Shown here one piece after another: positions 1 to 64,000 of a DNA stretch of 64,000 bases. The notes under the pieces were generated by a model. That model did no database searches, had not been told where the DNA came from, and was given only the letters and a program-made list of their open reading frames with translations. Source of the DNA: Sulfurimonas sp. Lineage in GTDB: Bacteria > Campylobacterota > Campylobacteria > Campylobacterales > Sulfurimonadaceae. Where the stretch lies: the NCBI GenBank assembly GCA_028044295.1, contig JAOFSE010000010.1, positions 1-64,000 of the forward strand, written 5' to 3'. The position numbers were made by a program, and so were the translations under genes. Positions within the stretch are counted from its first letter, which is position 1, and each line of letters opens with the position of its first letter.

Positions 1-632
1 CTCTTAAAAAAGTAAAACAAGAAGCATCTAAAGAGATATATGGTGAGTCAATTGCGTCTGAAACTGTTATGGTTAATGGTAGAGTTTTAAATGATGTAGT
101 TAGTCAAAAATCTGGTGGTATTATTCATGTTAAAGATGAACCTATTTTTAAAAATGGTGAAAAATTTGGTGAATTAGTAGTAACTATTACAGCTTATGCA
201 ACAGATGAAGATTTATTAGATTATTCCTTAGATAATGTTAAAAAAACTTCAACTAAAAAGAATCTTATTACTCAAAGCACTATTAGCACTTCACGTGAGC
301 AAATCAAGAAGGTAAAACGTGGTTTTTACGGTCAATGGAATGGGTTTATCATGCGTTCTAATGGTGGTAGTGGAGATGTTAATATTGATATAGAAGATAG
401 TGGACTCGTCAGTGTTAATTATAACTCTTTAAATTGTGGTGGTGACCTTATAATCCAAGAAAAGGGTGCTCGTTTAGTAAAATTTAAAGAGAGTCTTACA
501 TATGGTAAAAATAAATGTGTAGATGAGCATTTTGTTGAACTAAAAAAGATAAATAATACACAACTTCTTTTTATGCAATTTAATAAGGATAATGTGGAAG
601 TTGCAAGGGGCACTCTGTATAGAGATGAGTAA
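1..632 (+). CDS. Exported protein, C-terminal part, with kinase-tail-like beta domain (5' truncated)
   Basis: The frame is open to the left edge of the window, so the ATG at 69 is internal and the gene starts upstream. The visible N-terminal part (ASETVMVNGRV, then EKFGELVVTITAYATDED) resembles the end of FlgT_N/LPP20-type exported domains. The last ~100 residues have the pattern GFYGQWNGF ... SVNYNSLNCGGDL ... ESLTYGKNKCVDEH ... RGTLYRD. This resembles a small beta domain with two conserved Cys found at the extracellular end of many bacterial Ser/Thr kinases; here no kinase is visible. The function is unknown. The stop overlaps the next start by 8 bp (ATGAGTAA), so the two genes are probably co-transcribed. 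Domain matches are from memory. Confidence 0.7.
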   Translation, partial: LKKVKQEASKEIYGESIASETVMVNGRVLNDVVSQKSGGIIHVKDEPIFKNGEKFGELVVTITAYATDEDLLDYSLDNVKKTSTKKNLITQSTISTSREQIKKVKRGFYGQWNGFIMRSNGGSGDVNIDIEDSGLVSVNYNSLNCGGDLIIQEKGARLVKFKESLTYGKNKCVDEHFVELKKINNTQLLFMQFNKDNVEVARGTLYRDE

Positions 633-1506
633 TATTTATAGTTTACTTTTACTTACCATAGTTTATACTTTCACAGGTTGTACGGCTACTGTTAGTCCAA
701 AGGTAAAAACCCCTGAGGATCTTCCAAGTTGGGTAAATACACTTGATACAGCCTATGCAGTTGGTTCTAGCCCTGTGAATTTTCAAGGTATCTATACTCA
801 ACACATATCGGCTGTAAATCAGGCAAAAAATGATTTGGCACATAATATAAAATCATATATTACCTCTTCATTTGAAAATAACTTAAAAACAAGTGAAAAG
901 ACTCTTACAAAAAAACAATATAGTAAAATTACAACTCTATCAGATACTCTTTTAAGTGAAAGCTACCAACTAGATGCATATTTTACAAAAGATCGTAGAT
1001 TGTATGTTCTCATTCATAGTCCTCAAGCACAAAAAGTTATGAAAGATGCACTTATATTACCTACCTTCAAAACTACAGCTTTTGATAAGTCCATACTTAT
1101 GAAAAGTAGATGCTATTCCCCAACTGTATTGGAAACTATCAATACAAAATCAGATCTTTATCAAAATAAGCCTATATGGTTTTTCCGTCCTAATCAAAAT
1201 CAAATGTATGGAAGTGTTGGTATTGCAGAAAAAGAAGAGGGGATGAGTTTTGAAGAACAAAAAGAAATTGCTACGTTTTTAGCAAAATCATCACTGGCGA
1301 AAAGAAAAAAAGTAAAACTAAATTCTGAATACGAGTCATTATCGATATTAAATAATAATACTACTGGTAATTTATTTGAACGATCATCAATAACGAAAAG
1401 TGAAAGTAATGTTGAAGATAGTGACATAAAAGATATTTGGCTTGACCCTAAAAGTTGTGAACTTTATATATGGAATGTCTTAACATTATTTAATGTAAAT
1501 GAATAG
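625..1506 (+). CDS. LPP20-like outer-membrane lipoprotein
   Basis: I choose ATG 625 over the ORF-track start at 592. It gives a clean lipoprotein signal (MSNIYSLLLLTIVYTFTGC, lipobox TFTGC) and a typical 8-bp overlap with the preceding stop. The mature start (PSWVNTLDTAYAVGSSP ... AVNQAKNDLAHNIKSYI) has the 'P.W....... .A.G.S......A...A...L' layout of the LPP20/FlgP lipoprotein group. A second copy of the motif may follow (KPIWFFRPNQNQMYGSVGIAEKEE), which would make it a tandem-domain protein of 293 aa. No catalytic residues are visible. It is probably anchored in the outer membrane and belongs to the lipoprotein series that follows. Confidence 0.75.
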   Translation: MSNIYSLLLLTIVYTFTGCTATVSPKVKTPEDLPSWVNTLDTAYAVGSSPVNFQGIYTQHISAVNQAKNDLAHNIKSYITSSFENNLKTSEKTLTKKQYSKITTLSDTLLSESYQLDAYFTKDRRLYVLIHSPQAQKVMKDALILPTFKTTAFDKSILMKSRCYSPTVLETINTKSDLYQNKPIWFFRPNQNQMYGSVGIAEKEEGMSFEEQKEIATFLAKSSLAKRKKVKLNSEYESLSILNNNTTGNLFERSSITKSESNVEDSDIKDIWLDPKSCELYIWNVLTLFNVNE

Positions 1507-1583
1507 AATTGAAACACATTCTAATTTAATATACTAGAATCCATTAAAAGACATGTTATATAAGCAAAAAAAAGTATTATAAA

Positions 1584-1589
1584 TATAAT
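1584..1589 (+). promoter_or_regulatory. Putative -10 box for the COG3014/ycfL/lpoB run
   Basis: TATAAT lies in an AT-rich 100-bp gap, 18 nt before the ATG at 1608. No clear -35 is seen, which is usual for Campylobacterota sigma-70 promoters. An overlapping TATTATAA lies just upstream. Confidence 0.35.
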
Positions 1590-1607
1590 TAAAATTTAGG
1601 GATGTAA

Positions 1608-3077
1608 ATGAAATCAAAATTAGATGTGTTTAGTAAAGTGACTAGAAATGTTAAATATGTAATACTAGGTGCTATAGCTCCTTTAGTTTTTACAGGTTGT
1701 ATATCAAATATGACTGCAGCAATAGGTATCGATAGTACAAATGCTAAGGCTCAAGATGAAAAGTTTATAGCTGGTGCATATGGTGAAGCTGCTGCTTTAG
1801 CATGTGAAGATAAAGATAAAGAAGCAAAGCTTGATGAGGCCAACTTACTACCAACTCTTTACGCGGGAAATAGTTTATTATTTGACCATAACTATACCGG
1901 AAGTCTTGCACTTTTAAATGAATCAGAAGAAATTATAAAATTTCATCACGAAGAAGCAATAGCTGGAAATATAGCAGACTATATCGCAAAACTTGCTATT
2001 AATGATGCTGCAATTGACTATCATGCGACAATTAATGAATCTATCATGGTAAATACGTATAAAGCTATTGACTATATGGCATTAGGAAAGTTTGGTTCAG
2101 CTCGTATTGAATTAAATCGTGCAATAGATCGTCAAAGACGTGCAAAAAATACTTATGCTAAGTTAATTGGTCAACAAAAAAAAGCGATAAATAAAAAGAA
2201 AAAAGAAAAAGAAGTAAAAGGAAAAGATGGTAAGAAAAATACTGGATTTTCTAAAACACTTAGTAATGCAAAAATTAAAGATGCTCTAAAGAAAAATTAT
2301 TCAAATCTAGATCAGTTTAAAGCTTACCCTGACTTTGTAAATCCATTTACAACTTACCTAGCAGGTTTATACTTTGCAATTCAAGGTGACTATTCTAAGT
2401 CATCATCATTACTGAAACAAACATATGGAATGACAAAAAACAAAACTGTAAAATCTGATTTTAAAATGGTTGAAAAAGCATTATCAGGCAGAAAAGTTAG
2501 AGATAAATATGTTTGGGTTATCTATGAAAATGGACTAGGACCAATAAAGTCTCAATTTAAAATTAATATCCCTATGTACTTATTTCCAAGTGCTAATATT
2601 CCATATGTTGGTATAGCATTACCAAAATTAGAAACAAGAAACCAAGCAACACCTTATCTTAGTGTTTTTTCTCAGAATAAAGAGCTTGCAAAAACATCTA
2701 TTGTTGGTGAGATGGATAGAGTTGTAAAAACTGAATTTAAATATTCATATAATGACGTGCTAACACGTGCTGTACTTTCTGCAATCATTAAAGCATATGC
2801 GCAACATGAACTTAGTAAACATGCAGGAATTATGGGTAAAATCGGTGGTGGTATCACAACTTTCTTAACAACACAAGCAGATACAAGAAACTGGATGAAC
2901 ATGCCAAAAGACTTTCAAGTAGCAAGAGTTAAAATGCCTAAGAGTAAAAAACTTACACTTAAAGCTGGAACTCAAAACTTAGATGTAGAAATAGGTAAAA
3001 AAGCTAAACATGCTATCGTACATGTAAGAATACCAACAGCTGTTTCTAAACCAAGTGTTTCAGTAATAAACTTTTAA
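1608..3077 (+). CDS. COG3014-like TPR lipoprotein
   Basis: This 489-aa protein has an N-terminal membrane segment ending in the lipobox LVFTGC (Cys ~31). Helical TPR-like repeats follow (AGNSLLFDHNYTGSLALLNESEE; TYKAIDYMALGKFGSARIELNRAIDRQRRA), then a Lys-rich linker (~195-215) and a beta-rich C-terminal half (~310-489). The RIELNRAIDRQ region and the overall length match the COG3014 family of uncharacterised TPR lipoproteins. In many gammaproteobacteria COG3014 sits directly before ycfL and lpoB, and the same order is seen here. A role in envelope or peptidoglycan-synthase regulation is inferred from that context only. Confidence 0.75.
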   Translation: MKSKLDVFSKVTRNVKYVILGAIAPLVFTGCISNMTAAIGIDSTNAKAQDEKFIAGAYGEAAALACEDKDKEAKLDEANLLPTLYAGNSLLFDHNYTGSLALLNESEEIIKFHHEEAIAGNIADYIAKLAINDAAIDYHATINESIMVNTYKAIDYMALGKFGSARIELNRAIDRQRRAKNTYAKLIGQQKKAINKKKKEKEVKGKDGKKNTGFSKTLSNAKIKDALKKNYSNLDQFKAYPDFVNPFTTYLAGLYFAIQGDYSKSSSLLKQTYGMTKNKTVKSDFKMVEKALSGRKVRDKYVWVIYENGLGPIKSQFKINIPMYLFPSANIPYVGIALPKLETRNQATPYLSVFSQNKELAKTSIVGEMDRVVKTEFKYSYNDVLTRAVLSAIIKAYAQHELSKHAGIMGKIGGGITTFLTTQADTRNWMNMPKDFQVARVKMPKSKKLTLKAGTQNLDVEIGKKAKHAIVHVRIPTAVSKPSVSVINF

Positions 3078-3086
3078 GGGCAGTAG

Positions 3087-3494
3087 ATGAAATTAGTATG
3101 GATTAGTATTTTAACTCTAATTGCATTTTCAGGGTGTAACAAATCACCTGAACCAGAAAATGCAATAGTTAAAGTAGTTAATGAATGTGGTAATAGTGAT
3201 ATATCTATTACTGACATCAAGGGACGTAAAAAATCTGATGGTTTTATGCAGGCACAAGTTATTGGTGAAAATAGTTCTGGAAAGTATCAAACTTTAGAAT
3301 ATCGTATTGCATGGTTTGATAAATCAGGGTTTAAGATTGATAGTATTCTTTCTAACTGGAGAACTTCACCTGCTTATGAAAATCAACCGTTTCACTTAAA
3401 TGAGACATCACCAAGTACAAAAGCGAGAACATTTCGTTTATATATTAGAAAAGATAAGGACATAATATGCAACAGACATTACATTGGGCAATAA
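3087..3494 (+). CDS. YcfL-like (DUF1425) lipoprotein
   Basis: This is a 135-aa lipoprotein with signal MKLVWISILTLIAFSGC (lipobox AFSGC). The mature domain has the DUF1425 pattern: QAQVIGENSSGKYQTLEYRIAWFDKSGFKID ... WRTSPAYENQPFHLNETSPSTKARTFRLYIR. YcfL proteins are small immunoglobulin-like lipoproteins of unclear function, encoded beside lpoB in E. coli (ycfL-ycfM) and elsewhere. Its 3' end overlaps the lpoB start by 28 bp, so translation is probably coupled. Confidence 0.8.
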   Translation: MKLVWISILTLIAFSGCNKSPEPENAIVKVVNECGNSDISITDIKGRKKSDGFMQAQVIGENSSGKYQTLEYRIAWFDKSGFKIDSILSNWRTSPAYENQPFHLNETSPSTKARTFRLYIRKDKDIICNRHYIGQ

Positions 3495-4084
3495 TAATAG
3501 GAATCACAGCTACTTTATTTAGTGGTTGTGCAACAAAGACTACTAACATTGATTTAAACAATGATAGAGGTGAAGCAGTAATGGGTCTTGATTATCGTGA
3601 TTTTCAAGGTGCAGCTCAGGATATGATAGGCTCTTTAGTGTCTTCTGGTGCTGTAAGTAAACCCGGTGGTGGTCGTTATGTACTTGTAGTATCGAGAATT
3701 ATAAACGACACTATGCAACATATTGACACTGATCAGTTAGTTAAGAAAATGCGTGTTGGACTACTGCGTAGTGGTAAAGTTGTTGTTACAACTGCAGTTG
3801 GTGCTGGTGGTGCAGAAGATAAAATGGCTATGCAAGTGAGAAAAGATCTTCGTAATCATGGAGAGTTTAACCAAAAAACTGTTGCTGGTAAAGGTAATAT
3901 GATTGCACCTGATCTTAGTCTTTCAGGGAAAATTCTTCAGCGTAACATCCGTGTAGATAGTTCAACTCAACGTGTTGAATACTATTTCCAAATGTCTTTA
4001 ACAGATATAAATACTGGTCTTGCTTTTTGGGAAGATGAACGTGTGATTGGTAAGCGTGGTAGCAACAAGTCTGTTGCGTGGTAG
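3467..4084 (+). CDS. lpoB: LpoB-like penicillin-binding protein activator lipoprotein
   Basis: This 205-aa lipoprotein (signal ends in LFSGC) has the PBP-activator LpoB fold. It shows VMGLDYRDFQGAAQDMIGSL, then GGRYVLVVSRIINDTMQHIDTDQLVKKMRVGLLRSGKVVVTT, APDLSLSGKILQRN, and YYFQMSLTDINTGLAFWEDER. In E. coli LpoB reaches through peptidoglycan to stimulate PBP1B from the outer membrane. The long disordered linker of E. coli LpoB is nearly absent here. The genomic order COG3014-ycfL-lpoB supports the name. Which PBP it activates in this organism cannot be told from the window. Confidence 0.85.
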   Translation: MQQTLHWAIIIGITATLFSGCATKTTNIDLNNDRGEAVMGLDYRDFQGAAQDMIGSLVSSGAVSKPGGGRYVLVVSRIINDTMQHIDTDQLVKKMRVGLLRSGKVVVTTAVGAGGAEDKMAMQVRKDLRNHGEFNQKTVAGKGNMIAPDLSLSGKILQRNIRVDSSTQRVEYYFQMSLTDINTGLAFWEDERVIGKRGSNKSVAW

Positions 4085-4092
4085 TCTTCTTT

Positions 4093-4129
4093 GAGTAGTG
4101 CATGTGCACTCACTCATAATAATTTTTTT
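4093..4129 (+). terminator. Probable Rho-independent terminator after lpoB
   Basis: An inverted repeat (GAGT-AGTGCA-TG-TGCACT-c-ACTC, ~10 bp stem with one bulged C) is followed within 8 nt by a run of seven T. It lies between the lpoB stop and the next gene. Confidence 0.6.
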
Positions 4130-4159
4130 AAATCTAAATATTAAACACAAGGAATATAA

Positions 4160-5797
4160 ATGTTATCAAACTTAAAAAAAGTCATATCTGTTGGAGTAGT
4201 AACTTCTACTTTACTAACTACTAGTCTATTCGCTGATTATCATGCAATGATAAATAATCAACAACAAGGACCATTCTCTGAAGCAAAGCTTCAGCAAATG
4301 GCAGCTAATGGTTCTGTGACTTCAGATACACTAGTTTGGCAAGCAGGTATGGCTGGATGGGAAGCAGCTGGAACTCAACAAGGTTTACAAAACTTATTTG
4401 CAGCAGCTACACCTCCACCACCTCCTGGAATTGGTATGCCACCACCAGCACCATCTATTCCAACTCCTCCATCAGTTGCAGGTCAAGATGCTCCAGTAGC
4501 ACAAGCGGATGTTAATGAGCAAAACGAGATGTCTGATCCTAAAACAGTTCCAACACCATCTGCTTCAGATAGTGTAGAAGATTGGTCAGAAGATGTTTTA
4601 GCAAAATTTGGACTTTCAAGTTTTGGTGAGCATAATGGTAAATTTGTTTTATTTGCTCAACAGTCAGTTTCATTAAAGCCAACAGATCCACAATATGGTG
4701 ATTCTGTAATTAATGCATTTGATAAAGCAATGATGAATCTTCAAGAAAAATATATTATGGTTCGTTTTGGTCAATCAACTGTAGAAAAAGTAAGATCTAT
4801 GTATAGCGATAGATCTACTAATGCTAAGCAGATAGAACTACCAGAAATAAAACCAGGTTTCCTTGGGAAAGCCCTTGCAATGTTAGATAAGGGTATGCAG
4901 TTTGCAGAAGCAAAACTTGATCAAGAATTAATTGGTATGGGTGTTTCTCCAGAAGATATTCATGCAGCTACTCCTAAGGAAAAGAAAGATTTATTTAGAG
5001 ATAAATTTGTTAAAAACAATATCAGAAAAGCTTCTGGTAGCGTAGCTGGACTTGTACCAGTTCAAACAACAATTATTAGAGATAGCTCAGGTAATACAGT
5101 TATAGGTTTAGTTGCAGTAGCATCACCTAAAACGCTACAGATTGCTAAAGATATTACACTTCAAAGAGAATCTATTATAAGAGGAAATGGAAAAGATATA
5201 TCTTCTTTATTACCTAGTTCTAATAAAGAGTATTTAGGAACAATGGGAGTAAGATTAGTATACGACCTTGATGGTTCACCAGCTATCATGTCTTATGGTA
5301 TGGGTTCATATGTACCTGATTCTGGAGACGACTACATCAACGATGAGCTTAAAGTAGAAGCAAAAAATGCTGCTATAGCAAATGCTGATGCACAAATTGC
5401 TGAGATGATTAATGGTAGAATGAATGCTAAGAATGAGCGTAAAAATGGTGAAGAGACTAGAAAATATGTTGAACGTGAAATGAAACCTGATTCAGATACG
5501 ATAGAAAAAACTATCAAAAACATTATTAAGACTACAAGCAAAAACTCTAAGAGTTCTGCAAGTGCAAAGCTTCAAGGTATTTCTACTGCAAAAACTTGGA
5601 GATATACTTCTAAAAGTGGTTTAAAAATGGTTGGAGCTGTTCGTGTGTGGAAGTACAGTACTCTTAAGTCAATAAATAGTTTCAACAAACCTAAACCTAA
5701 GCGTAAAGCAAAAAATAGTAACACTGTTCAAAAGAAACAGAACTATAATCACTTTCAACAAGCAAGTTCTTCAGTAAATACAATGGATGATTTCTAA
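4160..5797 (+). CDS. Secreted GYF_2-domain protein with Pro-rich linker
   Basis: A signal peptide (MLSNLKKVISVGVVTSTLLTTSLFA) is followed at ~26-75 by a GYF_2 domain (YHAMINNQQQGPFSEAKLQQMAANGSV ... VWQAGMAGWEAAG). A polyproline stretch comes next (~84-110), then a large domain (~135-545) I do not recognise. Its tail is Lys-rich with helical segments. GYF_2 domains are usually found in bacterial membrane or cytoplasmic proteins and bind Pro-rich peptides; the polyPro segment next door could be an internal ligand. The next gene starts 6 bp downstream, and the pair is probably expressed together. The role is unknown; envelope location is inferred from the signal peptide. Confidence 0.75.
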   Translation: MLSNLKKVISVGVVTSTLLTTSLFADYHAMINNQQQGPFSEAKLQQMAANGSVTSDTLVWQAGMAGWEAAGTQQGLQNLFAAATPPPPPGIGMPPPAPSIPTPPSVAGQDAPVAQADVNEQNEMSDPKTVPTPSASDSVEDWSEDVLAKFGLSSFGEHNGKFVLFAQQSVSLKPTDPQYGDSVINAFDKAMMNLQEKYIMVRFGQSTVEKVRSMYSDRSTNAKQIELPEIKPGFLGKALAMLDKGMQFAEAKLDQELIGMGVSPEDIHAATPKEKKDLFRDKFVKNNIRKASGSVAGLVPVQTTIIRDSSGNTVIGLVAVASPKTLQIAKDITLQRESIIRGNGKDISSLLPSSNKEYLGTMGVRLVYDLDGSPAIMSYGMGSYVPDSGDDYINDELKVEAKNAAIANADAQIAEMINGRMNAKNERKNGEETRKYVEREMKPDSDTIEKTIKNIIKTTSKNSKSSASAKLQGISTAKTWRYTSKSGLKMVGAVRVWKYSTLKSINSFNKPKPKRKAKNSNTVQKKQNYNHFQQASSSVNTMDDF

Positions 5798-5802
5798 TCA
5801 TT

Positions 5803-7575
5803 ATGCGTAAATTACTATTAATTTGTATCTTTTGTTTACCAGCTTTTTTAACTGCTGGTGAACAGGTAACAGTAGTAGAAGTAAATGGTTTTGGTATATC
5901 AAGAGATGAGGCTGTGCAAAATGCTTTAGTTGAAGCATTAAAACAAGCCAAAGGTGTATCTATTGACTCAAAGAAGATGTTCTCAAAAAATATAAGACAA
6001 AATAGTGTTTCTCAAAACGGTGAAAGCTCTAAAAATCTTGATATTGCTTCTATGAGTCAAAAAAGAGTTAAAGAAGCAACAAAAGGTATTATTAACGAAT
6101 ATCGTATTTTAGATACTAGAAAAATCAGTGCTTCTGAATACGAAGTAGATTTAGCGGTTAAAATACTTAAGTATAAAAGTCCTGGAGCTTCAAATAAAAA
6201 CAGACGTAAAATTGCTGTAATGCCATTTGTTATCAAGACAAATAGTTCTACTCCAAGCTCAAATATATTTAAAGCTAACTCTGCAAGTTTGGATAAAGAT
6301 ATATTATTACTAGATACTAGTGGATCACTTAATCATGCGAACACAGTGTCAGAAATCAAGAGAATTACTAAAGGTTATTTAAAAGATGGAAAATCTATCA
6401 TTGGTTTTAATGATAATGCATACCCAGTAAATAGACTTCGTGATCTTAAATTTGGCGGTGGAACATCTACTTCAAAGGCTCTTAAAGCAGCTGTCGATGG
6501 AGATTACAAATATGTAGTACTGATAACTGATGGACAAGCAAACGATAGTAGAAAAACTGAATTACAAGCGAGACATTTAAAAAACAATGGTGCAAAACTT
6601 TGTTCTGTATTTATATCTAACTCTGGTAAAAGTATTCCATCATCATTAAACAAGATGTCAGATCAAGTTTTCTTGAGTAGTAATGTATCTTCTGCATTTA
6701 ATATGTGTAGTGGTAAAGTAAGAGAGAAGCTACTTGGAATAAGTGCAGCTAAACCTTCTAATAATATCTCAAGTATGATTACACAAGCTTTAACTACAAA
6801 CATAACTCAATCAAGAAAATTTGCTGTAGTTGATAGAACATACATGAGAGAAATGGCATTTGAAATGAACTTGATAAACTCTAATCAAGTTCCCCTATCT
6901 GAGAAAGTTAAACTTGGACAAAAGTTAGGTGCTGACTACCTTTTAGTAGGAACAATAAGAAAAGCAGATATCCATAATGAGGTTACACATAACCAATCAT
7001 TAGGTACAAGTAGTTCTAAAAATATAGCTGAGTTTATTGTTGACTATAGAATCATTGTCGTGGGTTCATCACAAATAAAGTGGTCTGATACTCTAAAAGC
7101 AACTATAGATATGTCCAATAACAATGGTACATCTGCAATGGTTATGCAAGATGCAGTTGAAAAAGTATCTGCAAATATTACGAACTCTTTATTAGGTAAT
7201 ATATATCCAATTCGTATTGCCCAAATTACAAAAGATGGACATATAGTACTTAACCAGGGTGGAAACACTGTAAAAGAGGGTACACGCCTAGATGTTATGC
7301 GCTTAGGTAAAAAGATTATTGATCCATATACTAAAGAGTCTTTAGGACGTACAGAGAGTAAAACTGCAGAGATAGAGATAACTCGTGTTACTGCAAAGCT
7401 ATCATATGCTAAAGTTGTGGATGGAACTGTATCAATGCTTAAGAAAAATGATGTATGTCGTAGAAAGTCTACAGATACATTTGCTAATAACAGTGTTGAA
7501 GTAGATAATCCGAACTGGAAAAAGACAAATATTAAAGTTGATGATGGTGGTGGGGTAAGGCTACCATTTGACTAA
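5803..7575 (+). CDS. FlgT/CsgG-like exported protein with inserted VWA domain
   Basis: This is a 590-aa protein with signal peptide (MRKLLLICIFCLPAFLTAG). Order of parts: an FlgT_N-like domain (~20-120; VNGFGISRDEAVQNALVEALKQAKG); the start of a CsgG/LpoB-type domain (~136-150; RKIAVMPFVI); a VWA domain (~165-300) with MIDAS residues DTSGS (~171), a Thr in GGGTST (~218) and TDGQ (~242); the rest of the CsgG-type domain (~320-425; ITQALTTNITQSRKFAVVDRTYMREM ... LGADYLLVGTIR); and an FlgT_C-like tail (~460-550; IVLNQGGNTVKEGTRLDVMRLGK). The VWA domain interrupts the CsgG-type domain at the loop after its first strand. Metal-dependent ligand binding in the periplasm is inferred. It sits just upstream of a MoxR gene, the usual partner of VWA proteins. 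Confidence 0.8.
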   Translation: MRKLLLICIFCLPAFLTAGEQVTVVEVNGFGISRDEAVQNALVEALKQAKGVSIDSKKMFSKNIRQNSVSQNGESSKNLDIASMSQKRVKEATKGIINEYRILDTRKISASEYEVDLAVKILKYKSPGASNKNRRKIAVMPFVIKTNSSTPSSNIFKANSASLDKDILLLDTSGSLNHANTVSEIKRITKGYLKDGKSIIGFNDNAYPVNRLRDLKFGGGTSTSKALKAAVDGDYKYVVLITDGQANDSRKTELQARHLKNNGAKLCSVFISNSGKSIPSSLNKMSDQVFLSSNVSSAFNMCSGKVREKLLGISAAKPSNNISSMITQALTTNITQSRKFAVVDRTYMREMAFEMNLINSNQVPLSEKVKLGQKLGADYLLVGTIRKADIHNEVTHNQSLGTSSSKNIAEFIVDYRIIVVGSSQIKWSDTLKATIDMSNNNGTSAMVMQDAVEKVSANITNSLLGNIYPIRIAQITKDGHIVLNQGGNTVKEGTRLDVMRLGKKIIDPYTKESLGRTESKTAEIEITRVTAKLSYAKVVDGTVSMLKKNDVCRRKSTDTFANNSVEVDNPNWKKTNIKVDDGGGVRLPFD

Positions 7576-7577
7576 AC

Positions 7578-7619
7578 CTCTAGAGATCTTCCTCTAGGGC
7601 ACTCTATAATAATATTTTT
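7578..7619 (+). terminator. Possible terminator hairpin
   Basis: An 8-bp stem with 6-nt loop (CTCTAGAG-ATCTTC-CTCTAGGG, including one G-T pair) follows the VWA-CsgG stop codon. T5 comes only ~15 nt later, so this is not a classic terminator. Confidence 0.35.
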
Positions 7620-7685
7620 AAATTTAACTCTCTTTAATGGAGTATTGAATATATTTTAACTACAATAGTAATAATTTCAAAACAA

Positions 7686-7691
7686 TATAAT
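7686..7691 (+). promoter_or_regulatory. Putative -10 box
   Basis: TATAAT lies in the 137-bp gap before the TTG start at 7713. It is followed by a good Shine-Dalgarno AAGGAC. Confidence 0.4.
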
Positions 7692-7712
7692 ATGTATGAT
7701 AAGGACTAATTC

Positions 7713-8733
7713 TTGAATAAAAAAATAATCTTATTATCAGCGAGTATATTTATTTCATTAAGTATATCTGGTTGTGCTCAAAAAGTTCGCATAAAAGCTT
7801 TGAACCCTGCTGAAGTTGGTGAGATGGCTTCTAAGAAAAAAGTTGCTATCACATCTTTTAAAAGAGACACTGTAGGACTATCTGGAAAGATAGAGTCTAA
7901 AATAGCAAAGCATAAGCTAGATAATAAAAAATATTTTACAGTTCTTAGTAGAAAAAATCTAAGTAAAGTTATGAAAGAGCAAAGACTACAATCTTCTGAA
8001 TTAATGGATGAGAGAACTACTTCAAGAGTAGGAAAACTCATCGGTGCACAAGCAATTATAAATGGTGAGGTTTCCTCAGCTGGTGCTGTAACATCTTCAT
8101 ACCGTGAAAAAAAGAAAAAAATGTTTAAAGTATGTTAAGGATGAGGGATGTGTGAAGTATCAACATTACACTGTGAAGTGTAACACTATTAAAGCTAATG
8201 TATCCGCAAACATCAATATAGTAAATATTGAGACAGGTTCTCTTATATATGGAGATAGTATCTCCAAAGAGTACAATGGTGACTCTTGCCATGGTAATAA
8301 GTTTCTTTCAAAGTCACAAGCCCTTAATAGATTGTCGTCTGATATAGCTCATAACTTTGTTTACAAGTTAACTCCTAATTATTCATATTTTAGTGTAACA
8401 CTTTTAGGCTCTATTGAACTATCAACTGCTTCGAGTGAAGATAAAAAAAGACTCTCAGGTGCATTAGAGTACATCAAAGCAGGTAGAATGGACAAGGCTG
8501 AAAAAATCTTGACTACGGTAATGGACTCAGTTGATGGACAGAGTTATGTAGTAGCATATGATTTGGGTGTAGTTAAAGAAGCTCAGGGTCAACTAGATGA
8601 GGCTAAAAAGTTTTATGCAATGGCAGATGACTTAACTATGTCTCCAGTAGAAGAAATAAATGCTGCAGTTTTAAGAATAGACAAATCTATAGAAAAAAAC
8701 CAAGAGGCGAGGGAACAACTAAATGCTAAGTAG
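7713..8733 (+). CDS. CsgG/LpoB-like lipoprotein with TPR tail (frameshifted in this sequence)
   Basis: The TTG start is preceded by AAGGAC. The signal ends in lipobox SISGC. The first half (KKVAITSFKRDTVGL ... YFTVLSRKNLSKVMKEQRLQ ... VGKLIGAQAIINGEV) is a CsgG-family domain. After the frameshift the frame continues CKYQHYTVKCN-like text with paired Cys, NINIVNIETGSLIYGDSISKEY, and then a TPR-like tail (ALEYIKAGRMDKAEKILTTVM ... VVKEAQGQLDEAKKFYAMADD). The track splits it into 7713-8138 and 8104-8733. The break lies at two A7 runs (8107-8113, 8115-8121), and deleting one A restores a single ~339-aa protein. No degraded region is visible, so I treat the gene as intact biologically. Confidence 0.75.
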
Positions 8734-9712
8734 AACAGTCTTAATTACACTAGTTATTTTTATATTTAGTGGGTGTGTTAGTGAACCATCACCAGTTGAG
8801 CAAAAAGCTCCAAGGCCTGCATGGGTAGATCAACCAGTACAGTCTGATGATGTATATATGTATGGTATCGCTATTGGGGAGAATAGAGAAGATGCAGTTA
8901 AGTTAGCTTTGTCTGATATGGTTTCAAAACTTGGAACTAGCATAGAGTCAAAGTTCCAAAGTAGTGAAGAATCTCAGGGTGGTTACTATAAGGCTACACA
9001 TAAGAACAGTATCAAAGCTGATGTTGCAAAGATAAAGATAAATAACTACGAAGTCCTAAAATCACATCGAATAAGCTACAGAGAGTTTGCTGTTATAGTT
9101 CAAACACAAAGAGATAAGTTTATAATAGGACTTAGTAATTCACTCAAAAAAAAGGCGAGTAGTCTAGAAAAAGAGCTTAAGCAGCTAAATACAAAAAGTA
9201 CTATAGCGAGATATAACCTGAGTAAAAAACTTTATGAAAAGTCTAAGTCACTATACTCTGATGTGATTATAATATCTGAGGTAGATCGAAGGTTTAATAA
9301 AACTAAATTTATCAATTTCATAGACAGTATTAGGGATAGGTTCTATAAAGAGAAAAATTCTTTAAACTTTATAGTACGTGGCGATAGAAACTCTCAAAAG
9401 TTTGTTAAAAATATAGAAGAGTTTTTAGCAAACAAAGGCTTTAATGTGTCTAGTAGAGTTTCAAGTTCAACCATTAACGTTAAGCTGAAAACTAGTGCAA
9501 ATATAGATAGTGATGATTCGATAGCTGTCTTTAATATTGATATAAATGTAAAAAGTAGTATAGATAAGATAGGTGGAAATAGTATAGTTTTAAAAGAACG
9601 TTATAAAGGTTCTAAAAATAGTGTTTTTAAAAATGCTTCTATACATTTTGAACAAGATCTAAAAGAGCAAGGAATAAACGAAGTTCTAGGTATTAGCTTA
9701 GATTTGGAGTAA
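8723..9712 (+). CDS. LPP20-like lipoprotein
   Basis: This 329-aa lipoprotein (MLSRTVLITLVIFIFSGC) starts 11 bp inside the end of the preceding gene. The mature N-terminus (PRPAWVDQPVQSDDVYMYGIAIGENREDAVKLALSDMVSKLG) is a clear LPP20-type domain, followed by the usual strand-rich part (YKATHKNSIKADVAKIKINNYEVLKSHRISYREFAVIVQTQR). A coiled-coil-like stretch follows (~140-190; KKKASSLEKELKQLNTKST), then a C-terminal alpha/beta region not recognised. It is probably an outer-membrane lipoprotein; function unknown. Confidence 0.75.
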   Translation: MLSRTVLITLVIFIFSGCVSEPSPVEQKAPRPAWVDQPVQSDDVYMYGIAIGENREDAVKLALSDMVSKLGTSIESKFQSSEESQGGYYKATHKNSIKADVAKIKINNYEVLKSHRISYREFAVIVQTQRDKFIIGLSNSLKKKASSLEKELKQLNTKSTIARYNLSKKLYEKSKSLYSDVIIISEVDRRFNKTKFINFIDSIRDRFYKEKNSLNFIVRGDRNSQKFVKNIEEFLANKGFNVSSRVSSSTINVKLKTSANIDSDDSIAVFNIDINVKSSIDKIGGNSIVLKERYKGSKNSVFKNASIHFEQDLKEQGINEVLGISLDLE

Positions 9713-9773
9713 GTTTTACTAAATATTTACTACTCATTGATATACTAACACAACTTTAAATATAGGTATTTTA

Positions 9774-10721
9774 ATGATTAATAAACTAGTAGAGATTAAA
9801 AAAGAAGTAAGTAAGGTAGTTGTTGGTCAAGAGAAAATGATAGATTCTCTTTTAATCGCATTTTTATGTGATGGACATATTCTTATAGAGGGTGTTCCAG
9901 GTCTTGCAAAGACTACAACTGTAAATGCACTTGCACAGAGTTTAGGACTTGATTTTAAACGTGCACAGTTTACTCCAGATTTACTTCCTTCAGACATTTT
10001 AGGTGCTGAGATTTATGATCCTCAAAACAATGGTTTTAAAATCAAAAAAGGTCCCATCTTTACAAATCTTCTTTTAGCAGATGAGATTAACCGTGCTCCA
10101 GCAAAAGTACAATCAGCTCTTCTAGAAGTTATGCAAGAGAAGCAAGTTACTCTTGGCGATGCAACTTTTAAGATAGACCTTCCATTCTTTGTAATGGCTA
10201 CTCAAAATCCAGTTGAGCAAGAGGGTGTTTACCAACTTCCAGAAGCTCAGCTTGACCGTTTTATACTAAAACTTGTAGTTGACTACAACACTAAAGAAGA
10301 AGAACTTGAAATAGCAAGACGTATTTCAAAAGGTAACCTTGAATCTATTCAAGCTGTAGTAAATGAAGCTGATATAAACACTCTAAAAGAAGCTATCAAA
10401 AATGTACATGTAGATGCTGAGGTTGAAGAGTATATGATAGAGCTTGTAAATGCTACAAGAAATCCATCTGAGTATGGACTAGACGACATAAAAGACTACA
10501 TCCAGTTTGGTGCTTCTCCTCGTGTAAGTATAGATATGTTCAAAGCTGTTAAAGCAATGGCATATATGAGAGAAAAAGACTTTGTAACTCCTGTTGATGT
10601 GGCCTACATAGCAAAAGAGCTTATGCGTCACCGTATCGTTCTAACATACGAAGCAGAAGCTGAAGGTATCACTACTGATGAGATTATTCAAAAAGTTTTA
10701 GAGACTGTAGCTATCCCATAG
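9774..10721 (+). CDS. moxR: MoxR-family AAA+ ATPase
   Basis: This 315-aa protein has the complete MoxR set: Walker A GVPGLAKT (~41-48), Walker B LLLADEINRAP (~100-110), sensor 1 FVMATQNPVEQEG (~140), LPEAQLDRF, and the C-terminal lid (FGASPRVSIDMFKAVKAMAYMREKDFVTPVDV). There is no signal peptide, so it is cytoplasmic. MoxR ATPases act as chaperones or remodellers and are normally encoded directly before DUF58 and VWA (Bat) genes. Here DUF58-batABD are all present but begin 19 kb downstream, with an unrelated-looking envelope cassette between. The gap to the previous gene is 61 bp. Confidence 0.95.
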   Translation: MINKLVEIKKEVSKVVVGQEKMIDSLLIAFLCDGHILIEGVPGLAKTTTVNALAQSLGLDFKRAQFTPDLLPSDILGAEIYDPQNNGFKIKKGPIFTNLLLADEINRAPAKVQSALLEVMQEKQVTLGDATFKIDLPFFVMATQNPVEQEGVYQLPEAQLDRFILKLVVDYNTKEEELEIARRISKGNLESIQAVVNEADINTLKEAIKNVHVDAEVEEYMIELVNATRNPSEYGLDDIKDYIQFGASPRVSIDMFKAVKAMAYMREKDFVTPVDVAYIAKELMRHRIVLTYEAEAEGITTDEIIQKVLETVAIP

Positions 10722-10833
10722 CTACTGGTTGCTAACAACACGCTTACACACTTATCACTCTCAACCCTTTTTGATAATTATATCTTATAGGTATATAATT
10801 ATTATTTTTATATATTTATTAAGTATTTAAGCA

Positions 10834-10839
10834 TATAAT
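10834..10839 (+). promoter_or_regulatory. Putative -10 box
   Basis: TATAAT lies 17 nt before the ATG at 10857, inside a 135-bp AT-rich gap after moxR. An AAAGGAA Shine-Dalgarno lies between them. Confidence 0.4.
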
Positions 10840-10856
10840 ATGTCAAAAGGAATCAC

Positions 10857-12731
10857 ATGAAAAAACTAATCTTGATATTTACAATGATATTTAATATGAG
10901 CCTATTTGCTCTGTCTGATAGCTATATGGCTGATCAAATGTGTAACAACGGTAAGATGGATGGCTGTGCAATGCTTGGCTATATGTACTTAAAGGGTGAA
11001 GAAGTTGATCAAGATAAAGAAAAAGCTGTAGCTTTACTCACTAAAGCTTGTGATGGTGGTAGTAAAAAAGGATGTAAATTCCTTGGAATTATGCATGAAA
11101 ATGGCAATGTCGTAAAAGTAGATAAAACTAAAGCATTTGAATTATATACAAAGTCATGTAAAAAAGGTGATTCTGACAGCTGTAACCGTTTGGGGAAAAT
11201 GTATACTAAGGGTGAGGTTGTTCTTCAAGACATCGACAAGGCAGAGTCTCTTTTTTCAAAATCTTGTAAGGGTGAAAATGTAGAAGCTTGTTATAACCTA
11301 GGTGTGATTTACGGAAAAACAAATAGGGCAGAAGAAGCTAAAAGCCTTTTTGTAAAAGCTTGTGCAGCTGGAAATATGAGTAGCTGTAACTATCTTGGTG
11401 TACTTCATTATAATGTGAAAAAATCAAAAAAAGATGCACTGAAAGCAAAAGAGTTTTTCACAAAGGCATGTGATGGCGATAATACTGACGCTTGTTATAA
11501 TTTAGGTGTTATCAATGACTCGAAAGCATCTACAAAAAAAGCTGCTTTACCACTTTTTGAAAAAGCATGTGAAGGTGGGAATATGGAGAGTTGTCATATT
11601 CTTGGTTTAAGATATAACACTGATACTTCATCAAGAGACGATAAGAAAAAAGCAAAAAAACTTTTTGACAAATCATGTGAAAGTGGAAATATGGATAGTT
11701 GCCATAACCTAGGGCTACTTTATAACGAATCACCTAGTGGTAGAGCTGACAAGCTAAAGGCAAATCAACTTTTTTCTAAGTCTTGTTCTAGCGGAAATAT
11801 GGAAAGTTGTAACTACTTAGGTGTTATGTATGATAAAGGTGATGGCGTTAAAAAAGACAAGGTCAGAGCTAAAGAGCTTTATAGAGAAGCTTGTAAAGAT
11901 GGGAATATGGACAGCTGTCATAACCTTGGTATTTTATACTTGGATGGTGTAGACATAAGACAAGACAAAGATCATGCAGTTGATCTGTTTTTACAATCAT
12001 GTGAGAATGGTAAAAAAGAGAGTTGTTACCTGATAGCATCTATGTATGCAAATGGTACTGATGTTGACAAAGATAAAGAAAAAGCTAAAGAACTCTACGG
12101 AATGGCTTGTGATAATGGAAGTTCTCGTGCTTGTAAAGAGTATAAGAGACTTAACAACATAACACCAGAAGAAGAAAAAGTTGTAAAAAAATCTAACGTA
12201 AATATTAGAGATATAGATGTTTTTAAGAAGTCATGTGAAAATGGAAATATGAGTAGCTGTAATTATGTAGCACATATGTATCTTAATGGTGACAGAGTTA
12301 GACAAGACAGAGAACTTGCAAAAGAGCTATATGGTAAGTCATGTGATAACGGTAGTGTCGAAGGCTGTAAAAACTACAAAATGTTAAATCAACCAGAAAA
12401 TAGAATCATTCAAACAAACAAACAAAATCTTAGTTCATCATTATCAGAAGAGTGTGACAATGGTAACCTAGACCAATGTCATAAACTTGCAATTATGTAC
12501 AGAGATGGTAATAGAGTTAGACAAAACAAACAAAAGTCTAGAGAACTTTTTGAATCTACATGTAACGCTGGAAATATGGAAAGTTGTAACTACCTTGGTA
12601 ACATGTACAAAAGTGGTGACGGTGTTAGACAAGACAGAAGAAAAGCAAAAGACTTTTTTGGAAAAGCATGTGACAACGGAAGTGACAAAGGTTGTACAAA
12701 CTATAAAGTTATGAACGAGAAGGGTATTTAA
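10857..12731 (+). CDS. Secreted Cys-rich Sel1-repeat (Hcp-like) protein
   Basis: A signal peptide (MKKLILIFTMIFNMSLFALS) is followed by about 15 Sel1-like repeats of ~36 aa covering nearly the whole 624 aa. A typical repeat reads YNLGVIYGKTNRAEEAKSLF or YLGVMYDKGDGVKKDKVRAK. Each repeat carries a pair of Cys (KACDGGSKKGC, KSCESGNMDSC), the pattern of the disulfide-locked repeats of Helicobacter Hcp proteins. The repeats are near-identical in places (GNMESCNYLG, GNMDSCHNLG), suggesting recent repeat expansion. It is periplasmic or secreted and probably a protein-binding scaffold. It is the first gene between moxR and the rest of its operon. Its stop overlaps the stop of the converging remnant on -. 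Confidence 0.85.
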   Translation: MKKLILIFTMIFNMSLFALSDSYMADQMCNNGKMDGCAMLGYMYLKGEEVDQDKEKAVALLTKACDGGSKKGCKFLGIMHENGNVVKVDKTKAFELYTKSCKKGDSDSCNRLGKMYTKGEVVLQDIDKAESLFSKSCKGENVEACYNLGVIYGKTNRAEEAKSLFVKACAAGNMSSCNYLGVLHYNVKKSKKDALKAKEFFTKACDGDNTDACYNLGVINDSKASTKKAALPLFEKACEGGNMESCHILGLRYNTDTSSRDDKKKAKKLFDKSCESGNMDSCHNLGLLYNESPSGRADKLKANQLFSKSCSSGNMESCNYLGVMYDKGDGVKKDKVRAKELYREACKDGNMDSCHNLGILYLDGVDIRQDKDHAVDLFLQSCENGKKESCYLIASMYANGTDVDKDKEKAKELYGMACDNGSSRACKEYKRLNNITPEEEKVVKKSNVNIRDIDVFKKSCENGNMSSCNYVAHMYLNGDRVRQDRELAKELYGKSCDNGSVEGCKNYKMLNQPENRIIQTNKQNLSSSLSEECDNGNLDQCHKLAIMYRDGNRVRQNKQKSRELFESTCNAGNMESCNYLGNMYKSGDGVRQDRRKAKDFFGKACDNGSDKGCTNYKVMNEKGI

Positions 12732-12908
12732 TACTCTTTCTCTGTTACATCTAAAAAGCTAGTATCCCAAACTTTAATACTGCCGTCCATACTAAACTTA
12801 TGAACCATTGACATATCTTCTATATTAAGCAGGCATTACTCTAGCACTACAACTCGCTAAAAAAACTAATACTGCAATAAGTAAACTAACATTTATTAAA
12901 TTTTTCAT
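12728..12908 (-). pseudogene. Deletion remnant of a propeller-lipoprotein paralogue
   Basis: Reading the minus strand from 12908 gives a lipoprotein signal (MKNLINVSLLIAVLVFLASC) that ends in a stop after SARVMPA. In another frame just downstream it gives MSMVHKFSMDGSIKVWDTSFLDVTEKEY, ending at 12728. The second piece matches the extreme C-termini of the three full paralogues in this window (SADGSVKVWELGIVDFIDKEY; FLDIASKEY). The middle ~800 codons are missing. This is best read as an internal deletion that left both ends of a fourth paralogue. It lies immediately downstream of a full paralogue on the same strand, so deletion after tandem duplication is plausible. Confidence 0.75.
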
Positions 12909-12921
12909 TTCTTTCCTTTTT

Positions 12922-15546
12922 TTATTGAGATACATACTCTTTATCGATAAAGTCTACGATACCTAGTTCCCATACTTTTACACTACCATCAGCACTTTGA
13001 GTTACTGCTATGTCCTCTCCTGCAACCATTCTACCTATTACACCGTTGTGTTCATTGAAATCTTTAATTAACTTCATATCTTTTAATCTAAATAAGAAGG
13101 CTTTACTCTCATCTGTATTTACTACAACATAATTATCTTTTACAAACTCTATATTAGATACATTTCCTAGTGAATCAATAGTAGCTTGAATTTCCTTATC
13201 TTTTATATTGTACAAATGAAGTTTTGAAAATCCGATAAATGCATATTCTGATAAAAGGCAATACCCAAGTGCATAATCACAAGTACCCTGGTTCATAACA
13301 ATTCCATCGATTTTAATTTCATCGATTTTTTCAGTTGTATCTTTATCAAAAAAGTGAAGTGTTGTATATTTACTCTGTGCTGTATTAGCTGCTCTTTTAA
13401 ATATATTAGTTTCATCTGTATTTTCTAAAACACCAACAACTTTTTCATCATTACTCCAGAGTGTGTGAATCTCCCTTCCATTTTCGGCATCAATCACTAA
13501 TTTATTTGTACCATCATTTTTTCTAAGGTAACATTGGTTTGGAGCATCATCTGGTGAATACAAAAATGACTTACCATCATCTAAAGCGTATACTATTGCA
13601 TGAGGATGAGGCTTACCTACAGTAATTTCTTCTTCATTTATATCAACACCATTAGCATTAATAACTGTTCCATCTTTTGTGTTAATAAAAAATGTTTTTT
13701 CATCGTTAAATATATTTCCTTTTGTTACTATGATACTATATTCATCATCCAGTTTTGATGTGTGAATCATAGGTCTAGATAAAAATCTAGTTAAAAAGTT
13801 AAAATCTCTAAATTTCACTTTATTTACAAGGACACCATTATAATCATACATTAGAAGTTCATCATGGTCTGTTACTGCTAGAACTTTTTTGTTTTTAGAA
13901 CTCACATACAAGTATCGTACTTCATTATTAATATTTTCTATTGTAGTAATATCCTCATAAGTTTTCGAATCCTTTAGAATTATGTCATTACCATCTAACC
14001 AGTATATAACTGACTTGTCTTTAGATATACCTAAAGAATATAAAATGTTTCGAGTTGCGACACCTGCTGTCCAAGACCATGTTTTAGGTGAGTGTGATAT
14101 TCCATTTATGTGGTCTGTATATAAAATTTTTAAACCACTTTCTTTCATACTAGATCCATAAGTTCCATAAAGTTTTGTCTCTGGTATAGGCTCATCCACA
14201 TTATCAATTGTTAATGCTAAATTATAATTAAAGTCTTTTGGTAAATTTAAAACACCCCAAAAACCAGCATAATCCATAACGGTGTACGTAAACTCCGTAA
14301 ATAACTCTGAACTATCAAGTTGAAGGTTTAGAGCTTTTGAAGCTATTTTTGATTGTATCTCCGCATTATAATTAGCTTTTCCTCTAAAGTGAAATCCCTT
14401 ACCAGTTTTTTCAATTGAGCCAATACTTATGCCTAATGTATTTAAAGTGTTATTGTATATATTTAACTGGGTCATTAAAAGTGTATCTGGTAAACTATTT
14501 TTTAAAGACAAATTAATTTCTTTGGCTTGACTAGGTGTTAGTTTATCAAATATATAGGCTTTAGATATATAAGAGTTTTTATATAGAACATTTATTGTTT
14601 CTTGATTTATAGGCTCTGTATAAAGAATTTGTTTTGTTTCGTATTCTCTCCACTGTTTAGATGATCTAACAGATTTTATCTGCTGATCAATCTCTAAAAG
14701 TTTACGAGAGTCTTGTGTCTTGTCTTTTTCTTTAATTAGTTTTTCTATCTCAACCTGTATATTATACTTATATACTTTTCCAGTAGCAGACCCATCATTG
14801 TTATCAGTTATAACTCTAAACTCTTCATCTTCTTTTAACATTTTCTTTCTATCTATAGCTATATATTCTGGAATCTCTATCTGTAATGCACTAATAATGG
14901 CATGGATAATGTCTTCGTTATTTTTTCCATTACTATTTTGCTTTGACAAGTTATAATAAGCGGAATTTCTATCTTTCAAAGATGACTTAACTGTTTTAAA
15001 ACCTTCTAATGTATATATATTACTTTTTAAATCTTCAGGGTTTATCCATATAGCTAATGTTTGACTGGCTTTATCATTACCGCTATTGTCTAATTTACGT
15101 AGCATTGTAGATAGATAAGATTTATTTTTTAATCTACTCTCATATATAGAAGTAAACTCAGCATCTTCCTTAGATGCTAACTTAAAGGGTATATGTTTAA
15201 TTTTTGAATATTTACTTGATATATTTAGTCCACTAAGCTTATCTAAAATAGTTGGATCTTTTGCCATCTTGCTTAAGAATGATGACATCTTTTTAAAAGC
15301 TATAGAACTTTTTTCAATCGGATTTCTATATACAGGACCTATTATAGTTAGTTCTAATTTCTCAGTTTTGTTAAACCACTTTGAATGAGTTTCAGAAATC
15401 TTTTGTGAGTTAGTGAATGCGTCCTCTATTTCTTGTGAATTTGCCAGTTTAGTTATTCTACCTTGGGAATAATCTGCTTCTTGTGGTTTTGCGCCACAGG
15501 CAGCAAACAGAAGTATCATTAAACTATATATTATTATTTTATACAT
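12922..15546 (-). CDS. Large envelope lipoprotein, propeller-like C-terminus (paralogue A)
   Basis: This 874-aa lipoprotein (signal ends in LFAAC) is one of three full paralogues here. The conserved N-terminal domain (~50-450) has KLELTIIGPVYRNPIEKS, LAIWINPEDLKSNIYTLEGFK, IPEYIAIDRKKMLKEDEEFRVITDN and REYETKQILYTEPI. It includes a coiled-coil-like stretch (IEKLIKEKDKTQDSRKLLEIDQQIKSV). The C-terminal ~400 residues are repetitive beta sequence with WD40-like ends (TQSADGSVKVWELG), suggesting a propeller. I know no function for the N-terminal domain. It is transcribed opposite to its neighbours, from a divergent promoter region shared with the ABC permease. The Shine-Dalgarno is AAAGG, 6 nt before ATG. 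Confidence 0.8.
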   Translation of the reverse strand: MYKIIIYSLMILLFAACGAKPQEADYSQGRITKLANSQEIEDAFTNSQKISETHSKWFNKTEKLELTIIGPVYRNPIEKSSIAFKKMSSFLSKMAKDPTILDKLSGLNISSKYSKIKHIPFKLASKEDAEFTSIYESRLKNKSYLSTMLRKLDNSGNDKASQTLAIWINPEDLKSNIYTLEGFKTVKSSLKDRNSAYYNLSKQNSNGKNNEDIIHAIISALQIEIPEYIAIDRKKMLKEDEEFRVITDNNDGSATGKVYKYNIQVEIEKLIKEKDKTQDSRKLLEIDQQIKSVRSSKQWREYETKQILYTEPINQETINVLYKNSYISKAYIFDKLTPSQAKEINLSLKNSLPDTLLMTQLNIYNNTLNTLGISIGSIEKTGKGFHFRGKANYNAEIQSKIASKALNLQLDSSELFTEFTYTVMDYAGFWGVLNLPKDFNYNLALTIDNVDEPIPETKLYGTYGSSMKESGLKILYTDHINGISHSPKTWSWTAGVATRNILYSLGISKDKSVIYWLDGNDIILKDSKTYEDITTIENINNEVRYLYVSSKNKKVLAVTDHDELLMYDYNGVLVNKVKFRDFNFLTRFLSRPMIHTSKLDDEYSIIVTKGNIFNDEKTFFINTKDGTVINANGVDINEEEITVGKPHPHAIVYALDDGKSFLYSPDDAPNQCYLRKNDGTNKLVIDAENGREIHTLWSNDEKVVGVLENTDETNIFKRAANTAQSKYTTLHFFDKDTTEKIDEIKIDGIVMNQGTCDYALGYCLLSEYAFIGFSKLHLYNIKDKEIQATIDSLGNVSNIEFVKDNYVVVNTDESKAFLFRLKDMKLIKDFNEHNGVIGRMVAGEDIAVTQSADGSVKVWELGIVDFIDKEYVSQ

Positions 15547-15661
15547 GTAAACACCTTTTAATAAAAAATTATTATATTAAAAACTATTATAATATATGAT
15601 TAAGATGATATATTATAATTAGTGTATAATATTTTCCAATAAACTGTAGGGAGCTTTATAA
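15547..15661. promoter_or_regulatory. Divergent promoter region between paralogue A and the ABC/FGE genes
   Basis: This 115-bp, very AT-rich gap separates divergent genes. On + there is TATAAT at 15625-15630 with TAGGGAG before the GTG start at 15662. On - there is TATAAT at 15586-15591, about 40 nt before the ATG at 15546. No recognisable operator is seen. Confidence 0.45.
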
Positions 15662-16774
15662 GTGCAAACCAGTAAAATCATACTAAAACTCCTTTACAAG
15701 TCTTCTAACTGGCTTTTAAAATTATCTTTTTTAGCACTACCTATTGCACTTTTATTATCTATGTCTTCTTATCTGTTTATTAGTAATGTTTTAGATAGTT
15801 ATGAGAACTATCTTGTAAAGTCTTACATTGGTATTCAAGGTCGTGTAAGTATTGAAAGTAAAGATAAAAAATTTATTGATGATGTAGTAGAATACTCCAA
15901 AAAAGAGGGTCTTACTTTTTCTACAAAAAAAGAGCTAAAAACATCACTTGTGTTTTTAGGAGATAGACAGATTCCTAAGTATGCTAAGTTTATAGTTCTT
16001 GACTTAGAGTATTTAAAGAGTAAGTTTAAAAACTTACATGTAAAAACAAATACCATCTTTGTAAATAAAACTTTTTCAAACTCATTAGGTTCTTTAGACA
16101 TAAGCAGTTTTAAACAGTGTTACTTTGATGACGAAGAGAACGTTTTCGATATAGAGAGTATATTAACTGTCGATACAGGTTTTTTAACATCAGAACCAGT
16201 TATATTTGTAAGCTCAGAGTTTGCAAGAAATATTTTTGGTGATACTAAAAGCTCTATGGTTAAAGTTGAATTTTTAGAATCTAATGAAGAAAGTATCACG
16301 AAAATTAAAGACAACTCAGAAGCGATTGCTAAAAAGAATAATACCATGGAGTTTAAAATCCACGACCTTATAGAAGATACCAAGAGTACAAGAGAGTTCT
16401 TCGAAAAAGTATCGCTCATTCAAAATGCGATATCCATACTTATATTTATACTTTCAATGGGGATTATTCTTCTGAGTATATCAATCTCTGTAGAGTTTAA
16501 GAAAAATTCCCTTAAAACACTACAGCTTATTGGAATGAGTGCCCGTGATTTGTCTTCTACTATTAGCTTAAGTATCTTTAGCATGATTATGGTTGTTCTT
16601 GTTCTATGTGTTTTTATGCAAAAAATATTTCAAAGTATGTTTTTAAAAGCTTCGGGTTTTAGTAATGGTTTTTTTACACCTCTCGCTCTTGAAAATATAT
16701 ACTACATAGTTTTACTAGCATTCATACTGTTGTTTATAAATAACAGTATAACTAGATACGTGTTTTCGAGGTAA
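15662..16774 (+). CDS. ABC transporter permease, MacB/LolC-type (first of two)
   Basis: The GTG start has Shine-Dalgarno TAGGGAG. This 370-aa protein has one N-terminal membrane segment (~20-45; LSFLALPIALLLSMSSYLFISNVL), a ~200-residue periplasmic domain, and three C-terminal segments (~255-280, ~300-325, ~345-368) with the FtsX-type cytoplasmic loop (VEFKKNSLKTLQLIGMSARDL). That is the topology of MacB/LolC/FtsX permeases, which work by mechanotransmission or lipoprotein extraction and not classical import. It pairs with the ATPase at 17541 and the second permease at 18245, making a heterodimeric LolCDE-like set. The FGE-like gene lies between, 2 bp downstream. Confidence 0.8.
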   Translation: MQTSKIILKLLYKSSNWLLKLSFLALPIALLLSMSSYLFISNVLDSYENYLVKSYIGIQGRVSIESKDKKFIDDVVEYSKKEGLTFSTKKELKTSLVFLGDRQIPKYAKFIVLDLEYLKSKFKNLHVKTNTIFVNKTFSNSLGSLDISSFKQCYFDDEENVFDIESILTVDTGFLTSEPVIFVSSEFARNIFGDTKSSMVKVEFLESNEESITKIKDNSEAIAKKNNTMEFKIHDLIEDTKSTREFFEKVSLIQNAISILIFILSMGIILLSISISVEFKKNSLKTLQLIGMSARDLSSTISLSIFSMIMVVLVLCVFMQKIFQSMFLKASGFSNGFFTPLALENIYYIVLLAFILLFINNSITRYVFSR

Positions 16775-16776
16775 CT

Positions 16777-17544
16777 ATGAGACTCTTTAGTATACTTGTT
16801 TTAATCATATGCTCTTTAAACGCTTTAGAGTTAGAAAGAATCACTATAGAGTCTAGTGAAAAAATATCTATCCCCCAGTTACATAATACTACTTTAGAAG
16901 GACATACTTTTTTTAGTGAGTATGAGGTACTAAAACCTTTTCAAATAGCAAAGTATGAGTTGAGGGTAAAAGAGTATATAGACTATTTAAAAGTAACTAA
17001 ACAAGAAGGGCTTTTAAAGTCTATATTGTCTTCGGATATTGAACAAAATGAACCTGTCACAAACATAGGTTTTAACCAAGCGAAAGATACATGTATATTT
17101 TATGGAGGAAGGCTTCCAAGTGAGTTAGAGTGGGTAGTGTCAGCAAGTATAAAACTAGCTCCTTCTAAATGCTATGAACATTTAAAAACAAACACATTTC
17201 ACACAACAGCAATAGATAACTTTTCATCTACATGTATGTTAGAAGAAGATGATGAGTTTGAAGCTGAACTAGTAGGTAGTGAACTTTTAGATGTTGATAT
17301 GTCAGTTGAAAATATAAATGGTACATATGGAATGTACGCAAACGTATGGGAGTGGGTTGACTCTAGTGTAAAAATTTTTAGAGATGAGTATAGAGTTATA
17401 AAAGGTGGAAGTTATGCCAACTTTAAAACGCCAGAACTATTTGACTCAAGAGTAACAAACTTTTTAAACGAAGATGCCAAGCTGCAAAACGTTGGTTTTA
17501 GATGTGCATGGGATATAAATAGAGATGAAAAGAGTACTAAATGA
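16777..17544 (+). CDS. Periplasmic FGE-sulfatase-like protein
   Basis: A signal peptide (MRLFSILVLIICSLNALEL) precedes an FGE/SUMF1-type domain over most of the 255 aa. Markers are FQIAKYELRVKEYIDYL, EPVTNIGFNQAKDTCIFYGGRLPSELEWVVSA, NGTYGMYANVWEWVDSS, YRVIKGGSYANF and LQNVGFRCAWD. True formylglycine-generating enzymes need a Cys pair (or metal-binding Cys) near the active site. I cannot confirm one here, so a binding (C-type-lectin-like) role is as likely as catalysis. It is encoded inside a MacB/LolCDE-type operon, with a 4-bp ATGA overlap to the ATPase, which strongly suggests a functional link to that transporter. Confidence 0.85.
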   Translation: MRLFSILVLIICSLNALELERITIESSEKISIPQLHNTTLEGHTFFSEYEVLKPFQIAKYELRVKEYIDYLKVTKQEGLLKSILSSDIEQNEPVTNIGFNQAKDTCIFYGGRLPSELEWVVSASIKLAPSKCYEHLKTNTFHTTAIDNFSSTCMLEEDDEFEAELVGSELLDVDMSVENINGTYGMYANVWEWVDSSVKIFRDEYRVIKGGSYANFKTPELFDSRVTNFLNEDAKLQNVGFRCAWDINRDEKSTK

Positions 17545-18260
17545 TAAACGCAAAAAGATTAACTAAATCATTCAAGAGTCATGATGGTAATGATGAAACT
17601 ATATTTAAAGAGTTGGACTTTCATGCTAAGGCTGGAGAGTTCACAGTTATACAGGGTAAAAGTGGAAGCGGTAAGACAACTCTACTAAATATCATATCTA
17701 CCATAGATGATGTAAATAGTGATGCTCAGCTATACATAAACTCTCAAGATATAGGTATTTTAAACGAGCATGAAAGAGCTAAGTTTAGAGCTAAAAACAT
17801 AGGTTTTATTTTTCAGTCTTATGCTTTGATTCCAGAGTTTAACCTAATTGAAAACTGTATCATCCCTCTCACGATGGCTGGAGTTGATAAAGGTGCTGCT
17901 ATAGAACGTGCTAAAAAGATTACAAGGGAGCTTATTCATGACGCAGATGATGCTTTTTGTTTAAAGTACCCTACACAGTTAAGTGGTGGACAACAACAAC
18001 GTGTAGCTATCGCTAGAGCACTGATTCACGAACCTAAAATCATCATTGCAGATGAGCCAACAGCAAACCTAGATGAAGAGAGTGCTACAGAGGTTAAGAA
18101 GTGGCTTCAAAAGCTTGCACATGAACAAGATATATGTGTAATAGTTGTGACACATGAAAAAGATTATTTAAACTACGGAGACACTCTTTATGAGTTTGTT
18201 CCAAGTGGAAATGATGATATAAAATCAACGCTAAAAGAACCTAAATGTTTGCAAAACTAA
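17541..18260 (+). CDS. ABC transporter ATPase, LolD/MacB-type
   Basis: This 239-aa ATPase has Walker A GKSGSGKTTLLN (~40), a Q-loop in FIFQSYALIPEFNLIENC, signature LSGGQQQRVAIARAL, Walker B IIIADEPTANLDEES and H-loop VVTHEKDY. The LIPEFNLIENCIIPL stretch and the compact size are typical of LolD/MacB/FtsE ATPases. It overlaps the FGE-like gene by 4 bp and the second permease by 16 bp. It is cytoplasmic and would energise the two flanking permeases. The substrate is unknown; outer-membrane lipoproteins encoded in the same cassette are an obvious guess. Confidence 0.92.
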   Translation: MINAKRLTKSFKSHDGNDETIFKELDFHAKAGEFTVIQGKSGSGKTTLLNIISTIDDVNSDAQLYINSQDIGILNEHERAKFRAKNIGFIFQSYALIPEFNLIENCIIPLTMAGVDKGAAIERAKKITRELIHDADDAFCLKYPTQLSGGQQQRVAIARALIHEPKIIIADEPTANLDEESATEVKKWLQKLAHEQDICVIVVTHEKDYLNYGDTLYEFVPSGNDDIKSTLKEPKCLQN

Positions 18261-19426
18261 AAATAGTCCTTAGACTTTTTAGAAAGTCCTTTGCTTTTGT
18301 TGGGGTGCTTTACTTTATAGCTTTGGTAATGTTCTTGAGTGTTATAGAGTTAAAAGAGAGCTATAAGTTAAATCTCCAAAATGAGTTCGCAACAAAACAG
18401 CCACATGTAAAAGTAACTTTTATAGATGACAATACGATGGCAGATAAGTTGAAGGTAGATAAACTAAAAAATGAAATTATTTTGATATCTAGTCTGATTG
18501 AAAAGGTTTCGGAATTTGTAAGTTCGAAAAAGTTTTATAGTTCTGTTGGGTCAAAAGAGGGTGGAAACTCTCAGTACCAAGGAGACATCAAAGTTATAGG
18601 CTTAAGCAGTACGGAGTTTGTTTATGACTTCTTTGAAGCAGAGTTTACTTCACGAGCTCCATTTACTGTACCTTATACTCCTGTTGAGTTCTTGTATGCT
18701 TTTAAAAAAGAGAGTAACAGTGTAGTTTTTAACAGTGCGCTTTTTAACTCATACTTTCCAGCCATAGCTACTATGGAGAATTTTTACTTTGTAAATGGGT
18801 CTGTAAAAATAAAAACAAAATCTTTAGCACGTTTTGATGACTATGATAAGCAACCCATTTTATATACAAATATTGACATGGCAAATAAGATGTTAAATAA
18901 CCCTAAAAATAAGATAGATGGTTTTTTCGTAAATGCTAAAAATTTAGAAGATATAGATAAACTGACAAAGATACTTAAAGAGAGACTTCCGAGTGATACT
19001 TACATAGTTAAATCATGGCTAGAAGATAGACAAAAACAATTTATGATGTTTAACATATTTGAGGTCTTGTCGTTTGTAATAGTTGCTATAATCATTTCCC
19101 TATCTCTTCTGTTCATCATGTTGATGCTTTATGACGCGATAGTCAAAAAAAGTTACCATCTCTCAGTACTGTTAACTATAGGTTTTAGGTTAAAGAGGGA
19201 AATATTTACTTTCATAGTTCTCATAATGCTTATAGACACAGTGCTGGTTTTGAGCTTTATAAACTACACTTTACCAGAGTTGACAAGCTACCTTAGTTTA
19301 CCATTCTCTCACAGCATGATTATAGATAGTAGTGTATACTTAGGACTTATAAATATTTTCTTTTTAGTAATAAGCTATATACTAATAAACAGTTCGTATG
19401 GACTAAAGGCTAAAAGTATTTTTTAA
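18245..19426 (+). CDS. ABC transporter permease, MacB/LolE-type (second of two)
   Basis: This 393-aa permease has the same one-plus-three membrane layout as the gene at 15662: an N-terminal segment (~14-32; FAFVGVLYFIALVMFLSVIEL), a periplasmic domain to ~270, then three C-terminal segments (VLSFVIVAIIISLSLLFIMLML; FTFIVLIMLIDTVLVLSF; LGLINIFFLVISYIL). The coupling loop (YHLSVLLTIGFRLKREIFTF) matches FtsX-type permeases. It shares little obvious sequence with the first permease, so the transporter would be a heterodimer. It overlaps the ATPase by 16 bp and is followed 19 bp later by paralogue B. Confidence 0.8.
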   Translation: MFAKLKIVLRLFRKSFAFVGVLYFIALVMFLSVIELKESYKLNLQNEFATKQPHVKVTFIDDNTMADKLKVDKLKNEIILISSLIEKVSEFVSSKKFYSSVGSKEGGNSQYQGDIKVIGLSSTEFVYDFFEAEFTSRAPFTVPYTPVEFLYAFKKESNSVVFNSALFNSYFPAIATMENFYFVNGSVKIKTKSLARFDDYDKQPILYTNIDMANKMLNNPKNKIDGFFVNAKNLEDIDKLTKILKERLPSDTYIVKSWLEDRQKQFMMFNIFEVLSFVIVAIIISLSLLFIMLMLYDAIVKKSYHLSVLLTIGFRLKREIFTFIVLIMLIDTVLVLSFINYTLPELTSYLSLPFSHSMIIDSSVYLGLINIFFLVISYILINSSYGLKAKSIF

Positions 19427-19445
19427 ATCAAAAAAGGAATGGGTA

Positions 19446-21893
19446 ATGATTAAAAGTTTATTTATAGTTATAGTAGGAGCATTTATAGCGGGATGTTCTG
19501 CATTGAGTCCATTTCCAGAAGTCAACAAAATAAAAGGGGCAGAATATAAAAATGCCAAGATTTCCAAGCCATCAAACTACAAAGAAGTACAAAATGCTTT
19601 TAAAACATCCAAGCTTACACATGAGAGTTATTCAAGATGGTATGACAGGAAAGAGAAACTAGAACTTACAATAGTAGGCCCAGTTTATAAAAACCCATCT
19701 GAAAAAGAGTCAGAAGCATATACTAAGCTCAATAGTTTTTTAAAAAAACTGTCTCCTGAACTTTTAGAAAAACTTGGAGAAAATGAACTAGCTTCTCGTT
19801 ACTCAAAAATAAACTATGTGCCATATAAGCTAGGCTCTAAAGAAGACACAAAGTTTGAAGCAGTGTATGCTAATAAACTAGAGTCCAAAGATAAAATAAG
19901 TGATATTTTACAAAACATAAACTCTCAAGGAGTAGATACTCCAGAGCAGTCTTTAGCTATATGGATTAATCCTAAAGATCTAAAAAATAATATTTATACT
20001 CTAGAGGGGTATAAAGCAGTTAAAACAACTACAAAGAAAAGAAACTCATACTACTATCAACTTTCAAAACAAAACTCTAAAGGTGTAGAAGATGAAAATA
20101 TACTAAATGCAGTCTTAGCCATTCTAAAACTTTCTATTCCTGAGTATGTAAGTATTGATAGAAAAGATATGCTTAAAAATGGTGAAACATTTAGAATCAT
20201 AACAGATAATGATGAAGGTGGAACAACTGGGGAAGTATATAAACTAGAAGCCGATAGAGATATAAGCGAGTTAAAAAGGTTGAAAATAAAAACAAAAGAT
20301 GTTGAAAAACTTGCTGAAATAGATAAAGAGATTAAAGCTGTTAAAGAGTCAAAGAAATGGAGAGAGTATGAGACAAAACAACTTATTTATACGTCTGCAG
20401 TCTCACAAAATACGATCAACACTCTGTTTAGACACAAATATATTTCTCAAGCATATAGTCATAATACTTTAGATATTACACAAGCTAAAGAAGTTGGTGA
20501 ACCTATACATATGTCTTTAGTAGACCCATTCTTAATGATAGCTTTTGAACATTATAGAGTAGTTCTTAATGAACTTGGGATTAATGTTGGAACAATTAAA
20601 AGTATTGGAAAAGCTTATTATCTATTAGGAGAAAATAAGAACACTAAGTATAAAGATAAAAAAGTTAGTGGTGATGACTCATGGAAAGTTTTTTTCCTGC
20701 CAGGATTTAAACAAGCAATTATAGATGCTTCAAAAGAAGATGGAAAAGTAGAAGAGCTAACACAAAAAGGTGTGTTTTATGGAATGAGTACTCTAACAGA
20801 TGAAAATGCTTATAAAAAAGTTCATAAAAATGAGTATGTATCATTTGGAGTAGAAAGTAAACATATAACTTCAACTAAAAATGACATCATAGGACTTGGT
20901 GTTGGAAGCAATCTTATTAGTTACTATTTACAAGAGTCAAAGGAGATTAAGGTATGTGATTCTAGGAAAGGATTTGAATGTATAAGTTATCCTATTGGGA
21001 ATAGCTTACGTGGTAAAGACAACATTCTTACTGCTCTTTCATCTGATGAGTCTAAAGTGATCATATATGCTGATAAATTAAATAGTGACTCAATCATTCA
21101 AGTGCTCTCACTAGATAGTGGAAAAATAATACATCAAAAACAACAAATGACAAATCAAGGTTCATTTTTAATAGTCTCAGATGATGGAAGATACTTTGCT
21201 ATTTCAGGAAATGAACAGATAGAGCTTTATGATGCTAAAACGTACAGATTATTACATACATTTAAAGGAAGTACAACTCCTCCTGTTTTTAGCGATAAAG
21301 GAAATATCATTGCAATAGGTGGTTTAAGCTTAATTAGCCCAAATATGATTATAGAAGGTAGTCGTAAAGACTTTAAATTGGATATATATAGTACTGATCA
21401 GTACAATCTGATAAATAGTTATGAAGTTCCAAATGCTTACAGAAGAATTGTTGATAATATGGCTATTACAGTTACATCAGCTTTTACATTACCATTTTAT
21501 ATGCTTGAAGATGAAAAAGTGCTCTATTTTGGAATTGGTGCTAGTAGATGTGTAAAGTGGAATTATGAAACTGGTGTTAGTGAACAGAGTGACCAAATTC
21601 CAGGACAACCTATGTATGGAGCAATAGCTTTTACTATTCCAGGTCCTAACAAAAAATACCATCTCATAAATCATGTTTCAACGTCTAATGGGAGATTTTA
21701 CATATACGATAGAGATTCAAAACAATTTGATTTAAGTTACTTTTATGAAGGTATGGGCGTCCCAATATTTATGAAAAATGGTAGATATATCGTTTTGGAA
21801 AATAAAACTTTCAGGACATCGACAGAGCTTGTATCCACAGCTATTAAAGTTTATGATACTGCTATTCTAGATGTAGCGAAAGGGGAGTTCTAA
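19446..21893 (+). CDS. Large envelope lipoprotein, propeller-like C-terminus (paralogue B)
   Basis: This 815-aa lipoprotein (lipobox FIAGC) is a close paralogue of the proteins at 12922 and 26521. N-terminal blocks are KLELTIVGPVYKNPSEKESE, LAIWINPKDLKNNIYTLEGYK, SIPEYVSIDRKDMLKNGETF and REYETKQLIYTSAV. The C-terminal half has propeller-like blades (FLIVSDDGRYFAISGNEQIE followed by LYDAKTYRLLHTFKGS). It ends ILDVAKGEF, aligned with the KEY ends of the others. It directly follows the ABC/FGE operon with a 19-bp gap and is probably co-transcribed, suggesting the transporter acts with or on it. Its stop overlaps the stop of the opposing gene by 4 bp. Confidence 0.8.
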   Translation: MIKSLFIVIVGAFIAGCSALSPFPEVNKIKGAEYKNAKISKPSNYKEVQNAFKTSKLTHESYSRWYDRKEKLELTIVGPVYKNPSEKESEAYTKLNSFLKKLSPELLEKLGENELASRYSKINYVPYKLGSKEDTKFEAVYANKLESKDKISDILQNINSQGVDTPEQSLAIWINPKDLKNNIYTLEGYKAVKTTTKKRNSYYYQLSKQNSKGVEDENILNAVLAILKLSIPEYVSIDRKDMLKNGETFRIITDNDEGGTTGEVYKLEADRDISELKRLKIKTKDVEKLAEIDKEIKAVKESKKWREYETKQLIYTSAVSQNTINTLFRHKYISQAYSHNTLDITQAKEVGEPIHMSLVDPFLMIAFEHYRVVLNELGINVGTIKSIGKAYYLLGENKNTKYKDKKVSGDDSWKVFFLPGFKQAIIDASKEDGKVEELTQKGVFYGMSTLTDENAYKKVHKNEYVSFGVESKHITSTKNDIIGLGVGSNLISYYLQESKEIKVCDSRKGFECISYPIGNSLRGKDNILTALSSDESKVIIYADKLNSDSIIQVLSLDSGKIIHQKQQMTNQGSFLIVSDDGRYFAISGNEQIELYDAKTYRLLHTFKGSTTPPVFSDKGNIIAIGGLSLISPNMIIEGSRKDFKLDIYSTDQYNLINSYEVPNAYRRIVDNMAITVTSAFTLPFYMLEDEKVLYFGIGASRCVKWNYETGVSEQSDQIPGQPMYGAIAFTIPGPNKKYHLINHVSTSNGRFYIYDRDSKQFDLSYFYEGMGVPIFMKNGRYIVLENKTFRTSTELVSTAIKVYDTAILDVAKGEF

Positions 21894-23206
21894 TACTTCT
21901 TATTCAACTCTCTATACATATCAAAAAGGTACTCATTAAGTTCACTAGGACTTGATTCGTCGTGAAGTATTTTTATACGAGAGCCATTTTTATATAGCTT
22001 TGCTTTTATTTTGTATGTCTCTATAGTTGTTTCAAGTTGTTGAGAGTAGCTAGTGTATTTTTTTATATCAAATACTAACTTTGTGCTACTCTCTTTACTT
22101 ACGACACCTTTTGACTTGAAGTACTTTGTGATGTTACTTCGTTTATCTGAGTTGATCACTAGCTTGATTGCTTTAGCATTAACAACATTAGAGATTTTAA
22201 AAGGGACAACTTTTTTAGTACAGTCACCTTCACCTAAGCATCTCTCAATCACATCTTGATACTTACCAGTTTTGCCAAATATGTAAATGCCCTCAGAAGT
22301 CTCATCACTTAAGCCTTTTAAAGCTAGGTTTTTCTTGGATGCAATAATGTAAAACTTCACAGGTTTGTTCAGGTCTTCTTCGTAAGCCACAATTCTGTCT
22401 TCATCCTCATTACCAAAAGACAGGAGTTTCTCTTTTTTTACAAATGCTACTCTATTTGACTCATTTGGAAATATCATCTCCACATCAGAGCTAGTTTCAT
22501 AAAAAATATACATGTAGCCATCTTGATTGAGTGAAGCTTCTAGTTGTATGTATTCATCTGGCATGTAAATACTTTTGTTTATCGTTAAGTTGGAGAGTAT
22601 GAGTCCATTTATAAGCTTCTGGAGTCTTGTTTCTATTTTTTTGATGGTATCGTCTACAAAAGCGTTTCTTTTACCTTTAGCAAGTTCTAGGAAGTTTTTT
22701 GCTTTAAAGTACTCTTTATTCTCTATAGCTTTTAATGCCTTGTTTTTTAATGCTTGAAACTCTTGTTTGTCTTTTAACATTTCTCTTCGGATTCTATTTT
22801 CACCAACTCTATCTAAAAGTATAAGTACGTGTAGTCTAAAGTTCTCTTCGCTTTCATCTGACTCTATGAACTCTTTGAGGGGTTTCATATCTAGCATTAG
22901 CTGGTTTGTTTTTGCTTTTACATTTGTTGTAGTGTTAAGTGTTTTTTGATTATTTACTACTTTTTCATTCATTTCAAACGAAGAAGCTATGTTTACACCA
23001 AAGTACTCAGAGACAAAAGAGTAAGCGTTATGCATAGCATCCTCTTTTGCTAACTTTTCCATTCTAGCGTCATTAGTTACATACCAAGAAGATGTACCTC
23101 TAAAGTATTTTCCTTTTGTGTCAGGGTCTTTGATTATCCATTGTGGCATCTCATTGTCTGCACATAAAAGAAGTGTAAATAGCATAAAAAATATTGTACT
23201 TTTCAA
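21890..23206 (-). CDS. Exported LPP20-like / DUF4384-like protein
   Basis: This 438-aa protein has a signal peptide (MKSTIFFMLFTLLLCADN). The N-terminal part (PQWIIKDPDTKGKYFRGTSSWYVTNDARMEKLAKEDAMHNAYSFV) is LPP20-like. A helical region follows (~150-200; LKNKALKAIENKEYFKAKNFLE). At ~205-300 there is a DUF4384-like beta domain (YMPDEYIQLEASLNQDGYMYIFYETSSDVEMIFPNESNR). DUF4384 domains often occur in exported or kinase-associated proteins and are probably binding modules. The Cys in LLLCADN might be a lipobox, but the context (LLC|A) is not clear. It is divergent from the gene at 23275. Confidence 0.7.
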   Translation of the reverse strand: MKSTIFFMLFTLLLCADNEMPQWIIKDPDTKGKYFRGTSSWYVTNDARMEKLAKEDAMHNAYSFVSEYFGVNIASSFEMNEKVVNNQKTLNTTTNVKAKTNQLMLDMKPLKEFIESDESEENFRLHVLILLDRVGENRIRREMLKDKQEFQALKNKALKAIENKEYFKAKNFLELAKGKRNAFVDDTIKKIETRLQKLINGLILSNLTINKSIYMPDEYIQLEASLNQDGYMYIFYETSSDVEMIFPNESNRVAFVKKEKLLSFGNEDEDRIVAYEEDLNKPVKFYIIASKKNLALKGLSDETSEGIYIFGKTGKYQDVIERCLGEGDCTKKVVPFKISNVVNAKAIKLVINSDKRSNITKYFKSKGVVSKESSTKLVFDIKKYTSYSQQLETTIETYKIKAKLYKNGSRIKILHDESSPSELNEYLFDMYRELNKKY

Positions 23207-23234
23207 TCATAATCCTATTAAAATATTTATTTGT

Positions 23235-23240
23235 TATAAT
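23235..23240 (+). promoter_or_regulatory. Putative -10 box
   Basis: TATAAT lies in the 68-bp divergent gap, about 35 nt before the ATG at 23275. A TAGGAA Shine-Dalgarno follows. Confidence 0.4.
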
Positions 23241-23274
23241 AACACATTAAATTTTAAATTGTTAGGAATTAACT

Positions 23275-24552
23275 ATGATAAAAAAACTTTTTCTTATAAC
23301 TCTTACTAGTATTTCTATACTGCACGCTAGTTACTACACATCTTTGGATAGCCGTTTAAGCGAAGAAAAAGTACTAACTTTTGAAGATAAATCAACTTTA
23401 CATGTAACTTCTAATGGTGTAGAACTCAAGTCGTTTAAAGATAGTAGTTGGCTAAGCAACTCTAGTGAAATAAAAGAGTTTAGAGAGATACCTGATGATG
23501 GGAAAAAATATAGTGTTTATAACTTAGCATATGTTTTGAAAAATATAGTTTCAAAGAAAAAGTTTATCCTTAAAATTCCATCTGGATATCTAAGAGTTAA
23601 AACAGACCTTGATACAAAAGAGATATATTCACCATTGTTATCAAGAGATGTAAAAACAAGGTCTTATAGCTATGAAGTTGAAAAAGCTTATGACTCAAAT
23701 GGAAAAAAGATCAAGATAAAAAATGACGACATACTTACTAAGTACTTAGACAGAAATGGAAACCTAGTAGCACTTGAAGTAATGGATGAGGGTGTTAAAG
23801 GTGTAAAGAAAGTTTACTCTAAAGAGATTGCTCAGTATGAACAAGAAAAAGAGAAAAGACCAGTGTTTGCAAACAAATTTGATTTTGCTAATGAGACACT
23901 TTATCTAACTTACGTAAGTAAAGACGAGACATCTACAAAAAGAATGAATATCTCATATGAGATGAAAAAGAAAAATACAAAAGTAGTTTTAAAAGCTCCT
24001 ATCTCTCTTTTTGATCCAGAGTATAAAGGTACGAGTAGCAGTGAACACGTTGGTCTTTTTAGAGATACGAAAAAAGCACTCTTTGAGATGAAAAAAGTTC
24101 AAATAGTTGATGGTGGTATAGAACTTTCATGGTTGAACCATCCAAAAAAGAAAGTCGTACAAGTTCAGTATGTAAGTAATGGTGAAAAAGATAAAAAACT
24201 ATTATCAAAAGTATCAGGTCAACAGTTTTACTCTGTGGAAGGTATCATATATCTCGTTAGTTGGATGCACCTAAGCAACAAAGATAATCTTGTAGTAACT
24301 TTTATGAATGGATCACTTCCATTTGATGTAACTATGACAAAGACATCTGACAACTCTTATGAGATGCAGAAAAAGGGACAAACTATCTATGCGTATACTG
24401 TAAATAAAAATGGATTTGTAAAAAGCATAGACTACCCAGCATATAAGATAAACATAATGCTTGAAGATGCTCAAAATGACACTACTGTTGCAAATAAAAA
24501 GTACTTAGAAAACTTTGTAAGACAAAACAGCATTCACTATGTTAAGGATTAG
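23275..24552 (+). CDS. Exported protein of unknown function
   Basis: This 425-aa protein has a signal peptide (MIKKLFLITLTSISILHAS). The rest alternates short strands and turns (KKKFILKIPSGYLRVKTDLDTK; ENLTYVSKDE-like repeats; KKVVQVQYVSNGEKDKK), suggesting beta domains. I recognise no family and see no catalytic motif or lipobox. It is followed by the split lipoprotein gene after 4 bp, so it probably heads the 23.3-29.7 kb transcription unit that ends in the DUF58/bat genes. A periplasmic role in the same system is inferred from position only. Confidence 0.7.
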   Translation: MIKKLFLITLTSISILHASYYTSLDSRLSEEKVLTFEDKSTLHVTSNGVELKSFKDSSWLSNSSEIKEFREIPDDGKKYSVYNLAYVLKNIVSKKKFILKIPSGYLRVKTDLDTKEIYSPLLSRDVKTRSYSYEVEKAYDSNGKKIKIKNDDILTKYLDRNGNLVALEVMDEGVKGVKKVYSKEIAQYEQEKEKRPVFANKFDFANETLYLTYVSKDETSTKRMNISYEMKKKNTKVVLKAPISLFDPEYKGTSSSEHVGLFRDTKKALFEMKKVQIVDGGIELSWLNHPKKKVVQVQYVSNGEKDKKLLSKVSGQQFYSVEGIIYLVSWMHLSNKDNLVVTFMNGSLPFDVTMTKTSDNSYEMQKKGQTIYAYTVNKNGFVKSIDYPAYKINIMLEDAQNDTTVANKKYLENFVRQNSIHYVKD

Positions 24553-24556
24553 TACT

Positions 24557-25647
24557 TTGAGATTTTTACATGTAAGTTTATTTATTTTGATAGCTACTCT
24601 TTTTATAGGGTGTCAAAAAAACTGTTAAACCAGCTTCAAACAAGGCAGTCAGCACTCAAAAAGTTTCAGAAATGTCTGTGATGAGTATTTTAGATGATGC
24701 AGATGAAGAAGAAGAGACAGAATCTGACGACGGGAAAGAGTTGTATTTCTCAGACACTAAAGGAAAAGTCTTTTATACAAAACATAGTGGAAATAAAACA
24801 GAGTTTAGAACTCAAGTACTACTAAATGCACTATTTAGTGAAGCAAAAAGTTCTCTTCCAAAAGTTAGCCGTAAAAAGAAACTAAACATATCACTAGAAG
24901 TTGGAAAAAACTCTGTTTTAAGAGATGACATTTTAAATGCTGCTCAAAGCTTTATACTAAAAAACAGAAGATATCAACTTGCTAACACGGACTCAAAAAC
25001 TATGAAGATTTTAAGGCGTGTACTTAAGAGTGAGAAAGACAGTATCTATAACGGCAGAGCTTCCATAAAAACAAAGAAAAAATCTGACGTCATACTTTTT
25101 TTAAATGCTAAAAAGACTAAAGAGAAGATAATTATTAGAGCTAAAATTATCTCTAAAAAATGGAACTATCCTAGCTAAAAGAATTAATGAGAATTACATC
25201 ACAAACAGTGTCGCAAAAAACAAAGAGTGGGTAGAAGTAAATGTACCAAGAAACAATGGAGCAACTCAGAGCTTTGAAGTACTAAGAGATGCTGTTTCAC
25301 TTACGAAGTACTCTGGAGTTGTTTCTAATAAATCTGTATCTAACGTAGCATTTGTTGCTGCTAGTAGATACTGTCAAGAAAAACTTCAGTCTCAACTTAT
25401 GACTCCATATGTATTTGAAAACTCTAGAAAGTCTCTTTCTATCTCTCGTCCAACATCCCCTATTACCGTAGAGATAATTGCACCATACGATGAAGATGAA
25501 GAAGACATATACTACATAGCTGGTGATAATATTGATGGCGGAGATTCATCTATTATTACTTACCACTGGAACTCTGAGAAGTACTTCTCAGTATCAAATC
25601 TTTTTAAGTCTAAAAATGCAACTTTTAGATGTATGAGGGCAAAATAA
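24557..25647 (+). CDS. Lipoprotein with CsgG-like middle and FGE-like tail (two frameshifts in this sequence)
   Basis: A TTG start (AAGGA 8 nt upstream) gives MRFLHVSLFILIATLFIGCQK, a lipoprotein signal. The frame is lost at an A7 run (24615-24621). The track ORF 24672-25178 follows, and the frame is lost again at an A6 run (25155-25160), leading to ORF 25399-25647. Deleting one A at each site gives one ~363-aa protein. Its start (GCQKTVKPASNK) and end (TPYVFENSRK ... NATFRCMRAK) match the intact lipoprotein at 29041 (GCQKTNVQAPKK; TPYVFEHARR; MGFRCYK). The middle (AAQSFILKNRRYQLANTDS) looks like a CsgG/LpoB-type domain. It could be a pseudogene, but the pattern of A-run errors elsewhere argues it is intact. 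Confidence 0.65.
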
Positions 25648-26501
25648 TGAAAATATTTTTAACACTACTAATGGTCTTTAGTCTCTCAAGTGCGAAAGAC
25701 AATATCTCTCTCTCCAAACTTTTAGTGAAGTTTCAAGGAAATGAGTTCAACCTTCTTTTAGCACCAAAACATATTGTAATGTCATCTAAAAAGAAAAAGA
25801 CTAAAAAGGCTGTAAACAAAGGCTATAAAAGAGCAGTTTCAGAACTTATAAGACTAGTAAAAATAAGAGACTTAGACCTAAATATAAAAGCTTTTAAGCC
25901 AAGTGGCTCAAACCTGCAACAGTACTTAGATGAGGATTCTCAAACATACTCAATACTAAAAGAGATGCTCATAGCACAGGTCACACTCAGTGAATCTTTT
26001 AAAGAAGATGAAGAGTTGTCATCAGTTGCCGAGAGTGTTAGTACTCAAGTAGATGCTAGTGATATAGATATGGACATGGACTTAGGTGATGATGCATTTG
26101 ATATTACAGATGACAAAGCTACAAGTGGTTCTATGGTAAATGTGTCTCCTGCGGAAGCTTTTAAGACTTCATTTGTGGAAATGAGTGAGCTTTACAACCA
26201 AGAGGTACTACAACTAAGCCAAGCACTACACCCTTTTAATGTAAAAGGAAAGCCAAAGATGAAAAATATTCACTCCGTTTTTGGTATGGCATTTTTTCCA
26301 ACTAAAAAAGGTGCTATAAAAAACATGAGAATTTACATAGTTCTTTGTAACATAAACACTGAACAACAACAAAGTGCACAAATAGTAGCAAAAGAGATAA
26401 ACACATTTAGATGGGACAGAAACCATCTCTACATCTCAGGTGCAACAGGAAAGATACTCAGACAAGTAGTTTCTGGTGTTTTAGGTGAGTCGTTTTTATA
26501 A
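25647..26501 (+). CDS. Exported protein of unknown function
   Basis: I choose ATG 25647 (MKIFLTLLMVFSLSSAKDN) over the track start at 25629. It gives a signal peptide directly and overlaps the previous stop as TAATG. The 284-aa product has a Lys-rich segment (SSKKKKTKKAVNKGYKRAV), an acidic middle (~145-165; VDASDIDMDMDLGDDAFDI) and a C-terminal domain (FGMAFFPTKKGAIKNMRIYIVLCN). I recognise no family. It lies tightly between the CsgG/FGE-like lipoprotein and paralogue C, so it is probably part of the same envelope system. Confidence 0.7.
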   Translation: MKIFLTLLMVFSLSSAKDNISLSKLLVKFQGNEFNLLLAPKHIVMSSKKKKTKKAVNKGYKRAVSELIRLVKIRDLDLNIKAFKPSGSNLQQYLDEDSQTYSILKEMLIAQVTLSESFKEDEELSSVAESVSTQVDASDIDMDMDLGDDAFDITDDKATSGSMVNVSPAEAFKTSFVEMSELYNQEVLQLSQALHPFNVKGKPKMKNIHSVFGMAFFPTKKGAIKNMRIYIVLCNINTEQQQSAQIVAKEINTFRWDRNHLYISGATGKILRQVVSGVLGESFL

Positions 26502-26520
26502 AATATACTAAGGAATATCA

Positions 26521-29010
26521 ATGAAAAAATTTCTACATGTAAGTTTCATAATCGCAGTTTTATTAACAATAGTAGGCTGTGGAGGTGGTGCCCCTAAAGT
26601 ATCACAACAACAAGCCCAAATAAAAAAACCAGCAAACTACGAAAAAGTACAAGCAGCTTTTAAAGACTCTTTGAATGTTTATAATTCTCATTCAAGATGG
26701 TATCAAGACAAAGAACAACTTGAACTTACTATTGTAGGACCCGTGTATAAAAACCCTATTGAAAAAGAGAGTAAGGCTTACAAGAAACTAGCAACACTAC
26801 TTAAAAAAATAGCTAAAGATAAAACTATACTAGATAAACTAAGTAACTCTGATATTTCCAAAAGATACTCTAAAGTAAACTATGTACCTTACAAGCTTGG
26901 TTCACAAGAAGATGCAACCTTTAGTGCTGTGTATGAACAACGTCTTGACAGTAAAGATAAACTAACTCAAACGCTTCAACAACTTGGGGGTAATGGTGTA
27001 GACAGAGTAGGACAAACATTAGCTATATGGATAAATTCTGATGATTTAAAAAACAACATGTACACTCTTGAAGGTTATAAAACTGTAAAGAACTCAACAA
27101 AGAACAGAAACTCAGCTTACTATCATCTATCTAAGGCAAAAAGTAATGGTACAAACAACCAAGAGATAATAAACGCTGTTCTTGCAACTCTACAACTTAG
27201 TATCCCAGAGTATGTAGCAATAGACAGAAAAGATATGTTAAAACAGGGTGAGACATTTAGAATCATTACTGATAACCCAGATGGTACAGCTACTGGTAAA
27301 GTATATAAGTTTGATATTGAATCTGAAGTTGATAATCTAAATGAAGAAAAAGCAAAAACAACAGATCTAAATAAACTAAAAGAACTTGATCGTCAGATAG
27401 TAGCAGTAAAAGCCTCAAAAGCATGGCGGGAATATGAAACAAAACAACTTCTTTATACTACACCAGTTAACCAAGAGGATATAAACGTATTAAATAAATA
27501 CAAATATACAAATACAACTAAGACATTTAACCAACTCACAACAACTGATGCAAATGAAATTAGTAAAGCACTTCACTATGCATTACCAGACCCATTTTTA
27601 ATGGTTACGTTTGAGCAATATAGAATGTTACTAAATCAACTTGAAATGAATATAGGTGGTATAGATAACGTTCTAAAGGCCCATTACATTAGAGGAATTA
27701 ATGCAAAAGAATCAAAAGAAAAACTTTCAAATAATGTTTCAGATGCTCTATACGACTTTTCTCTAAATATTCCTATAATTCAATACGTAACAATTGGGCA
27801 TATGGCATATGATGCTCTTGACGATGCTGAAGCGGTGAATAGGATAGTAGAAGATAAACAGTACTCATATTTCTTTGGATGTAGTAAACATAATGTCAAA
27901 AATGAAGGTTTACAGCTAATAAACAAGGTAAATCTTGCCAATATAGACTTTGGTTTAGTTCTTAGAGAAAATAATAATGATGAATTTATATACACAGCTA
28001 TCAATAAAGATGAAACACTAATCTTTACAGTAAATAAAAAGAAAAACGGGCAACAAATAGGTTATTTAAAAGATGTTTTAACTATGAGAACCCTTCAAGA
28101 GTTTCATAATTTACCAAAAATAAATCGGGTTTTTGAATTTAAAACTTTCTCAAGAAAAATGTATCAAAAAATTCAGTTTGGAGCTAATAATCATACTGTA
28201 CTTTTATTTACAGGTAGAAATATTGAACTATATGATTTAAAACAAAATAAAGTAGTGCGTACTTTCAGTAATGGAGGTGAAGATGTTAAATTTATGAAGG
28301 TAAGCCCTAATGGAAAATACCTGTTGGCAGGTTTATCTGGAAAAATAAGGCTATGGAACTATAAAACAGCACAACTTTTAAAAGAATTTTCTAAAGACAC
28401 GGATATAGCAGGACTTTTCAAAAAAACTTTAATACCATCTGGGTACTTCTTTACTTATGGTCTTCTTGAGGATGACCCTCAAGACTATTTGAAAGCTAAC
28501 TTTACCAAAGATAATGAAATTTTATTTTTTGGAAACAAAATTTCATTAATAGATCCAGAAACATTAAGAAGAAGTGTACTCGTAGAAACTGATAGTATGT
28601 GGCAAGATGGTTATATAACAGATGAAAATATATTAAAAGCACAAAAGATTAATACTACTATGACAACTAAAAAACAAAGTAAAGGTGCTTCTCAAACAAT
28701 TTCCTTTGACATGAAAACAAAAAAAACCATAAAGTCTATGGACTTGCCTGGTATTACTGTATATGATTTCTTTTTAGATTCAAGAAATGAAAGAGCATTA
28801 ACAATGGATGAAGGAACTATGGTGGGAAATGGTGAAAATTTAAATATTATAGATATTAAAACTGGAGAAATAATATATAATATTTTACTTACTGGATATC
28901 CAAATATGGTTATACCAAGTTCAAAAGGAAGATTTTTAACGGTATATACTGATGAAAGTACAAGTTTTTTTGACCTTTCATTTTTAGATATTGCGAGTAA
29001 AGAGTATTAA
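26521..29010 (+). CDS. Large envelope lipoprotein, propeller-like C-terminus (paralogue C)
   Basis: This 829-aa lipoprotein (lipobox IVGC, followed by GGGAPK) is the third full paralogue. N-terminal blocks are QLELTIVGPVYKNPIEKESK, LAIWINSDDLKNNMYTLEGYK, SIPEYVAIDRKDMLKQGETF and REYETKQLLYTTPV. A coiled-coil-like piece (VDNLNEEKAKTTDLNKLKELDRQI) sits mid-domain. The C-terminal half has WD40-like blades (VSPNGKYLLAGLSGKIRLWN) and ends FLDIASKEY. The first ~350 residues are far better conserved among A, B and C than the propellers, suggesting a shared core interaction and variable ligands. It is followed 30 bp later by the FGE-like lipoprotein. Confidence 0.8.
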   Translation: MKKFLHVSFIIAVLLTIVGCGGGAPKVSQQQAQIKKPANYEKVQAAFKDSLNVYNSHSRWYQDKEQLELTIVGPVYKNPIEKESKAYKKLATLLKKIAKDKTILDKLSNSDISKRYSKVNYVPYKLGSQEDATFSAVYEQRLDSKDKLTQTLQQLGGNGVDRVGQTLAIWINSDDLKNNMYTLEGYKTVKNSTKNRNSAYYHLSKAKSNGTNNQEIINAVLATLQLSIPEYVAIDRKDMLKQGETFRIITDNPDGTATGKVYKFDIESEVDNLNEEKAKTTDLNKLKELDRQIVAVKASKAWREYETKQLLYTTPVNQEDINVLNKYKYTNTTKTFNQLTTTDANEISKALHYALPDPFLMVTFEQYRMLLNQLEMNIGGIDNVLKAHYIRGINAKESKEKLSNNVSDALYDFSLNIPIIQYVTIGHMAYDALDDAEAVNRIVEDKQYSYFFGCSKHNVKNEGLQLINKVNLANIDFGLVLRENNNDEFIYTAINKDETLIFTVNKKKNGQQIGYLKDVLTMRTLQEFHNLPKINRVFEFKTFSRKMYQKIQFGANNHTVLLFTGRNIELYDLKQNKVVRTFSNGGEDVKFMKVSPNGKYLLAGLSGKIRLWNYKTAQLLKEFSKDTDIAGLFKKTLIPSGYFFTYGLLEDDPQDYLKANFTKDNEILFFGNKISLIDPETLRRSVLVETDSMWQDGYITDENILKAQKINTTMTTKKQSKGASQTISFDMKTKKTIKSMDLPGITVYDFFLDSRNERALTMDEGTMVGNGENLNIIDIKTGEIIYNILLTGYPNMVIPSSKGRFLTVYTDESTSFFDLSFLDIASKEY

Positions 29011-29040
29011 AACTATATATTTCAAAAAAGGAAAGTAGAA

Positions 29041-29697
29041 ATGAAAATAATACTACTTATTATAAGTATTTTAGTAGCTTTTAGTGGCTGTCAAAAGACA
29101 AATGTACAAGCTCCTAAAAAGGTTATAGTTCTAGAACCTAAAGAACAAGTAGATATGAGTAGTCTTTTTGAAGCGGAAAAAGAAGAAGAAGACGATAGTC
29201 TTTACTTTCAAGGTTCTAAAGGCAAGGTTTATGATGCTAGCACATCATCATCACAGCTAAAATGGCTAAGAGTGAGAGTACCTCACACTAACAGTAGAAA
29301 TGGCACAACTTTTAAAGTAATGTCTAGAGTAGTTACAAAAAAAGAGTTCTTGGGAAGTGGTTCAACAAAAGAGCCCATGACAAACATAAGCTACGAAGCT
29401 GCTAACAACTTTTGTAGTGTGAAGTTTGATGGAGCAGTTCTCTCAACTCCATATGTGTTTGAACATGCAAGAAGAAATAGCCTACTTAAAAAGCCGAAAA
29501 ACAAAGACTTCATCGAGATGGTAGCTCCCGTAGACTATGAAGACTTTGATGATACTTTTAAGAGAAAAGGTGATAAGTTAGAGTCTTCAGATGAAGATGT
29601 GTCTACTATGATTATATTTAGATGGGACACTCAAAAGTATTACACTATTTCATTAAGCTATAAGTCATCAGACATGGGCTTTAGATGCTATAAGTAG
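29041..29697 (+). CDS. Lipoprotein with degenerate FGE-like domain
   Basis: This 218-aa lipoprotein (VAFSGC) has a short acidic linker (FEAEKEEEDDSLYF) and then a domain whose landmarks parallel the FGE-like protein at 16777: EPMTNISYEAANNFC (versus EPVTNIGFNQAKDTC), AVLSTPYVFEHARR (versus GRLPSELEWVVSAS) and MGFRCYK (versus VGFRCAWD). The WEW and KGGS motifs of FGE are missing, so catalysis is unlikely. A binding role for a degenerate FGE/C-type-lectin fold is inferred. It is a shorter relative of the split gene at 24557 and lacks that gene's CsgG-like middle. It is the last cassette gene before DUF58. Confidence 0.65.
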   Translation: MKIILLIISILVAFSGCQKTNVQAPKKVIVLEPKEQVDMSSLFEAEKEEEDDSLYFQGSKGKVYDASTSSSQLKWLRVRVPHTNSRNGTTFKVMSRVVTKKEFLGSGSTKEPMTNISYEAANNFCSVKFDGAVLSTPYVFEHARRNSLLKKPKNKDFIEMVAPVDYEDFDDTFKRKGDKLESSDEDVSTMIIFRWDTQKYYTISLSYKSSDMGFRCYK

Positions 29698-29735
29698 TGA
29701 CCATTCATTAACCACTAATTGTTATACTTTTGCCA

Positions 29736-30566
29736 ATGAGTAAATTACAAAAAATATTAGTTCGTGCGAGACGTCAAGTCTTTAGCGAAATGGTCGGTAA
29801 CAATCCTTCTATCTTTCAAGGTGAAGGTTATGATTTTATAGAACTTCGTGAATATATGGCTGGTGATGATATCCGTCATATTGACTGGAATATCACAGCT
29901 AAAATGCAAAAACCATTTATCAAAATCTTTCGTGAAGAGAGAGAGTTAAATGTAGTTGTTGTTTCTGTACTAAACGGAAGTGTTCACTTTGGTTCTAAAA
30001 AATTCAAACAAGAAACCATTGCAGAAGTATCCGCACTACTTTCGTTCTCAACTCTTAAAAATGGTGACTTGCTTTCATCTTACATATTTACAGATGAGAT
30101 GGTTTCAAATTCAAAACCAAGCAAAAAGCTACATCAAATTCAAAAGAATGTAGATGATATCTTAGAGTTTGACGCAATAAATAAAAAAGTAGATTTTAAA
30201 GTAATCGCCGATACACTTTTTAAAAGACTAAAAAGAAAATCCCTAATCATAGTTATTGGGGATTATTTTGAGATACCAGACTTTAAACTACTTGCTAAAA
30301 AACATGAGGTCGTTTCTGTAATAGTTAGAGATAAGTTAGAAGAAAACCCTCCTCAAATGGGATTTGCATCTTTAGTTGACCCTGAGAGTGGGGCAGTTCT
30401 AGAAGGTGACTTTAACGCTTCTAGTGTAAAGAGTTATGCAAAGAAGGTTCATGACCATGATCATAAACTGTATGAAACTCTTCGTCGTGACCAGATTAGA
30501 TTTACAAAAGTATATACAGATGATTTTCCTAGTGTAAATCTTCGTAGACTTTTTGAGGGTAGATAG
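29736..30566 (+). CDS. DUF58 protein of the MoxR/Bat operon
   Basis: I choose ATG 29736 over the TTG at 29730. The product (~276 aa) has the DUF58 signature GEGYDFIELREYMAGDDIRHIDWNITAK near residue 30 and the VWA-like C-terminal fold (SLIIVIGDYFEIPDFKLLAKKHEVVSVIVRD). It has no membrane segment and is cytoplasmic or peripheral. DUF58 proteins nearly always accompany MoxR ATPases and are thought to link them to VWA proteins. It lies directly upstream of the DUF4381-like and batA genes, while its MoxR partner is 19 kb away at 9774. Confidence 0.9.
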   Translation: MSKLQKILVRARRQVFSEMVGNNPSIFQGEGYDFIELREYMAGDDIRHIDWNITAKMQKPFIKIFREERELNVVVVSVLNGSVHFGSKKFKQETIAEVSALLSFSTLKNGDLLSSYIFTDEMVSNSKPSKKLHQIQKNVDDILEFDAINKKVDFKVIADTLFKRLKRKSLIIVIGDYFEIPDFKLLAKKHEVVSVIVRDKLEENPPQMGFASLVDPESGAVLEGDFNASSVKSYAKKVHDHDHKLYETLRRDQIRFTKVYTDDFPSVNLRRLFEGR

Positions 30567-30980
30567 ATGAAGGCACAACAAACTCAAAGTTATACAATTC
30601 CACTACATGATATAAAGCCTTTAGTAGATGTTGAAGACTATTCGCTTTACTATTTTTTAGCTACTTCTGCATTTGTATTACTTCTTACATGTAGTCTGAT
30701 TTATCTAGCATATAAATGGTACAAAAAGAGAAAAACTTTTAACATAAGACGTTTACATGTAGAACTCATAAACGAGCTCGACTTGTCTGATACAAAAGCT
30801 ACTGCTTATGCTATTACTAGCTATGGACTTACATTTAAAAACGATAGCGATAGACATCAAGAGATGTATGAAAACATTACATCAAGACTAGAAGAGTACA
30901 AGTATAAAAAGGCGGTTGAAAGTTTTGATGAGGAAGTGCTTGGCTACATAGAAGTATATAAGGGGATGATTGATGTTTGA
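30567..30980 (+). CDS. DUF4381-like membrane protein of the Bat operon
   Basis: This 137-aa protein has one membrane segment (~29-50; YFLATSAFVLLLTCSLIYLAYKW) preceded by a short segment with LHDIKPLVDVEDYS and followed by a cytoplasmic helical tail. Size, topology and position between DUF58 and batA are those of DUF4381 proteins. The start immediately follows the DUF58 stop, and the end overlaps batA by 11 bp. It is probably a membrane adaptor in the MoxR/Bat complex. Confidence 0.75.
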   Translation: MKAQQTQSYTIPLHDIKPLVDVEDYSLYYFLATSAFVLLLTCSLIYLAYKWYKKRKTFNIRRLHVELINELDLSDTKATAYAITSYGLTFKNDSDRHQEMYENITSRLEEYKYKKAVESFDEEVLGYIEVYKGMIDV

Positions 30981-31902
30981 CGGACTTTATTTTGAGTTCC
31001 CTTACTTTGGTTTAATCCTAATACTTTTTATAGTTTGTTCTTTAGTTTGTAAGATGAGACTTCCATCTATATACTTTCCACATACTGGTAGTTTTATTCA
31101 AAATACGGTGTCAGCTTCCAAATTTCTGTTTCTTTTAAAATGGATTGGTATTGTTATGCTCATAGTAGCATTGATGTCTCCTGTAAAAGATGAAACATAT
31201 GAGTTAGAACCTAAAGATGGTTATGAGATAGCTCTTATCCTAGATACATCAGAATCTATGAAAGCACAAGGTTTTGACGCTAATAATCCATCTTTAAACA
31301 GGTTTGATGTGGTAAAGAGAATAGTTGGTGACTTTATTCAGCAGAGAAAAAATGACAACATAGGTCTTGTAGTATTTGGTCAGTACTCTTTTATAGCATC
31401 TCCACTAACTTACGATGAGAATATTCTCAAAAAAATTGTATCGCAGTTCTATATAGGTATGGCTGGAAAGTATACAGCACTCAACACTTCACTAGCTCAA
31501 GGTGTTAACCTACTTAAAATGAGTCAGTCAGGTTCAAAGGTGGCAATACTTCTTACAGACGGTTACTCCACTCCTGCTATAGATAAAATTCCACTAGATA
31601 TTGCAATAGAGATGGCTAAAAAAGAGGGTATAAAAGTTTACCCCATAGGCATAGGTAGTGCCAATGAATACAATAAAAACACACTACTAAAAATAGCAGA
31701 TGGTACTGGAGGAATGGCTTTTGGAGCTTCGAGTTCAGCAGAGTTAAAAGAGGTTTATAAAAAGATAGATGAGTTGGAAAAATCAGAGATTAAAACTGAG
31801 AGTTTTACAAACATAAACTACTATTTCTCTTTTCCTTTATTTATATCATTTTTATCGTTGATGTTATATGTATATTTTAGAAACAAAAGGGGTGGGGCAT
31901 GA
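30970..31902 (+). CDS. batA: BatA-like VWA membrane protein
   Basis: This 310-aa protein has N-terminal membrane segments (~10-25 and ~55-75), a VWA domain (~85-270) and a C-terminal membrane segment (YYFSFPLFISFLSLMLYVYF). MIDAS residues are visible: DTSESM (~88), KYTALNT for the Thr, and LLTDGYST for the Asp. This is the typical BatA layout with the VWA domain facing the periplasm. Bat proteins are linked to aerotolerance and envelope stress in Bacteroides and spirochaetes; the mechanism is not settled. It overlaps both neighbours (11 bp and 4 bp). Confidence 0.85.
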   Translation: MMFDGLYFEFPYFGLILILFIVCSLVCKMRLPSIYFPHTGSFIQNTVSASKFLFLLKWIGIVMLIVALMSPVKDETYELEPKDGYEIALILDTSESMKAQGFDANNPSLNRFDVVKRIVGDFIQQRKNDNIGLVVFGQYSFIASPLTYDENILKKIVSQFYIGMAGKYTALNTSLAQGVNLLKMSQSGSKVAILLTDGYSTPAIDKIPLDIAIEMAKKEGIKVYPIGIGSANEYNKNTLLKIADGTGGMAFGASSSAELKEVYKKIDELEKSEIKTESFTNINYYFSFPLFISFLSLMLYVYFRNKRGGA

Positions 31903-33729
31903 GTTTTTTACATCCTGAATTTTTATACTATATGATAGTCCCGATGCTCATACTTTTCACTCTTTTACTGACTCAAAAAGAGCCAACGAAACATTTTTTC
32001 AATGAAGAGGTTATGAAAAAGCTGATGGTAAGTTCTGGAAGCCTGAGTTTACGGTTTAGAAATACTCTTTTCTTAATCATAGGTTTGCTTATGATAGTTG
32101 CACTAGCAGAACCAGTCATAAAAGATGGAGTCGTCAAGATAAAAGCTAAGAGTGCTGACATTATGATAGCACTTGATATATCTGACTCAATGCTTGCAGA
32201 AGATGTATACCCAAACCGTCTAGAACTAGCAAAACAAAAAGCGCTTACCCTTTTAGATGAATCTCCAAATGAGAGAATAGGGGTAGTGGCATTCGCAAAG
32301 AATTCGTACCTTGTTTCTCCTCTTAGTTTTGACAGTAGTGCTGTTGCTTTTTTACTTAAACAGTTAGATACTTCATCTATAACAGAGAAGGGAACTGACT
32401 TTTTGTCTGTCTTAAATGTTGTGAGTAAAGCACAAGCTAAGAAAGAAAAAAAGTATCTTCTTATCCTCAGTGATGGTGGAGATAAGAATGATTTTTCTGC
32501 TGAGATAGAAATGGCTAAAGATGAAGGTATAAAAGTGTTTATACTTGGAGTAGGTACTAAAAAAGGAGCACCTATAAAACTTAGTGATGGAAGTTTCATA
32601 AAGCATAAAGGTGACATTATAGTTTCAAAACTAAATAAAGCAATAGTAGATCTAGCAACAAAAACTGGTGGTGTATATATACAAAGTACTACATCTAGTG
32701 AAGATATAAAAACAATGTTTAGAGAGATTACAAGACTGAGTGATGAAAAAGAGTTAAAGAGTGAAGAGATTCCTAGATATACTCAGCTTTTTTACTACCC
32801 TTTAGGTTTCGCACTTTTTTTACTACTTTTTGCCCTTAGTTCATTTAGAAAAAAATCTTCACATACTTTAGCTATTACACTTTTGTTAGTGAGTTTTTCA
32901 GAGTTACATGTAGAAGCATCAATGTTGGACTTTTTGGACTTGAGTAAGGCAAAAGAAGCTTATGAGAATGGTAACTATGAAGAATCTGCAAACCTTTATA
33001 AAAGCTATGCAAACGATACTTCAAGTGCTGAGGCAAATTATAATACTGGTAATTCATACTATAAACAAGAAAAATATGATGAGGCACTAGAAGCTTACAC
33101 TAAGGCAAATTTCTCCTCAGCTGAGCATAGAGCTCGGAACTTCTCTAACATAGGTAACACGCATGTTAAAAATGCCAAAGAAGATAGTCTTCAAAAGGCA
33201 GTAGAAGCTTATGAAGAATCTTTAAAGTTAAAAGAGGACAAAGAGACTAGAGAGAATTTAGAAGAAGTGAAAAAGCTTATAGAAAAGCAAAAGGAAGATT
33301 CTAAAGACGATAAGGATCAAGATAAAAATAAAAAAGATGATAAAGAGAATCAGGATAGTAAAGATAACAAGGATTCTCAAGACAAAAAGCAGTCTGAAAA
33401 GTCAGAGGATGAGAAAAAAGATTCTGATAATAAAAAAGAAAATCAAGACCAAGACAATAGTTCAAAAAAGTAAAGAAGATAAATCTACAGAAGAAAAAGA
33501 GAAAAAACCTGAACAAAAACAAGATAAACTTGATAAGTTAGAGAACAAAGAAGAGAAAAACAAAGAAGAAGAAACTTCATCACAAGCTAAAGAACTTAAC
33601 CAAGATAAAATGAGTGAAGCAGAAGAAAAGAAGTGGATAGATAAGCTAAACTCAAAAAGTAATACTTACATGTATAAACTCAATGATACAAAACAAGAAG
33701 CTTTTAATGAAGATGAAAAACCTTGGTAG
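31899..33729 (+). CDS. batB: BatB-like VWA protein fused to TPR/BatC-like tail (frameshifted in this sequence)
   Basis: The N-terminal part has two membrane segments, a VWA domain with MIDAS residues DISDSM (~91), GTDF (Thr) and LILSDGGD, and a further membrane segment (~300). TPR repeats follow (~345-440; NYNTGNSYYKQEKYDEALEAYTKA), then a long Lys/Asp/Glu-rich segment. At an A6 run (33464-33469) the frame is lost. One A less joins it to ORF 33337-33729, whose end (MSEAEEKKWIDKLNSKSNTYMYKL) is the expected end of BatB/BatC fusions. The full protein is ~610 aa. Its stop overlaps a possible early batD start, while the preferred batD ATG is 18 bp further. Confidence 0.8.
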
Positions 33730-33746
33730 AGAAGAAAAGGATAAAA

Positions 33747-35166
33747 ATGAATAAATACTTTACATCACTAATATTATTACTAACAATTACAATGACTACT
33801 CATGCAGATGTAAGAGCCGAACTTGATTCAAATAGCGTAGAGTTAGGTGACATGGTTACTTACTCTTTAAGTGTTTCTGGTGAAAATATAACAAGACCAA
33901 CTATTCAAAGAATATGTGATAGTGATGTTATATCTACTGCTTCTCAAACTAGTATGCAGGTTATAAACGGAGCGATAAGTAAAAGCTACATCTTAAGCTA
34001 TAAATTTTTACCACAAAAAAGTTGTAAGATTGATCCTGTTGAGGTAGATATAAATGGAGTAAAAGAGTTCTCAAATGCGCTTGACTTAAAGGTAAATCCA
34101 GTCTCTGCAGCTAAAGACAAAGATTTTATTCTAGAACTTAGTAGTTCTAAAAAAAGTGTTTATGTTGGTGAACCATTTGAAGTGACTCTGAGATTCAAAC
34201 AAAAGCAAAATTCTCAAGCAGTAGATAGTAAGTTTACTCCGCCTGAGTTAAAAGGTTTTTGGGTTAAAAAATGAATCTAAACCAATCAGAGAAGAAGATG
34301 GCGAATATGCTGTGACAAAGCTAACTTACACACTAGCAGGACAAAGGTCTGCAAAGCTATATGTAAACAAAGCTCAGATGAGAATAGCCTCAAGAAGTAA
34401 CTCAAGAGCAAACTGGAGCTCCTTTATGCCTGCAGTGAAGTGGAAAACATATTTTTCAAATGAGTTAGAAATAGATGTCAAAGAGTTGCCTTCAGGTGTA
34501 GAGCTCATTGGTGATTTTAAATTATCTGCAACTACAGATAAAAAAGAGATAAATGCGAATGAGGTTGTAAATGTTACCTTAGAGATAATAGGTGAAGGTA
34601 ACTTAGAAGATATAAAAAGTTTTAAACCTTATGTTGATGATGTTAGTGTATTTGATGAAAAAATTGAGATACTTGGTAATACACTCACACAAAAGATAGC
34701 TTTTGTCGCTGAAAGAGATTTTACAATACCAAGTTTTACCCTTAAATATTTTGATTTAAAGAGTGAAAAGGTCAAGACTCTTTCAACTAAAGAAATTGTA
34801 GTAAAAGTAAATAACGCCAAACTAAAAGAGAAAATAGAAATACAAAGAGCTGAGGAATCAGTAGAACAAACCCCAGTGAGTGTTACTAAAGAATTCGATA
34901 AATTAACACTAATTATTACTTTTATATCGGGCCTATTGTTAGGTATATTGATTATGTTATTTAAATCGTATAAGTTTAAAAAGAAAGATAAGAAACTCTC
35001 TATAAAAGACCCGAAAAATCTTCTTTTAAAGCTTGTAAATCATTCAGATGACGAAGATGTGAAGATGATTGTTGATAAGTTAGAGAAAAGTATATATGCT
35101 AATGAAAAACTAGAGATTGATAAAAAGATTTTAAAAGAGGTATTGAAGAGATACGATATTAGTTAG
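33747..35166 (+). CDS. batD: BatD-like protein (frameshifted in this sequence)
   Basis: I choose ATG 33747 (AAAGGA upstream; MNKYFTSLILLLTITMTTHA signal) over the track start at 33723. The product has the BatD layout: periplasmic Ig-like domains (AELDSNSVELGDMVTYSLSVSGENI; SKKSVYVGEPFEVTLRFKQK; DKKEINANEVVNVTLEIIGEGN) and one C-terminal membrane segment (LIITFISGLLLGILIMLF) with a cytoplasmic tail. The frame breaks at an A6 run (34266-34271). Removing one A joins ORFs 33723-34274 and 34312-35166 through FWVKNESKPIREEDGEYAV. The stop overlaps the tyrA stop on the other strand by 4 bp. Confidence 0.82.
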
Positions 35167-35993
35167 TCTAAAATATCGTGTAGCTTTGTACCACTTTCAA
35201 TGTTCTTATGAACATTATCCCAGTTCTCATCTTTAATATTTTTCTTTAAAAGTTGTAGCTCGTCTTCAAAGAGCTCAATGGCTTCTAAGAGATTATCTTT
35301 ATTTTGTCTAAAAATATCTTCCCACATATTTGGTGAACTTTTTGCTAGACGACTCATAGATCTAAAACCACCGGCTGCAAGTGCTAAAATGTTGTTCTTA
35401 TTTTCTTGATTCATTACAGTGTTAGCAATAGAATATGAGATAGCATGAGGCATATGTGATATAAACGCAGCATGACGATCATGCTCATGCGCATTCATGA
35501 AAGATTTTTTCATACCTAGTGCTTTAAATATTTTTCTAGCAACACTAGCTTGAAGTTCTCCACTATCTTCTAGAGAACATAAAACTACTACACTTCCTTC
35601 ATATAGACCCTCAACTGCAGCTGATGGTCCAAAGTTTTCTGTACCTGTCATAGGATGAGCTGCAACAAAATTTTCTCTGATTTGTGGGGGAACGGATGAA
35701 ATAATTTTAGACTTTGTACTTCCAAGGTCAATTACTGTAGTATTTTTTGGAATATTTATTAAGTTTTTTAAAGATGCAATGACACCATCAACAGGAATGG
35801 CTAAAAATACAACATCATAATTTTTTACTTCTTCAAAAGTTATGATTTTCTTTACAAGGTTTAGTTCTAAAGCTTGTTTTTCATGCTCTTTATTGTGGTC
35901 AAAGCCAACAACATCTTCTATAAAATCTAATTTTTTAAGACTAAGGGCAAGTGACCCACCCATAAGACCTAAACCGATTATCGCTACATTCAT
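35163..35993 (-). CDS. tyrA: Prephenate dehydrogenase
   Basis: This 276-aa enzyme converts prephenate to 4-hydroxyphenylpyruvate in tyrosine biosynthesis (cytoplasm, NAD(P)-dependent). The N-terminal Rossmann motif is VAIIGLGLMGGSLA, followed by VFLAIPVDG, VIDLGSTKSKI, and the catalytic-region AAHPMTGTENFGPSAA with the His, then HDRHAAFISHMPHAISYS and LAAGGFRSMSRLAKSSPNMWEDI. The length is that of a monofunctional TyrA with no chorismate mutase or ACT domain. It converges with batD and diverges from bamA. Confidence 0.92.
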   Translation of the reverse strand: MNVAIIGLGLMGGSLALSLKKLDFIEDVVGFDHNKEHEKQALELNLVKKIITFEEVKNYDVVFLAIPVDGVIASLKNLINIPKNTTVIDLGSTKSKIISSVPPQIRENFVAAHPMTGTENFGPSAAVEGLYEGSVVVLCSLEDSGELQASVARKIFKALGMKKSFMNAHEHDRHAAFISHMPHAISYSIANTVMNQENKNNILALAAGGFRSMSRLAKSSPNMWEDIFRQNKDNLLEAIELFEDELQLLKKNIKDENWDNVHKNIESGTKLHDILD

Positions 35994-36093
35994 ATATTAT
36001 CTCTATGTTAAATTACCAAATTATACATAGTTTACTTAATATTAACCTCAAAAAAGGTAGAATCACTTCTTATTTTACAACTATGGATAATGA

Positions 36094-38379
36094 ATGAAAA
36101 TATTTTTAGCAACATTGCTAACACTACTGGCCGTCAACTCTTTCGCATATACAATTAAATCTATTAATTACAAGGGTATGGTTCACATATCGCAAAATGT
36201 TGCAATCAGAATGCTTGACTTTGAAATTGGTGATACAATTGATGATGATATGCTTAATAAATCTCTTAAAAAATATTATGAACAGGGTTATTTTGAGGAT
36301 GCTTGGATTGATATGAGTGATGGTCATTTGACTTTTAACTTCAAAGAAAAACCTCTTATCTCTAAAGTTCAGTTAAAAGGCTGGAAAGAAGAAGACGAAG
36401 AAGTTCTTGGAATGATTGTTCAAGTAAAAAGAGGTTCTCTTTACGATGAGAAAAAACTTGAAGCTGCTAAGAAAAGAATTATTCAAGCTCTTGCTCAAGA
36501 GACAAAGATCGACTCTATCGTAGAGATTGAAAAAGAGTATTTAGAAAATGGAAGTATGCAGGTTACTTTTGTTGTTAGTGAAGGTGAAGAAATTATCATT
36601 GAGAGTTTAGTTTATGATGGTGTATTTGACCTTGATAGCGAAGAGTTCAATGAAGTAATAGCTAATAAGCAAAGAGAGTTTATGGGTTGGTTTTACGGTC
36701 AAGAAGATGGTAAAATGAAACTAAATGACTTGGGCTATGATAACCTTAGAATCAAAGAAGAGTATATGAAAAAGGGCTACTTAGATGCAGATGTAAGAAG
36801 ACCATTTGTAAAAGTAAACTTTGATAACTATACTGCAAATATGAGTTACCAAATAGATGAAGGTAAGCCATATACAATTAGTGCTATAAAATTTAATCAG
36901 GAAAAAGAAGTAATTGATGATGCATTGATTAGAGAGGTTGTTAAGTTAAAAGTTGGGGAGTACTTTAATATTGAAACATTTCGTAAAGACTCTGAAAAAA
37001 TCAAAACTCTTATATCTGATTTGAGTTATGCTTTTGTTAGTATTGTTCCAGACTTGAGAAAAGATAAAGAAAAGCAAACAGTTGAAGTTGTTTTTAGAAT
37101 TGTTCCAGGTGAGAGAGTTAAAATAAGAAACGTTATTATTTCTGGTAATAGTAGAACATTAGATAGAATAGTAAGACGTGAACTTTATTTAGGGCCTGGA
37201 GATATGTACTCTTTAACTGACCTAAAAGACTCTAGAAACTCACTTGGTCGTCTTGGTTTCTTTGAAGAAAATACTATAGAAGAAGAGAGAGTAGATGAGA
37301 GTACTATGGATCTTGTTGTTAAAGTTAAAGAAGCTCCAACTGGTAATATTCAAGTAGGTGGTGGATATGGAAGTTATGGTGGGCTACTAGTTAGTGTTTC
37401 AGTTGATGATAGAAATATATATGGTTCAGGTATTAATGCAGCTTTAAGTGTTGAACAATCATCTTTAACATCTAGTTACTCATTTAGTATTTCCAATCCT
37501 AGACTTAATGATAGTGATTTTAGTGGTAGTTTTTCGGTATTTGCATCGGATTACGAGTATAATGATTATACTACAACATCAAATGGTTTTGGTTTAGGAC
37601 TAGGACATAGATTATCAAGATATATGAGTGCTAATGTTGGTTATAACTTTTCAAGTAATGATTACGATGGTAATATCACAACTAATACAGCCACTTCTAT
37701 ATTTTATGAGTCATACTCAAAGAGTTCTATAACATTTGGGATAAGTTATGATAATACTGATGATTACTATCTTCCAAGAAATGGTATGACATTTCAGCAA
37801 AGTATAGAGTATGCTGGTGTGGGTGGAGATGCAAACTTCATAAAAAGTAGAACGGAGTTTGCAGTATACAAGGGTCTAGAAGATTGGTTAGGTTTTGATA
37901 TTATCGCAAGGTATAAAGCTAGACTATTTTATGCACATGACTCAGGTAATTTACCAATTGCAGAAAGATTTTATATGGGAGGAATAGGTAGCATAAGAGG
38001 TTATGAAGCATACTCTTTATCTCCTGAAATTGATGATGATAATAATGTTTCAACTCCTGCAAGAAGGGTCGGTGGAGAGTACACAGCTTCAAATAGTTTT
38101 GAACTAAGTTTTCCAATGATTCCAAAAGCTAAAATGCGTTTAGTTGCATTTGTAGATTATGGTCTCATAGGCGCTACAAGCGATCAACTTACAAGTAATA
38201 ATGCTCCAGGTATTGATTATATAGATAAAAGTAATAATATAACTCGTGGTGGTTATGGACTTGGAATAGAGTGGTTTTCACCTGTTGGACCAGTACAGAT
38301 AATGTTTGCTAATGCTGTTGGAGAAGAAGAGGGTGATAAGACATCAACCTTTGAGTTTAGTATGGGTCAGAGGTTCTAA
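36094..38379 (+). CDS. bamA: Outer membrane protein assembly factor BamA
   Basis: This 761-aa protein has a signal peptide (MKIFLATLLTLLAVNSFA), five POTRA repeats (~20-420; INYKGMVHISQNVAIRMLDF; VQLKGWKEEDEEVLGMIV; LVYDGVFDLDSEEF; IKFNQEKEVIDDALI; VIISGNSRTLDRIVRRELYLGPGD) and a C-terminal 16-strand barrel. Barrel hallmarks are ERFYMGGIGSIRGYEAYSLSP (the VRGF-like loop 6 motif) and the terminal aromatic GQRF. It inserts beta-barrel proteins into the outer membrane. It is monocistronic here and converges with a small lipoprotein gene with a 4-bp stop overlap. Confidence 0.96.
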   Translation: MKIFLATLLTLLAVNSFAYTIKSINYKGMVHISQNVAIRMLDFEIGDTIDDDMLNKSLKKYYEQGYFEDAWIDMSDGHLTFNFKEKPLISKVQLKGWKEEDEEVLGMIVQVKRGSLYDEKKLEAAKKRIIQALAQETKIDSIVEIEKEYLENGSMQVTFVVSEGEEIIIESLVYDGVFDLDSEEFNEVIANKQREFMGWFYGQEDGKMKLNDLGYDNLRIKEEYMKKGYLDADVRRPFVKVNFDNYTANMSYQIDEGKPYTISAIKFNQEKEVIDDALIREVVKLKVGEYFNIETFRKDSEKIKTLISDLSYAFVSIVPDLRKDKEKQTVEVVFRIVPGERVKIRNVIISGNSRTLDRIVRRELYLGPGDMYSLTDLKDSRNSLGRLGFFEENTIEEERVDESTMDLVVKVKEAPTGNIQVGGGYGSYGGLLVSVSVDDRNIYGSGINAALSVEQSSLTSSYSFSISNPRLNDSDFSGSFSVFASDYEYNDYTTTSNGFGLGLGHRLSRYMSANVGYNFSSNDYDGNITTNTATSIFYESYSKSSITFGISYDNTDDYYLPRNGMTFQQSIEYAGVGGDANFIKSRTEFAVYKGLEDWLGFDIIARYKARLFYAHDSGNLPIAERFYMGGIGSIRGYEAYSLSPEIDDDNNVSTPARRVGGEYTASNSFELSFPMIPKAKMRLVAFVDYGLIGATSDQLTSNNAPGIDYIDKSNNITRGGYGLGIEWFSPVGPVQIMFANAVGEEEGDKTSTFEFSMGQRF

Positions 38380-38795
38380 TTAGAATTTTTCTCTTTCGGT
38401 GGAGTTAATCTCCACTGTCCTTCTATATTTGCTATTCCAAACTTATGAGTTACTTTTTTATCGTACATCACTGTTACCTCGGCTTGGGCTTCATCTTTAG
38501 TAACATTTAAAATCACAGTCTTTTCAACTTTAATATCTTTGTATTCTTCTATAAGGCATAGATGCATTAATTCTAAATCATCACTTTTATACTTAAGTTT
38601 GTCTACACTACAGTTTTTCAGAGCACGAGCTGAGTAAGCTTTTGAGATAGGGTATGTAGTGTTTTTCATCAACTTTGGAAAGTGACCATACTTTAATGCA
38701 TCAAAGGTGTTAGTAACTGCACTCTCTGGAGTAGAACTACACGCATTAAATATAAGTATAAGCGATGATGTTGATATTATTTTTATTAAGTTCAT
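38376..38795 (-). CDS. DUF4878-like lipoprotein
   Basis: This 139-aa lipoprotein (lipobox IFNAC) has the DUF4878/NTF2-like pattern: SSTPESAVTNTFDALKYGHFPKLMKNTTY at the start of the mature domain and KVTHKFGIANIEGQWRLTPP at the end. Such domains resemble small NTF2-like binding folds, and no reaction is implied. It lies 10 bp downstream of the last pilus gene on the same strand, so it may be transcribed with that operon. Confidence 0.7.
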   Translation of the reverse strand: MNLIKIISTSSLILIFNACSSTPESAVTNTFDALKYGHFPKLMKNTTYPISKAYSARALKNCSVDKLKYKSDDLELMHLCLIEEYKDIKVEKTVILNVTKDEAQAEVTVMYDKKVTHKFGIANIEGQWRLTPPKEKNSN

Positions 38796-38805
38796 AAATT
38801 ATCCT

Positions 38806-39468
38806 TTAATTCACATTAACCCAAGAAGCTTGGTCTTCATCCCAAATCTTAAGTTCTTTTGTAACAGCATCTGTATCATACCATAGTGTTCCCTGTAGTG
38901 GATTAGTTGGTGCATCTATTGACATTATTGCACTGTTGTATCCTCTGGTTTCACCGTTTATCTCAGAACTCTCATAAAGTTTGAAATGGTTTAACTCTCC
39001 GAGACCAATTTCTAGCATTATGTCATCATTCTGGGCTGTACTATCAGTTGATGTCGTGTCGAGTTGCATATCCTCTCCTGAGCTAATTAAACGCCCTGCT
39101 ATATTTGAATTTGGGGATATAGAAGTGGTAGTATCTGCATAGGGTGAGTTAGTACCATCTGATACACCTAAGTCTATAGTGTAATAGTATAGTCTTTTAG
39201 CCCATGCATCTGTACCTAGGCCTACACTCACCGGTAGTGTGCTATCAGATTCCTCTTTTAAAAGTTCAAAGTATGAGTCAGCATCAGGATCTTCCGCCGT
39301 ATAAAGTAAACGACTTCTAACAACTTCCAAAATTGTTTTCGTATTTTGCTGCTTTAAGACATTCCCTTGAATGTGAGTATAGTAATTCATAGTTGTAAAT
39401 ATTGCGGCAACAATGCCAGCAATTATGACAGCCATTAGGGCTTCTATTAGCATGTATGCATTTTTCAT
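38806..39468 (-). CDS. Type II secretion / type IV pilus minor prepilin
   Basis: This 220-aa protein starts with a short leader and class III signal, MKNA|YMLIEALMAVIIAGIVAAIF, with Glu at +5 after the predicted cleavage and Ala, not Gly, at -1. The C-terminal domain is globular (LYESSEINGETRGYNSAIMS) and ends WDEDQASWVNVN. It is the last pilus-type gene of the operon and overlaps the F gene by 4 bp (ATGA). The long size suggests a minor pseudopilin. Confidence 0.8.
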   Translation of the reverse strand: MKNAYMLIEALMAVIIAGIVAAIFTTMNYYTHIQGNVLKQQNTKTILEVVRSRLLYTAEDPDADSYFELLKEESDSTLPVSVGLGTDAWAKRLYYYTIDLGVSDGTNSPYADTTTSISPNSNIAGRLISSGEDMQLDTTSTDSTAQNDDIMLEIGLGELNHFKLYESSEINGETRGYNSAIMSIDAPTNPLQGTLWYDTDAVTKELKIWDEDQASWVNVN

Positions 39469-40517
39469 CCGAACCCTTTTAAGCCTTTAGAAGCATCAAT
39501 AAGACCTTTTTGTATAAGAATTTGAGTAAGTACAACAGTGTAAAATTCTATAAATACAGCAAAGGCCATCATAAATATCGATATTAAAGTGACCATTCGA
39601 AAAAACTTTGTACTGAGTACCATAGCATCACTTCTAGATCTACTACTGATTTCAGTTAAAACTTCACCAATTTGCTTAGATGAACCAACACCAGTGAGTA
39701 GAGCTCTTTCAACATTGTCATATAGATAGTTATGATATACAAGTTTACCATCATGTTTTATAGTGTATAGGGTTTTTTTAATTGCATGTTTAAATCTATA
39801 TACAGTTGTTGTATTTAATGCAGAAGACATAGAGTTTTTAAATGAGATTCCACTTTGTAGCATCTCTCCTAGCATACTAAAGAGCATAAACTTTTCAAAT
39901 TTTAAAATAATTTTTGATGTAAATGGTAACTGCAGAGATATTGTCTTCGAAACAGTTTGAACAGTTCTTGATTGTCCAAAAAGTGATGTGAGTAGTATAA
40001 AAAAATAGCTAGCAAAAACAATTAAAAAAATAAAAAGAGAATCAGTAAATATCTGAGCTAGCTCCAAGTGCCCACTTATAAGTTTAATCATCTCAGGTGA
40101 GTAACCTGCTGCTTTTTCCATCTGCATAGGTATAGCATAAAACTTTATCCCTAGAACTACTAATGCTGATATCGTTATATATATAAAAGGAAGTGAGGTT
40201 TGGTCACTAGATTCTCTTTGAAATCTTTCTTTCACTTCTAGATATATTATGATTTTTTCAAGTGCATTTTTAAAACTTACACCTTTTTCGGCCATGGAAA
40301 TAAACTGTATTACATCTAACGTGCCTATTTGATGCTTTGACAATGCCTCAGAAAATGTTTTACCATCCTTTAAGTCGTCATTTATTTTTGTATATATTTT
40401 TCTATCTTTTTTAGTATCTGCAGTAGAAGATAGTAGTTCTATACCACTAGATAAACTTTTACCATTCTTTATAGTAAAAAGAATAGTTTTTAGCATTCTA
40501 TAAAGATCAATTTTCAT
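39465..40517 (-). CDS. gspF: GspF/PilC-type inner-membrane platform protein
   Basis: This 350-aa protein has the T2SS F domain arrangement: a cytoplasmic helical domain (ISMAEKGVSFKNALEKIIIYLE), membrane segments at ~112-130 and ~155-180, a second cytoplasmic repeat (LQSGISFKNSMSSALNTTT; LTGVGSSKQIGEVLTEIS) and a final segment (LISIFMMAFAVFIEFYTVVLT). It forms the inner-membrane base against which the ATPase works. It overlaps gspE by 11 bp. It is slightly shorter than the usual ~400 aa. Confidence 0.85.
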   Translation of the reverse strand: MKIDLYRMLKTILFTIKNGKSLSSGIELLSSTADTKKDRKIYTKINDDLKDGKTFSEALSKHQIGTLDVIQFISMAEKGVSFKNALEKIIIYLEVKERFQRESSDQTSLPFIYITISALVVLGIKFYAIPMQMEKAAGYSPEMIKLISGHLELAQIFTDSLFIFLIVFASYFFILLTSLFGQSRTVQTVSKTISLQLPFTSKIILKFEKFMLFSMLGEMLQSGISFKNSMSSALNTTTVYRFKHAIKKTLYTIKHDGKLVYHNYLYDNVERALLTGVGSSKQIGEVLTEISSRSRSDAMVLSTKFFRMVTLISIFMMAFAVFIEFYTVVLTQILIQKGLIDASKGLKGFG

Positions 40518-42069
40518 CTATATAACCTAAGGAAAATAGTTCTGAAGATAATGTGTCATAGTCACATAATCCTTCTTGAAAAAGGTATTGTGCTGACTGG
40601 TAATAGCTGAACGTTATAAGTTTATCCCAAGCCTGTAGAACACTAGAGTTTTTAAGTGCTATATAAAAAGAGTATTTTGTTTTCATATCTGGTGGTATAA
40701 ACACCATATCAGTTAACAAAACTCTTGTGTTATAGCCTGTAAAGTTACATTTTACACAGCCATTTTTTTCATAACCTTTTGAAGATGATTTGAAATAGTG
40801 TTCACCTTTATGATCTCTTGCAGTAACTTTACACTCACAAAGTTTAGGAACAAGTCTTTGAGCAACAACACCACTGAGTGAATATGCTAAAATAAAGAGA
40901 TCACCACCTTCATCGCGTATTCTTTCTAATGCCATATAAGCATTTGTAGTATGCAGAGTTGAGAAAACCATATGTCCACTATGTGCAGCTTTGAGAGCTA
41001 TATGTATACTCTCTTTGTCACGCATTTCCCCTATAACTATTACATCAGGGTCTTGTCTCATAATAGACTTCATAGCAGTACCAAAGGTAAATCCAACATC
41101 TTCATTGACTTGATACTGTGTTATAAAGTCAATCTTATACTCTATTGGATCCTCAATAGTATAGATAATCTCATGTAGTCTGTCACGCTGAGTTAAAATA
41201 GCATTTAATGTAGTTGTTTTACCACTACCCGTCGGACCTACAGCTAAGAAGAAACCATTTTTTTGATTGATATAGTGAAACATATGCTCTGCCATGGGGT
41301 GTTCTTTTGGAAAGAGGAGGTCTAATGATTTTATATTGTTAGATTTATCAAGTATACGAATTACAATATTTTCACCAAAGTTTGATGGTGCGATTTCTAT
41401 ACGAAAATCTATTTGATTGTTGTCTATTTTATCTGTAAAACCAGCTGTTTGCGGGGTCTGTACATTTACAAGGTCTATGTTTGATTTCTCTTTTATTATA
41501 AGGGAAAATCTTTTTGCTAACTCTTGATTTAATATGTATTTTGCATGTATCTTTCCATTTTGTCTATATCTTAGCCAGTATAACTCTTCATAGGCATTTA
41601 TATGTATATCGCTTACATTGTTTTTTACACCATGTTGTAAAATCATTCTAAGGAGCTCTAGTACTTCAGTATCATCAGAGTCAAAAGCATTAAACTGCTT
41701 AATCTTTTTTTCAATCATATCAGGGTCAATGCTTATAATTGCATTGAACTTATCGTTAAATTCTCTAACAGGAATTGTTTTTTGGATTACTTTTTTACGT
41801 AGACGTTTTTCAAGTTCTAAAAGTCTTTTAGGACCTATAAGCTCTTTACACTCTACATGTAGGCTCGTTTCATCTTCATTAACAAAAATAACTTGATATT
41901 TTTTTACTAATTCTAAACTGTATGGGAGGTCTGTTTCTTCATTCTGAACGAAGTTATGTTCTAAGGCTATTTGTAAGATATTTTTTTGAATGCCTAAACG
42001 TTGGTAGTAAGACTTTTCTTGTTCACATATTTCTAACTGTTTTGGTGTTAAAGTCTTTTTTAGATTCAT
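40507..42069 (-). CDS. gspE: GspE/PilB-type assembly ATPase
   Basis: This 520-aa ATPase has an N-terminal N1E-like domain (~1-110), Walker A GPTGSGKTTTLNAIL, the Asp box TIEDPIEYKI, Walker B/His box DVIVIGEMRDKESIHIALKAAHSGHMVFSTLHT, and a tetracysteine zinc motif (LCECKV ... GCVKCNFTGYNTR). It powers pseudopilus or pilus assembly in the cytoplasm. The MshE/GspE group cannot be separated by eye. It lies 32 bp after the second prepilin. Confidence 0.92.
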   Translation of the reverse strand: MNLKKTLTPKQLEICEQEKSYYQRLGIQKNILQIALEHNFVQNEETDLPYSLELVKKYQVIFVNEDETSLHVECKELIGPKRLLELEKRLRKKVIQKTIPVREFNDKFNAIISIDPDMIEKKIKQFNAFDSDDTEVLELLRMILQHGVKNNVSDIHINAYEELYWLRYRQNGKIHAKYILNQELAKRFSLIIKEKSNIDLVNVQTPQTAGFTDKIDNNQIDFRIEIAPSNFGENIVIRILDKSNNIKSLDLLFPKEHPMAEHMFHYINQKNGFFLAVGPTGSGKTTTLNAILTQRDRLHEIIYTIEDPIEYKIDFITQYQVNEDVGFTFGTAMKSIMRQDPDVIVIGEMRDKESIHIALKAAHSGHMVFSTLHTTNAYMALERIRDEGGDLFILAYSLSGVVAQRLVPKLCECKVTARDHKGEHYFKSSSKGYEKNGCVKCNFTGYNTRVLLTDMVFIPPDMKTKYSFYIALKNSSVLQAWDKLITFSYYQSAQYLFQEGLCDYDTLSSELFSLGYIDEN

Positions 42070-42101
42070 GTCGTCTTTTTAATTTAATTATACCATTATA
42101 T

Positions 42102-42590
42102 TTAACGAGATAGATAAAAGTTTAAACTAGTAGTAGTTGCATCACTTGTTAGCTCATACTGATTTGCTGAGTAAATAGTCTGTATCTCTTGTAAAACTTC
42201 ATCATTGTAAGAGTTTAAATCTACTGAAGTGCTAAAGTAAAATTCACTACTATTTTGTGTAGCAGTATACTCAGTAAAACCTGTCAATGCGGGTGGTATA
42301 AAACTTCCTTTTCCACCATCAAGTGCATAAGGGGTAGTTGTATTACACTCTAATGTACTAAGTAAAGTTGAACTTGCAGTTGAACCGTCATTTTGTAGAG
42401 GCATTATGTTTGTAAGGTCTTTACATTGCAGTATAGTTGCCGTAATAATGTTGAAGTGTGATTGAAGTTGTAGTTTGATGTTTTCTTTGGAAAGTGTTTC
42501 TGTGTTTAAGTAGTTAACCATTAAAGCCGTCATAATCCCAGCTAGGGATATGACGATCAGTAGTTCTATAAGCGATAACGCTCTTCTCAT
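42102..42590 (-). CDS. Type II secretion / type IV pilus prepilin
   Basis: This 162-aa protein starts MRRA|LSLIELLIVISLAGIMTALMV, a prepilin leader with Glu at +5 and Ala at -1. The C-terminal domain is short and has two Cys (LQCKDLT ... LECNTTTP), likely a disulfide. It directly follows the major prepilin gene (TAATG overlap). It is probably a minor pseudopilin. Confidence 0.8.
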   Translation of the reverse strand: MRRALSLIELLIVISLAGIMTALMVNYLNTETLSKENIKLQLQSHFNIITATILQCKDLTNIMPLQNDGSTASSTLLSTLECNTTTPYALDGGKGSFIPPALTGFTEYTATQNSSEFYFSTSVDLNSYNDEVLQEIQTIYSANQYELTSDATTTSLNFYLSR

Positions 42591-43219
42591 TAAAGAGGAT
42601 TTAGAGTTTTGATAAATGCTAATTCGTATGTATCAGCTACACCACCAGTTGCGAAACAAAAACCATTAAAAGATTGAGAAGCATAAGCAGCTTGTACATC
42701 AGCACCTAAACCTGTAACTGCAGTGTCATCACTAACGGTAACATCCAGTGACCAAGTATTATCAAATGTATTTGTTAAGATATTACAATACTCAAGTTTA
42801 TCAATTTGAGCTGCAGTACCATCAATCTCATATTGAAAGTATATATCATTAGCCGCTGTTGTACCACCATCAATCTCAACTTGATCTTGGATTACCCAAC
42901 CAGTACCTGTAATTTCTGGAATTGGATCTGGTATTTTAAGCAGTTGTCTATCAGCAACTAACTCAGCCATTGTAGTTGGTACTACACCATTTTTAACTGT
43001 GTATAAATCATGAGCACCAGAAATTTGTACTGCTTGATCCATAATTACATAAATTTTAGCTTGTTTTGCTGCAAAAGCAACATCATAGTAAATTTTATAG
43101 TAGTTATAACTAATTGTACCAAGTAATCCTAGTAATACAATTGCCATTAGCATTTCAAGTAGTGAAATACCTTTTCTCATTCCTTTGTGACCTCTAGTCA
43201 TGTTACTTCCTTGTATCAT
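42590..43219 (-). CDS. Probable major prepilin (GspG/MshA-like)
   Basis: This protein is 209 aa from ATG 43219. ATG 43201 (MTRGHKG) is also possible; both have an AAGGA-type ribosome binding site. The leader ends MRKG|ISLLEMLMAIVLLGLLGTISYNYYK, with Gly at -1 and Glu at +5. The mature domain has a Cys pair (LEYCNILTNT and FNGFCFATGG) that could form the D-loop disulfide of type IV pilins. It is the first prepilin in the operon and has the canonical cleavage site, so it is the best candidate for the main filament subunit. Confidence 0.78.
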   Translation of the reverse strand: MIQGSNMTRGHKGMRKGISLLEMLMAIVLLGLLGTISYNYYKIYYDVAFAAKQAKIYVIMDQAVQISGAHDLYTVKNGVVPTTMAELVADRQLLKIPDPIPEITGTGWVIQDQVEIDGGTTAANDIYFQYEIDGTAAQIDKLEYCNILTNTFDNTWSLDVTVSDDTAVTGLGADVQAAYASQSFNGFCFATGGVADTYELAFIKTLNPL

Positions 43220-43265
43220 GTCGTATCCTTTTCTCGTTCTAAGTTATAGTACATATCGACACTAA

Positions 43266-43706
43266 TCATTTTAACTTTAGTAAATATGGTCTAAATTTGA
43301 TAGAAAATCCATAATTATCTTCAGTACACTCTTTTCCAACACAAACTTTTATTAGATTTACCTCGTCATTCTTTATTATGTTTAGTAATTTCTTAAGTAA
43401 AATATATGAAAAACTGTTGTGAATGGCACCTTTGACTATTATTATAGTTCTATCTACTTCAGCTATAGCATCAAGGTTTAGCTCCGTAATTATTTGATTG
43501 TATTCAAGAGCCTTCTCTTGTATCTCATCTTTATTGGCATATTGAACTATAGGTTTTCCAGCTATTCTTTTTAAATCATATAAAGACTCAACATCTTTTT
43601 TTACAAGCTTATCTTTATATATAATGTCTAAGTAAAAAAAGTAACTTGATATACTGATAGTGATTAGTATAAGGATAAAGAGTATGACTAGGTTATATTG
43701 TTTCAT
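43266..43706 (-). CDS. PilO/GspM-like small membrane protein
   Basis: This 146-aa protein has one N-terminal membrane segment (~5-28; LVILFILILITISISSYFFYLD) and a periplasmic alpha/beta domain (IVKGAIHNSFSYILLKKLLNII). No sequence family is evident to me. Position after a PilN/GspL-like gene (14-bp overlap) and before the prepilins suggests the PilO/GspM alignment-subcomplex role. Confidence 0.6.
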   Translation of the reverse strand: MKQYNLVILFILILITISISSYFFYLDIIYKDKLVKKDVESLYDLKRIAGKPIVQYANKDEIQEKALEYNQIITELNLDAIAEVDRTIIIVKGAIHNSFSYILLKKLLNIIKNDEVNLIKVCVGKECTEDNYGFSIKFRPYLLKLK

Positions 43707-44487
43707 GACAGTACTGTACTATACCTTTTGTTTTGTCTTTTTTCTTAATCGTAGTATTTTGAGGTAACATCATCAAAAAAGGCTCCATTTGTGAAGTTAT
43801 AATTTTTACACATATCTTTTTGTCAAAATACTCTACTTGGGCTAAAGAAGATTTTGTAGCTTGTGTTAACCTTTCTACATCTTCGAGTGCTTCAACCATA
43901 TTTATCTTATGGACAATTTTTTCAGATTTTTGAAATTCATTTTTAACTATTTTTCTATACTGGTTTGTTAGCGAGACTTGATTCTTTGTATTTATCTGTG
44001 TATCTTTCATATAGTAAAAACCACTATAGAAGATTGTACTAGTTAGTAGTATGGTAAAACCTAAAGAGAGAAAACCAGCTTTTGTAGAACGATTGTTACT
44101 GTCAAGGTTAAAGGACACTAGCTTTACACCTTTATCATTGTCTACAAATATAGTTCTATATCCTCTTTCTTGAGCGAACTCTTCTGGTTTATCTAAAATA
44201 TAATCAGTTATCCTTTTGTATTCGCATACTACACCAACATGTTTATAATCCAATTCAAATACTATGACAGTTCTCTCATCACATTCAGAAACTTTTTTAA
44301 GTATATTCTCTTGAATTATTTTGTCTTTTGGTAAGAAGGCTATAAAGTTTATACATGTAGAAGACTTTCTCACAGATATTTTCATAGCAGGAGAATCGAG
44401 GTCATGACGAGCTAGGTCATATATCTTACCACGCATCTTTTGCGCGTTACTAGTTGATTCGATACATCCTGCTGTAAATATTGCCAT
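43693..44487 (-). CDS. PilN/GspL-like pilus alignment protein
   Basis: This 264-aa protein has a cytoplasmic N-terminal domain (~1-140; FIAFLPKDKIIQENILKKVSE; TVIVFELDYKH), one membrane segment (~145-165; AGFLSLGFTILLTSTIFYSGFYY), a coiled-coil-like stretch and a small periplasmic domain. That is the layout of GspL or a PilM-PilN fusion. Sequence similarity is too weak to name it. It lies between the secretin and PilO-like genes. Confidence 0.6.
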   Translation of the reverse strand: MAIFTAGCIESTSNAQKMRGKIYDLARHDLDSPAMKISVRKSSTCINFIAFLPKDKIIQENILKKVSECDERTVIVFELDYKHVGVVCEYKRITDYILDKPEEFAQERGYRTIFVDNDKGVKLVSFNLDSNNRSTKAGFLSLGFTILLTSTIFYSGFYYMKDTQINTKNQVSLTNQYRKIVKNEFQKSEKIVHKINMVEALEDVERLTQATKSSLAQVEYFDKKICVKIITSQMEPFLMMLPQNTTIKKKDKTKGIVQYCHETI

Positions 44488-44494
44488 TAGTCCA

Positions 44495-45970
44495 TCACTT
44501 CATTACATACTTAATAACTCTAGGAGTTACCATGATAACCATTTCAGTTTTTTTGTTACTTTGGTATTCACTACCACCTAATACTCTTGCGCTAGTTTCA
44601 GCAAGTCCTGGTATCCCTTTATAGCCTTTATCTATTTTATTCCTAAATAGACCAGATATCACTATTGGAATACCAGGCTGAACCCTCATACTGCTATTAA
44701 TATTTTTTGTGTGAATCTTAGGTTGATTATAATTTACATCATTTACTTTAAAATTACTGTATCCAATTATGTCATTGATCTCTAATGATATATCTGTCAA
44801 TACTGTTCCATCCATTATATTCGAGTTTAGAGTAACCTTAATACCACTTAATGCAGATGCACTAACTGTAGATGTTTGAGCAGCATTATCACCTATTGCA
44901 GTAGTTTTAAGCTCTTTTATATAAGGCTCGTCGAGACCATCTACTAGACTCACATCTGTTCCAGCTATTCCTAAAAGCTTTGGTCTTTGAATGCTTTCAA
45001 CCTTTCCAAATTGCGTTAATGCTTCAGCTATCATAGATCCATTCATAGCAGGAGAGTTAAAAAGCATACCTATACTAGAAGTGGTCGTAGTCGCAGCAAC
45101 AGAACCTAAGTTTGATGAAGTTGTTGTAGTTAAACCACCAGCACTTTCTGACCCTGGAACTAAACTCCAGTTTATCCCTAAGCTATAGTTATCAGATAAC
45201 TCTACATTATATATAGCAATGTCATATTCAATTACATAAAGATTGTTTCTAAGTATTTCAAGATATTTCATGATGTCTAGATACTCTTTTTCTCTTGCCG
45301 TAAATGTAACAGATGATGTAATAGAGTCATGAACAACATTTTCAGCTCCAAGAGTTTCAAGTGTTTTTTGTAACTTATTTGCAAGTCCATGAAGTGATGG
45401 AACCTTTAATGTAATAGTTTTTGTATACCCTAAGTAGTATGTGTCATCTTCGTATCTAATGCTTAGTTTGTCTCCAACAGCTTTTTTTAGTAATCTTCCA
45501 AAACCTATATTTGAAGCAGAAACATATATTTTTGATTGTTTTATTTGTAGTTCGTCATTTGTTTGATATGAGTCTTGATTAAACTGTTGGGTATTTACAT
45601 TGTTATTAGAAATTCCATTTCTTAAATTATTATTATTCTCTTGTAACTCAGACTGTAGTTGAAATATAATATCTTGGTCTGTAGCTTCAGTAATTAATGT
45701 AATAACATCACTTAATTGTGCACCCATTACTTTAATTCGTTTAATTTGTTCTTTATCGGGGATATCGATTGCTGATATAGAAAAGTTTTCTGCATTAACT
45801 TCAACGATTTCTATAGCGGGCTTATTTAGAATTGTATTGTTAGTATCACTAAGTTCAGTTCTTAATTCTTCAACAAGAACCTTTTCTTTGTATTTACTAC
45901 TAGATGAACATCCTGAGATAATAGTAGCTATTAAGACAGTGAAAACAAAAATAATCTTCTTATACATCAT
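44495..45970 (-). CDS. Secretin (GspD/MshL/PilQ family)
   Basis: This 491-aa protein begins with a signal that may be a lipobox (TIISGCSSSS). It has an N-domain (FSISAIDIPDKEQIKRIKVMGAQLSDVITLI), a Gln/Asn-rich loop, and the secretin core: NLYVIEYDIAIYNVELSDNYSLGINW, VESIQRPKLLGIAGTDVSLVDG, VQPGIPIVISGLFRNKIDKGYKGIPGLAE and EMVIMVTPRVIKYVMK. It forms the outer-membrane channel. It is short for GspD and closer in size to MshL. It overlaps the PilP-like gene by 4 bp. Confidence 0.9.
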   Translation of the reverse strand: MMYKKIIFVFTVLIATIISGCSSSSKYKEKVLVEELRTELSDTNNTILNKPAIEIVEVNAENFSISAIDIPDKEQIKRIKVMGAQLSDVITLITEATDQDIIFQLQSELQENNNNLRNGISNNNVNTQQFNQDSYQTNDELQIKQSKIYVSASNIGFGRLLKKAVGDKLSIRYEDDTYYLGYTKTITLKVPSLHGLANKLQKTLETLGAENVVHDSITSSVTFTAREKEYLDIMKYLEILRNNLYVIEYDIAIYNVELSDNYSLGINWSLVPGSESAGGLTTTTSSNLGSVAATTTTSSIGMLFNSPAMNGSMIAEALTQFGKVESIQRPKLLGIAGTDVSLVDGLDEPYIKELKTTAIGDNAAQTSTVSASALSGIKVTLNSNIMDGTVLTDISLEINDIIGYSNFKVNDVNYNQPKIHTKNINSSMRVQPGIPIVISGLFRNKIDKGYKGIPGLAETSARVLGGSEYQSNKKTEMVIMVTPRVIKYVMK

Positions 45971-46344
45971 CTTCTATTCATTTCTGAACTAAAATAAACT
46001 GTTTGTGGTCTCGAATACCTATCTTTGAACATAATATAATTACTTGTTATTTTTTGTACTTTGAAGATCTGCTCATCAAAATATAATGAATCATTTTTTT
46101 GGATTACGATGTTTTGTAAGTTAAAACTAACAAGAGCAAATTTACCTTTTTTACTCTCAATAAACCCAAAATAGGTCATATTAACGTTCTTTCGCTTTGG
46201 GATAGGTTCTGATATGATTTGTTGAGTTATAACTTTATTGATTGTCTGAGGTTGGGCTGGAATTTTTTCATCATTAAAAAATGGGTTGTATGCTGCGTGT
46301 AAAAATGAAGATAATATAACAAATATTACTAATATTTTTTGCAT
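45967..46344 (-). CDS. PilP/GspC-like periplasmic protein
   Basis: This 125-aa protein has a signal peptide (MQKILVIFVILSSFLHAAY) and a small beta domain (NVNMTYFGFIESKKGKFALVSFNLQNIVIQKNDSLYFDEQIFKVQKITSNYIMF). The YFGFIESKKGKFALV pattern recalls the HR domain of GspC/PilP, which docks the inner-membrane complex to the secretin. It is the first gene of the pilus operon on -, 84 bp after ppx. Confidence 0.65.
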   Translation of the reverse strand: MQKILVIFVILSSFLHAAYNPFFNDEKIPAQPQTINKVITQQIISEPIPKRKNVNMTYFGFIESKKGKFALVSFNLQNIVIQKNDSLYFDEQIFKVQKITSNYIMFKDRYSRPQTVYFSSEMNRR

Positions 46345-46347
46345 TCA

Positions 46348-46407
46348 CAAATCCCTTTATGATAATTCTTTAATATTATTAGCAAAAAGCGTACCAAAGG
46401 GGATTTG
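46348..46407. repeat. Inverted repeat in the ppx-pilus operon gap
   Basis: CAAATCCCTTT (46348-46358) and AAAGGGGATTTG (46396-46407) are complementary over 11 bp with one bulge, separated by a ~37-bp AT-rich loop. This could be a regulatory or transcript structure before the pilus operon. No protein site is recognised. Confidence 0.3.
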
Positions 46408-46428
46408 GAATATGTTTTTTAATATTTA

Positions 46429-47892
46429 TTAAGTAATTTTAACAGTTAAATTATCTAGTGGGTCTATTTTTTTTATGCTCTCTTTTGCTAAATATAAACT
46501 TTTTTTTGTCGATATAACAAGCTCATTTTTTGCAAATTCTAGTGAAAAATCTATATTTTTTGGTTTATGTGCAAGAAGAGATATACTAAGTGATAAAATA
46601 TAACTAAGTGTGTTTAAAGTAGGTGAATCAGGTAGTAATGAGCTATATTTTTCTACATGTAGGTTTGAAGGTCTTTTTCTTTTTGCATATTTTACAAGAG
46701 TTGCTATGAGGGTTGTTTGCTTATGGGTAAAGCCAAATTCAAGAGCATCTTGAATAAGGTGATAACTATGTTTATACTCAGAATAGGTATGGATATTACT
46801 TCCACTCATACATATTTTAGCCGCAACCCCAAGTTCATACCTATATTTTTTATCTATATCAAGCTTTGCATATGTGATGTCAAATATCTGTTTTACAAGT
46901 TTATTTAAGTTATTTGAGTATTCCTTATTATCTACATGTGAGTCTAGAATATATCTAAGTGAGGTATTGTAGTTTACTGGCATTTTATCTTTAGAATTTC
47001 GCAGTAAATCATTTAAGTAAACACCTTCTCTTACACCTACACCACTTGTAATAAGGTTATTGACTTTAAACTTTTTCAAAACTCTTTGTAATATCAATGC
47101 TCCAGGTTTTATAACATCAACTCTACTCTTTTTTATACCAATCTCTTTTAATTCATCTTCATTGGCATTTAATATATCTTTTAAAAGATTTTTAAATTTA
47201 TCTGATGAAGATTCATAAGCATGAAGTTTTTTTAGTGGGTAGTTTTCTCTTGATAACAATATCTCTGAAATTGCTCTAAAGCTACCACCAATACCAATGA
47301 TTGTAGATATATTTACATTATCTAAACTATCTAGCTGTGAGTCGATATACTTTATTGCACCATCTCTATCTTGTTTATCGAAAAAAAGTTCTTTGAGTCT
47401 TACTGTACCAAGTTTTAATGATAGATTATTATTAATCTCTTTTTTGTTGATTAAAGAAAATTCAGTAGAACCGCCACCGATATCAATACTAAGTGCATTT
47501 TCTTGTTCTGGCAGAAGATTTGCACAGGCAACAGCCCCAAAGTATGATTCTTTTTCACCATCAATTATTTTTATTTTTAGACCAAGGCCAATTCTAACTC
47601 TATCTAAAAACTCTTTTTTATTAGGAGCATCTCTTAGTGCTGATGTCGCTACACAGAGCGTCTTTCTAGCTTTGTATGATGATATGATAGATAAAAATCC
47701 TTCAAGAGCATCATATGTTCTTTGCATAGGGTCAGTTTGTAGATTATTTGAATTTTGATAAGCATTTTCTGAAAGTCTTACACGACTTTTAATTTCATGG
47801 AGGATGTGGAATGCAAAACGAGATGTTTTTTCATAGACAACCATTCTAATTGAATTAGAACCGATGTCTATTACTGCGACTCGTTTTGCCAA
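46429..47892 (-). CDS. ppx: Exopolyphosphatase / GppA phosphatase
   Basis: This 487-aa protein has the ASKHA-fold motifs of the Ppx/GppA family: VAVIDIGSNSIRMVVYE at the N-terminus, VATSALRDAPNKKEFLDRV, ALSIDIGGGSTEFSLI, and NLITSGVGVREGVYLNDLL. A C-terminal HD-type helical region follows (ICMSGSNIHTYSEYKHSYHLIQDALEFGFTHKQTTLIATLVKYA). It hydrolyses polyphosphate and/or pppGpp in the cytoplasm; the two activities cannot be separated here. It follows the ferredoxin gene by 3 bp. Confidence 0.9.
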   Translation of the reverse strand: MAKRVAVIDIGSNSIRMVVYEKTSRFAFHILHEIKSRVRLSENAYQNSNNLQTDPMQRTYDALEGFLSIISSYKARKTLCVATSALRDAPNKKEFLDRVRIGLGLKIKIIDGEKESYFGAVACANLLPEQENALSIDIGGGSTEFSLINKKEINNNLSLKLGTVRLKELFFDKQDRDGAIKYIDSQLDSLDNVNISTIIGIGGSFRAISEILLSRENYPLKKLHAYESSSDKFKNLLKDILNANEDELKEIGIKKSRVDVIKPGALILQRVLKKFKVNNLITSGVGVREGVYLNDLLRNSKDKMPVNYNTSLRYILDSHVDNKEYSNNLNKLVKQIFDITYAKLDIDKKYRYELGVAAKICMSGSNIHTYSEYKHSYHLIQDALEFGFTHKQTTLIATLVKYAKRKRPSNLHVEKYSSLLPDSPTLNTLSYILSLSISLLAHKPKNIDFSLEFAKNELVISTKKSLYLAKESIKKIDPLDNLTVKIT

Positions 47893-47895
47893 TGG

Positions 47896-48150
47896 CTATT
47901 CTTCTTCTGCCAATAGGTTTTTATATTTAAATTGAAGTTCTGCTATTGATTCAACATTGTCTTTATCTGGCACAAAACAATCAACTGGACATACAGAAAT
48001 ACATGCAGGTTCATCATAAATACTAACACATTCAGTACATCTATCTGGGTCGATATAGTATATTGGATCACCCTCTTCAATAGCAGTTGTTGGACACTCT
48101 TCTCGACATGCATCACAAGCTATGCACTCGTCATTTATTAGTAAAGCCAT
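47896..48150 (-). CDS. YfhL-type 2[4Fe-4S] ferredoxin
   Basis: This 84-aa ferredoxin has two cluster motifs: CIACDACREECP (C-x2-C-x2-C-x3-CP) and CTECVSIYDEPACISVCPVDC (C-x2-C-x8-C-x3-CP). The 8-residue spacer in the second motif marks the YfhL/Allochromatium-type ferredoxins. It is a cytoplasmic low-potential electron carrier. It lies directly before ppx, a common pairing in Campylobacterota. Confidence 0.9.
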   Translation of the reverse strand: MALLINDECIACDACREECPTTAIEEGDPIYYIDPDRCTECVSIYDEPACISVCPVDCFVPDKDNVESIAELQFKYKNLLAEEE

Positions 48151-48239
48151 TTAGTAAAACCTTGATAAATTATTTATACTCGATTTATATCTAAATAAAG
48201 CTTTAGTATTTTTTAAACGATTATTTTAGTATTAAATTT

Positions 48240-49541
48240 CTATTTTCTATTTGGTAAAATACATGATAGTTTTGAATTTAAATTCAGTGACGCGACTGTC
48301 CCACTATGACCATCTTCTCTGTTTTTTATACTGATTTTTGCACCTAATGCATCTGATGCACTTTTTGCTAAAAATAGCCCAAGTCCAACACCTTGTTTAT
48401 TACCTTGTCTTTTAAACGGAGCAAATAAATCTACACTATCATCTATCCCACAACCCTCATCAATGACTTCTATCAATAAACCATAACTATTTTGAGAACT
48501 TTGTAGGGTAACACTACTATTTACAGGAGTAAATTTTAAGGCATTCTGTAAGAAGTTTTGTATGATTTGATTTAGTAGACCAACTTGAAGAATAGCCATA
48601 AAACCATTGGGTTCAAAACTCATAAGAAGCTCTTTGCCTTCATTTGCTGCTAGTAAGTCAAAATCATCAGCTTTTTGTCTAAGTATCTCTATAACATCAA
48701 CTTCTATAGGTGTTTCTAACTGAACTCCTTCTTGACGACCAATATTTAAAATATTTGAAACTATTATATTCATTTCATCAATAGTTTTATTTGTTATATT
48801 TATAGCGTCAATATATTCTTCAGGAGTTCTCTTTTTGATAAGTGTAACTTGATTTTTTAGTTTAATAACTGCGAGTGGAGTTTTCAATTCATGCGCAGTA
48901 CCAATAAAGAGTTCTTTTTGATATTTTACAAAGTTTTGTATTCTAAGTATTAGATGGTTTAGAGTTTCACCAAGCGCTTCAAACTCTTTTGGTAACTCTT
49001 TTACCTTTACTGGTCTCATTAGGTGTTCATTCATATTTGAGAGTTTATTACTAAGTGTTTTAAGTGGTTGGACTAGCATTTTAGATAGAGTAACAGCATA
49101 TATGACTACAAAAAAGATACCAACAATATTAATAATATAAAGATAATTCAAAATATCATCAAAAAGCATTTTTGTAACAGTGAACTCTTTTGTTATTTTT
49201 AGATAGCTTAAGTCGTCTAGGTTAAGTGGGTATATGATTGTCATAAATGTTTTGTTGTTTATAGTAGTTTCATAAAACTCATCGTTACTTTGAGCTTTTC
49301 TAAGATAGATAACTTCAACATTAATACCTAAGTTAAGACTAGGGCTTAGAGTACTTCCATCAAATATTGCTTTGTCCTGAGCTATATTTTTTGCATAACT
49401 GAGTAGTTCTTGATGTTTTCCTTCATAAATAGAACGCTCTATAAAAAAGTACATAAAGTATGAAAATATAAATAGAAGAGATGATGATGATAAAATAAGT
49501 TGGATTAAAAATCTTTGACGGATACTTTTAGTTGAAAACAT
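48240..49541 (-). CDS. Sensor histidine kinase, probable partner of HsrA-type regulator
   Basis: This 433-aa kinase has two membrane segments (~12-32 and ~132-155) bounding a ~100-aa periplasmic sensor, a HAMP-like linker (VQPLKTLSNKLSNMNEHL), H box LFIGTAHELKTPLAVIKLKNQ, N box LLNQIIQNFLQNALKFTP, and G boxes VIDEGCGIDD and GVGLGLFLAKSASDALG. All catalytic boxes appear intact. It lies 55 bp downstream of the response regulator on the same strand, so the two are likely a cognate pair. The signal it senses is unknown. Confidence 0.9.
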   Translation of the reverse strand: MFSTKSIRQRFLIQLILSSSSLLFIFSYFMYFFIERSIYEGKHQELLSYAKNIAQDKAIFDGSTLSPSLNLGINVEVIYLRKAQSNDEFYETTINNKTFMTIIYPLNLDDLSYLKITKEFTVTKMLFDDILNYLYIINIVGIFFVVIYAVTLSKMLVQPLKTLSNKLSNMNEHLMRPVKVKELPKEFEALGETLNHLILRIQNFVKYQKELFIGTAHELKTPLAVIKLKNQVTLIKKRTPEEYIDAINITNKTIDEMNIIVSNILNIGRQEGVQLETPIEVDVIEILRQKADDFDLLAANEGKELLMSFEPNGFMAILQVGLLNQIIQNFLQNALKFTPVNSSVTLQSSQNSYGLLIEVIDEGCGIDDSVDLFAPFKRQGNKQGVGLGLFLAKSASDALGAKISIKNREDGHSGTVASLNLNSKLSCILPNRK

Positions 49542-49596
49542 TTCTCACCTAAGCAGTTGATGTATGAAGAAGGGAAGAACCCTTCTAAAATTTAAA

Positions 49597-50271
49597 TTAG
49601 TTTATTTCTTTTGGAAAACAGAAACGGTAACCACGACGACGAACAGTTTCGATAGTTGTGATTCCTAATGGTTTATCCATTTTTTGACGAATTTGGTTTA
49701 TAGCAACTTCAATTACATTTGGAGTAACAAGTTCTGGTTCTTCCCAGATTGCATCAAGTAATTGTTCTTTAGAAACAATTTGATCACGGTGACGAGCTAA
49801 GTGAGTAAGAACTTCAAAAGGTTTACCTTTGAGCTCTATATCTTGCTCTTTATAAGTGATTTTTTCTTCTTCAGGGTTAATTGTTAAATCTTCAATAGCG
49901 ATAATGTTACTACCACCAAAACGAAGACGAGCTTCGATACGAGCAAGTAAAACATCAAAGTCAAAAGGTTTTCTAATGTAATCATCAGCACCAGATCTAA
50001 GAGCTTCGATTTCACTGTCGTTATCATCTCTCGCAGAAAGAACAATTACTGCAGTTTTTGGAGTATTAGTTTTTATATCACCAATAATATCAACTGAGTT
50101 TCCATCTGGAAGCATCCAGTCCATAAGTACTAAATCGTAGTTACGGATATCTAAGTAGTACTCACCATCTTTTAGTGTTTCTACTACATCACTTTGGTAA
50201 CCAAATTCTTTTAGTCCCTCAGCAAGCATTTTATTTAATGTTACTTCATCTTCAATAATTAGAATACGCAT
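49597..50271 (-). CDS. hsrA: OmpR-family response regulator, HsrA/CosR-type
   Basis: This 224-aa regulator has a receiver domain with acidic pocket IIEDE, phosphoacceptor Asp51 (LVLMDWMLPDG) and conserved Lys in YIRKPFDF. It also has a winged-helix domain (ELKGKPFEVLTHLARHRDQIVSKEQLLDAI and VRRRGYRFCFPKE) that is nearly the same as in Helicobacter HsrA (HP1043) and Campylobacter CosR. Those homologues are essential, usually orphan, and in Helicobacter lack the canonical Asp. Here the Asp is present and a kinase gene follows. It probably controls redox and energy genes. Confidence 0.9.
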   Translation of the reverse strand: MRILIIEDEVTLNKMLAEGLKEFGYQSDVVETLKDGEYYLDIRNYDLVLMDWMLPDGNSVDIIGDIKTNTPKTAVIVLSARDDNDSEIEALRSGADDYIRKPFDFDVLLARIEARLRFGGSNIIAIEDLTINPEEEKITYKEQDIELKGKPFEVLTHLARHRDQIVSKEQLLDAIWEEPELVTPNVIEVAINQIRQKMDKPLGITTIETVRRRGYRFCFPKEIN

Positions 50272-50307
50272 TTAATTCTGTCCTATGTAAATATTTGACG
50301 GAATGAT

Positions 50308-50313
50308 ATCATA
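50308..50313 (-). promoter_or_regulatory. Putative -10 box of hsrA
   Basis: On the minus strand TATGAT lies about 37 nt before the hsrA ATG in a 106-bp gap, with AT-rich T tracts upstream. The element is weak and was chosen by spacing. Confidence 0.3.
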
Positions 50314-50377
50314 ATTTTTAGGAAACTTTAAAGTTTTTTTCAATTTTTTTTAATAATTTTTTAACTAAATTTTAAGA

Positions 50378-50701
50378 TTAGGATTTGTAGGTATTACTTA
50401 CACTGACCTTGCAATCGGATAAAATCGATGGTTTTGTGATCTTTAAATCAAGGGAAATGATGCTCGTAAATTCTTTAATTAACTTTAAATTTATAGCTTC
50501 TAGAGCATCTTCTATAAGTTTAAATTCATTTTCTATCATTAAATCTTTGATGATTTGAACGACATGGGCATAGTCTATAAAAGCATTTTCATTTGAGTAG
50601 AGTATATTTGCATTGACAATGACATCTTGTTTTTTAATTCTCTCAAAGTCTAAAATCCCAATGATACATTGGAACTTTAAATCTTCTACATGTATAGTCA
50701 C
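50378..50701 (-). CDS. folB: Dihydroneopterin aldolase
   Basis: This 107-aa protein matches FolB: an N-terminal CIIGILDFERIKKQDVIVNANI and a conserved active-site-region Glu/Lys context (NEFKLIEDALEAINLKLIKEF; DLKITKPSIL). It makes 6-hydroxymethyl-dihydropterin in folate synthesis (cytoplasm). It is short but within the family range. It overlaps plsY by one base and is probably co-transcribed; the plsY-folB pair is common in this phylum. Confidence 0.8.
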   Translation of the reverse strand: MTIHVEDLKFQCIIGILDFERIKKQDVIVNANILYSNENAFIDYAHVVQIIKDLMIENEFKLIEDALEAINLKLIKEFTSIISLDLKITKPSILSDCKVSVSNTYKS

Positions 50702-51315
50702 TAAACTACTCTTTTCTCTTCACCATTTATAAGACGGATTATATTTGGTATATGTTTATAAAAAAGTATAAATCCAATGATGAGTACTGGTGCATGAGCC
50801 ATCTCTGGGTGAATAATAAAACTTGCTATGACAAGTGCTAGTAGTGCTGTAAGTGATGAAAGAGATGAAATACGGATGATTTTCGCTCCAAGAGCCCAAA
50901 CAACTAAAGCTATAACTGTTTCAACTGGAAGCATAAACATCATTACACCCATACCAGTTGCAACTCCTTTTCCACCTTCAAAATTCAAGTAAGGTGAAAA
51001 ACAGTGTCCTACAACAGCTAAAACAGATATAGCCCACATCGTAGAATCACTCGCGCCAAAAAAGTAAGCTATAGTTAAAACTACTACACCTTTAATTGCA
51101 TCAAGTGCTAAAGTTGCAGCCCCAAGTTTTTTTGCAAGAGCAGGGTTTGTTTCTTTTACAACTCTTAAAACATTTGTTGCCCCAATACTTTTACTACCAC
51201 TATCTTTAATGTTAACACCTGCAAACTTTTTCGCTAGTAACATACCAAAAGGAATACCACCAACTAGATAAGCAGCTATGAAAAACTGAACATTTGAGTT
51301 AAATAAAAAATCCAT
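50701..51315 (-). CDS. plsY: Glycerol-3-phosphate acyltransferase PlsY
   Basis: This 204-aa multi-span membrane enzyme has the PlsY motifs: GGIPFGMLLAKKFAGVNIKDSGSKSIGATNVLRV, the second block FEGGKGVATGMGVMMF, and a third near the C-terminus (YKHIPNIIRLINGEEKRV). It acylates glycerol-3-phosphate with acyl-phosphate, the first step of phospholipid synthesis. It is divergent from nadA. Confidence 0.93.
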   Translation of the reverse strand: MDFLFNSNVQFFIAAYLVGGIPFGMLLAKKFAGVNIKDSGSKSIGATNVLRVVKETNPALAKKLGAATLALDAIKGVVVLTIAYFFGASDSTMWAISVLAVVGHCFSPYLNFEGGKGVATGMGVMMFMLPVETVIALVVWALGAKIIRISSLSSLTALLALVIASFIIHPEMAHAPVLIIGFILFYKHIPNIIRLINGEEKRVV

Positions 51316-51381
51316 TTATTACCTTTAAATTAATATGTGATTCTACTTTAAAAATAATTACAAGCATATAAAATTTTTCGA

Positions 51382-51387
51382 TATAAT
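51382..51387 (+). promoter_or_regulatory. Putative -10 box of nadA-nadC-flhB
   Basis: TATAAT lies 30 nt before the TTG start of nadA in the 101-bp gap divergent from plsY. An AAGGAC Shine-Dalgarno lies 8 nt before the start. Confidence 0.45.
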
Positions 51388-51416
51388 TACGAGAATATAT
51401 AAATAAGGACATTTTT

Positions 51417-52415
51417 TTGCAACTTACAAATGAGCAATTAAAAGATAAAATTAACGAATATAAAGAGAAACTAAGTGTAACTGTTGTTGCACATTTTTAC
51501 CAAAGAGATGAAGTTTTTGATCTAGGTGACATTACAGGTGACTCACTTGAACTGGCTGTGAGAACTAGGGATGATGATGCTGAGTTTGTAGTCTTTTGTG
51601 GAGTTGGTTTCATGGGACAAAGCGTAAAAGTTCTTTCTCCAAACAAACGTGTTCTTATGCCAAAAATAGCTTGTTGTGCAATGGCGAGAATGATTGATGG
51701 TACGGCATATGATAATTCTGTAAAAACTTTAAACAATGCTGGAATATCAAACGATAATATTTTACCAATTACTTACATAAACTCTAGTGCAGAAGTTAAA
51801 GCAAGAGTAGGAGAAATGGGTGGATTAGTTTGTACAAGTTCAAATGCTAAAGTTATAATCACGGATGCTTTAAAAGTTGGTAAAAAAATACTTTTTGTTC
51901 CTGATCGTTGTTTAGGACAAAACATAGCAAACCAAATGGGACTTAAATCTTGTGTTGTAGATGACGGATCTAATCCAGCTGATGCAGATATTATCTGTTT
52001 TGATGGCTTTTGTTCAGTTCATCAGCTTTTCTCTCTTGATGATATTAAGTTTTACCGTAAAAAATTCCCAGGTATCCTTATAGCTGTCCACCCAGAGTGT
52101 GATCCTAGTATTTGTGATGCATCTGACTTTGTTGGTTCAACTTCACAACTTATTAAGTACATAAAAGAGTTACCACCTGAGCAAAAGATTGCAGTTGGTA
52201 CTGAGTTTAATATGGTCAGTCGTTTACGTCCTAACAACACTTATATTCTTTCATCAACAAAACCAGAGTGTCCAACTATGAATGAGACAACTCTACAAGA
52301 TTTATATGATGTATTAAAGTCTATTGATGATGGTGAACCACTAAACGAAATTCAAATAGAAGAAGACACACAAAAGTGGGCAAAAATTGCATTAGAGAGA
52401 ATGTTGGCTTTATGA
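51417..52415 (+). CDS. nadA: Quinolinate synthase
   Basis: This 332-aa enzyme condenses iminoaspartate with dihydroxyacetone phosphate to quinolinate, using a [4Fe-4S] cluster (cytoplasm). It starts at TTG with AAGGAC upstream. Motifs are VVAHFYQRDEVFDLGDITGDSLELA, VVFCGVGFMGQSVKVLSPNKRV, CTSSNAK, VPDRCLGQNIA, HPECDPSICDASDFVGSTSQ, GTEFNMVSRL and TKPECPTMN, which include the cluster Cys. It overlaps nadC by 4 bp (ATGA). No nadB is in the window. Confidence 0.95.
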   Translation: MQLTNEQLKDKINEYKEKLSVTVVAHFYQRDEVFDLGDITGDSLELAVRTRDDDAEFVVFCGVGFMGQSVKVLSPNKRVLMPKIACCAMARMIDGTAYDNSVKTLNNAGISNDNILPITYINSSAEVKARVGEMGGLVCTSSNAKVIITDALKVGKKILFVPDRCLGQNIANQMGLKSCVVDDGSNPADADIICFDGFCSVHQLFSLDDIKFYRKKFPGILIAVHPECDPSICDASDFVGSTSQLIKYIKELPPEQKIAVGTEFNMVSRLRPNNTYILSSTKPECPTMNETTLQDLYDVLKSIDDGEPLNEIQIEEDTQKWAKIALERMLAL

Positions 52416-53227
52416 TAGAAGATTTTGTAAAAGCATCACTTGATCAAGATGTAGGTCGTGGTGACTTGTATGCACTTGTTGAACCAAGTGTAGATGCAAG
52501 CGCAAAGATCATTGCAAAGAGTGATGGTATTGTAGCGGGTGTAGAGTATATAAATGTACTATCGCGTCTTGAGAATTTTAAGATTACGTGGAATAAAAAT
52601 GATTCAGAGAGTTTTGTTAAAGGTGATGTGTTAGCTACAATAAACGGAACTTCACATGTACTACTTCGTATAGAGAGAACACTTTTAAACATGCTTTTAC
52701 ATGCAAGTTCTATCGCAACACTTACAAACAAATATGTAAAACTAGTAGAGCCTTATGGAACTAAACTATTAGATACTAGAAAAACAAGACCACTTTTACG
52801 TGTGTTTGAGAAGTACGCTACAAGATGTGGCGGTGCAGTGAACCATAGAATGGGTTTGGATGATTCTCTCATGATTAAAGATACTCATTTAAAAACTATT
52901 AAAAACTTAAAAGATTACATATCTAAGGCTAGAAAAAAGATTCCTTTTACTTCTAAAATAGAAGTAGAAGCTGAGAGTTTTGAAATAGCAAAAGAAGCTT
53001 TTGATAGTGGATGTGACATCATAATGTGTGACAACATGACTCCTGAGCAAGTGAATGAAATAGTGAAATACAGAAATGAAAATTATCTACATGTAGGTTT
53101 AGAAGCAAGTGGAAATATTTCACTTGAAACGATAGAATCTTATGCTAAAACAGGTGTAGATGCAATAAGTTCTGGCTCATTGATTCACCAAGCAAACTGG
53201 ATTGACTTGTCTATGAAAATGGACTAA
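52412..53227 (+). CDS. nadC: Nicotinate-nucleotide pyrophosphorylase (carboxylating)
   Basis: I choose ATG 52412 (MIEDFVKASLDQDVGRGDLY) over the track start at 52376, because it overlaps the nadA stop as ATGA and matches the usual NadC N-terminus. The ~271-aa enzyme shows ERTLLNMLLHASSIAT, KLLDTRKTRPLLRVFEKYATRCGGAVNHRMGL, LMIKDTHL, KIEVEAESF, IIMCDNMTPEQV, LEASGNISLETI and VDAISSGSLIH. It converts quinolinate and PRPP to nicotinate mononucleotide. It follows nadA in the same operon. Confidence 0.95.
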   Translation: MIEDFVKASLDQDVGRGDLYALVEPSVDASAKIIAKSDGIVAGVEYINVLSRLENFKITWNKNDSESFVKGDVLATINGTSHVLLRIERTLLNMLLHASSIATLTNKYVKLVEPYGTKLLDTRKTRPLLRVFEKYATRCGGAVNHRMGLDDSLMIKDTHLKTIKNLKDYISKARKKIPFTSKIEVEAESFEIAKEAFDSGCDIIMCDNMTPEQVNEIVKYRNENYLHVGLEASGNISLETIESYAKTGVDAISSGSLIHQANWIDLSMKMD

Positions 53228-53238
53228 AACTCTAACTT

Positions 53239-54291
53239 ATGGCTGACGATCAGGAAAAAACCGAAGAACCCACCGATAAGAAGATTGAGGACGCCAGAAA
53301 AGAAGGTAATGTCCCCAAGTCTCAAGATGCTTCAGGGGTAATCACACTCTTTATTGCTCTTCTTTCTTTTTTACTACTCTTTCCATATATGACGTCACAT
53401 GTTATTTTTCTTTTTAAATATTATTTCTCTTTACTTGGCACTCATCTAGACAAAGCTCTGATGGTAGATATCGCGATTGTGACGATTAAAGAGACTCTCT
53501 TAATTGTTATGCCTGTTTCGATTGCTGTTGCTATTGCTGGTGTTATTGCGGCTTTAGCTCAGTTTGGTTTTTTGTTTACTACGGAAGCAATAGCGCCAAA
53601 GTTTAGTAAATTAGATCCTATTAAGGGAGCTAAAAACCTTTTTTCTGTTAAAAAAATTATAGAGGGTATCAAAGTGACTTTTAAGTCATTCACTACATTA
53701 GGGGTAGGGTTTTTCTTTTTCTTCATTTTTATTACTGACCTTCCTACTGTAGCACTTTTTAGTTTACCAGACCAGCTTGTTTGGTTGCAAGAGAAAATAC
53801 TCATTATCGCCTTTGTGATGCTTCTGATTATTTTTGTATTTGCAATAATAGACATTATTATAGTTAGAAAACAGTATTTTGATGGTCTTAAGATGAGTAA
53901 GCAAGAAATAAAAGATGAGATGAAAAATATGGATGGAGACCCACTCATAAAAGCAAAAATCCGTCAGATTCAGATGCAAGCTGCTCAAAAGAGAATGATG
54001 AGTGAAGTACCAAACGCTGATGTAGTTATAACCAACCCAACTCACTACGCTGTTGCTATAAAGTATGATGATCAAAAATCTCATGCACCAATAGTTGTTG
54101 CAAAGGGTATGGACAATATCGCTCAACAAATTAAAAAAATTGCTCGTGAAAATAATGTACATGTAGTACAAAACCCACCCTTAGCAAGAAGTCTTTATGC
54201 TCAAGTGGAAGTTGAGAAGCCTATACCAAATGAACTTTTTGCAGCAGTAGCAGAAGTACTTGCCTATGTTTATAAGATGAATCAAAAGTAA
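53239..54291 (+). CDS. flhB: Flagellar type III export protein FlhB
   Basis: This 350-aa protein begins EKTEEPTDKKIEDARKEGNVPKSQDA, has four membrane segments (~30-55, ~90-110, ~140-165, ~180-205) and a C-terminal cytoplasmic domain with the autocleavage motif NPTHYAVAIKYD. It switches export substrates from rod/hook to filament in the flagellar export gate. It lies 11 bp after nadC. The separation from other flagellar genes is common in Campylobacterota. Confidence 0.95.
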   Translation: MADDQEKTEEPTDKKIEDARKEGNVPKSQDASGVITLFIALLSFLLLFPYMTSHVIFLFKYYFSLLGTHLDKALMVDIAIVTIKETLLIVMPVSIAVAIAGVIAALAQFGFLFTTEAIAPKFSKLDPIKGAKNLFSVKKIIEGIKVTFKSFTTLGVGFFFFFIFITDLPTVALFSLPDQLVWLQEKILIIAFVMLLIIFVFAIIDIIIVRKQYFDGLKMSKQEIKDEMKNMDGDPLIKAKIRQIQMQAAQKRMMSEVPNADVVITNPTHYAVAIKYDDQKSHAPIVVAKGMDNIAQQIKKIARENNVHVVQNPPLARSLYAQVEVEKPIPNELFAAVAEVLAYVYKMNQK

Positions 54292-54334
54292 AGTTGTTAT
54301 GTTTAATAATTATTCGTTAAAAAAAGGAATTAAA

Positions 54335-54760
54335 ATGTTAAAAGTCATATATATAATACTAATCGGATCAATGTTTATAGGATGTACAAAAGATGTTGAA
54401 GGGTTAACGCCAATACAAGTTAATAATCATAAATTCTTTTACAAGACTAATTATGATTTTAGTTGTTCTTTTGGACATATATCATTATTTTTTAAGAAAG
54501 GTGTTATATTAGCACCAGTTTCAGTTGGGGGTATTGATTATGGTGATCATAAAGAAAGTATTAAATTACCAGAACATACATTGGGGCTTGAAGTTCGTAA
54601 ACCAATAAGCGGACAGCAGTATATATTAATATACCCAGATGGAAGTTTAGTTAGCGATAGGCCTCTAGCAGTTGCTTTTAAAGCAGATTATATGGTTGAA
54701 GATATGTCTACATGTAATAATCAGAATAAACACCCATTTAAACGAATAGAAAATAAATAA
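54335..54760 (+). CDS. Small lipoprotein of unknown function
   Basis: I choose ATG 54335 (AAAGGAA upstream; MLKVIYIILIGSMFIGC) over the track start at 54299, because only this start gives a clean lipoprotein signal (lipobox MFIGC). The mature ~125 aa are beta-rich with two Cys (FSCSFGH, MSTCNNQN) and no family I know. Its DNA is more AT-rich than the neighbours and it sits between flhB and an nrnA-like gene, so it may be a lineage-specific insertion. Confidence 0.6.
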   Translation: MLKVIYIILIGSMFIGCTKDVEGLTPIQVNNHKFFYKTNYDFSCSFGHISLFFKKGVILAPVSVGGIDYGDHKESIKLPEHTLGLEVRKPISGQQYILIYPDGSLVSDRPLAVAFKADYMVEDMSTCNNQNKHPFKRIENK

Positions 54761-54810
54761 AGCTATATTATTTATCTTTTAATCTTTAATTTAATGAATC
54801 AAAAATAGTA

Positions 54811-54816
54811 TATAAT
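54811..54816 (+). promoter_or_regulatory. Putative -10 box of the nrnA-lpxC-infB run
   Basis: TATAAT lies 22 nt before the ATG at 54838 in a 77-bp AT-rich gap. The downstream genes are nearly contiguous to ribD, so this may head a long operon. Confidence 0.4.
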
Positions 54817-54837
54817 TTTAAAAACAAAAAGAGATTT

Positions 54838-55776
54838 ATGAACACGCTTATAGAAAAAATTGATAGTGCAAAACATGTAGTTGTTATTTCACATGTGAAC
54901 CCAGATGCAGATTCTATTGGTAGTTCTAGTGCTATGTATACATATCTACTTCAAAAGCATAAAAAAGCCTCTTGGTACTGTAAAACTAAAGACTTAAGTA
55001 ATAATTTTAGCTTTATCCCATGGTTTGACAAAATCAAAGACTCTTTTCCAGTCTCAGCTGATTTAGCTATCTCACTTGATTGTGGTGATGCTAAAAGACT
55101 TGGACTTGAATTAGAATGTGACCTGATAAACATAGACCATCATGCATCGAATAAAAACTATGGAACTATCAACCTTGTTGATTCTAATGCTATTAGTACA
55201 TCAGTAGTCTTGTATGACTTTTTTAAAGCTAACGATGTAAAGATAAATGCAAAGATGGCTACAGCTATATATGCAGGACTTTTAGATGACTCAAATGCAC
55301 TCATGAGTGATGATGTTGATGGTACAATATTTGCTATTGTTAGAGACTTAATTGATAGTGGTGCAGAACATAAAGTTTGTAGTAAGTACATCGTAAAAAG
55401 TATGTCATTGGCAGCTCTTAGACTCAAAGGTAAGATGTTTACAGATATGTCTTTAGAGTATGATGCACAAGTATCGGTGTTTTGTGTAAGCAAAGATGAT
55501 ATGAAATCGACTGGCGCTCGTGGCGAAGACTGTGAAGAAGCACTTGAAGAGTCTGTGTATCTTCCACATGTAGAAGTGGCACTTCTTTTAAAAGAGAATT
55601 CAAATGGTTCCATAAAAGGCTCTTTACGTTCCAATGGTAAGGTTGACGCTGCAAAGATTGCGTCACAGTTGAATGGTGGTGGTCATAAGAGTAGGGCAGG
55701 TTTCTCCATAGACGCGGGTGTATCACTGAGTGATGCAAAAGAAAAATTATTAAGTTTAATAAAGAAGGAAATTTAG
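54838..55776 (+). CDS. nrnA: DHH-family nanoRNase / pAp phosphatase (NrnA-like)
   Basis: This 312-aa protein has DHH motifs VVISHVNPDADSIGSSSAMY, AISLDCGDAKRLG and INIDHHASNKNYG, and the C-terminal DHHA1 motif LNGGGHKSRAGFSI. NrnA enzymes degrade short RNA oligonucleotides and dephosphorylate pAp in the cytoplasm, which fits organisms without Orn. Substrate preference cannot be judged from sequence. The M23 peptidase gene begins 1 bp after the stop. Confidence 0.88.
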   Translation: MNTLIEKIDSAKHVVVISHVNPDADSIGSSSAMYTYLLQKHKKASWYCKTKDLSNNFSFIPWFDKIKDSFPVSADLAISLDCGDAKRLGLELECDLINIDHHASNKNYGTINLVDSNAISTSVVLYDFFKANDVKINAKMATAIYAGLLDDSNALMSDDVDGTIFAIVRDLIDSGAEHKVCSKYIVKSMSLAALRLKGKMFTDMSLEYDAQVSVFCVSKDDMKSTGARGEDCEEALEESVYLPHVEVALLLKENSNGSIKGSLRSNGKVDAAKIASQLNGGGHKSRAGFSIDAGVSLSDAKEKLLSLIKKEI

Positions 55777-55777
55777 T

Positions 55778-57142
55778 TTGAGACAAAAGAAGAATTCATC
55801 GTTTACTGGACTAGTGTTTTTTGTAGCACTAATTGTAGCAATTATATATGTTTATAGTTCAAAAACATTTGAGAGAGATATACCAAATATCACAATGAAA
55901 AATAATGGTTACTGGAACTTTAAAAAGCCATTAGCTATTTCAATAGAAGATGAAAGTGGATTACAATCGTATAGTATTAGTATAAAGACTAAAGATGATG
56001 AGTCGGTTTTAGAATATGAGAAATTTATAATAGCTAAAGAGTCTATGTCTATAAAACTTGCAGCACCTAAAAATGCTTATGCTATAAAAGATAAAGAGAT
56101 TGTCATATCTATCAGTGCAAATGATGCAAGTAAATGGAATTTTTTAAATGGCAATAGTATAGTTAAAGAGTATAAGTTAAAAATAGATAGAAGAAGACCA
56201 CAGTTAAATAATGTGGCTAATTCATATAAGATTAAAAAGGGTGGTGCAGCCCTTGTTGTTTTTAAAGCTAGAGATGACAACATGCAAGATATATATATAG
56301 AAACAAACTTTGATAAAAAGTTTAAAGTACAGCCATTCTATAAAGATGGTTACTATATTTCACTTTTAGCATGGCCTATTACTGAAAAAACTTTTAGAGC
56401 AACTATAGTTGCCAAAGACTTCGCTGGAAACATATCTAAAACGCAAGTTCCACTGTATTTGAAAGACAAAGCATATAGATTGTCAAACATAAAGCTTAGT
56501 GATAAGTTTTTAAATGGAAAGATAGCTCAGCTTGCTGAAGAGTTTGCAGAGACTCAAGGTGTTACTAACTCTCTAGAGCAGTTTAAAATAATAAATGAAG
56601 ATATTAGAGCTAAAAATGAAGAGCTGATTCATCAGATAACATCTAAAATTGATGATGAAATGATCAGTGATTTCAAGATTGATAAAATGTACCCACTAAA
56701 AAATGCAGCTATAGTAGCTTACTTTGGTGATCATAGAAAATACTCTTATGATGGGGAGTTTATTAGTGAAGCGTATCATCTTGGACTAGATATGGCTAGT
56801 AATGCAATGGCTCAAATAAAACCACAAAATGGTGGTAAGGTAGTATACTCTGATTACAATGGTCTGTATGGGAATATGCCTATCATACATCATGGACTAG
56901 GTCTTTATACACTTTATGGTCACTGCTCAAGTACGAATGTAAATATTGGTGATGAGACTAAAGAGGGTGAACACATTTCAAACACAGGTAAAAGCGGATA
57001 TGCTATGGGAGATCATTTACATTTTGGTATACTTATTCAAGGTATAGAAGTTCGTCCAGCTGAATGGATGGATAGCACATGGATAAAGTTAAATATTAAT
57101 GATATTATAAAAGATGCTAAAGACATTATAGATAGAAGCTAA
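55778..57142 (+). CDS. M23-family peptidoglycan endopeptidase
   Basis: The TTG start follows AAGAAGGAA. The 454-aa protein has an N-terminal membrane anchor (~8-28; FTGLVFFVALIVAIIYVYSS), Ig-like domains, a helical stretch (~255-300), and a C-terminal LytM/M23 domain with zinc motifs HLGLDMAS, HHGLGLYTLYGHCSS and GDHLHFGI (H-x-H). It probably cuts peptide cross-bridges in the periplasm. In Helicobacter and Campylobacter, related M23 enzymes set helical cell shape (Csd/Pgp proteins). It lies 12 bp before lpxC. Confidence 0.88.
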   Translation: MRQKKNSSFTGLVFFVALIVAIIYVYSSKTFERDIPNITMKNNGYWNFKKPLAISIEDESGLQSYSISIKTKDDESVLEYEKFIIAKESMSIKLAAPKNAYAIKDKEIVISISANDASKWNFLNGNSIVKEYKLKIDRRRPQLNNVANSYKIKKGGAALVVFKARDDNMQDIYIETNFDKKFKVQPFYKDGYYISLLAWPITEKTFRATIVAKDFAGNISKTQVPLYLKDKAYRLSNIKLSDKFLNGKIAQLAEEFAETQGVTNSLEQFKIINEDIRAKNEELIHQITSKIDDEMISDFKIDKMYPLKNAAIVAYFGDHRKYSYDGEFISEAYHLGLDMASNAMAQIKPQNGGKVVYSDYNGLYGNMPIIHHGLGLYTLYGHCSSTNVNIGDETKEGEHISNTGKSGYAMGDHLHFGILIQGIEVRPAEWMDSTWIKLNINDIIKDAKDIIDRS

Positions 57143-57154
57143 GGAGACAAAGAA

Positions 57155-58039
57155 ATGTATCAAACAACTATTAAAAAAACTGTTGAGTTAGTGGGGATTG
57201 GTCTTCATAAGGGTTCTGCAGTAAAGCTGATCCTTGAGCCATTAAAAGAAAACAGTGGTATAGTGTTTTACAGAAGTGATGTTGATGTAGCTATACCCCT
57301 CACACCTGAAAATGTAGTGGATACTAAAATGGCTACAGTTATTGGTAAAGATGGATATGTGATATCTACTATAGAGCATATGTTGTCTGCTGTTTATGCT
57401 TACGGTATAGATAATCTAAAAGTAATTGTAGATGCCGATGAGGTTCCTGTTATGGATGGAAGCAGTGCTAGTTTTTGTATGCTTTTAGATGAAGCTGGTA
57501 TACAAGAGTTAGACTCTCCTAAAAAAGTAATGAGAATTAAAAAAGACATTACAGTACAAGATGGTGATAAGTATGTAAAACTATCTCCATCACCAGATTT
57601 ACAGTATGACTTTACGATTAAGTTTCCACATCCTGTTATACAAAAGCAAGAGTATGTACTCAAGTTTACAAAACAGAGTTACAAAGATGAAATCTCTCGT
57701 GCTAGAACATTTGGTTTTTTACATGAGGTTCAGTATCTTCGTTCAAAAGGACTAGCTCTTGGTGGCTCATTAGAAAACGCGATTGTGTTAGATGAGAAGA
57801 AAATTTTAAACCCTGAAGGTTTAAGATTTGATGATGAATTTGTTAGACATAAAATACTAGATGCGATAGGCGATATGGCACTTATAGGTATGAATTTTGT
57901 TGGTAATTATGAAGCAATGGCTGGTAGTCATGACTTAAACCATAAGCTAACACTGGAACTATTAAAAGATCCAGAAAATTATGAAGTTGTTGAGTTACTT
58001 GGAGAAAAAACTGTGGAGTTAGAAAAAGCTTATGCTTAA
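57155..58039 (+). CDS. lpxC: UDP-3-O-acyl-N-acetylglucosamine deacetylase
   Basis: This 294-aa zinc enzyme catalyses the committed step of lipid A synthesis. Motifs are [21 protein letters not shown] at the N-terminus, [15 protein letters not shown] with the zinc His, [25 protein letters not shown] with zinc ligands, and [14 protein letters not shown] with the catalytic His. It starts with Shine-Dalgarno AAGGAG and overlaps tsaB by 8 bp. Confidence 0.96.
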
Positions 58040-58493
58040 AGAAGTTGATCTTCTTTTTATAACACTCTCTTCACCTATACAAATAGGTGTATATGAGAAT
58101 AGCAAACTTATAGATACAATCTCTAGTGATGAGAAAAGCTCGGATATACTACCTATAATATATAAAGACCTTACATCTAAGTACGATATCAAAAAACTTT
58201 TTTATGCTAATGGACCTGGTAGTTTTATGGCAATAAAAGTAGCATATATATTTTTAAAATCTATGAGCGTTTTAGAAAAAATACCACTTTTTGCAACAGA
58301 TGCATTTAAATTTAATCAAAATCAACCAATAAAAGCCATTGGAAAGTTGTTTTTTGTTAAACTCTCATCAGAAATAAAAACTCAAAAGTTAGAAACAGTA
58401 CCAAGTATGGAATTTAAACTTCCTGATGTACTAGATTATAATGAGTTTAGCACAACAAGCACACCACTTTATAGTATAGGTGCTGTTGGATAG
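58032..58493 (+). CDS. tsaB: TsaB-like tRNA t6A factor (short form)
   Basis: This 153-aa protein keeps the TsaB N-terminal ASKHA fold: a first strand [21 protein letters not shown], then [34 protein letters not shown], where GPGSF matches the TsaB motif GPGSFTG. It is much shorter than the ~220-230 aa usual for TsaB, and the C-terminal domain is missing or reduced. TsaB supports TsaD in making t6A on tRNAs. It overlaps lpxC by 8 bp and precedes thrB by 7 bp. Confidence 0.75.
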
Positions 58494-58500
58494 GATATAA

Positions 58501-59382
58501 GTGACAATAAGTGTACCAGCAACAAGTGCAAATCTTGGACCAGGTTTTGATTCTCTAGGTTTAGCAGTTGATTTAAGAAATAGAGTTGAGTTTCATCCAT
58601 CTAAGTTTTTCAGTGTAAGCATAAAAGGTGAGGGTGAAAATAATCCAAGATTAAAAGGCAACAACCTTTTTGTTAGTATCTTTAACGAACACTACAATCG
58701 TTTAACTAAAAAAAGACAAAACTTTAAATTCACATTTTACAACCAGATTCCAATGTCTAGAGGGCTTGGCAGTTCATCTGCCGTCATTGTGAGTGCGATT
58801 GCTAGTGCACATGAAGCAGCTGGCATAAGAGTTTCTAAAAGAAGAATACTTAACCATGCATTAGTATATGAATCACACCCTGATAACATTACGCCAGCGG
58901 TTATGGGTGGGTTTAATGCCGCTACAGTAGAAAAAAATAAAGTTTTTTCTCAAAAAAAACATCTACCAGACTATATAAAAGCTATAGTTGTTATTCCAAA
59001 TAAGCAAATGAATACAGCTAAAGGACGAACTCTTCTTCCTAAATCATACTCAAAAGAGAATGCAGTTTATAACCTTTCACACACAGCTTTAAGTGTTGCT
59101 GCATTTTTTAATGAAGACTGGGAAATATTAAAACTTGCTTCTCAAGATAGGTTTCATCAAAAAGCTAGAATGAAAACACTTCCTGAACTTTTTTCAGTTC
59201 AAAAGATTGCTTATGAGAGTGGTGCTTTAATGAGTACGCTATCAGGTAGCGGTTCTACATTTTTTTCAATGGCTTATGATGAAGATTCAGCTATGATAGC
59301 TAATAAACTAAGTCAAAAGTTTCCTGACTTTACTGTTAAAGTATTAGACTTTGACAATGATGGACTTATAGTAGAGAAATAA
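58501..59382 (+). CDS. thrB: Homoserine kinase
   Basis: The GTG start opens a 293-aa GHMP kinase: [21 protein letters not shown] near the N-terminus, the ATP loop [20 protein letters not shown], a middle [18 protein letters not shown], and the C-terminal motif [16 protein letters not shown]. It phosphorylates homoserine in threonine synthesis. It belongs to the lpxC-tsaB-thrB-ylxR-infB run. Confidence 0.95.
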
Positions 59383-59397
59383 CTTCTCTATTTCTTC
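59372..59397 (+). terminator. Possible hairpin over the thrB stop
   Basis: TAGAGAA-ATAAC-TTCTCTA forms a 7-bp stem spanning the thrB stop codon, followed by a broken T-rich stretch (TTTCTTCTT). It may be an attenuator and not a full terminator, since ylxR-infB follow at once. Confidence 0.3.
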
Positions 59398-59423
59398 TTA
59401 GAATCAAGGAACTTTTAGGTATA

Positions 59424-59702
59424 ATGGCGGAAAAAATTAACCAACCTCTTAGAATGTGTATATCTTGTAGAGATAGAGATGTACAAAGCAATCTAGAAAG
59501 ATTACAGTGTGAAGACTCACAACTTAGTCTTTATAGAGGACATGGAAGAAGTTTTTATATATGTAAAGTTTGTCTTGAAGATCAAAAAAAGGTCTCCAAA
59601 GCACTAATGCGTCAATGCAGAAGTGGAGAAAAAGATAAACTTGTGAACAAACTAAAGGAGATCATCACTGATGACAGAAAAAAGTTAGCGTTAAAGAAAT
59701 AG
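59424..59702 (+). CDS. ylxR: YlxR (DUF448) protein
   Basis: This 92-aa protein has the YlxR motifs [20 protein letters not shown] and [25 protein letters not shown], with two Cys pairs (CISC, CKVC). YlxR proteins are small RNA-associated factors encoded before infB in most bacteria. Its end overlaps the infB start by 32 bp. Confidence 0.88.
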
Positions 59703-62266
59703 CAGACGAGCTAGGAATTGCTTCTAAAGATGTTTTAGAAAAAGCCAAAGGTATGGGTATTGAAGTAAAAGCTGCACAGAGTAAAGTTACTATGGAAGAA
59801 GCAGAAAACATTGCAAACTATATTATGAATGGTGAACCCGCTGAAGCTCCAGCACCACAAAAGAAGACGCCTGCTAAGTCAAAAAGTGATACTCCTAAAG
59901 AAGAAGCTAAGAAAAGCGAAGAGAAAAAAGATACTCCTGTAAAAGAAGAAACTTCTAAAGAGACTAAAGTAGTAGAAGAAAAAGTAGAGGTTCCAGAAGA
60001 AAAAACTGAACCAGAAGCTAAAGAGAAGTCGGAAAAAACAAAAGATGCTACTTCATCTATTAAGGTTGTTGAACCTAAAAAGATGCAAATTAAAAAATCT
60101 GGTCTTAAGATTGTTAAAAAGAAAAAGCCAAAAGTTGAAGAGACTTATTCGGCACCTACTAAAAGTACAAATGTATCTTCATATGGAAAAATGAGTGCAG
60201 AGGCTTTAGAAGAGTTGGCATCTAAGAAAAAGTCAAAACAACAAGTATCTAATGCAAGAAAACAAGAGCATGGTAAGAAGATAGATATCTTCGGTGGTTC
60301 TATGAGTGATGTATCTATGGATATGGATGATCAAGTAACACTTCTGGACTTAAATGCTACAGAGCGTCGTGAAATGATGCCAGAACAACCTAAGAAGCCG
60401 AGAACTCCAAAACCAGCTGGTAGAAATGCTAACAAAAAAGCAGCTCCTAGAGGCAGAAAAGTTTCTCGTGATAAAAGAAAGAAATATGCTAAATCTACTC
60501 AAGAAGATGTAGTTGTAACTCATGTAGAGATTCCTGAAGATATTCGTGTTTATGAATTTGCTGAAAAACTAAACCGTCCAATGTCAGACATTATCAAAGT
60601 CCTTTTTGACCTTGGTATGATGATGACTAAAAATGACTTCCTGGGTAATGATGAGATAGAAATTCTTTCTGAAGAATTTGATGTTGAAGTAACTATTATA
60701 GACCCTAAAGATGAGTTTACTCATGATGAAGAGGATATTGAAGAAGATCCAGATGCTACTGAAAGACCACCTGTAATTACAATTATGGGTCACGTTGATC
60801 ATGGTAAAACTTCACTTCTTGATGCTATTAGAAATGCTAAAGTTACTGATGGAGAAGCTGGTGGTATTACTCAACATATTGGGGCATATACTGTTAAGCA
60901 TAACAAAAAAGACATTACATTTATAGATACTCCTGGTCACGCAGCGTTTTCACACATGCGTCAACGTGGTACAGATATTACAGATATTATCATTATTGTT
61001 GTTGCTGCTGATGATGGTGTTAAACCTCAAACAGAAGAGGTTATTAAACTAGCTCAATCTTCAGGTGCACCTGTAATTGTTGCACTTAATAAAATGGACA
61101 AAGAGACTGCACAACCAGATGTTGTTAAAGGTCAAATGGCTGAGCGTAACATGAACCCAGTTGATTGGGGTGGAGATATAGAATTTGTTCCAGTTTCTGC
61201 AAAAAGTGGAATGGGTATCGATGACTTATTAGAAAACATTTTATTAACTGCTGAAGTTCTTGAGCTTAAAGCAAATGAGAACGCTATGGCTAAAGCTGCT
61301 GTTGTTGAAGCATCTCTAGAAAAAGGGCGTGGACCAGTTGCAACTGTGATTGTTCAAAATGGTACGCTTAAAGTTGGAGACTATGTAGTTTGTGGTTCAT
61401 CATATGGTCGCGTAAAAGCACTTATCGACGAAAACAATAAACAAGTTAAAATACTTCTTCCATCTCATACAGCTCAGGTTGCAGGACTTAGTGAAGTTCC
61501 AGCATCTGGTGAAGTTATGACAGTTATGGGTAGTGATAAAGAAGCTAAAGAGTATGCTCAAAAACGTCATGAATATGACAGACATAAAGAACTTTCTCAC
61601 TCAACTAAATCAACTTTAGAAGATATGACTTCTATGATTGCAGAGGGTAGACTTAAATCTCTTAAAGTTGTTCTTAAAACTGATGTTCATGGTACACTTG
61701 AAGCATTAAAAACATCACTTTCTGAACTTAGAAATGAAGAAGTTAAAATTGATGTAATTTCTACTGGTGTAGGTGGAATTACTGAAAATGATGTTGAACT
61801 TGCATCTGCTAGCGATAACTGTATACTACTTGGATTTAACATTCGTCCTACTGGTTCAGTTAAAGCTCTTGCTAAACAAAGAGGGATTGAGATTAGAAAC
61901 TATTCTATTATCTACCAACTTCTTGATGATGTAACTTCTATGCTTACGGGTATGATGGATACTAAGTATGATGAAGAAAATACTGGTCAAGCTGATGTTA
62001 AAGATACTTTCAAAACACCTAAAGGTATGATAGCTGGTTGTGTTGTTGTTGATGGTAGACTTATCCGTGGTGGTCTTGTTCGTGTTATTCGTGAAGGTGT
62101 TGTTATATTTGAGGGTGAACTTACTTCACTTAAACGCTTTAAAGATGATGTTGAAGAGATTGGTAACGGTTATGAATGTGGTGTTGGTATCAAAGGCTAT
62201 GACGATGTTTTAGTTGGAGATGTCATTGAAACATTCAAAAAAGTTGAGCAAAAAGTTTCTCTGTGA
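59671..62266 (+). CDS. infB: Translation initiation factor IF-2 (frameshifted near the start in this sequence)
   Basis: The true start is ATG 59671, preceded by AAAGGAG. It gives MTEK, after which an A6 run (59678-59683) throws the frame into a stop. With one A less it continues [25 protein letters not shown], the standard IF2 N-terminal domain, into the track ORF that starts at 59753. The rest is normal: an acidic/Lys-rich linker (~40-260), a second IF2_N domain, the GTPase (GHVDHGKT G1, DTPGH G3, NKMD G4) and C-terminal domains. The full length is ~864 aa. IF-2 is essential, so this break is most likely a sequence error. Confidence 0.95.
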
Positions 62267-62613
62267 CCGAAGCTCAGATTAAACTAAAAAGGACGGAATC
62301 ACTTTTATTAGAGTTGATTCCAGAAGCTCTTGGAAGTTTAAATGATAAGAGATTGCATGAGATAAATGTAATTGAGGTTAAATGTTCACGTGGAAAGAGT
62401 GATGCTAAGGTATATATCGATCCAGCATCACTAACTGAACAAGAAAAAAGAGACTATTTAAAACTTCTTCGTAAGGCTAGACCAATAGTTGAAACTTTTT
62501 GTATGAAAGATCAAGGCTGGTTCCGTTCTCCCAAATTAACATTTGAATTTGATGAACAGTTGAAAAAAACACAAGATTTAGAAGAACTATTTAAAAAAAT
62601 TTCTAAGGATTAA
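62263..62613 (+). CDS. rbfA: Ribosome-binding factor A
   Basis: The GTG start overlaps the infB stop (GTGA). The 116-aa KH-type protein shows [48 protein letters not shown] and [24 protein letters not shown], the RbfA pattern. It helps 30S maturation and cold adaptation. It lies in the infB-rbfA-rimP order conserved in many bacteria. Confidence 0.88.
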
Positions 62614-62615
62614 AT

Positions 62616-63065
62616 ATGAGTTTAGAGAGCGATATTAATTCACTAGTTCAATCTGTTGACTTAGAGCTATTTGATACATCAATAGTTTCTGAAGGTGAAG
62701 AGACTATATATAGAGTAGGTGTATTATCTACTGAAGTTGAAGATGGAAAAAGAAAACCTGTATCACTTGATGCGTGTGTTGAACTAACTCACCTTATATC
62801 TCCACTGTTAGATGTAACTCCTCCAGTCTCTGGTGATTATAGACTTGAAGTTGGAAGTCCAGGCATAGAGAGAAAGCTTACTTCTATTAAACAGTTTTCT
62901 ATGAGTACTGGTGAAAAAGTTTCACTTCTTATGAGTGACAAAAGTAAGATAAAAGCATTACTAATTAAAGTCGAAGACTCAAAAATCTTTTTAGAAGTTG
63001 ACGGAGAAGAAAAATCTGTTGACTATGGTGAGATTACGAAAGCTAAAACATACTTTGAATGGTAG
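62616..63065 (+). CDS. rimP: Ribosome maturation factor RimP
   Basis: This 149-aa protein begins LESDINSLVQSVDLELFDTSIVSEG and has the RimP core CVELTHLISPLLDVTPPVSGDYRLEVGSPGIERKL. It assists 30S subunit assembly. It follows rbfA by 2 bp and overlaps the ribD start by 7 bp. Confidence 0.92.
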   Translation: MSLESDINSLVQSVDLELFDTSIVSEGEETIYRVGVLSTEVEDGKRKPVSLDACVELTHLISPLLDVTPPVSGDYRLEVGSPGIERKLTSIKQFSMSTGEKVSLLMSDKSKIKALLIKVEDSKIFLEVDGEEKSVDYGEITKAKTYFEW

Positions 63066-64000
63066 TCGACTTTAGCTTTTATATGTCCTTAGCCATTAAA
63101 GAGGCTTGGAAATATCAAGGTTTAACATACCCAAATCCTGCAGTTGGATGTGCAGTTGTCTCTAACTCTGGTGAACTCCTATCTGTTGAAGCTCATAAGA
63201 AGGCTGGTAAACCTCATGCAGAAATTGAAGCTCTTAAGAGTGCATACTATAAACTTACTGATGATAAATCAATACTACATGTAGAAGACTCTTCTGATAT
63301 TCATAACTTTCTTTTAAAAAATCATAACAACTGCTTTAATGATGTTTCACTATACACTACGCTTGAGCCATGTTCGCATATAGGTAAAACACCTTCATGT
63401 GCAACTCTGATTTCAAAACTAAATATTAGCAAAGTATATGTTGGTTCATGTGATACTAATGAGGAAGCTTCATGTGGTAATGAAGTTTTGAGAAAGTCAG
63501 GTCTACATGTAGAAGAAGATATTCTACATGTAGAGTGTGAAAAGTTATTAAAACCATTTAAACTTTGGCAAGAAGAAAACTTTATTTTTTTTAAATGGGC
63601 TCAGAGACTAAATGGAACTGTTGATGATGGAATTATTAGCTCACATGAGTCAAGAGAACATGTTCATGCTCTAAGAGATGTTTGTGACTTGATTGTTATA
63701 GGTGGTAATACTGTTAGAGTAGATAGACCAACTCTTGATGCTAGGCTAGTTAATGGAAAAGCACCTGATGTCCTTATAATATCAAAAGGCAAAGAGTTTG
63801 ATAGAACTATACCTCTTTTTAATATTGATGGACGAGAAGTTATAATATCTGATAATTTTTCTACATGTAAAGATTATAAGAACATTTTAATTGAAGGAAC
63901 TTCAAGTATGTTTGAGTTGACAAAGTCAATTGTTGATTATCATCTATGTTATTTAGCACCAAAGTTAGGTGGTAGAAATGTATTTGATAAATCTAATGAT
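63059..64000 (+). CDS. ribD: Riboflavin biosynthesis protein RibD (3' end beyond window)
   Basis: This ORF is missing from the track because it has no stop before the window ends. The likely start is ATG 63059 (overlaps the rimP stop) or ATG 63083 (MSLAIKEAWKYQGLTYPNPAVGC). The deaminase domain has the zinc motifs HAEIEAL and TTLEPCSHIGKTPSC. The reductase domain begins FFKWAQRLNGTVDD and VIGGNTVRVDRPTLDAR. RibD performs the deamination and reduction steps of riboflavin synthesis. The text between the zinc motifs is longer than usual and includes LHVE-coding TACATGTA sites. Confidence 0.93.
   Translation, partial: MVVDFSFYMSLAIKEAWKYQGLTYPNPAVGCAVVSNSGELLSVEAHKKAGKPHAEIEALKSAYYKLTDDKSILHVEDSSDIHNFLLKNHNNCFNDVSLYTTLEPCSHIGKTPSCATLISKLNISKVYVGSCDTNEEASCGNEVLRKSGLHVEEDILHVECEKLLKPFKLWQEENFIFFKWAQRLNGTVDDGIISSHESREHVHALRDVCDLIVIGGNTVRVDRPTLDARLVNGKAPDVLIISKGKEFDRTIPLFNIDGREVIISDNFSTCKDYKNILIEGTSSMFELTKSIVDYHLCYLAPKLGGRNVFDKSND

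Follow-up and report, generated by a model that had tools for sequence, protein, structure and literature searches.

The window analysed here, a stretch of 64,000 nucleotides from a Sulfurimonas genome (assembled in 34 contigs, 1.91 Mb), carries three long lipoprotein genes between moxR and a DUF58 gene, in a segment of the following composition:

9774-10721, plus strand: moxR, the left neighbour of the insertion and part of the host operon
10722-29729: inserted stretch of 19.0 kb, separating moxR from the DUF58 gene
12922-15546, minus strand: propeller lipoprotein 1, 874 aa (N-part 14380-15546, C-part 12922-14379)
19446-21893, plus strand: propeller lipoprotein 2, 815 aa (N-part 19446-20630, C-part 20631-21893)
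26521-29010, plus strand: propeller lipoprotein 3, 829 aa (N-part 26521-27696, C-part 27697-29010)
29730-30566, plus strand: DUF58 gene, the right neighbour of the insertion and part of the host operon, followed by vWA genes

In all 12 same-genus loci checked, moxR and the DUF58 gene are neighbours, about 20 bp apart at most, so that everything that separates the two in the window is extra, the three lipoprotein genes and those that surround them included. No direct repeat of at least 9 bp flanks the insertion, no repeats or integrase were seen at its ends, and G+C content shows no clear shift (31.4 vs 32.3%). A functional moxR neighbourhood for the lipoproteins was considered and is rejected on synteny. 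Immediately 5' of moxR (7713-9712) lie genes for CsgG/LpoB-like, TPR and LPP20-like proteins, which are found at the corresponding position in one relative (G004) and are absent there in three others that were read.

The preliminary description had presented the three lipoproteins as paralogues that begin with a lipobox, and they do align from end to end. Its motif blocks (LAIWIN, YTLEGYK, IPEYVAIDRK and REYETKQ) are present, with small substitutions in the gene at 12922. An alignment by eye places an invariant cysteine at the lipobox of all three copies (FAAC, IAGC, IVGC); the same position is a cysteine in 11 of 12 aligned family N-termini, the exception being L032:11865, and we infer that the proteins are lipid-anchored in the envelope. 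Within the N-part of lipoprotein 3, a region that we call N1 extends to about residue 265, a helical hairpin spans residues 265 to 300 or so, and a second region, N2, begins near residue 300.

The family is larger than the three genes named earlier. With a profile of N1, nine members are recovered from this genome, of which six lie outside the window:

C1:172531 and C1:174958: a tandem pair
C1:272532: single copy, interrupted between N-part and propeller by a frameshift that yields two overlapping ORFs (L032:9304-11729)
C1:273891: single copy
C29:703: single copy
C34:15138: single copy

A propeller follows the N-part in seven of the nine. Two genes here (L032:11865-14978 and L034:7139-9526) and two in a related genome, G212 (L048:5263, minus strand, and L049:6638), have a clear or weaker WD40 stretch between N1 and N2, and the insertion point corresponds to the position of the helical hairpin in the other copies. 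A second propeller stands after N2 in L032:11865 and L048:5263, while L034:7139 is without a C-terminal one. These alignments suggest that the propellers are modules for which there are two sites; beyond what was described earlier, the head varies in position (hairpin insert, appended, or both) as well as in sequence. Six full-length and two insert-type copies are intact in this genome. In G212 a remnant (L048:8501-8869) lies beside one family gene and another family gene is truncated (L050:5541-6107), both being signs of the birth and death of family genes.

The three window copies end in DKEYVSQ, KGEF and SKEY. A KEY-type terminus had been noted along with the WD40-like blades; an acidic-aromatic tail does exist, but it is not simply the propeller's end, because L034:7139-9526 keeps it (VVDKEY) without a C-terminal propeller. 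The tail thus seems to belong to the conserved frame, and it is possible that it serves in recognition. An acidic and an aromatic residue end nine of the 11 readable C-termini in the family (KEY, GEF, DEF, SDF and ADF; for example at 29002-29010 in the window).

The contrast in conservation between the two halves, also noted in the preliminary description, is pronounced. Among the three window copies the N-parts are 47-56% identical and the C-parts 23-26%, and in nucleotide windows identity falls sharply near residue 390, at the border between them. The same holds for the seven copies with appended propellers, in which the N-part (N1 and N2) is 47-83% identical and the C-part 23-40%, in all 21 pairs. 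For the closest pairs the N-part gives a dN of 0.10-0.16 and a dS of 0.85-1.05, with dN/dS of about 0.11-0.17, and is under purifying selection. In the C-part dN is 0.5-1.0, which is near saturation, and relaxed constraint instead of diversification could be the cause of its fast divergence. The two halves do not always point to the same nearest relative: the gene at 26521 is closest to C1:174958 in its N-part (83%) and to C1:272532 in its C-part (40%; BLAST E about 1e-85), while C1:174958 and its tandem partner C1:172531 have another C-type in common (E about 1e-39). Such patterns are suggestive of mosaicism and of a possible exchange of heads among copies, part of which strong differences in rate could also produce.

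Neither N1 nor N2 matched anything in Pfam, NCBIfam or the PDB sequences, whether searched singly or as profiles, in keeping with the earlier statement that this domain could not be assigned to any known family. The propeller assignment of the C-part, also made earlier, is borne out at the level of sequence profiles. A family profile of the C-part (A8) matches WD40 structures in the PDB (best 2ymu_A, E 5.5e-30) and aligns with the clear WD40 propellers of paralogues (hhalign probability 98.6, E 1.3e-15), while single C-parts give sub-threshold, partial WD40 matches only. An HMM of the WD40 blade, made from paralogues whose repeats are clear, failed to separate the window C-parts from shuffled sequences, whereas the family profile did so. 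AlphaFold2 models made from the three window sequences only have a mean pLDDT of 41.3 for the N-domain and 37.2 at full length, too low to be usable.

Around the lipoprotein genes the insertion carries a set of genes whose products are a LolC/FtsX-like ABC transporter (ATPase and two permeases), one FGE-like and one DUF4384 protein, and three proteins of no assigned class. The genes are listed here with their identity to counterparts in G212 and in a third genome, G177:

15662-16774, plus strand: permease 1, with an FtsX-like C-terminus (sub-threshold); orthologue in G212 44%, in G177 28%
16777-17544, plus strand: FGE-like protein (Pfam FGE-sulfatase, E 4.1e-19); G212 46%, G177 32%
17541-18260, plus strand: ABC ATPase with Walker A, signature and Walker B intact; G212 63%, G177 41%
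18245-19426, plus strand: permease 2, LolC/E-like; a full-length orthologue in G212 and a distant one in G177
21890-23206, minus strand: DUF4384 protein; orthologue in G212 37% over 421 aa
23275-24552, plus strand: unclassified exported protein of 425 aa; G212 39%, G177 24%
24609-25644, plus strand: acidic lipoprotein with an FGE-like tail (by eye); 40% and 48% to G212
25629-26501, plus strand: unclassified exported protein of 290 aa; G212 42%, G177 27%
29041-29697, plus strand: second, shorter acidic lipoprotein with an FGE-like tail; tblastn 39% to the G212 gene, 32% to G177

The FGE-like protein begins with a hydrophobic signal and is of a C-type-lectin-related fold. Permease 2 scores 27.9 bits (E 1e-6) against the LolC/E equivalog, for which the cut-off is 362; a separate LolC-like gene at C1:197511 scores 239.5 bits, also below the cut-off, and since this far better match is found elsewhere in the genome, permease 2 represents an extra LolC/E-like gene. 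Only 19 bases separate it from the lipoprotein gene at 19446. The reading frame of the first acidic lipoprotein is broken at two places in the window and intact in G212 and G177; decay, slippage or an assembly error could account for this. PADLOC returned generic ATPase matches, a marginal hit to permease 1 and, in one of the WD40 paralogues, a repeat match, and nothing else.

Both the lipoproteins and the gene set are rare. The lipoprotein family was found in two of 228 genomes of the GTDB family, namely the window genome and G212, a very patchy distribution, and a profile of the 425-aa protein matched three genomes in the same sample, these two and, less closely, G177 (E 9.5e-16). The association of the lipoproteins with FGE-like and ABC genes, which the preliminary description had proposed as a check, is seen in this sample, both lipoprotein genomes being among the three that carry the gene-set marker. 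Its probability by chance would be about 1.2e-4 if genomes were independent, a figure that ignores relatedness among genomes that are not independent, and the co-occurrence rests on few independent events (two lipoprotein genomes). In G212 the gene set lies at another locus, on contig C23, in near-identical order (DUF4384, permease 1, FGE-like protein, ATPase, permease 2, 425-aa protein, acidic lipoprotein with FGE-like tail, 290-aa-type protein) and with 37-63% identity to the window orthologues; across the three genomes the set is kept at 24-63% identity. In 30 other relatives searched, permease 2 had distant LolC-type matches only, and the FGE-like protein found a match, over 65 residues only, in one of 40 relatives. 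Pattern scans of genome contigs, viral contigs, plasmids and phages found no family members, and samples at order and phylum level, which overlap the GTDB-family set, added none. Weak order-level matches (E 0.004-0.009) covered the signal-peptide end alone and were judged to be chance. In each genome the profile search scores a subset of the candidates only, so that rare, distant members may be missed.

The third genome adds a different kind of variable protein to a divergent version of the same set. Contig C166 of G177 carries genes for the FGE-like protein, a 290-aa-type protein, the acidic lipoprotein, the 425-aa protein, both permeases and the ATPase, with part of a DUF4384-like ORF (sub-threshold) at the contig end. 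Amid these are a reverse transcriptase (E 5.5e-17), an Avd-like gene (E 2.6e-6, below the curated cut-off) and two target genes of the C-type-lectin type Lcl_C; with a template, these make up a complete-looking diversity-generating retroelement (DGR) at L116:4592-7618. Three repeats sharing about 140 conserved bases behave as a template and two variable copies, and within the variable core these copies depart from the template at 16 and 12 positions, of which 14 and 11, respectively, are adenines in the template. Changes specific to A relative to the template are the hallmark of such retroelements, and the locus thus combines a reverse transcriptase, a template repeat and variable repeats with A-specific changes. 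No reverse transcriptase occurs among the ORFs of the window and the paralogue loci that were read. Elsewhere on the contig, the protein encoded at L116:14002-15384 has an N-terminal region in common with the DGR target at 6728-7618, and by eye it carries a CxxCH haem-binding-like motif and not a lectin domain.

Adjoining permease 1 in G177 is a gene for a 583-aa protein with an N1-like start and a C-terminal lectin domain. Its first 190 residues are colinear with N1 (about 165 aa) and include a shared block resembling LTIEGYKTV. The hhalign comparison with N1 gives an E-value of 6e-4 at a probability of 29%; shuffle z-scores are 4.7-6.8 for three of five queries and 2.5-3.3 for the other two; and an HMM search gives E 0.0037 for the best stretch and a whole-sequence E of 2, which is not significant. 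On this marginal homology the protein is probably, though not provenly, a fusion of N1 to a lectin.

Several known systems invite comparison. DGR-diversified outer-membrane lipoproteins have been described in Legionella pneumophila and Treponema denticola (PMC10907252), and the proteins reported here resemble these in combining a conserved lipoprotein base with a variable and putatively ligand-binding head; indeed, the homologous gene set of G177 has a canonical-looking DGR with lectin-fold targets. In the window genome, however, the head is a WD40 propeller and is varied by divergence of paralogues. Like other bacterial WD40 repeat proteins, the family has a C-part that is WD40 by profile, but the propeller is carried by a new N1/N2 lipoprotein module, at either of two positions. 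The transporter recalls LolCDE and type VII ABC systems in having an ATPase and two permeases with LolC/FtsX-like C-termini beside a lipoprotein gene; it differs from LolCDE in falling far below the LolC cut-off, in the presence of a separate LolC-like gene in the genome, and in its linkage to FGE-like and unclassified genes, and identity with LolCDE is excluded by score (27.9 vs 362 bits). A literature search found no paper that describes this combination.

The idea put forward in the preliminary description, of a conserved core with variable heads serving one machine, gains independent support from the co-occurrence with ABC and FGE-like genes and from the retroelement-bearing gene set of G177, although the display function is inferred. 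In our judgement the balance is even on whether the lipoproteins are exchangeable binding subunits of one envelope machine, and this is the reading that we prefer. The constant machine would consist of the ABC transporter, its two LolC/FtsX-like permeases, the FGE-like protein and the accessory lipoproteins, and N1/N2 together with the acidic-aromatic tail may dock on it. The propellers would bind differing ligands outside the cell, such as other cells, phages, surfaces or polymers, and binding or delivery might be coupled to the ABC ATPase, either in placing lipoproteins or in signalling across the envelope. The repertoire would grow by gene duplication and by divergence or replacement of heads, as against retroelement mutagenesis in G177. 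It counts against exchangeable subunits that six of the nine family genes are found at a distance from the gene set. More tentatively, one might recognise a new class of modular display systems, in which a conserved ABC/FGE machine and N1/N2 docking are combined with heads that are, according to lineage, either duplicated WD40 propellers or C-type lectins hypermutated by a retroelement.

The main rival to exchangeable binding subunits is a transporter dedicated to the sorting of lipoproteins, with clients that drift: a specialised Lol-type ABC exporter whose main clients, the large propeller lipoproteins, are structural or enzymatic scaffolds, their heads varying by drift. The likeness of permease 2 to LolC/E, its being additional to the match at C1:197511, and the close spacing between it and the gene at 19446 all speak for such a role, and yet this explanation, which we consider unlikely, accounts neither for a lectin-mutating retroelement in the divergent gene set nor for two alternative propeller sites. 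We give still less weight to a selfish or decaying family, in which duplicates are carried along by mobile DNA and lose their function. The patchy distribution would suit it, as would the frameshift-split copy at L032, the broken gene in the window's own gene set, and the truncated copy and remnant in G212; against this stand purifying selection on the N-part, the number of copies that are intact here (six full-length, two insert-type) and the conservation of the gene set across three genomes.

The position of three copies between moxR and the DUF58 and vWA genes also raises the ternary systems of MoxR, vWA and beta-propeller proteins, in which the propeller is fused to vWA and MoxR often has the P-loop variant GXXXTAKS (PMC7159879). 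The lipoproteins would then belong to a conflict system like that of Kaur et al. 2020, with the adjoining moxR and vWA genes as chaperones, and a secondary match of moxR to bpMoxR (E 6.8e-15) agrees with this, as does the presence of propeller proteins beside such genes. But no fusion joins the window propeller to a vWA protein (cf. PMC7159879) and the P-loop of the window MoxR reads GVPGLAKT; moreover, in all 12 relatives checked, which do not have the lipoproteins, moxR and DUF58 stand side by side as an ordinary pair of genes, the gene sets of G212 and G177 sit elsewhere, and the placement beside moxR is an insertion peculiar to the window genome among those read. The unfused propeller, the differing P-loop and the inserted neighbourhood rule out a ternary system of that type, and the conflict-system explanation, already weakened, strikes us as very improbable.

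The roles of cellular DGR targets in non-pathogens have been called elusive (PMC10907252). Here, a gene set that contains a DGR has DGR-free relatives accompanied by a duplicated propeller family, which provides a natural comparison between different diversifying heads on a shared machine; the comparison names the parts that are conserved, and the three loci offer starting points.
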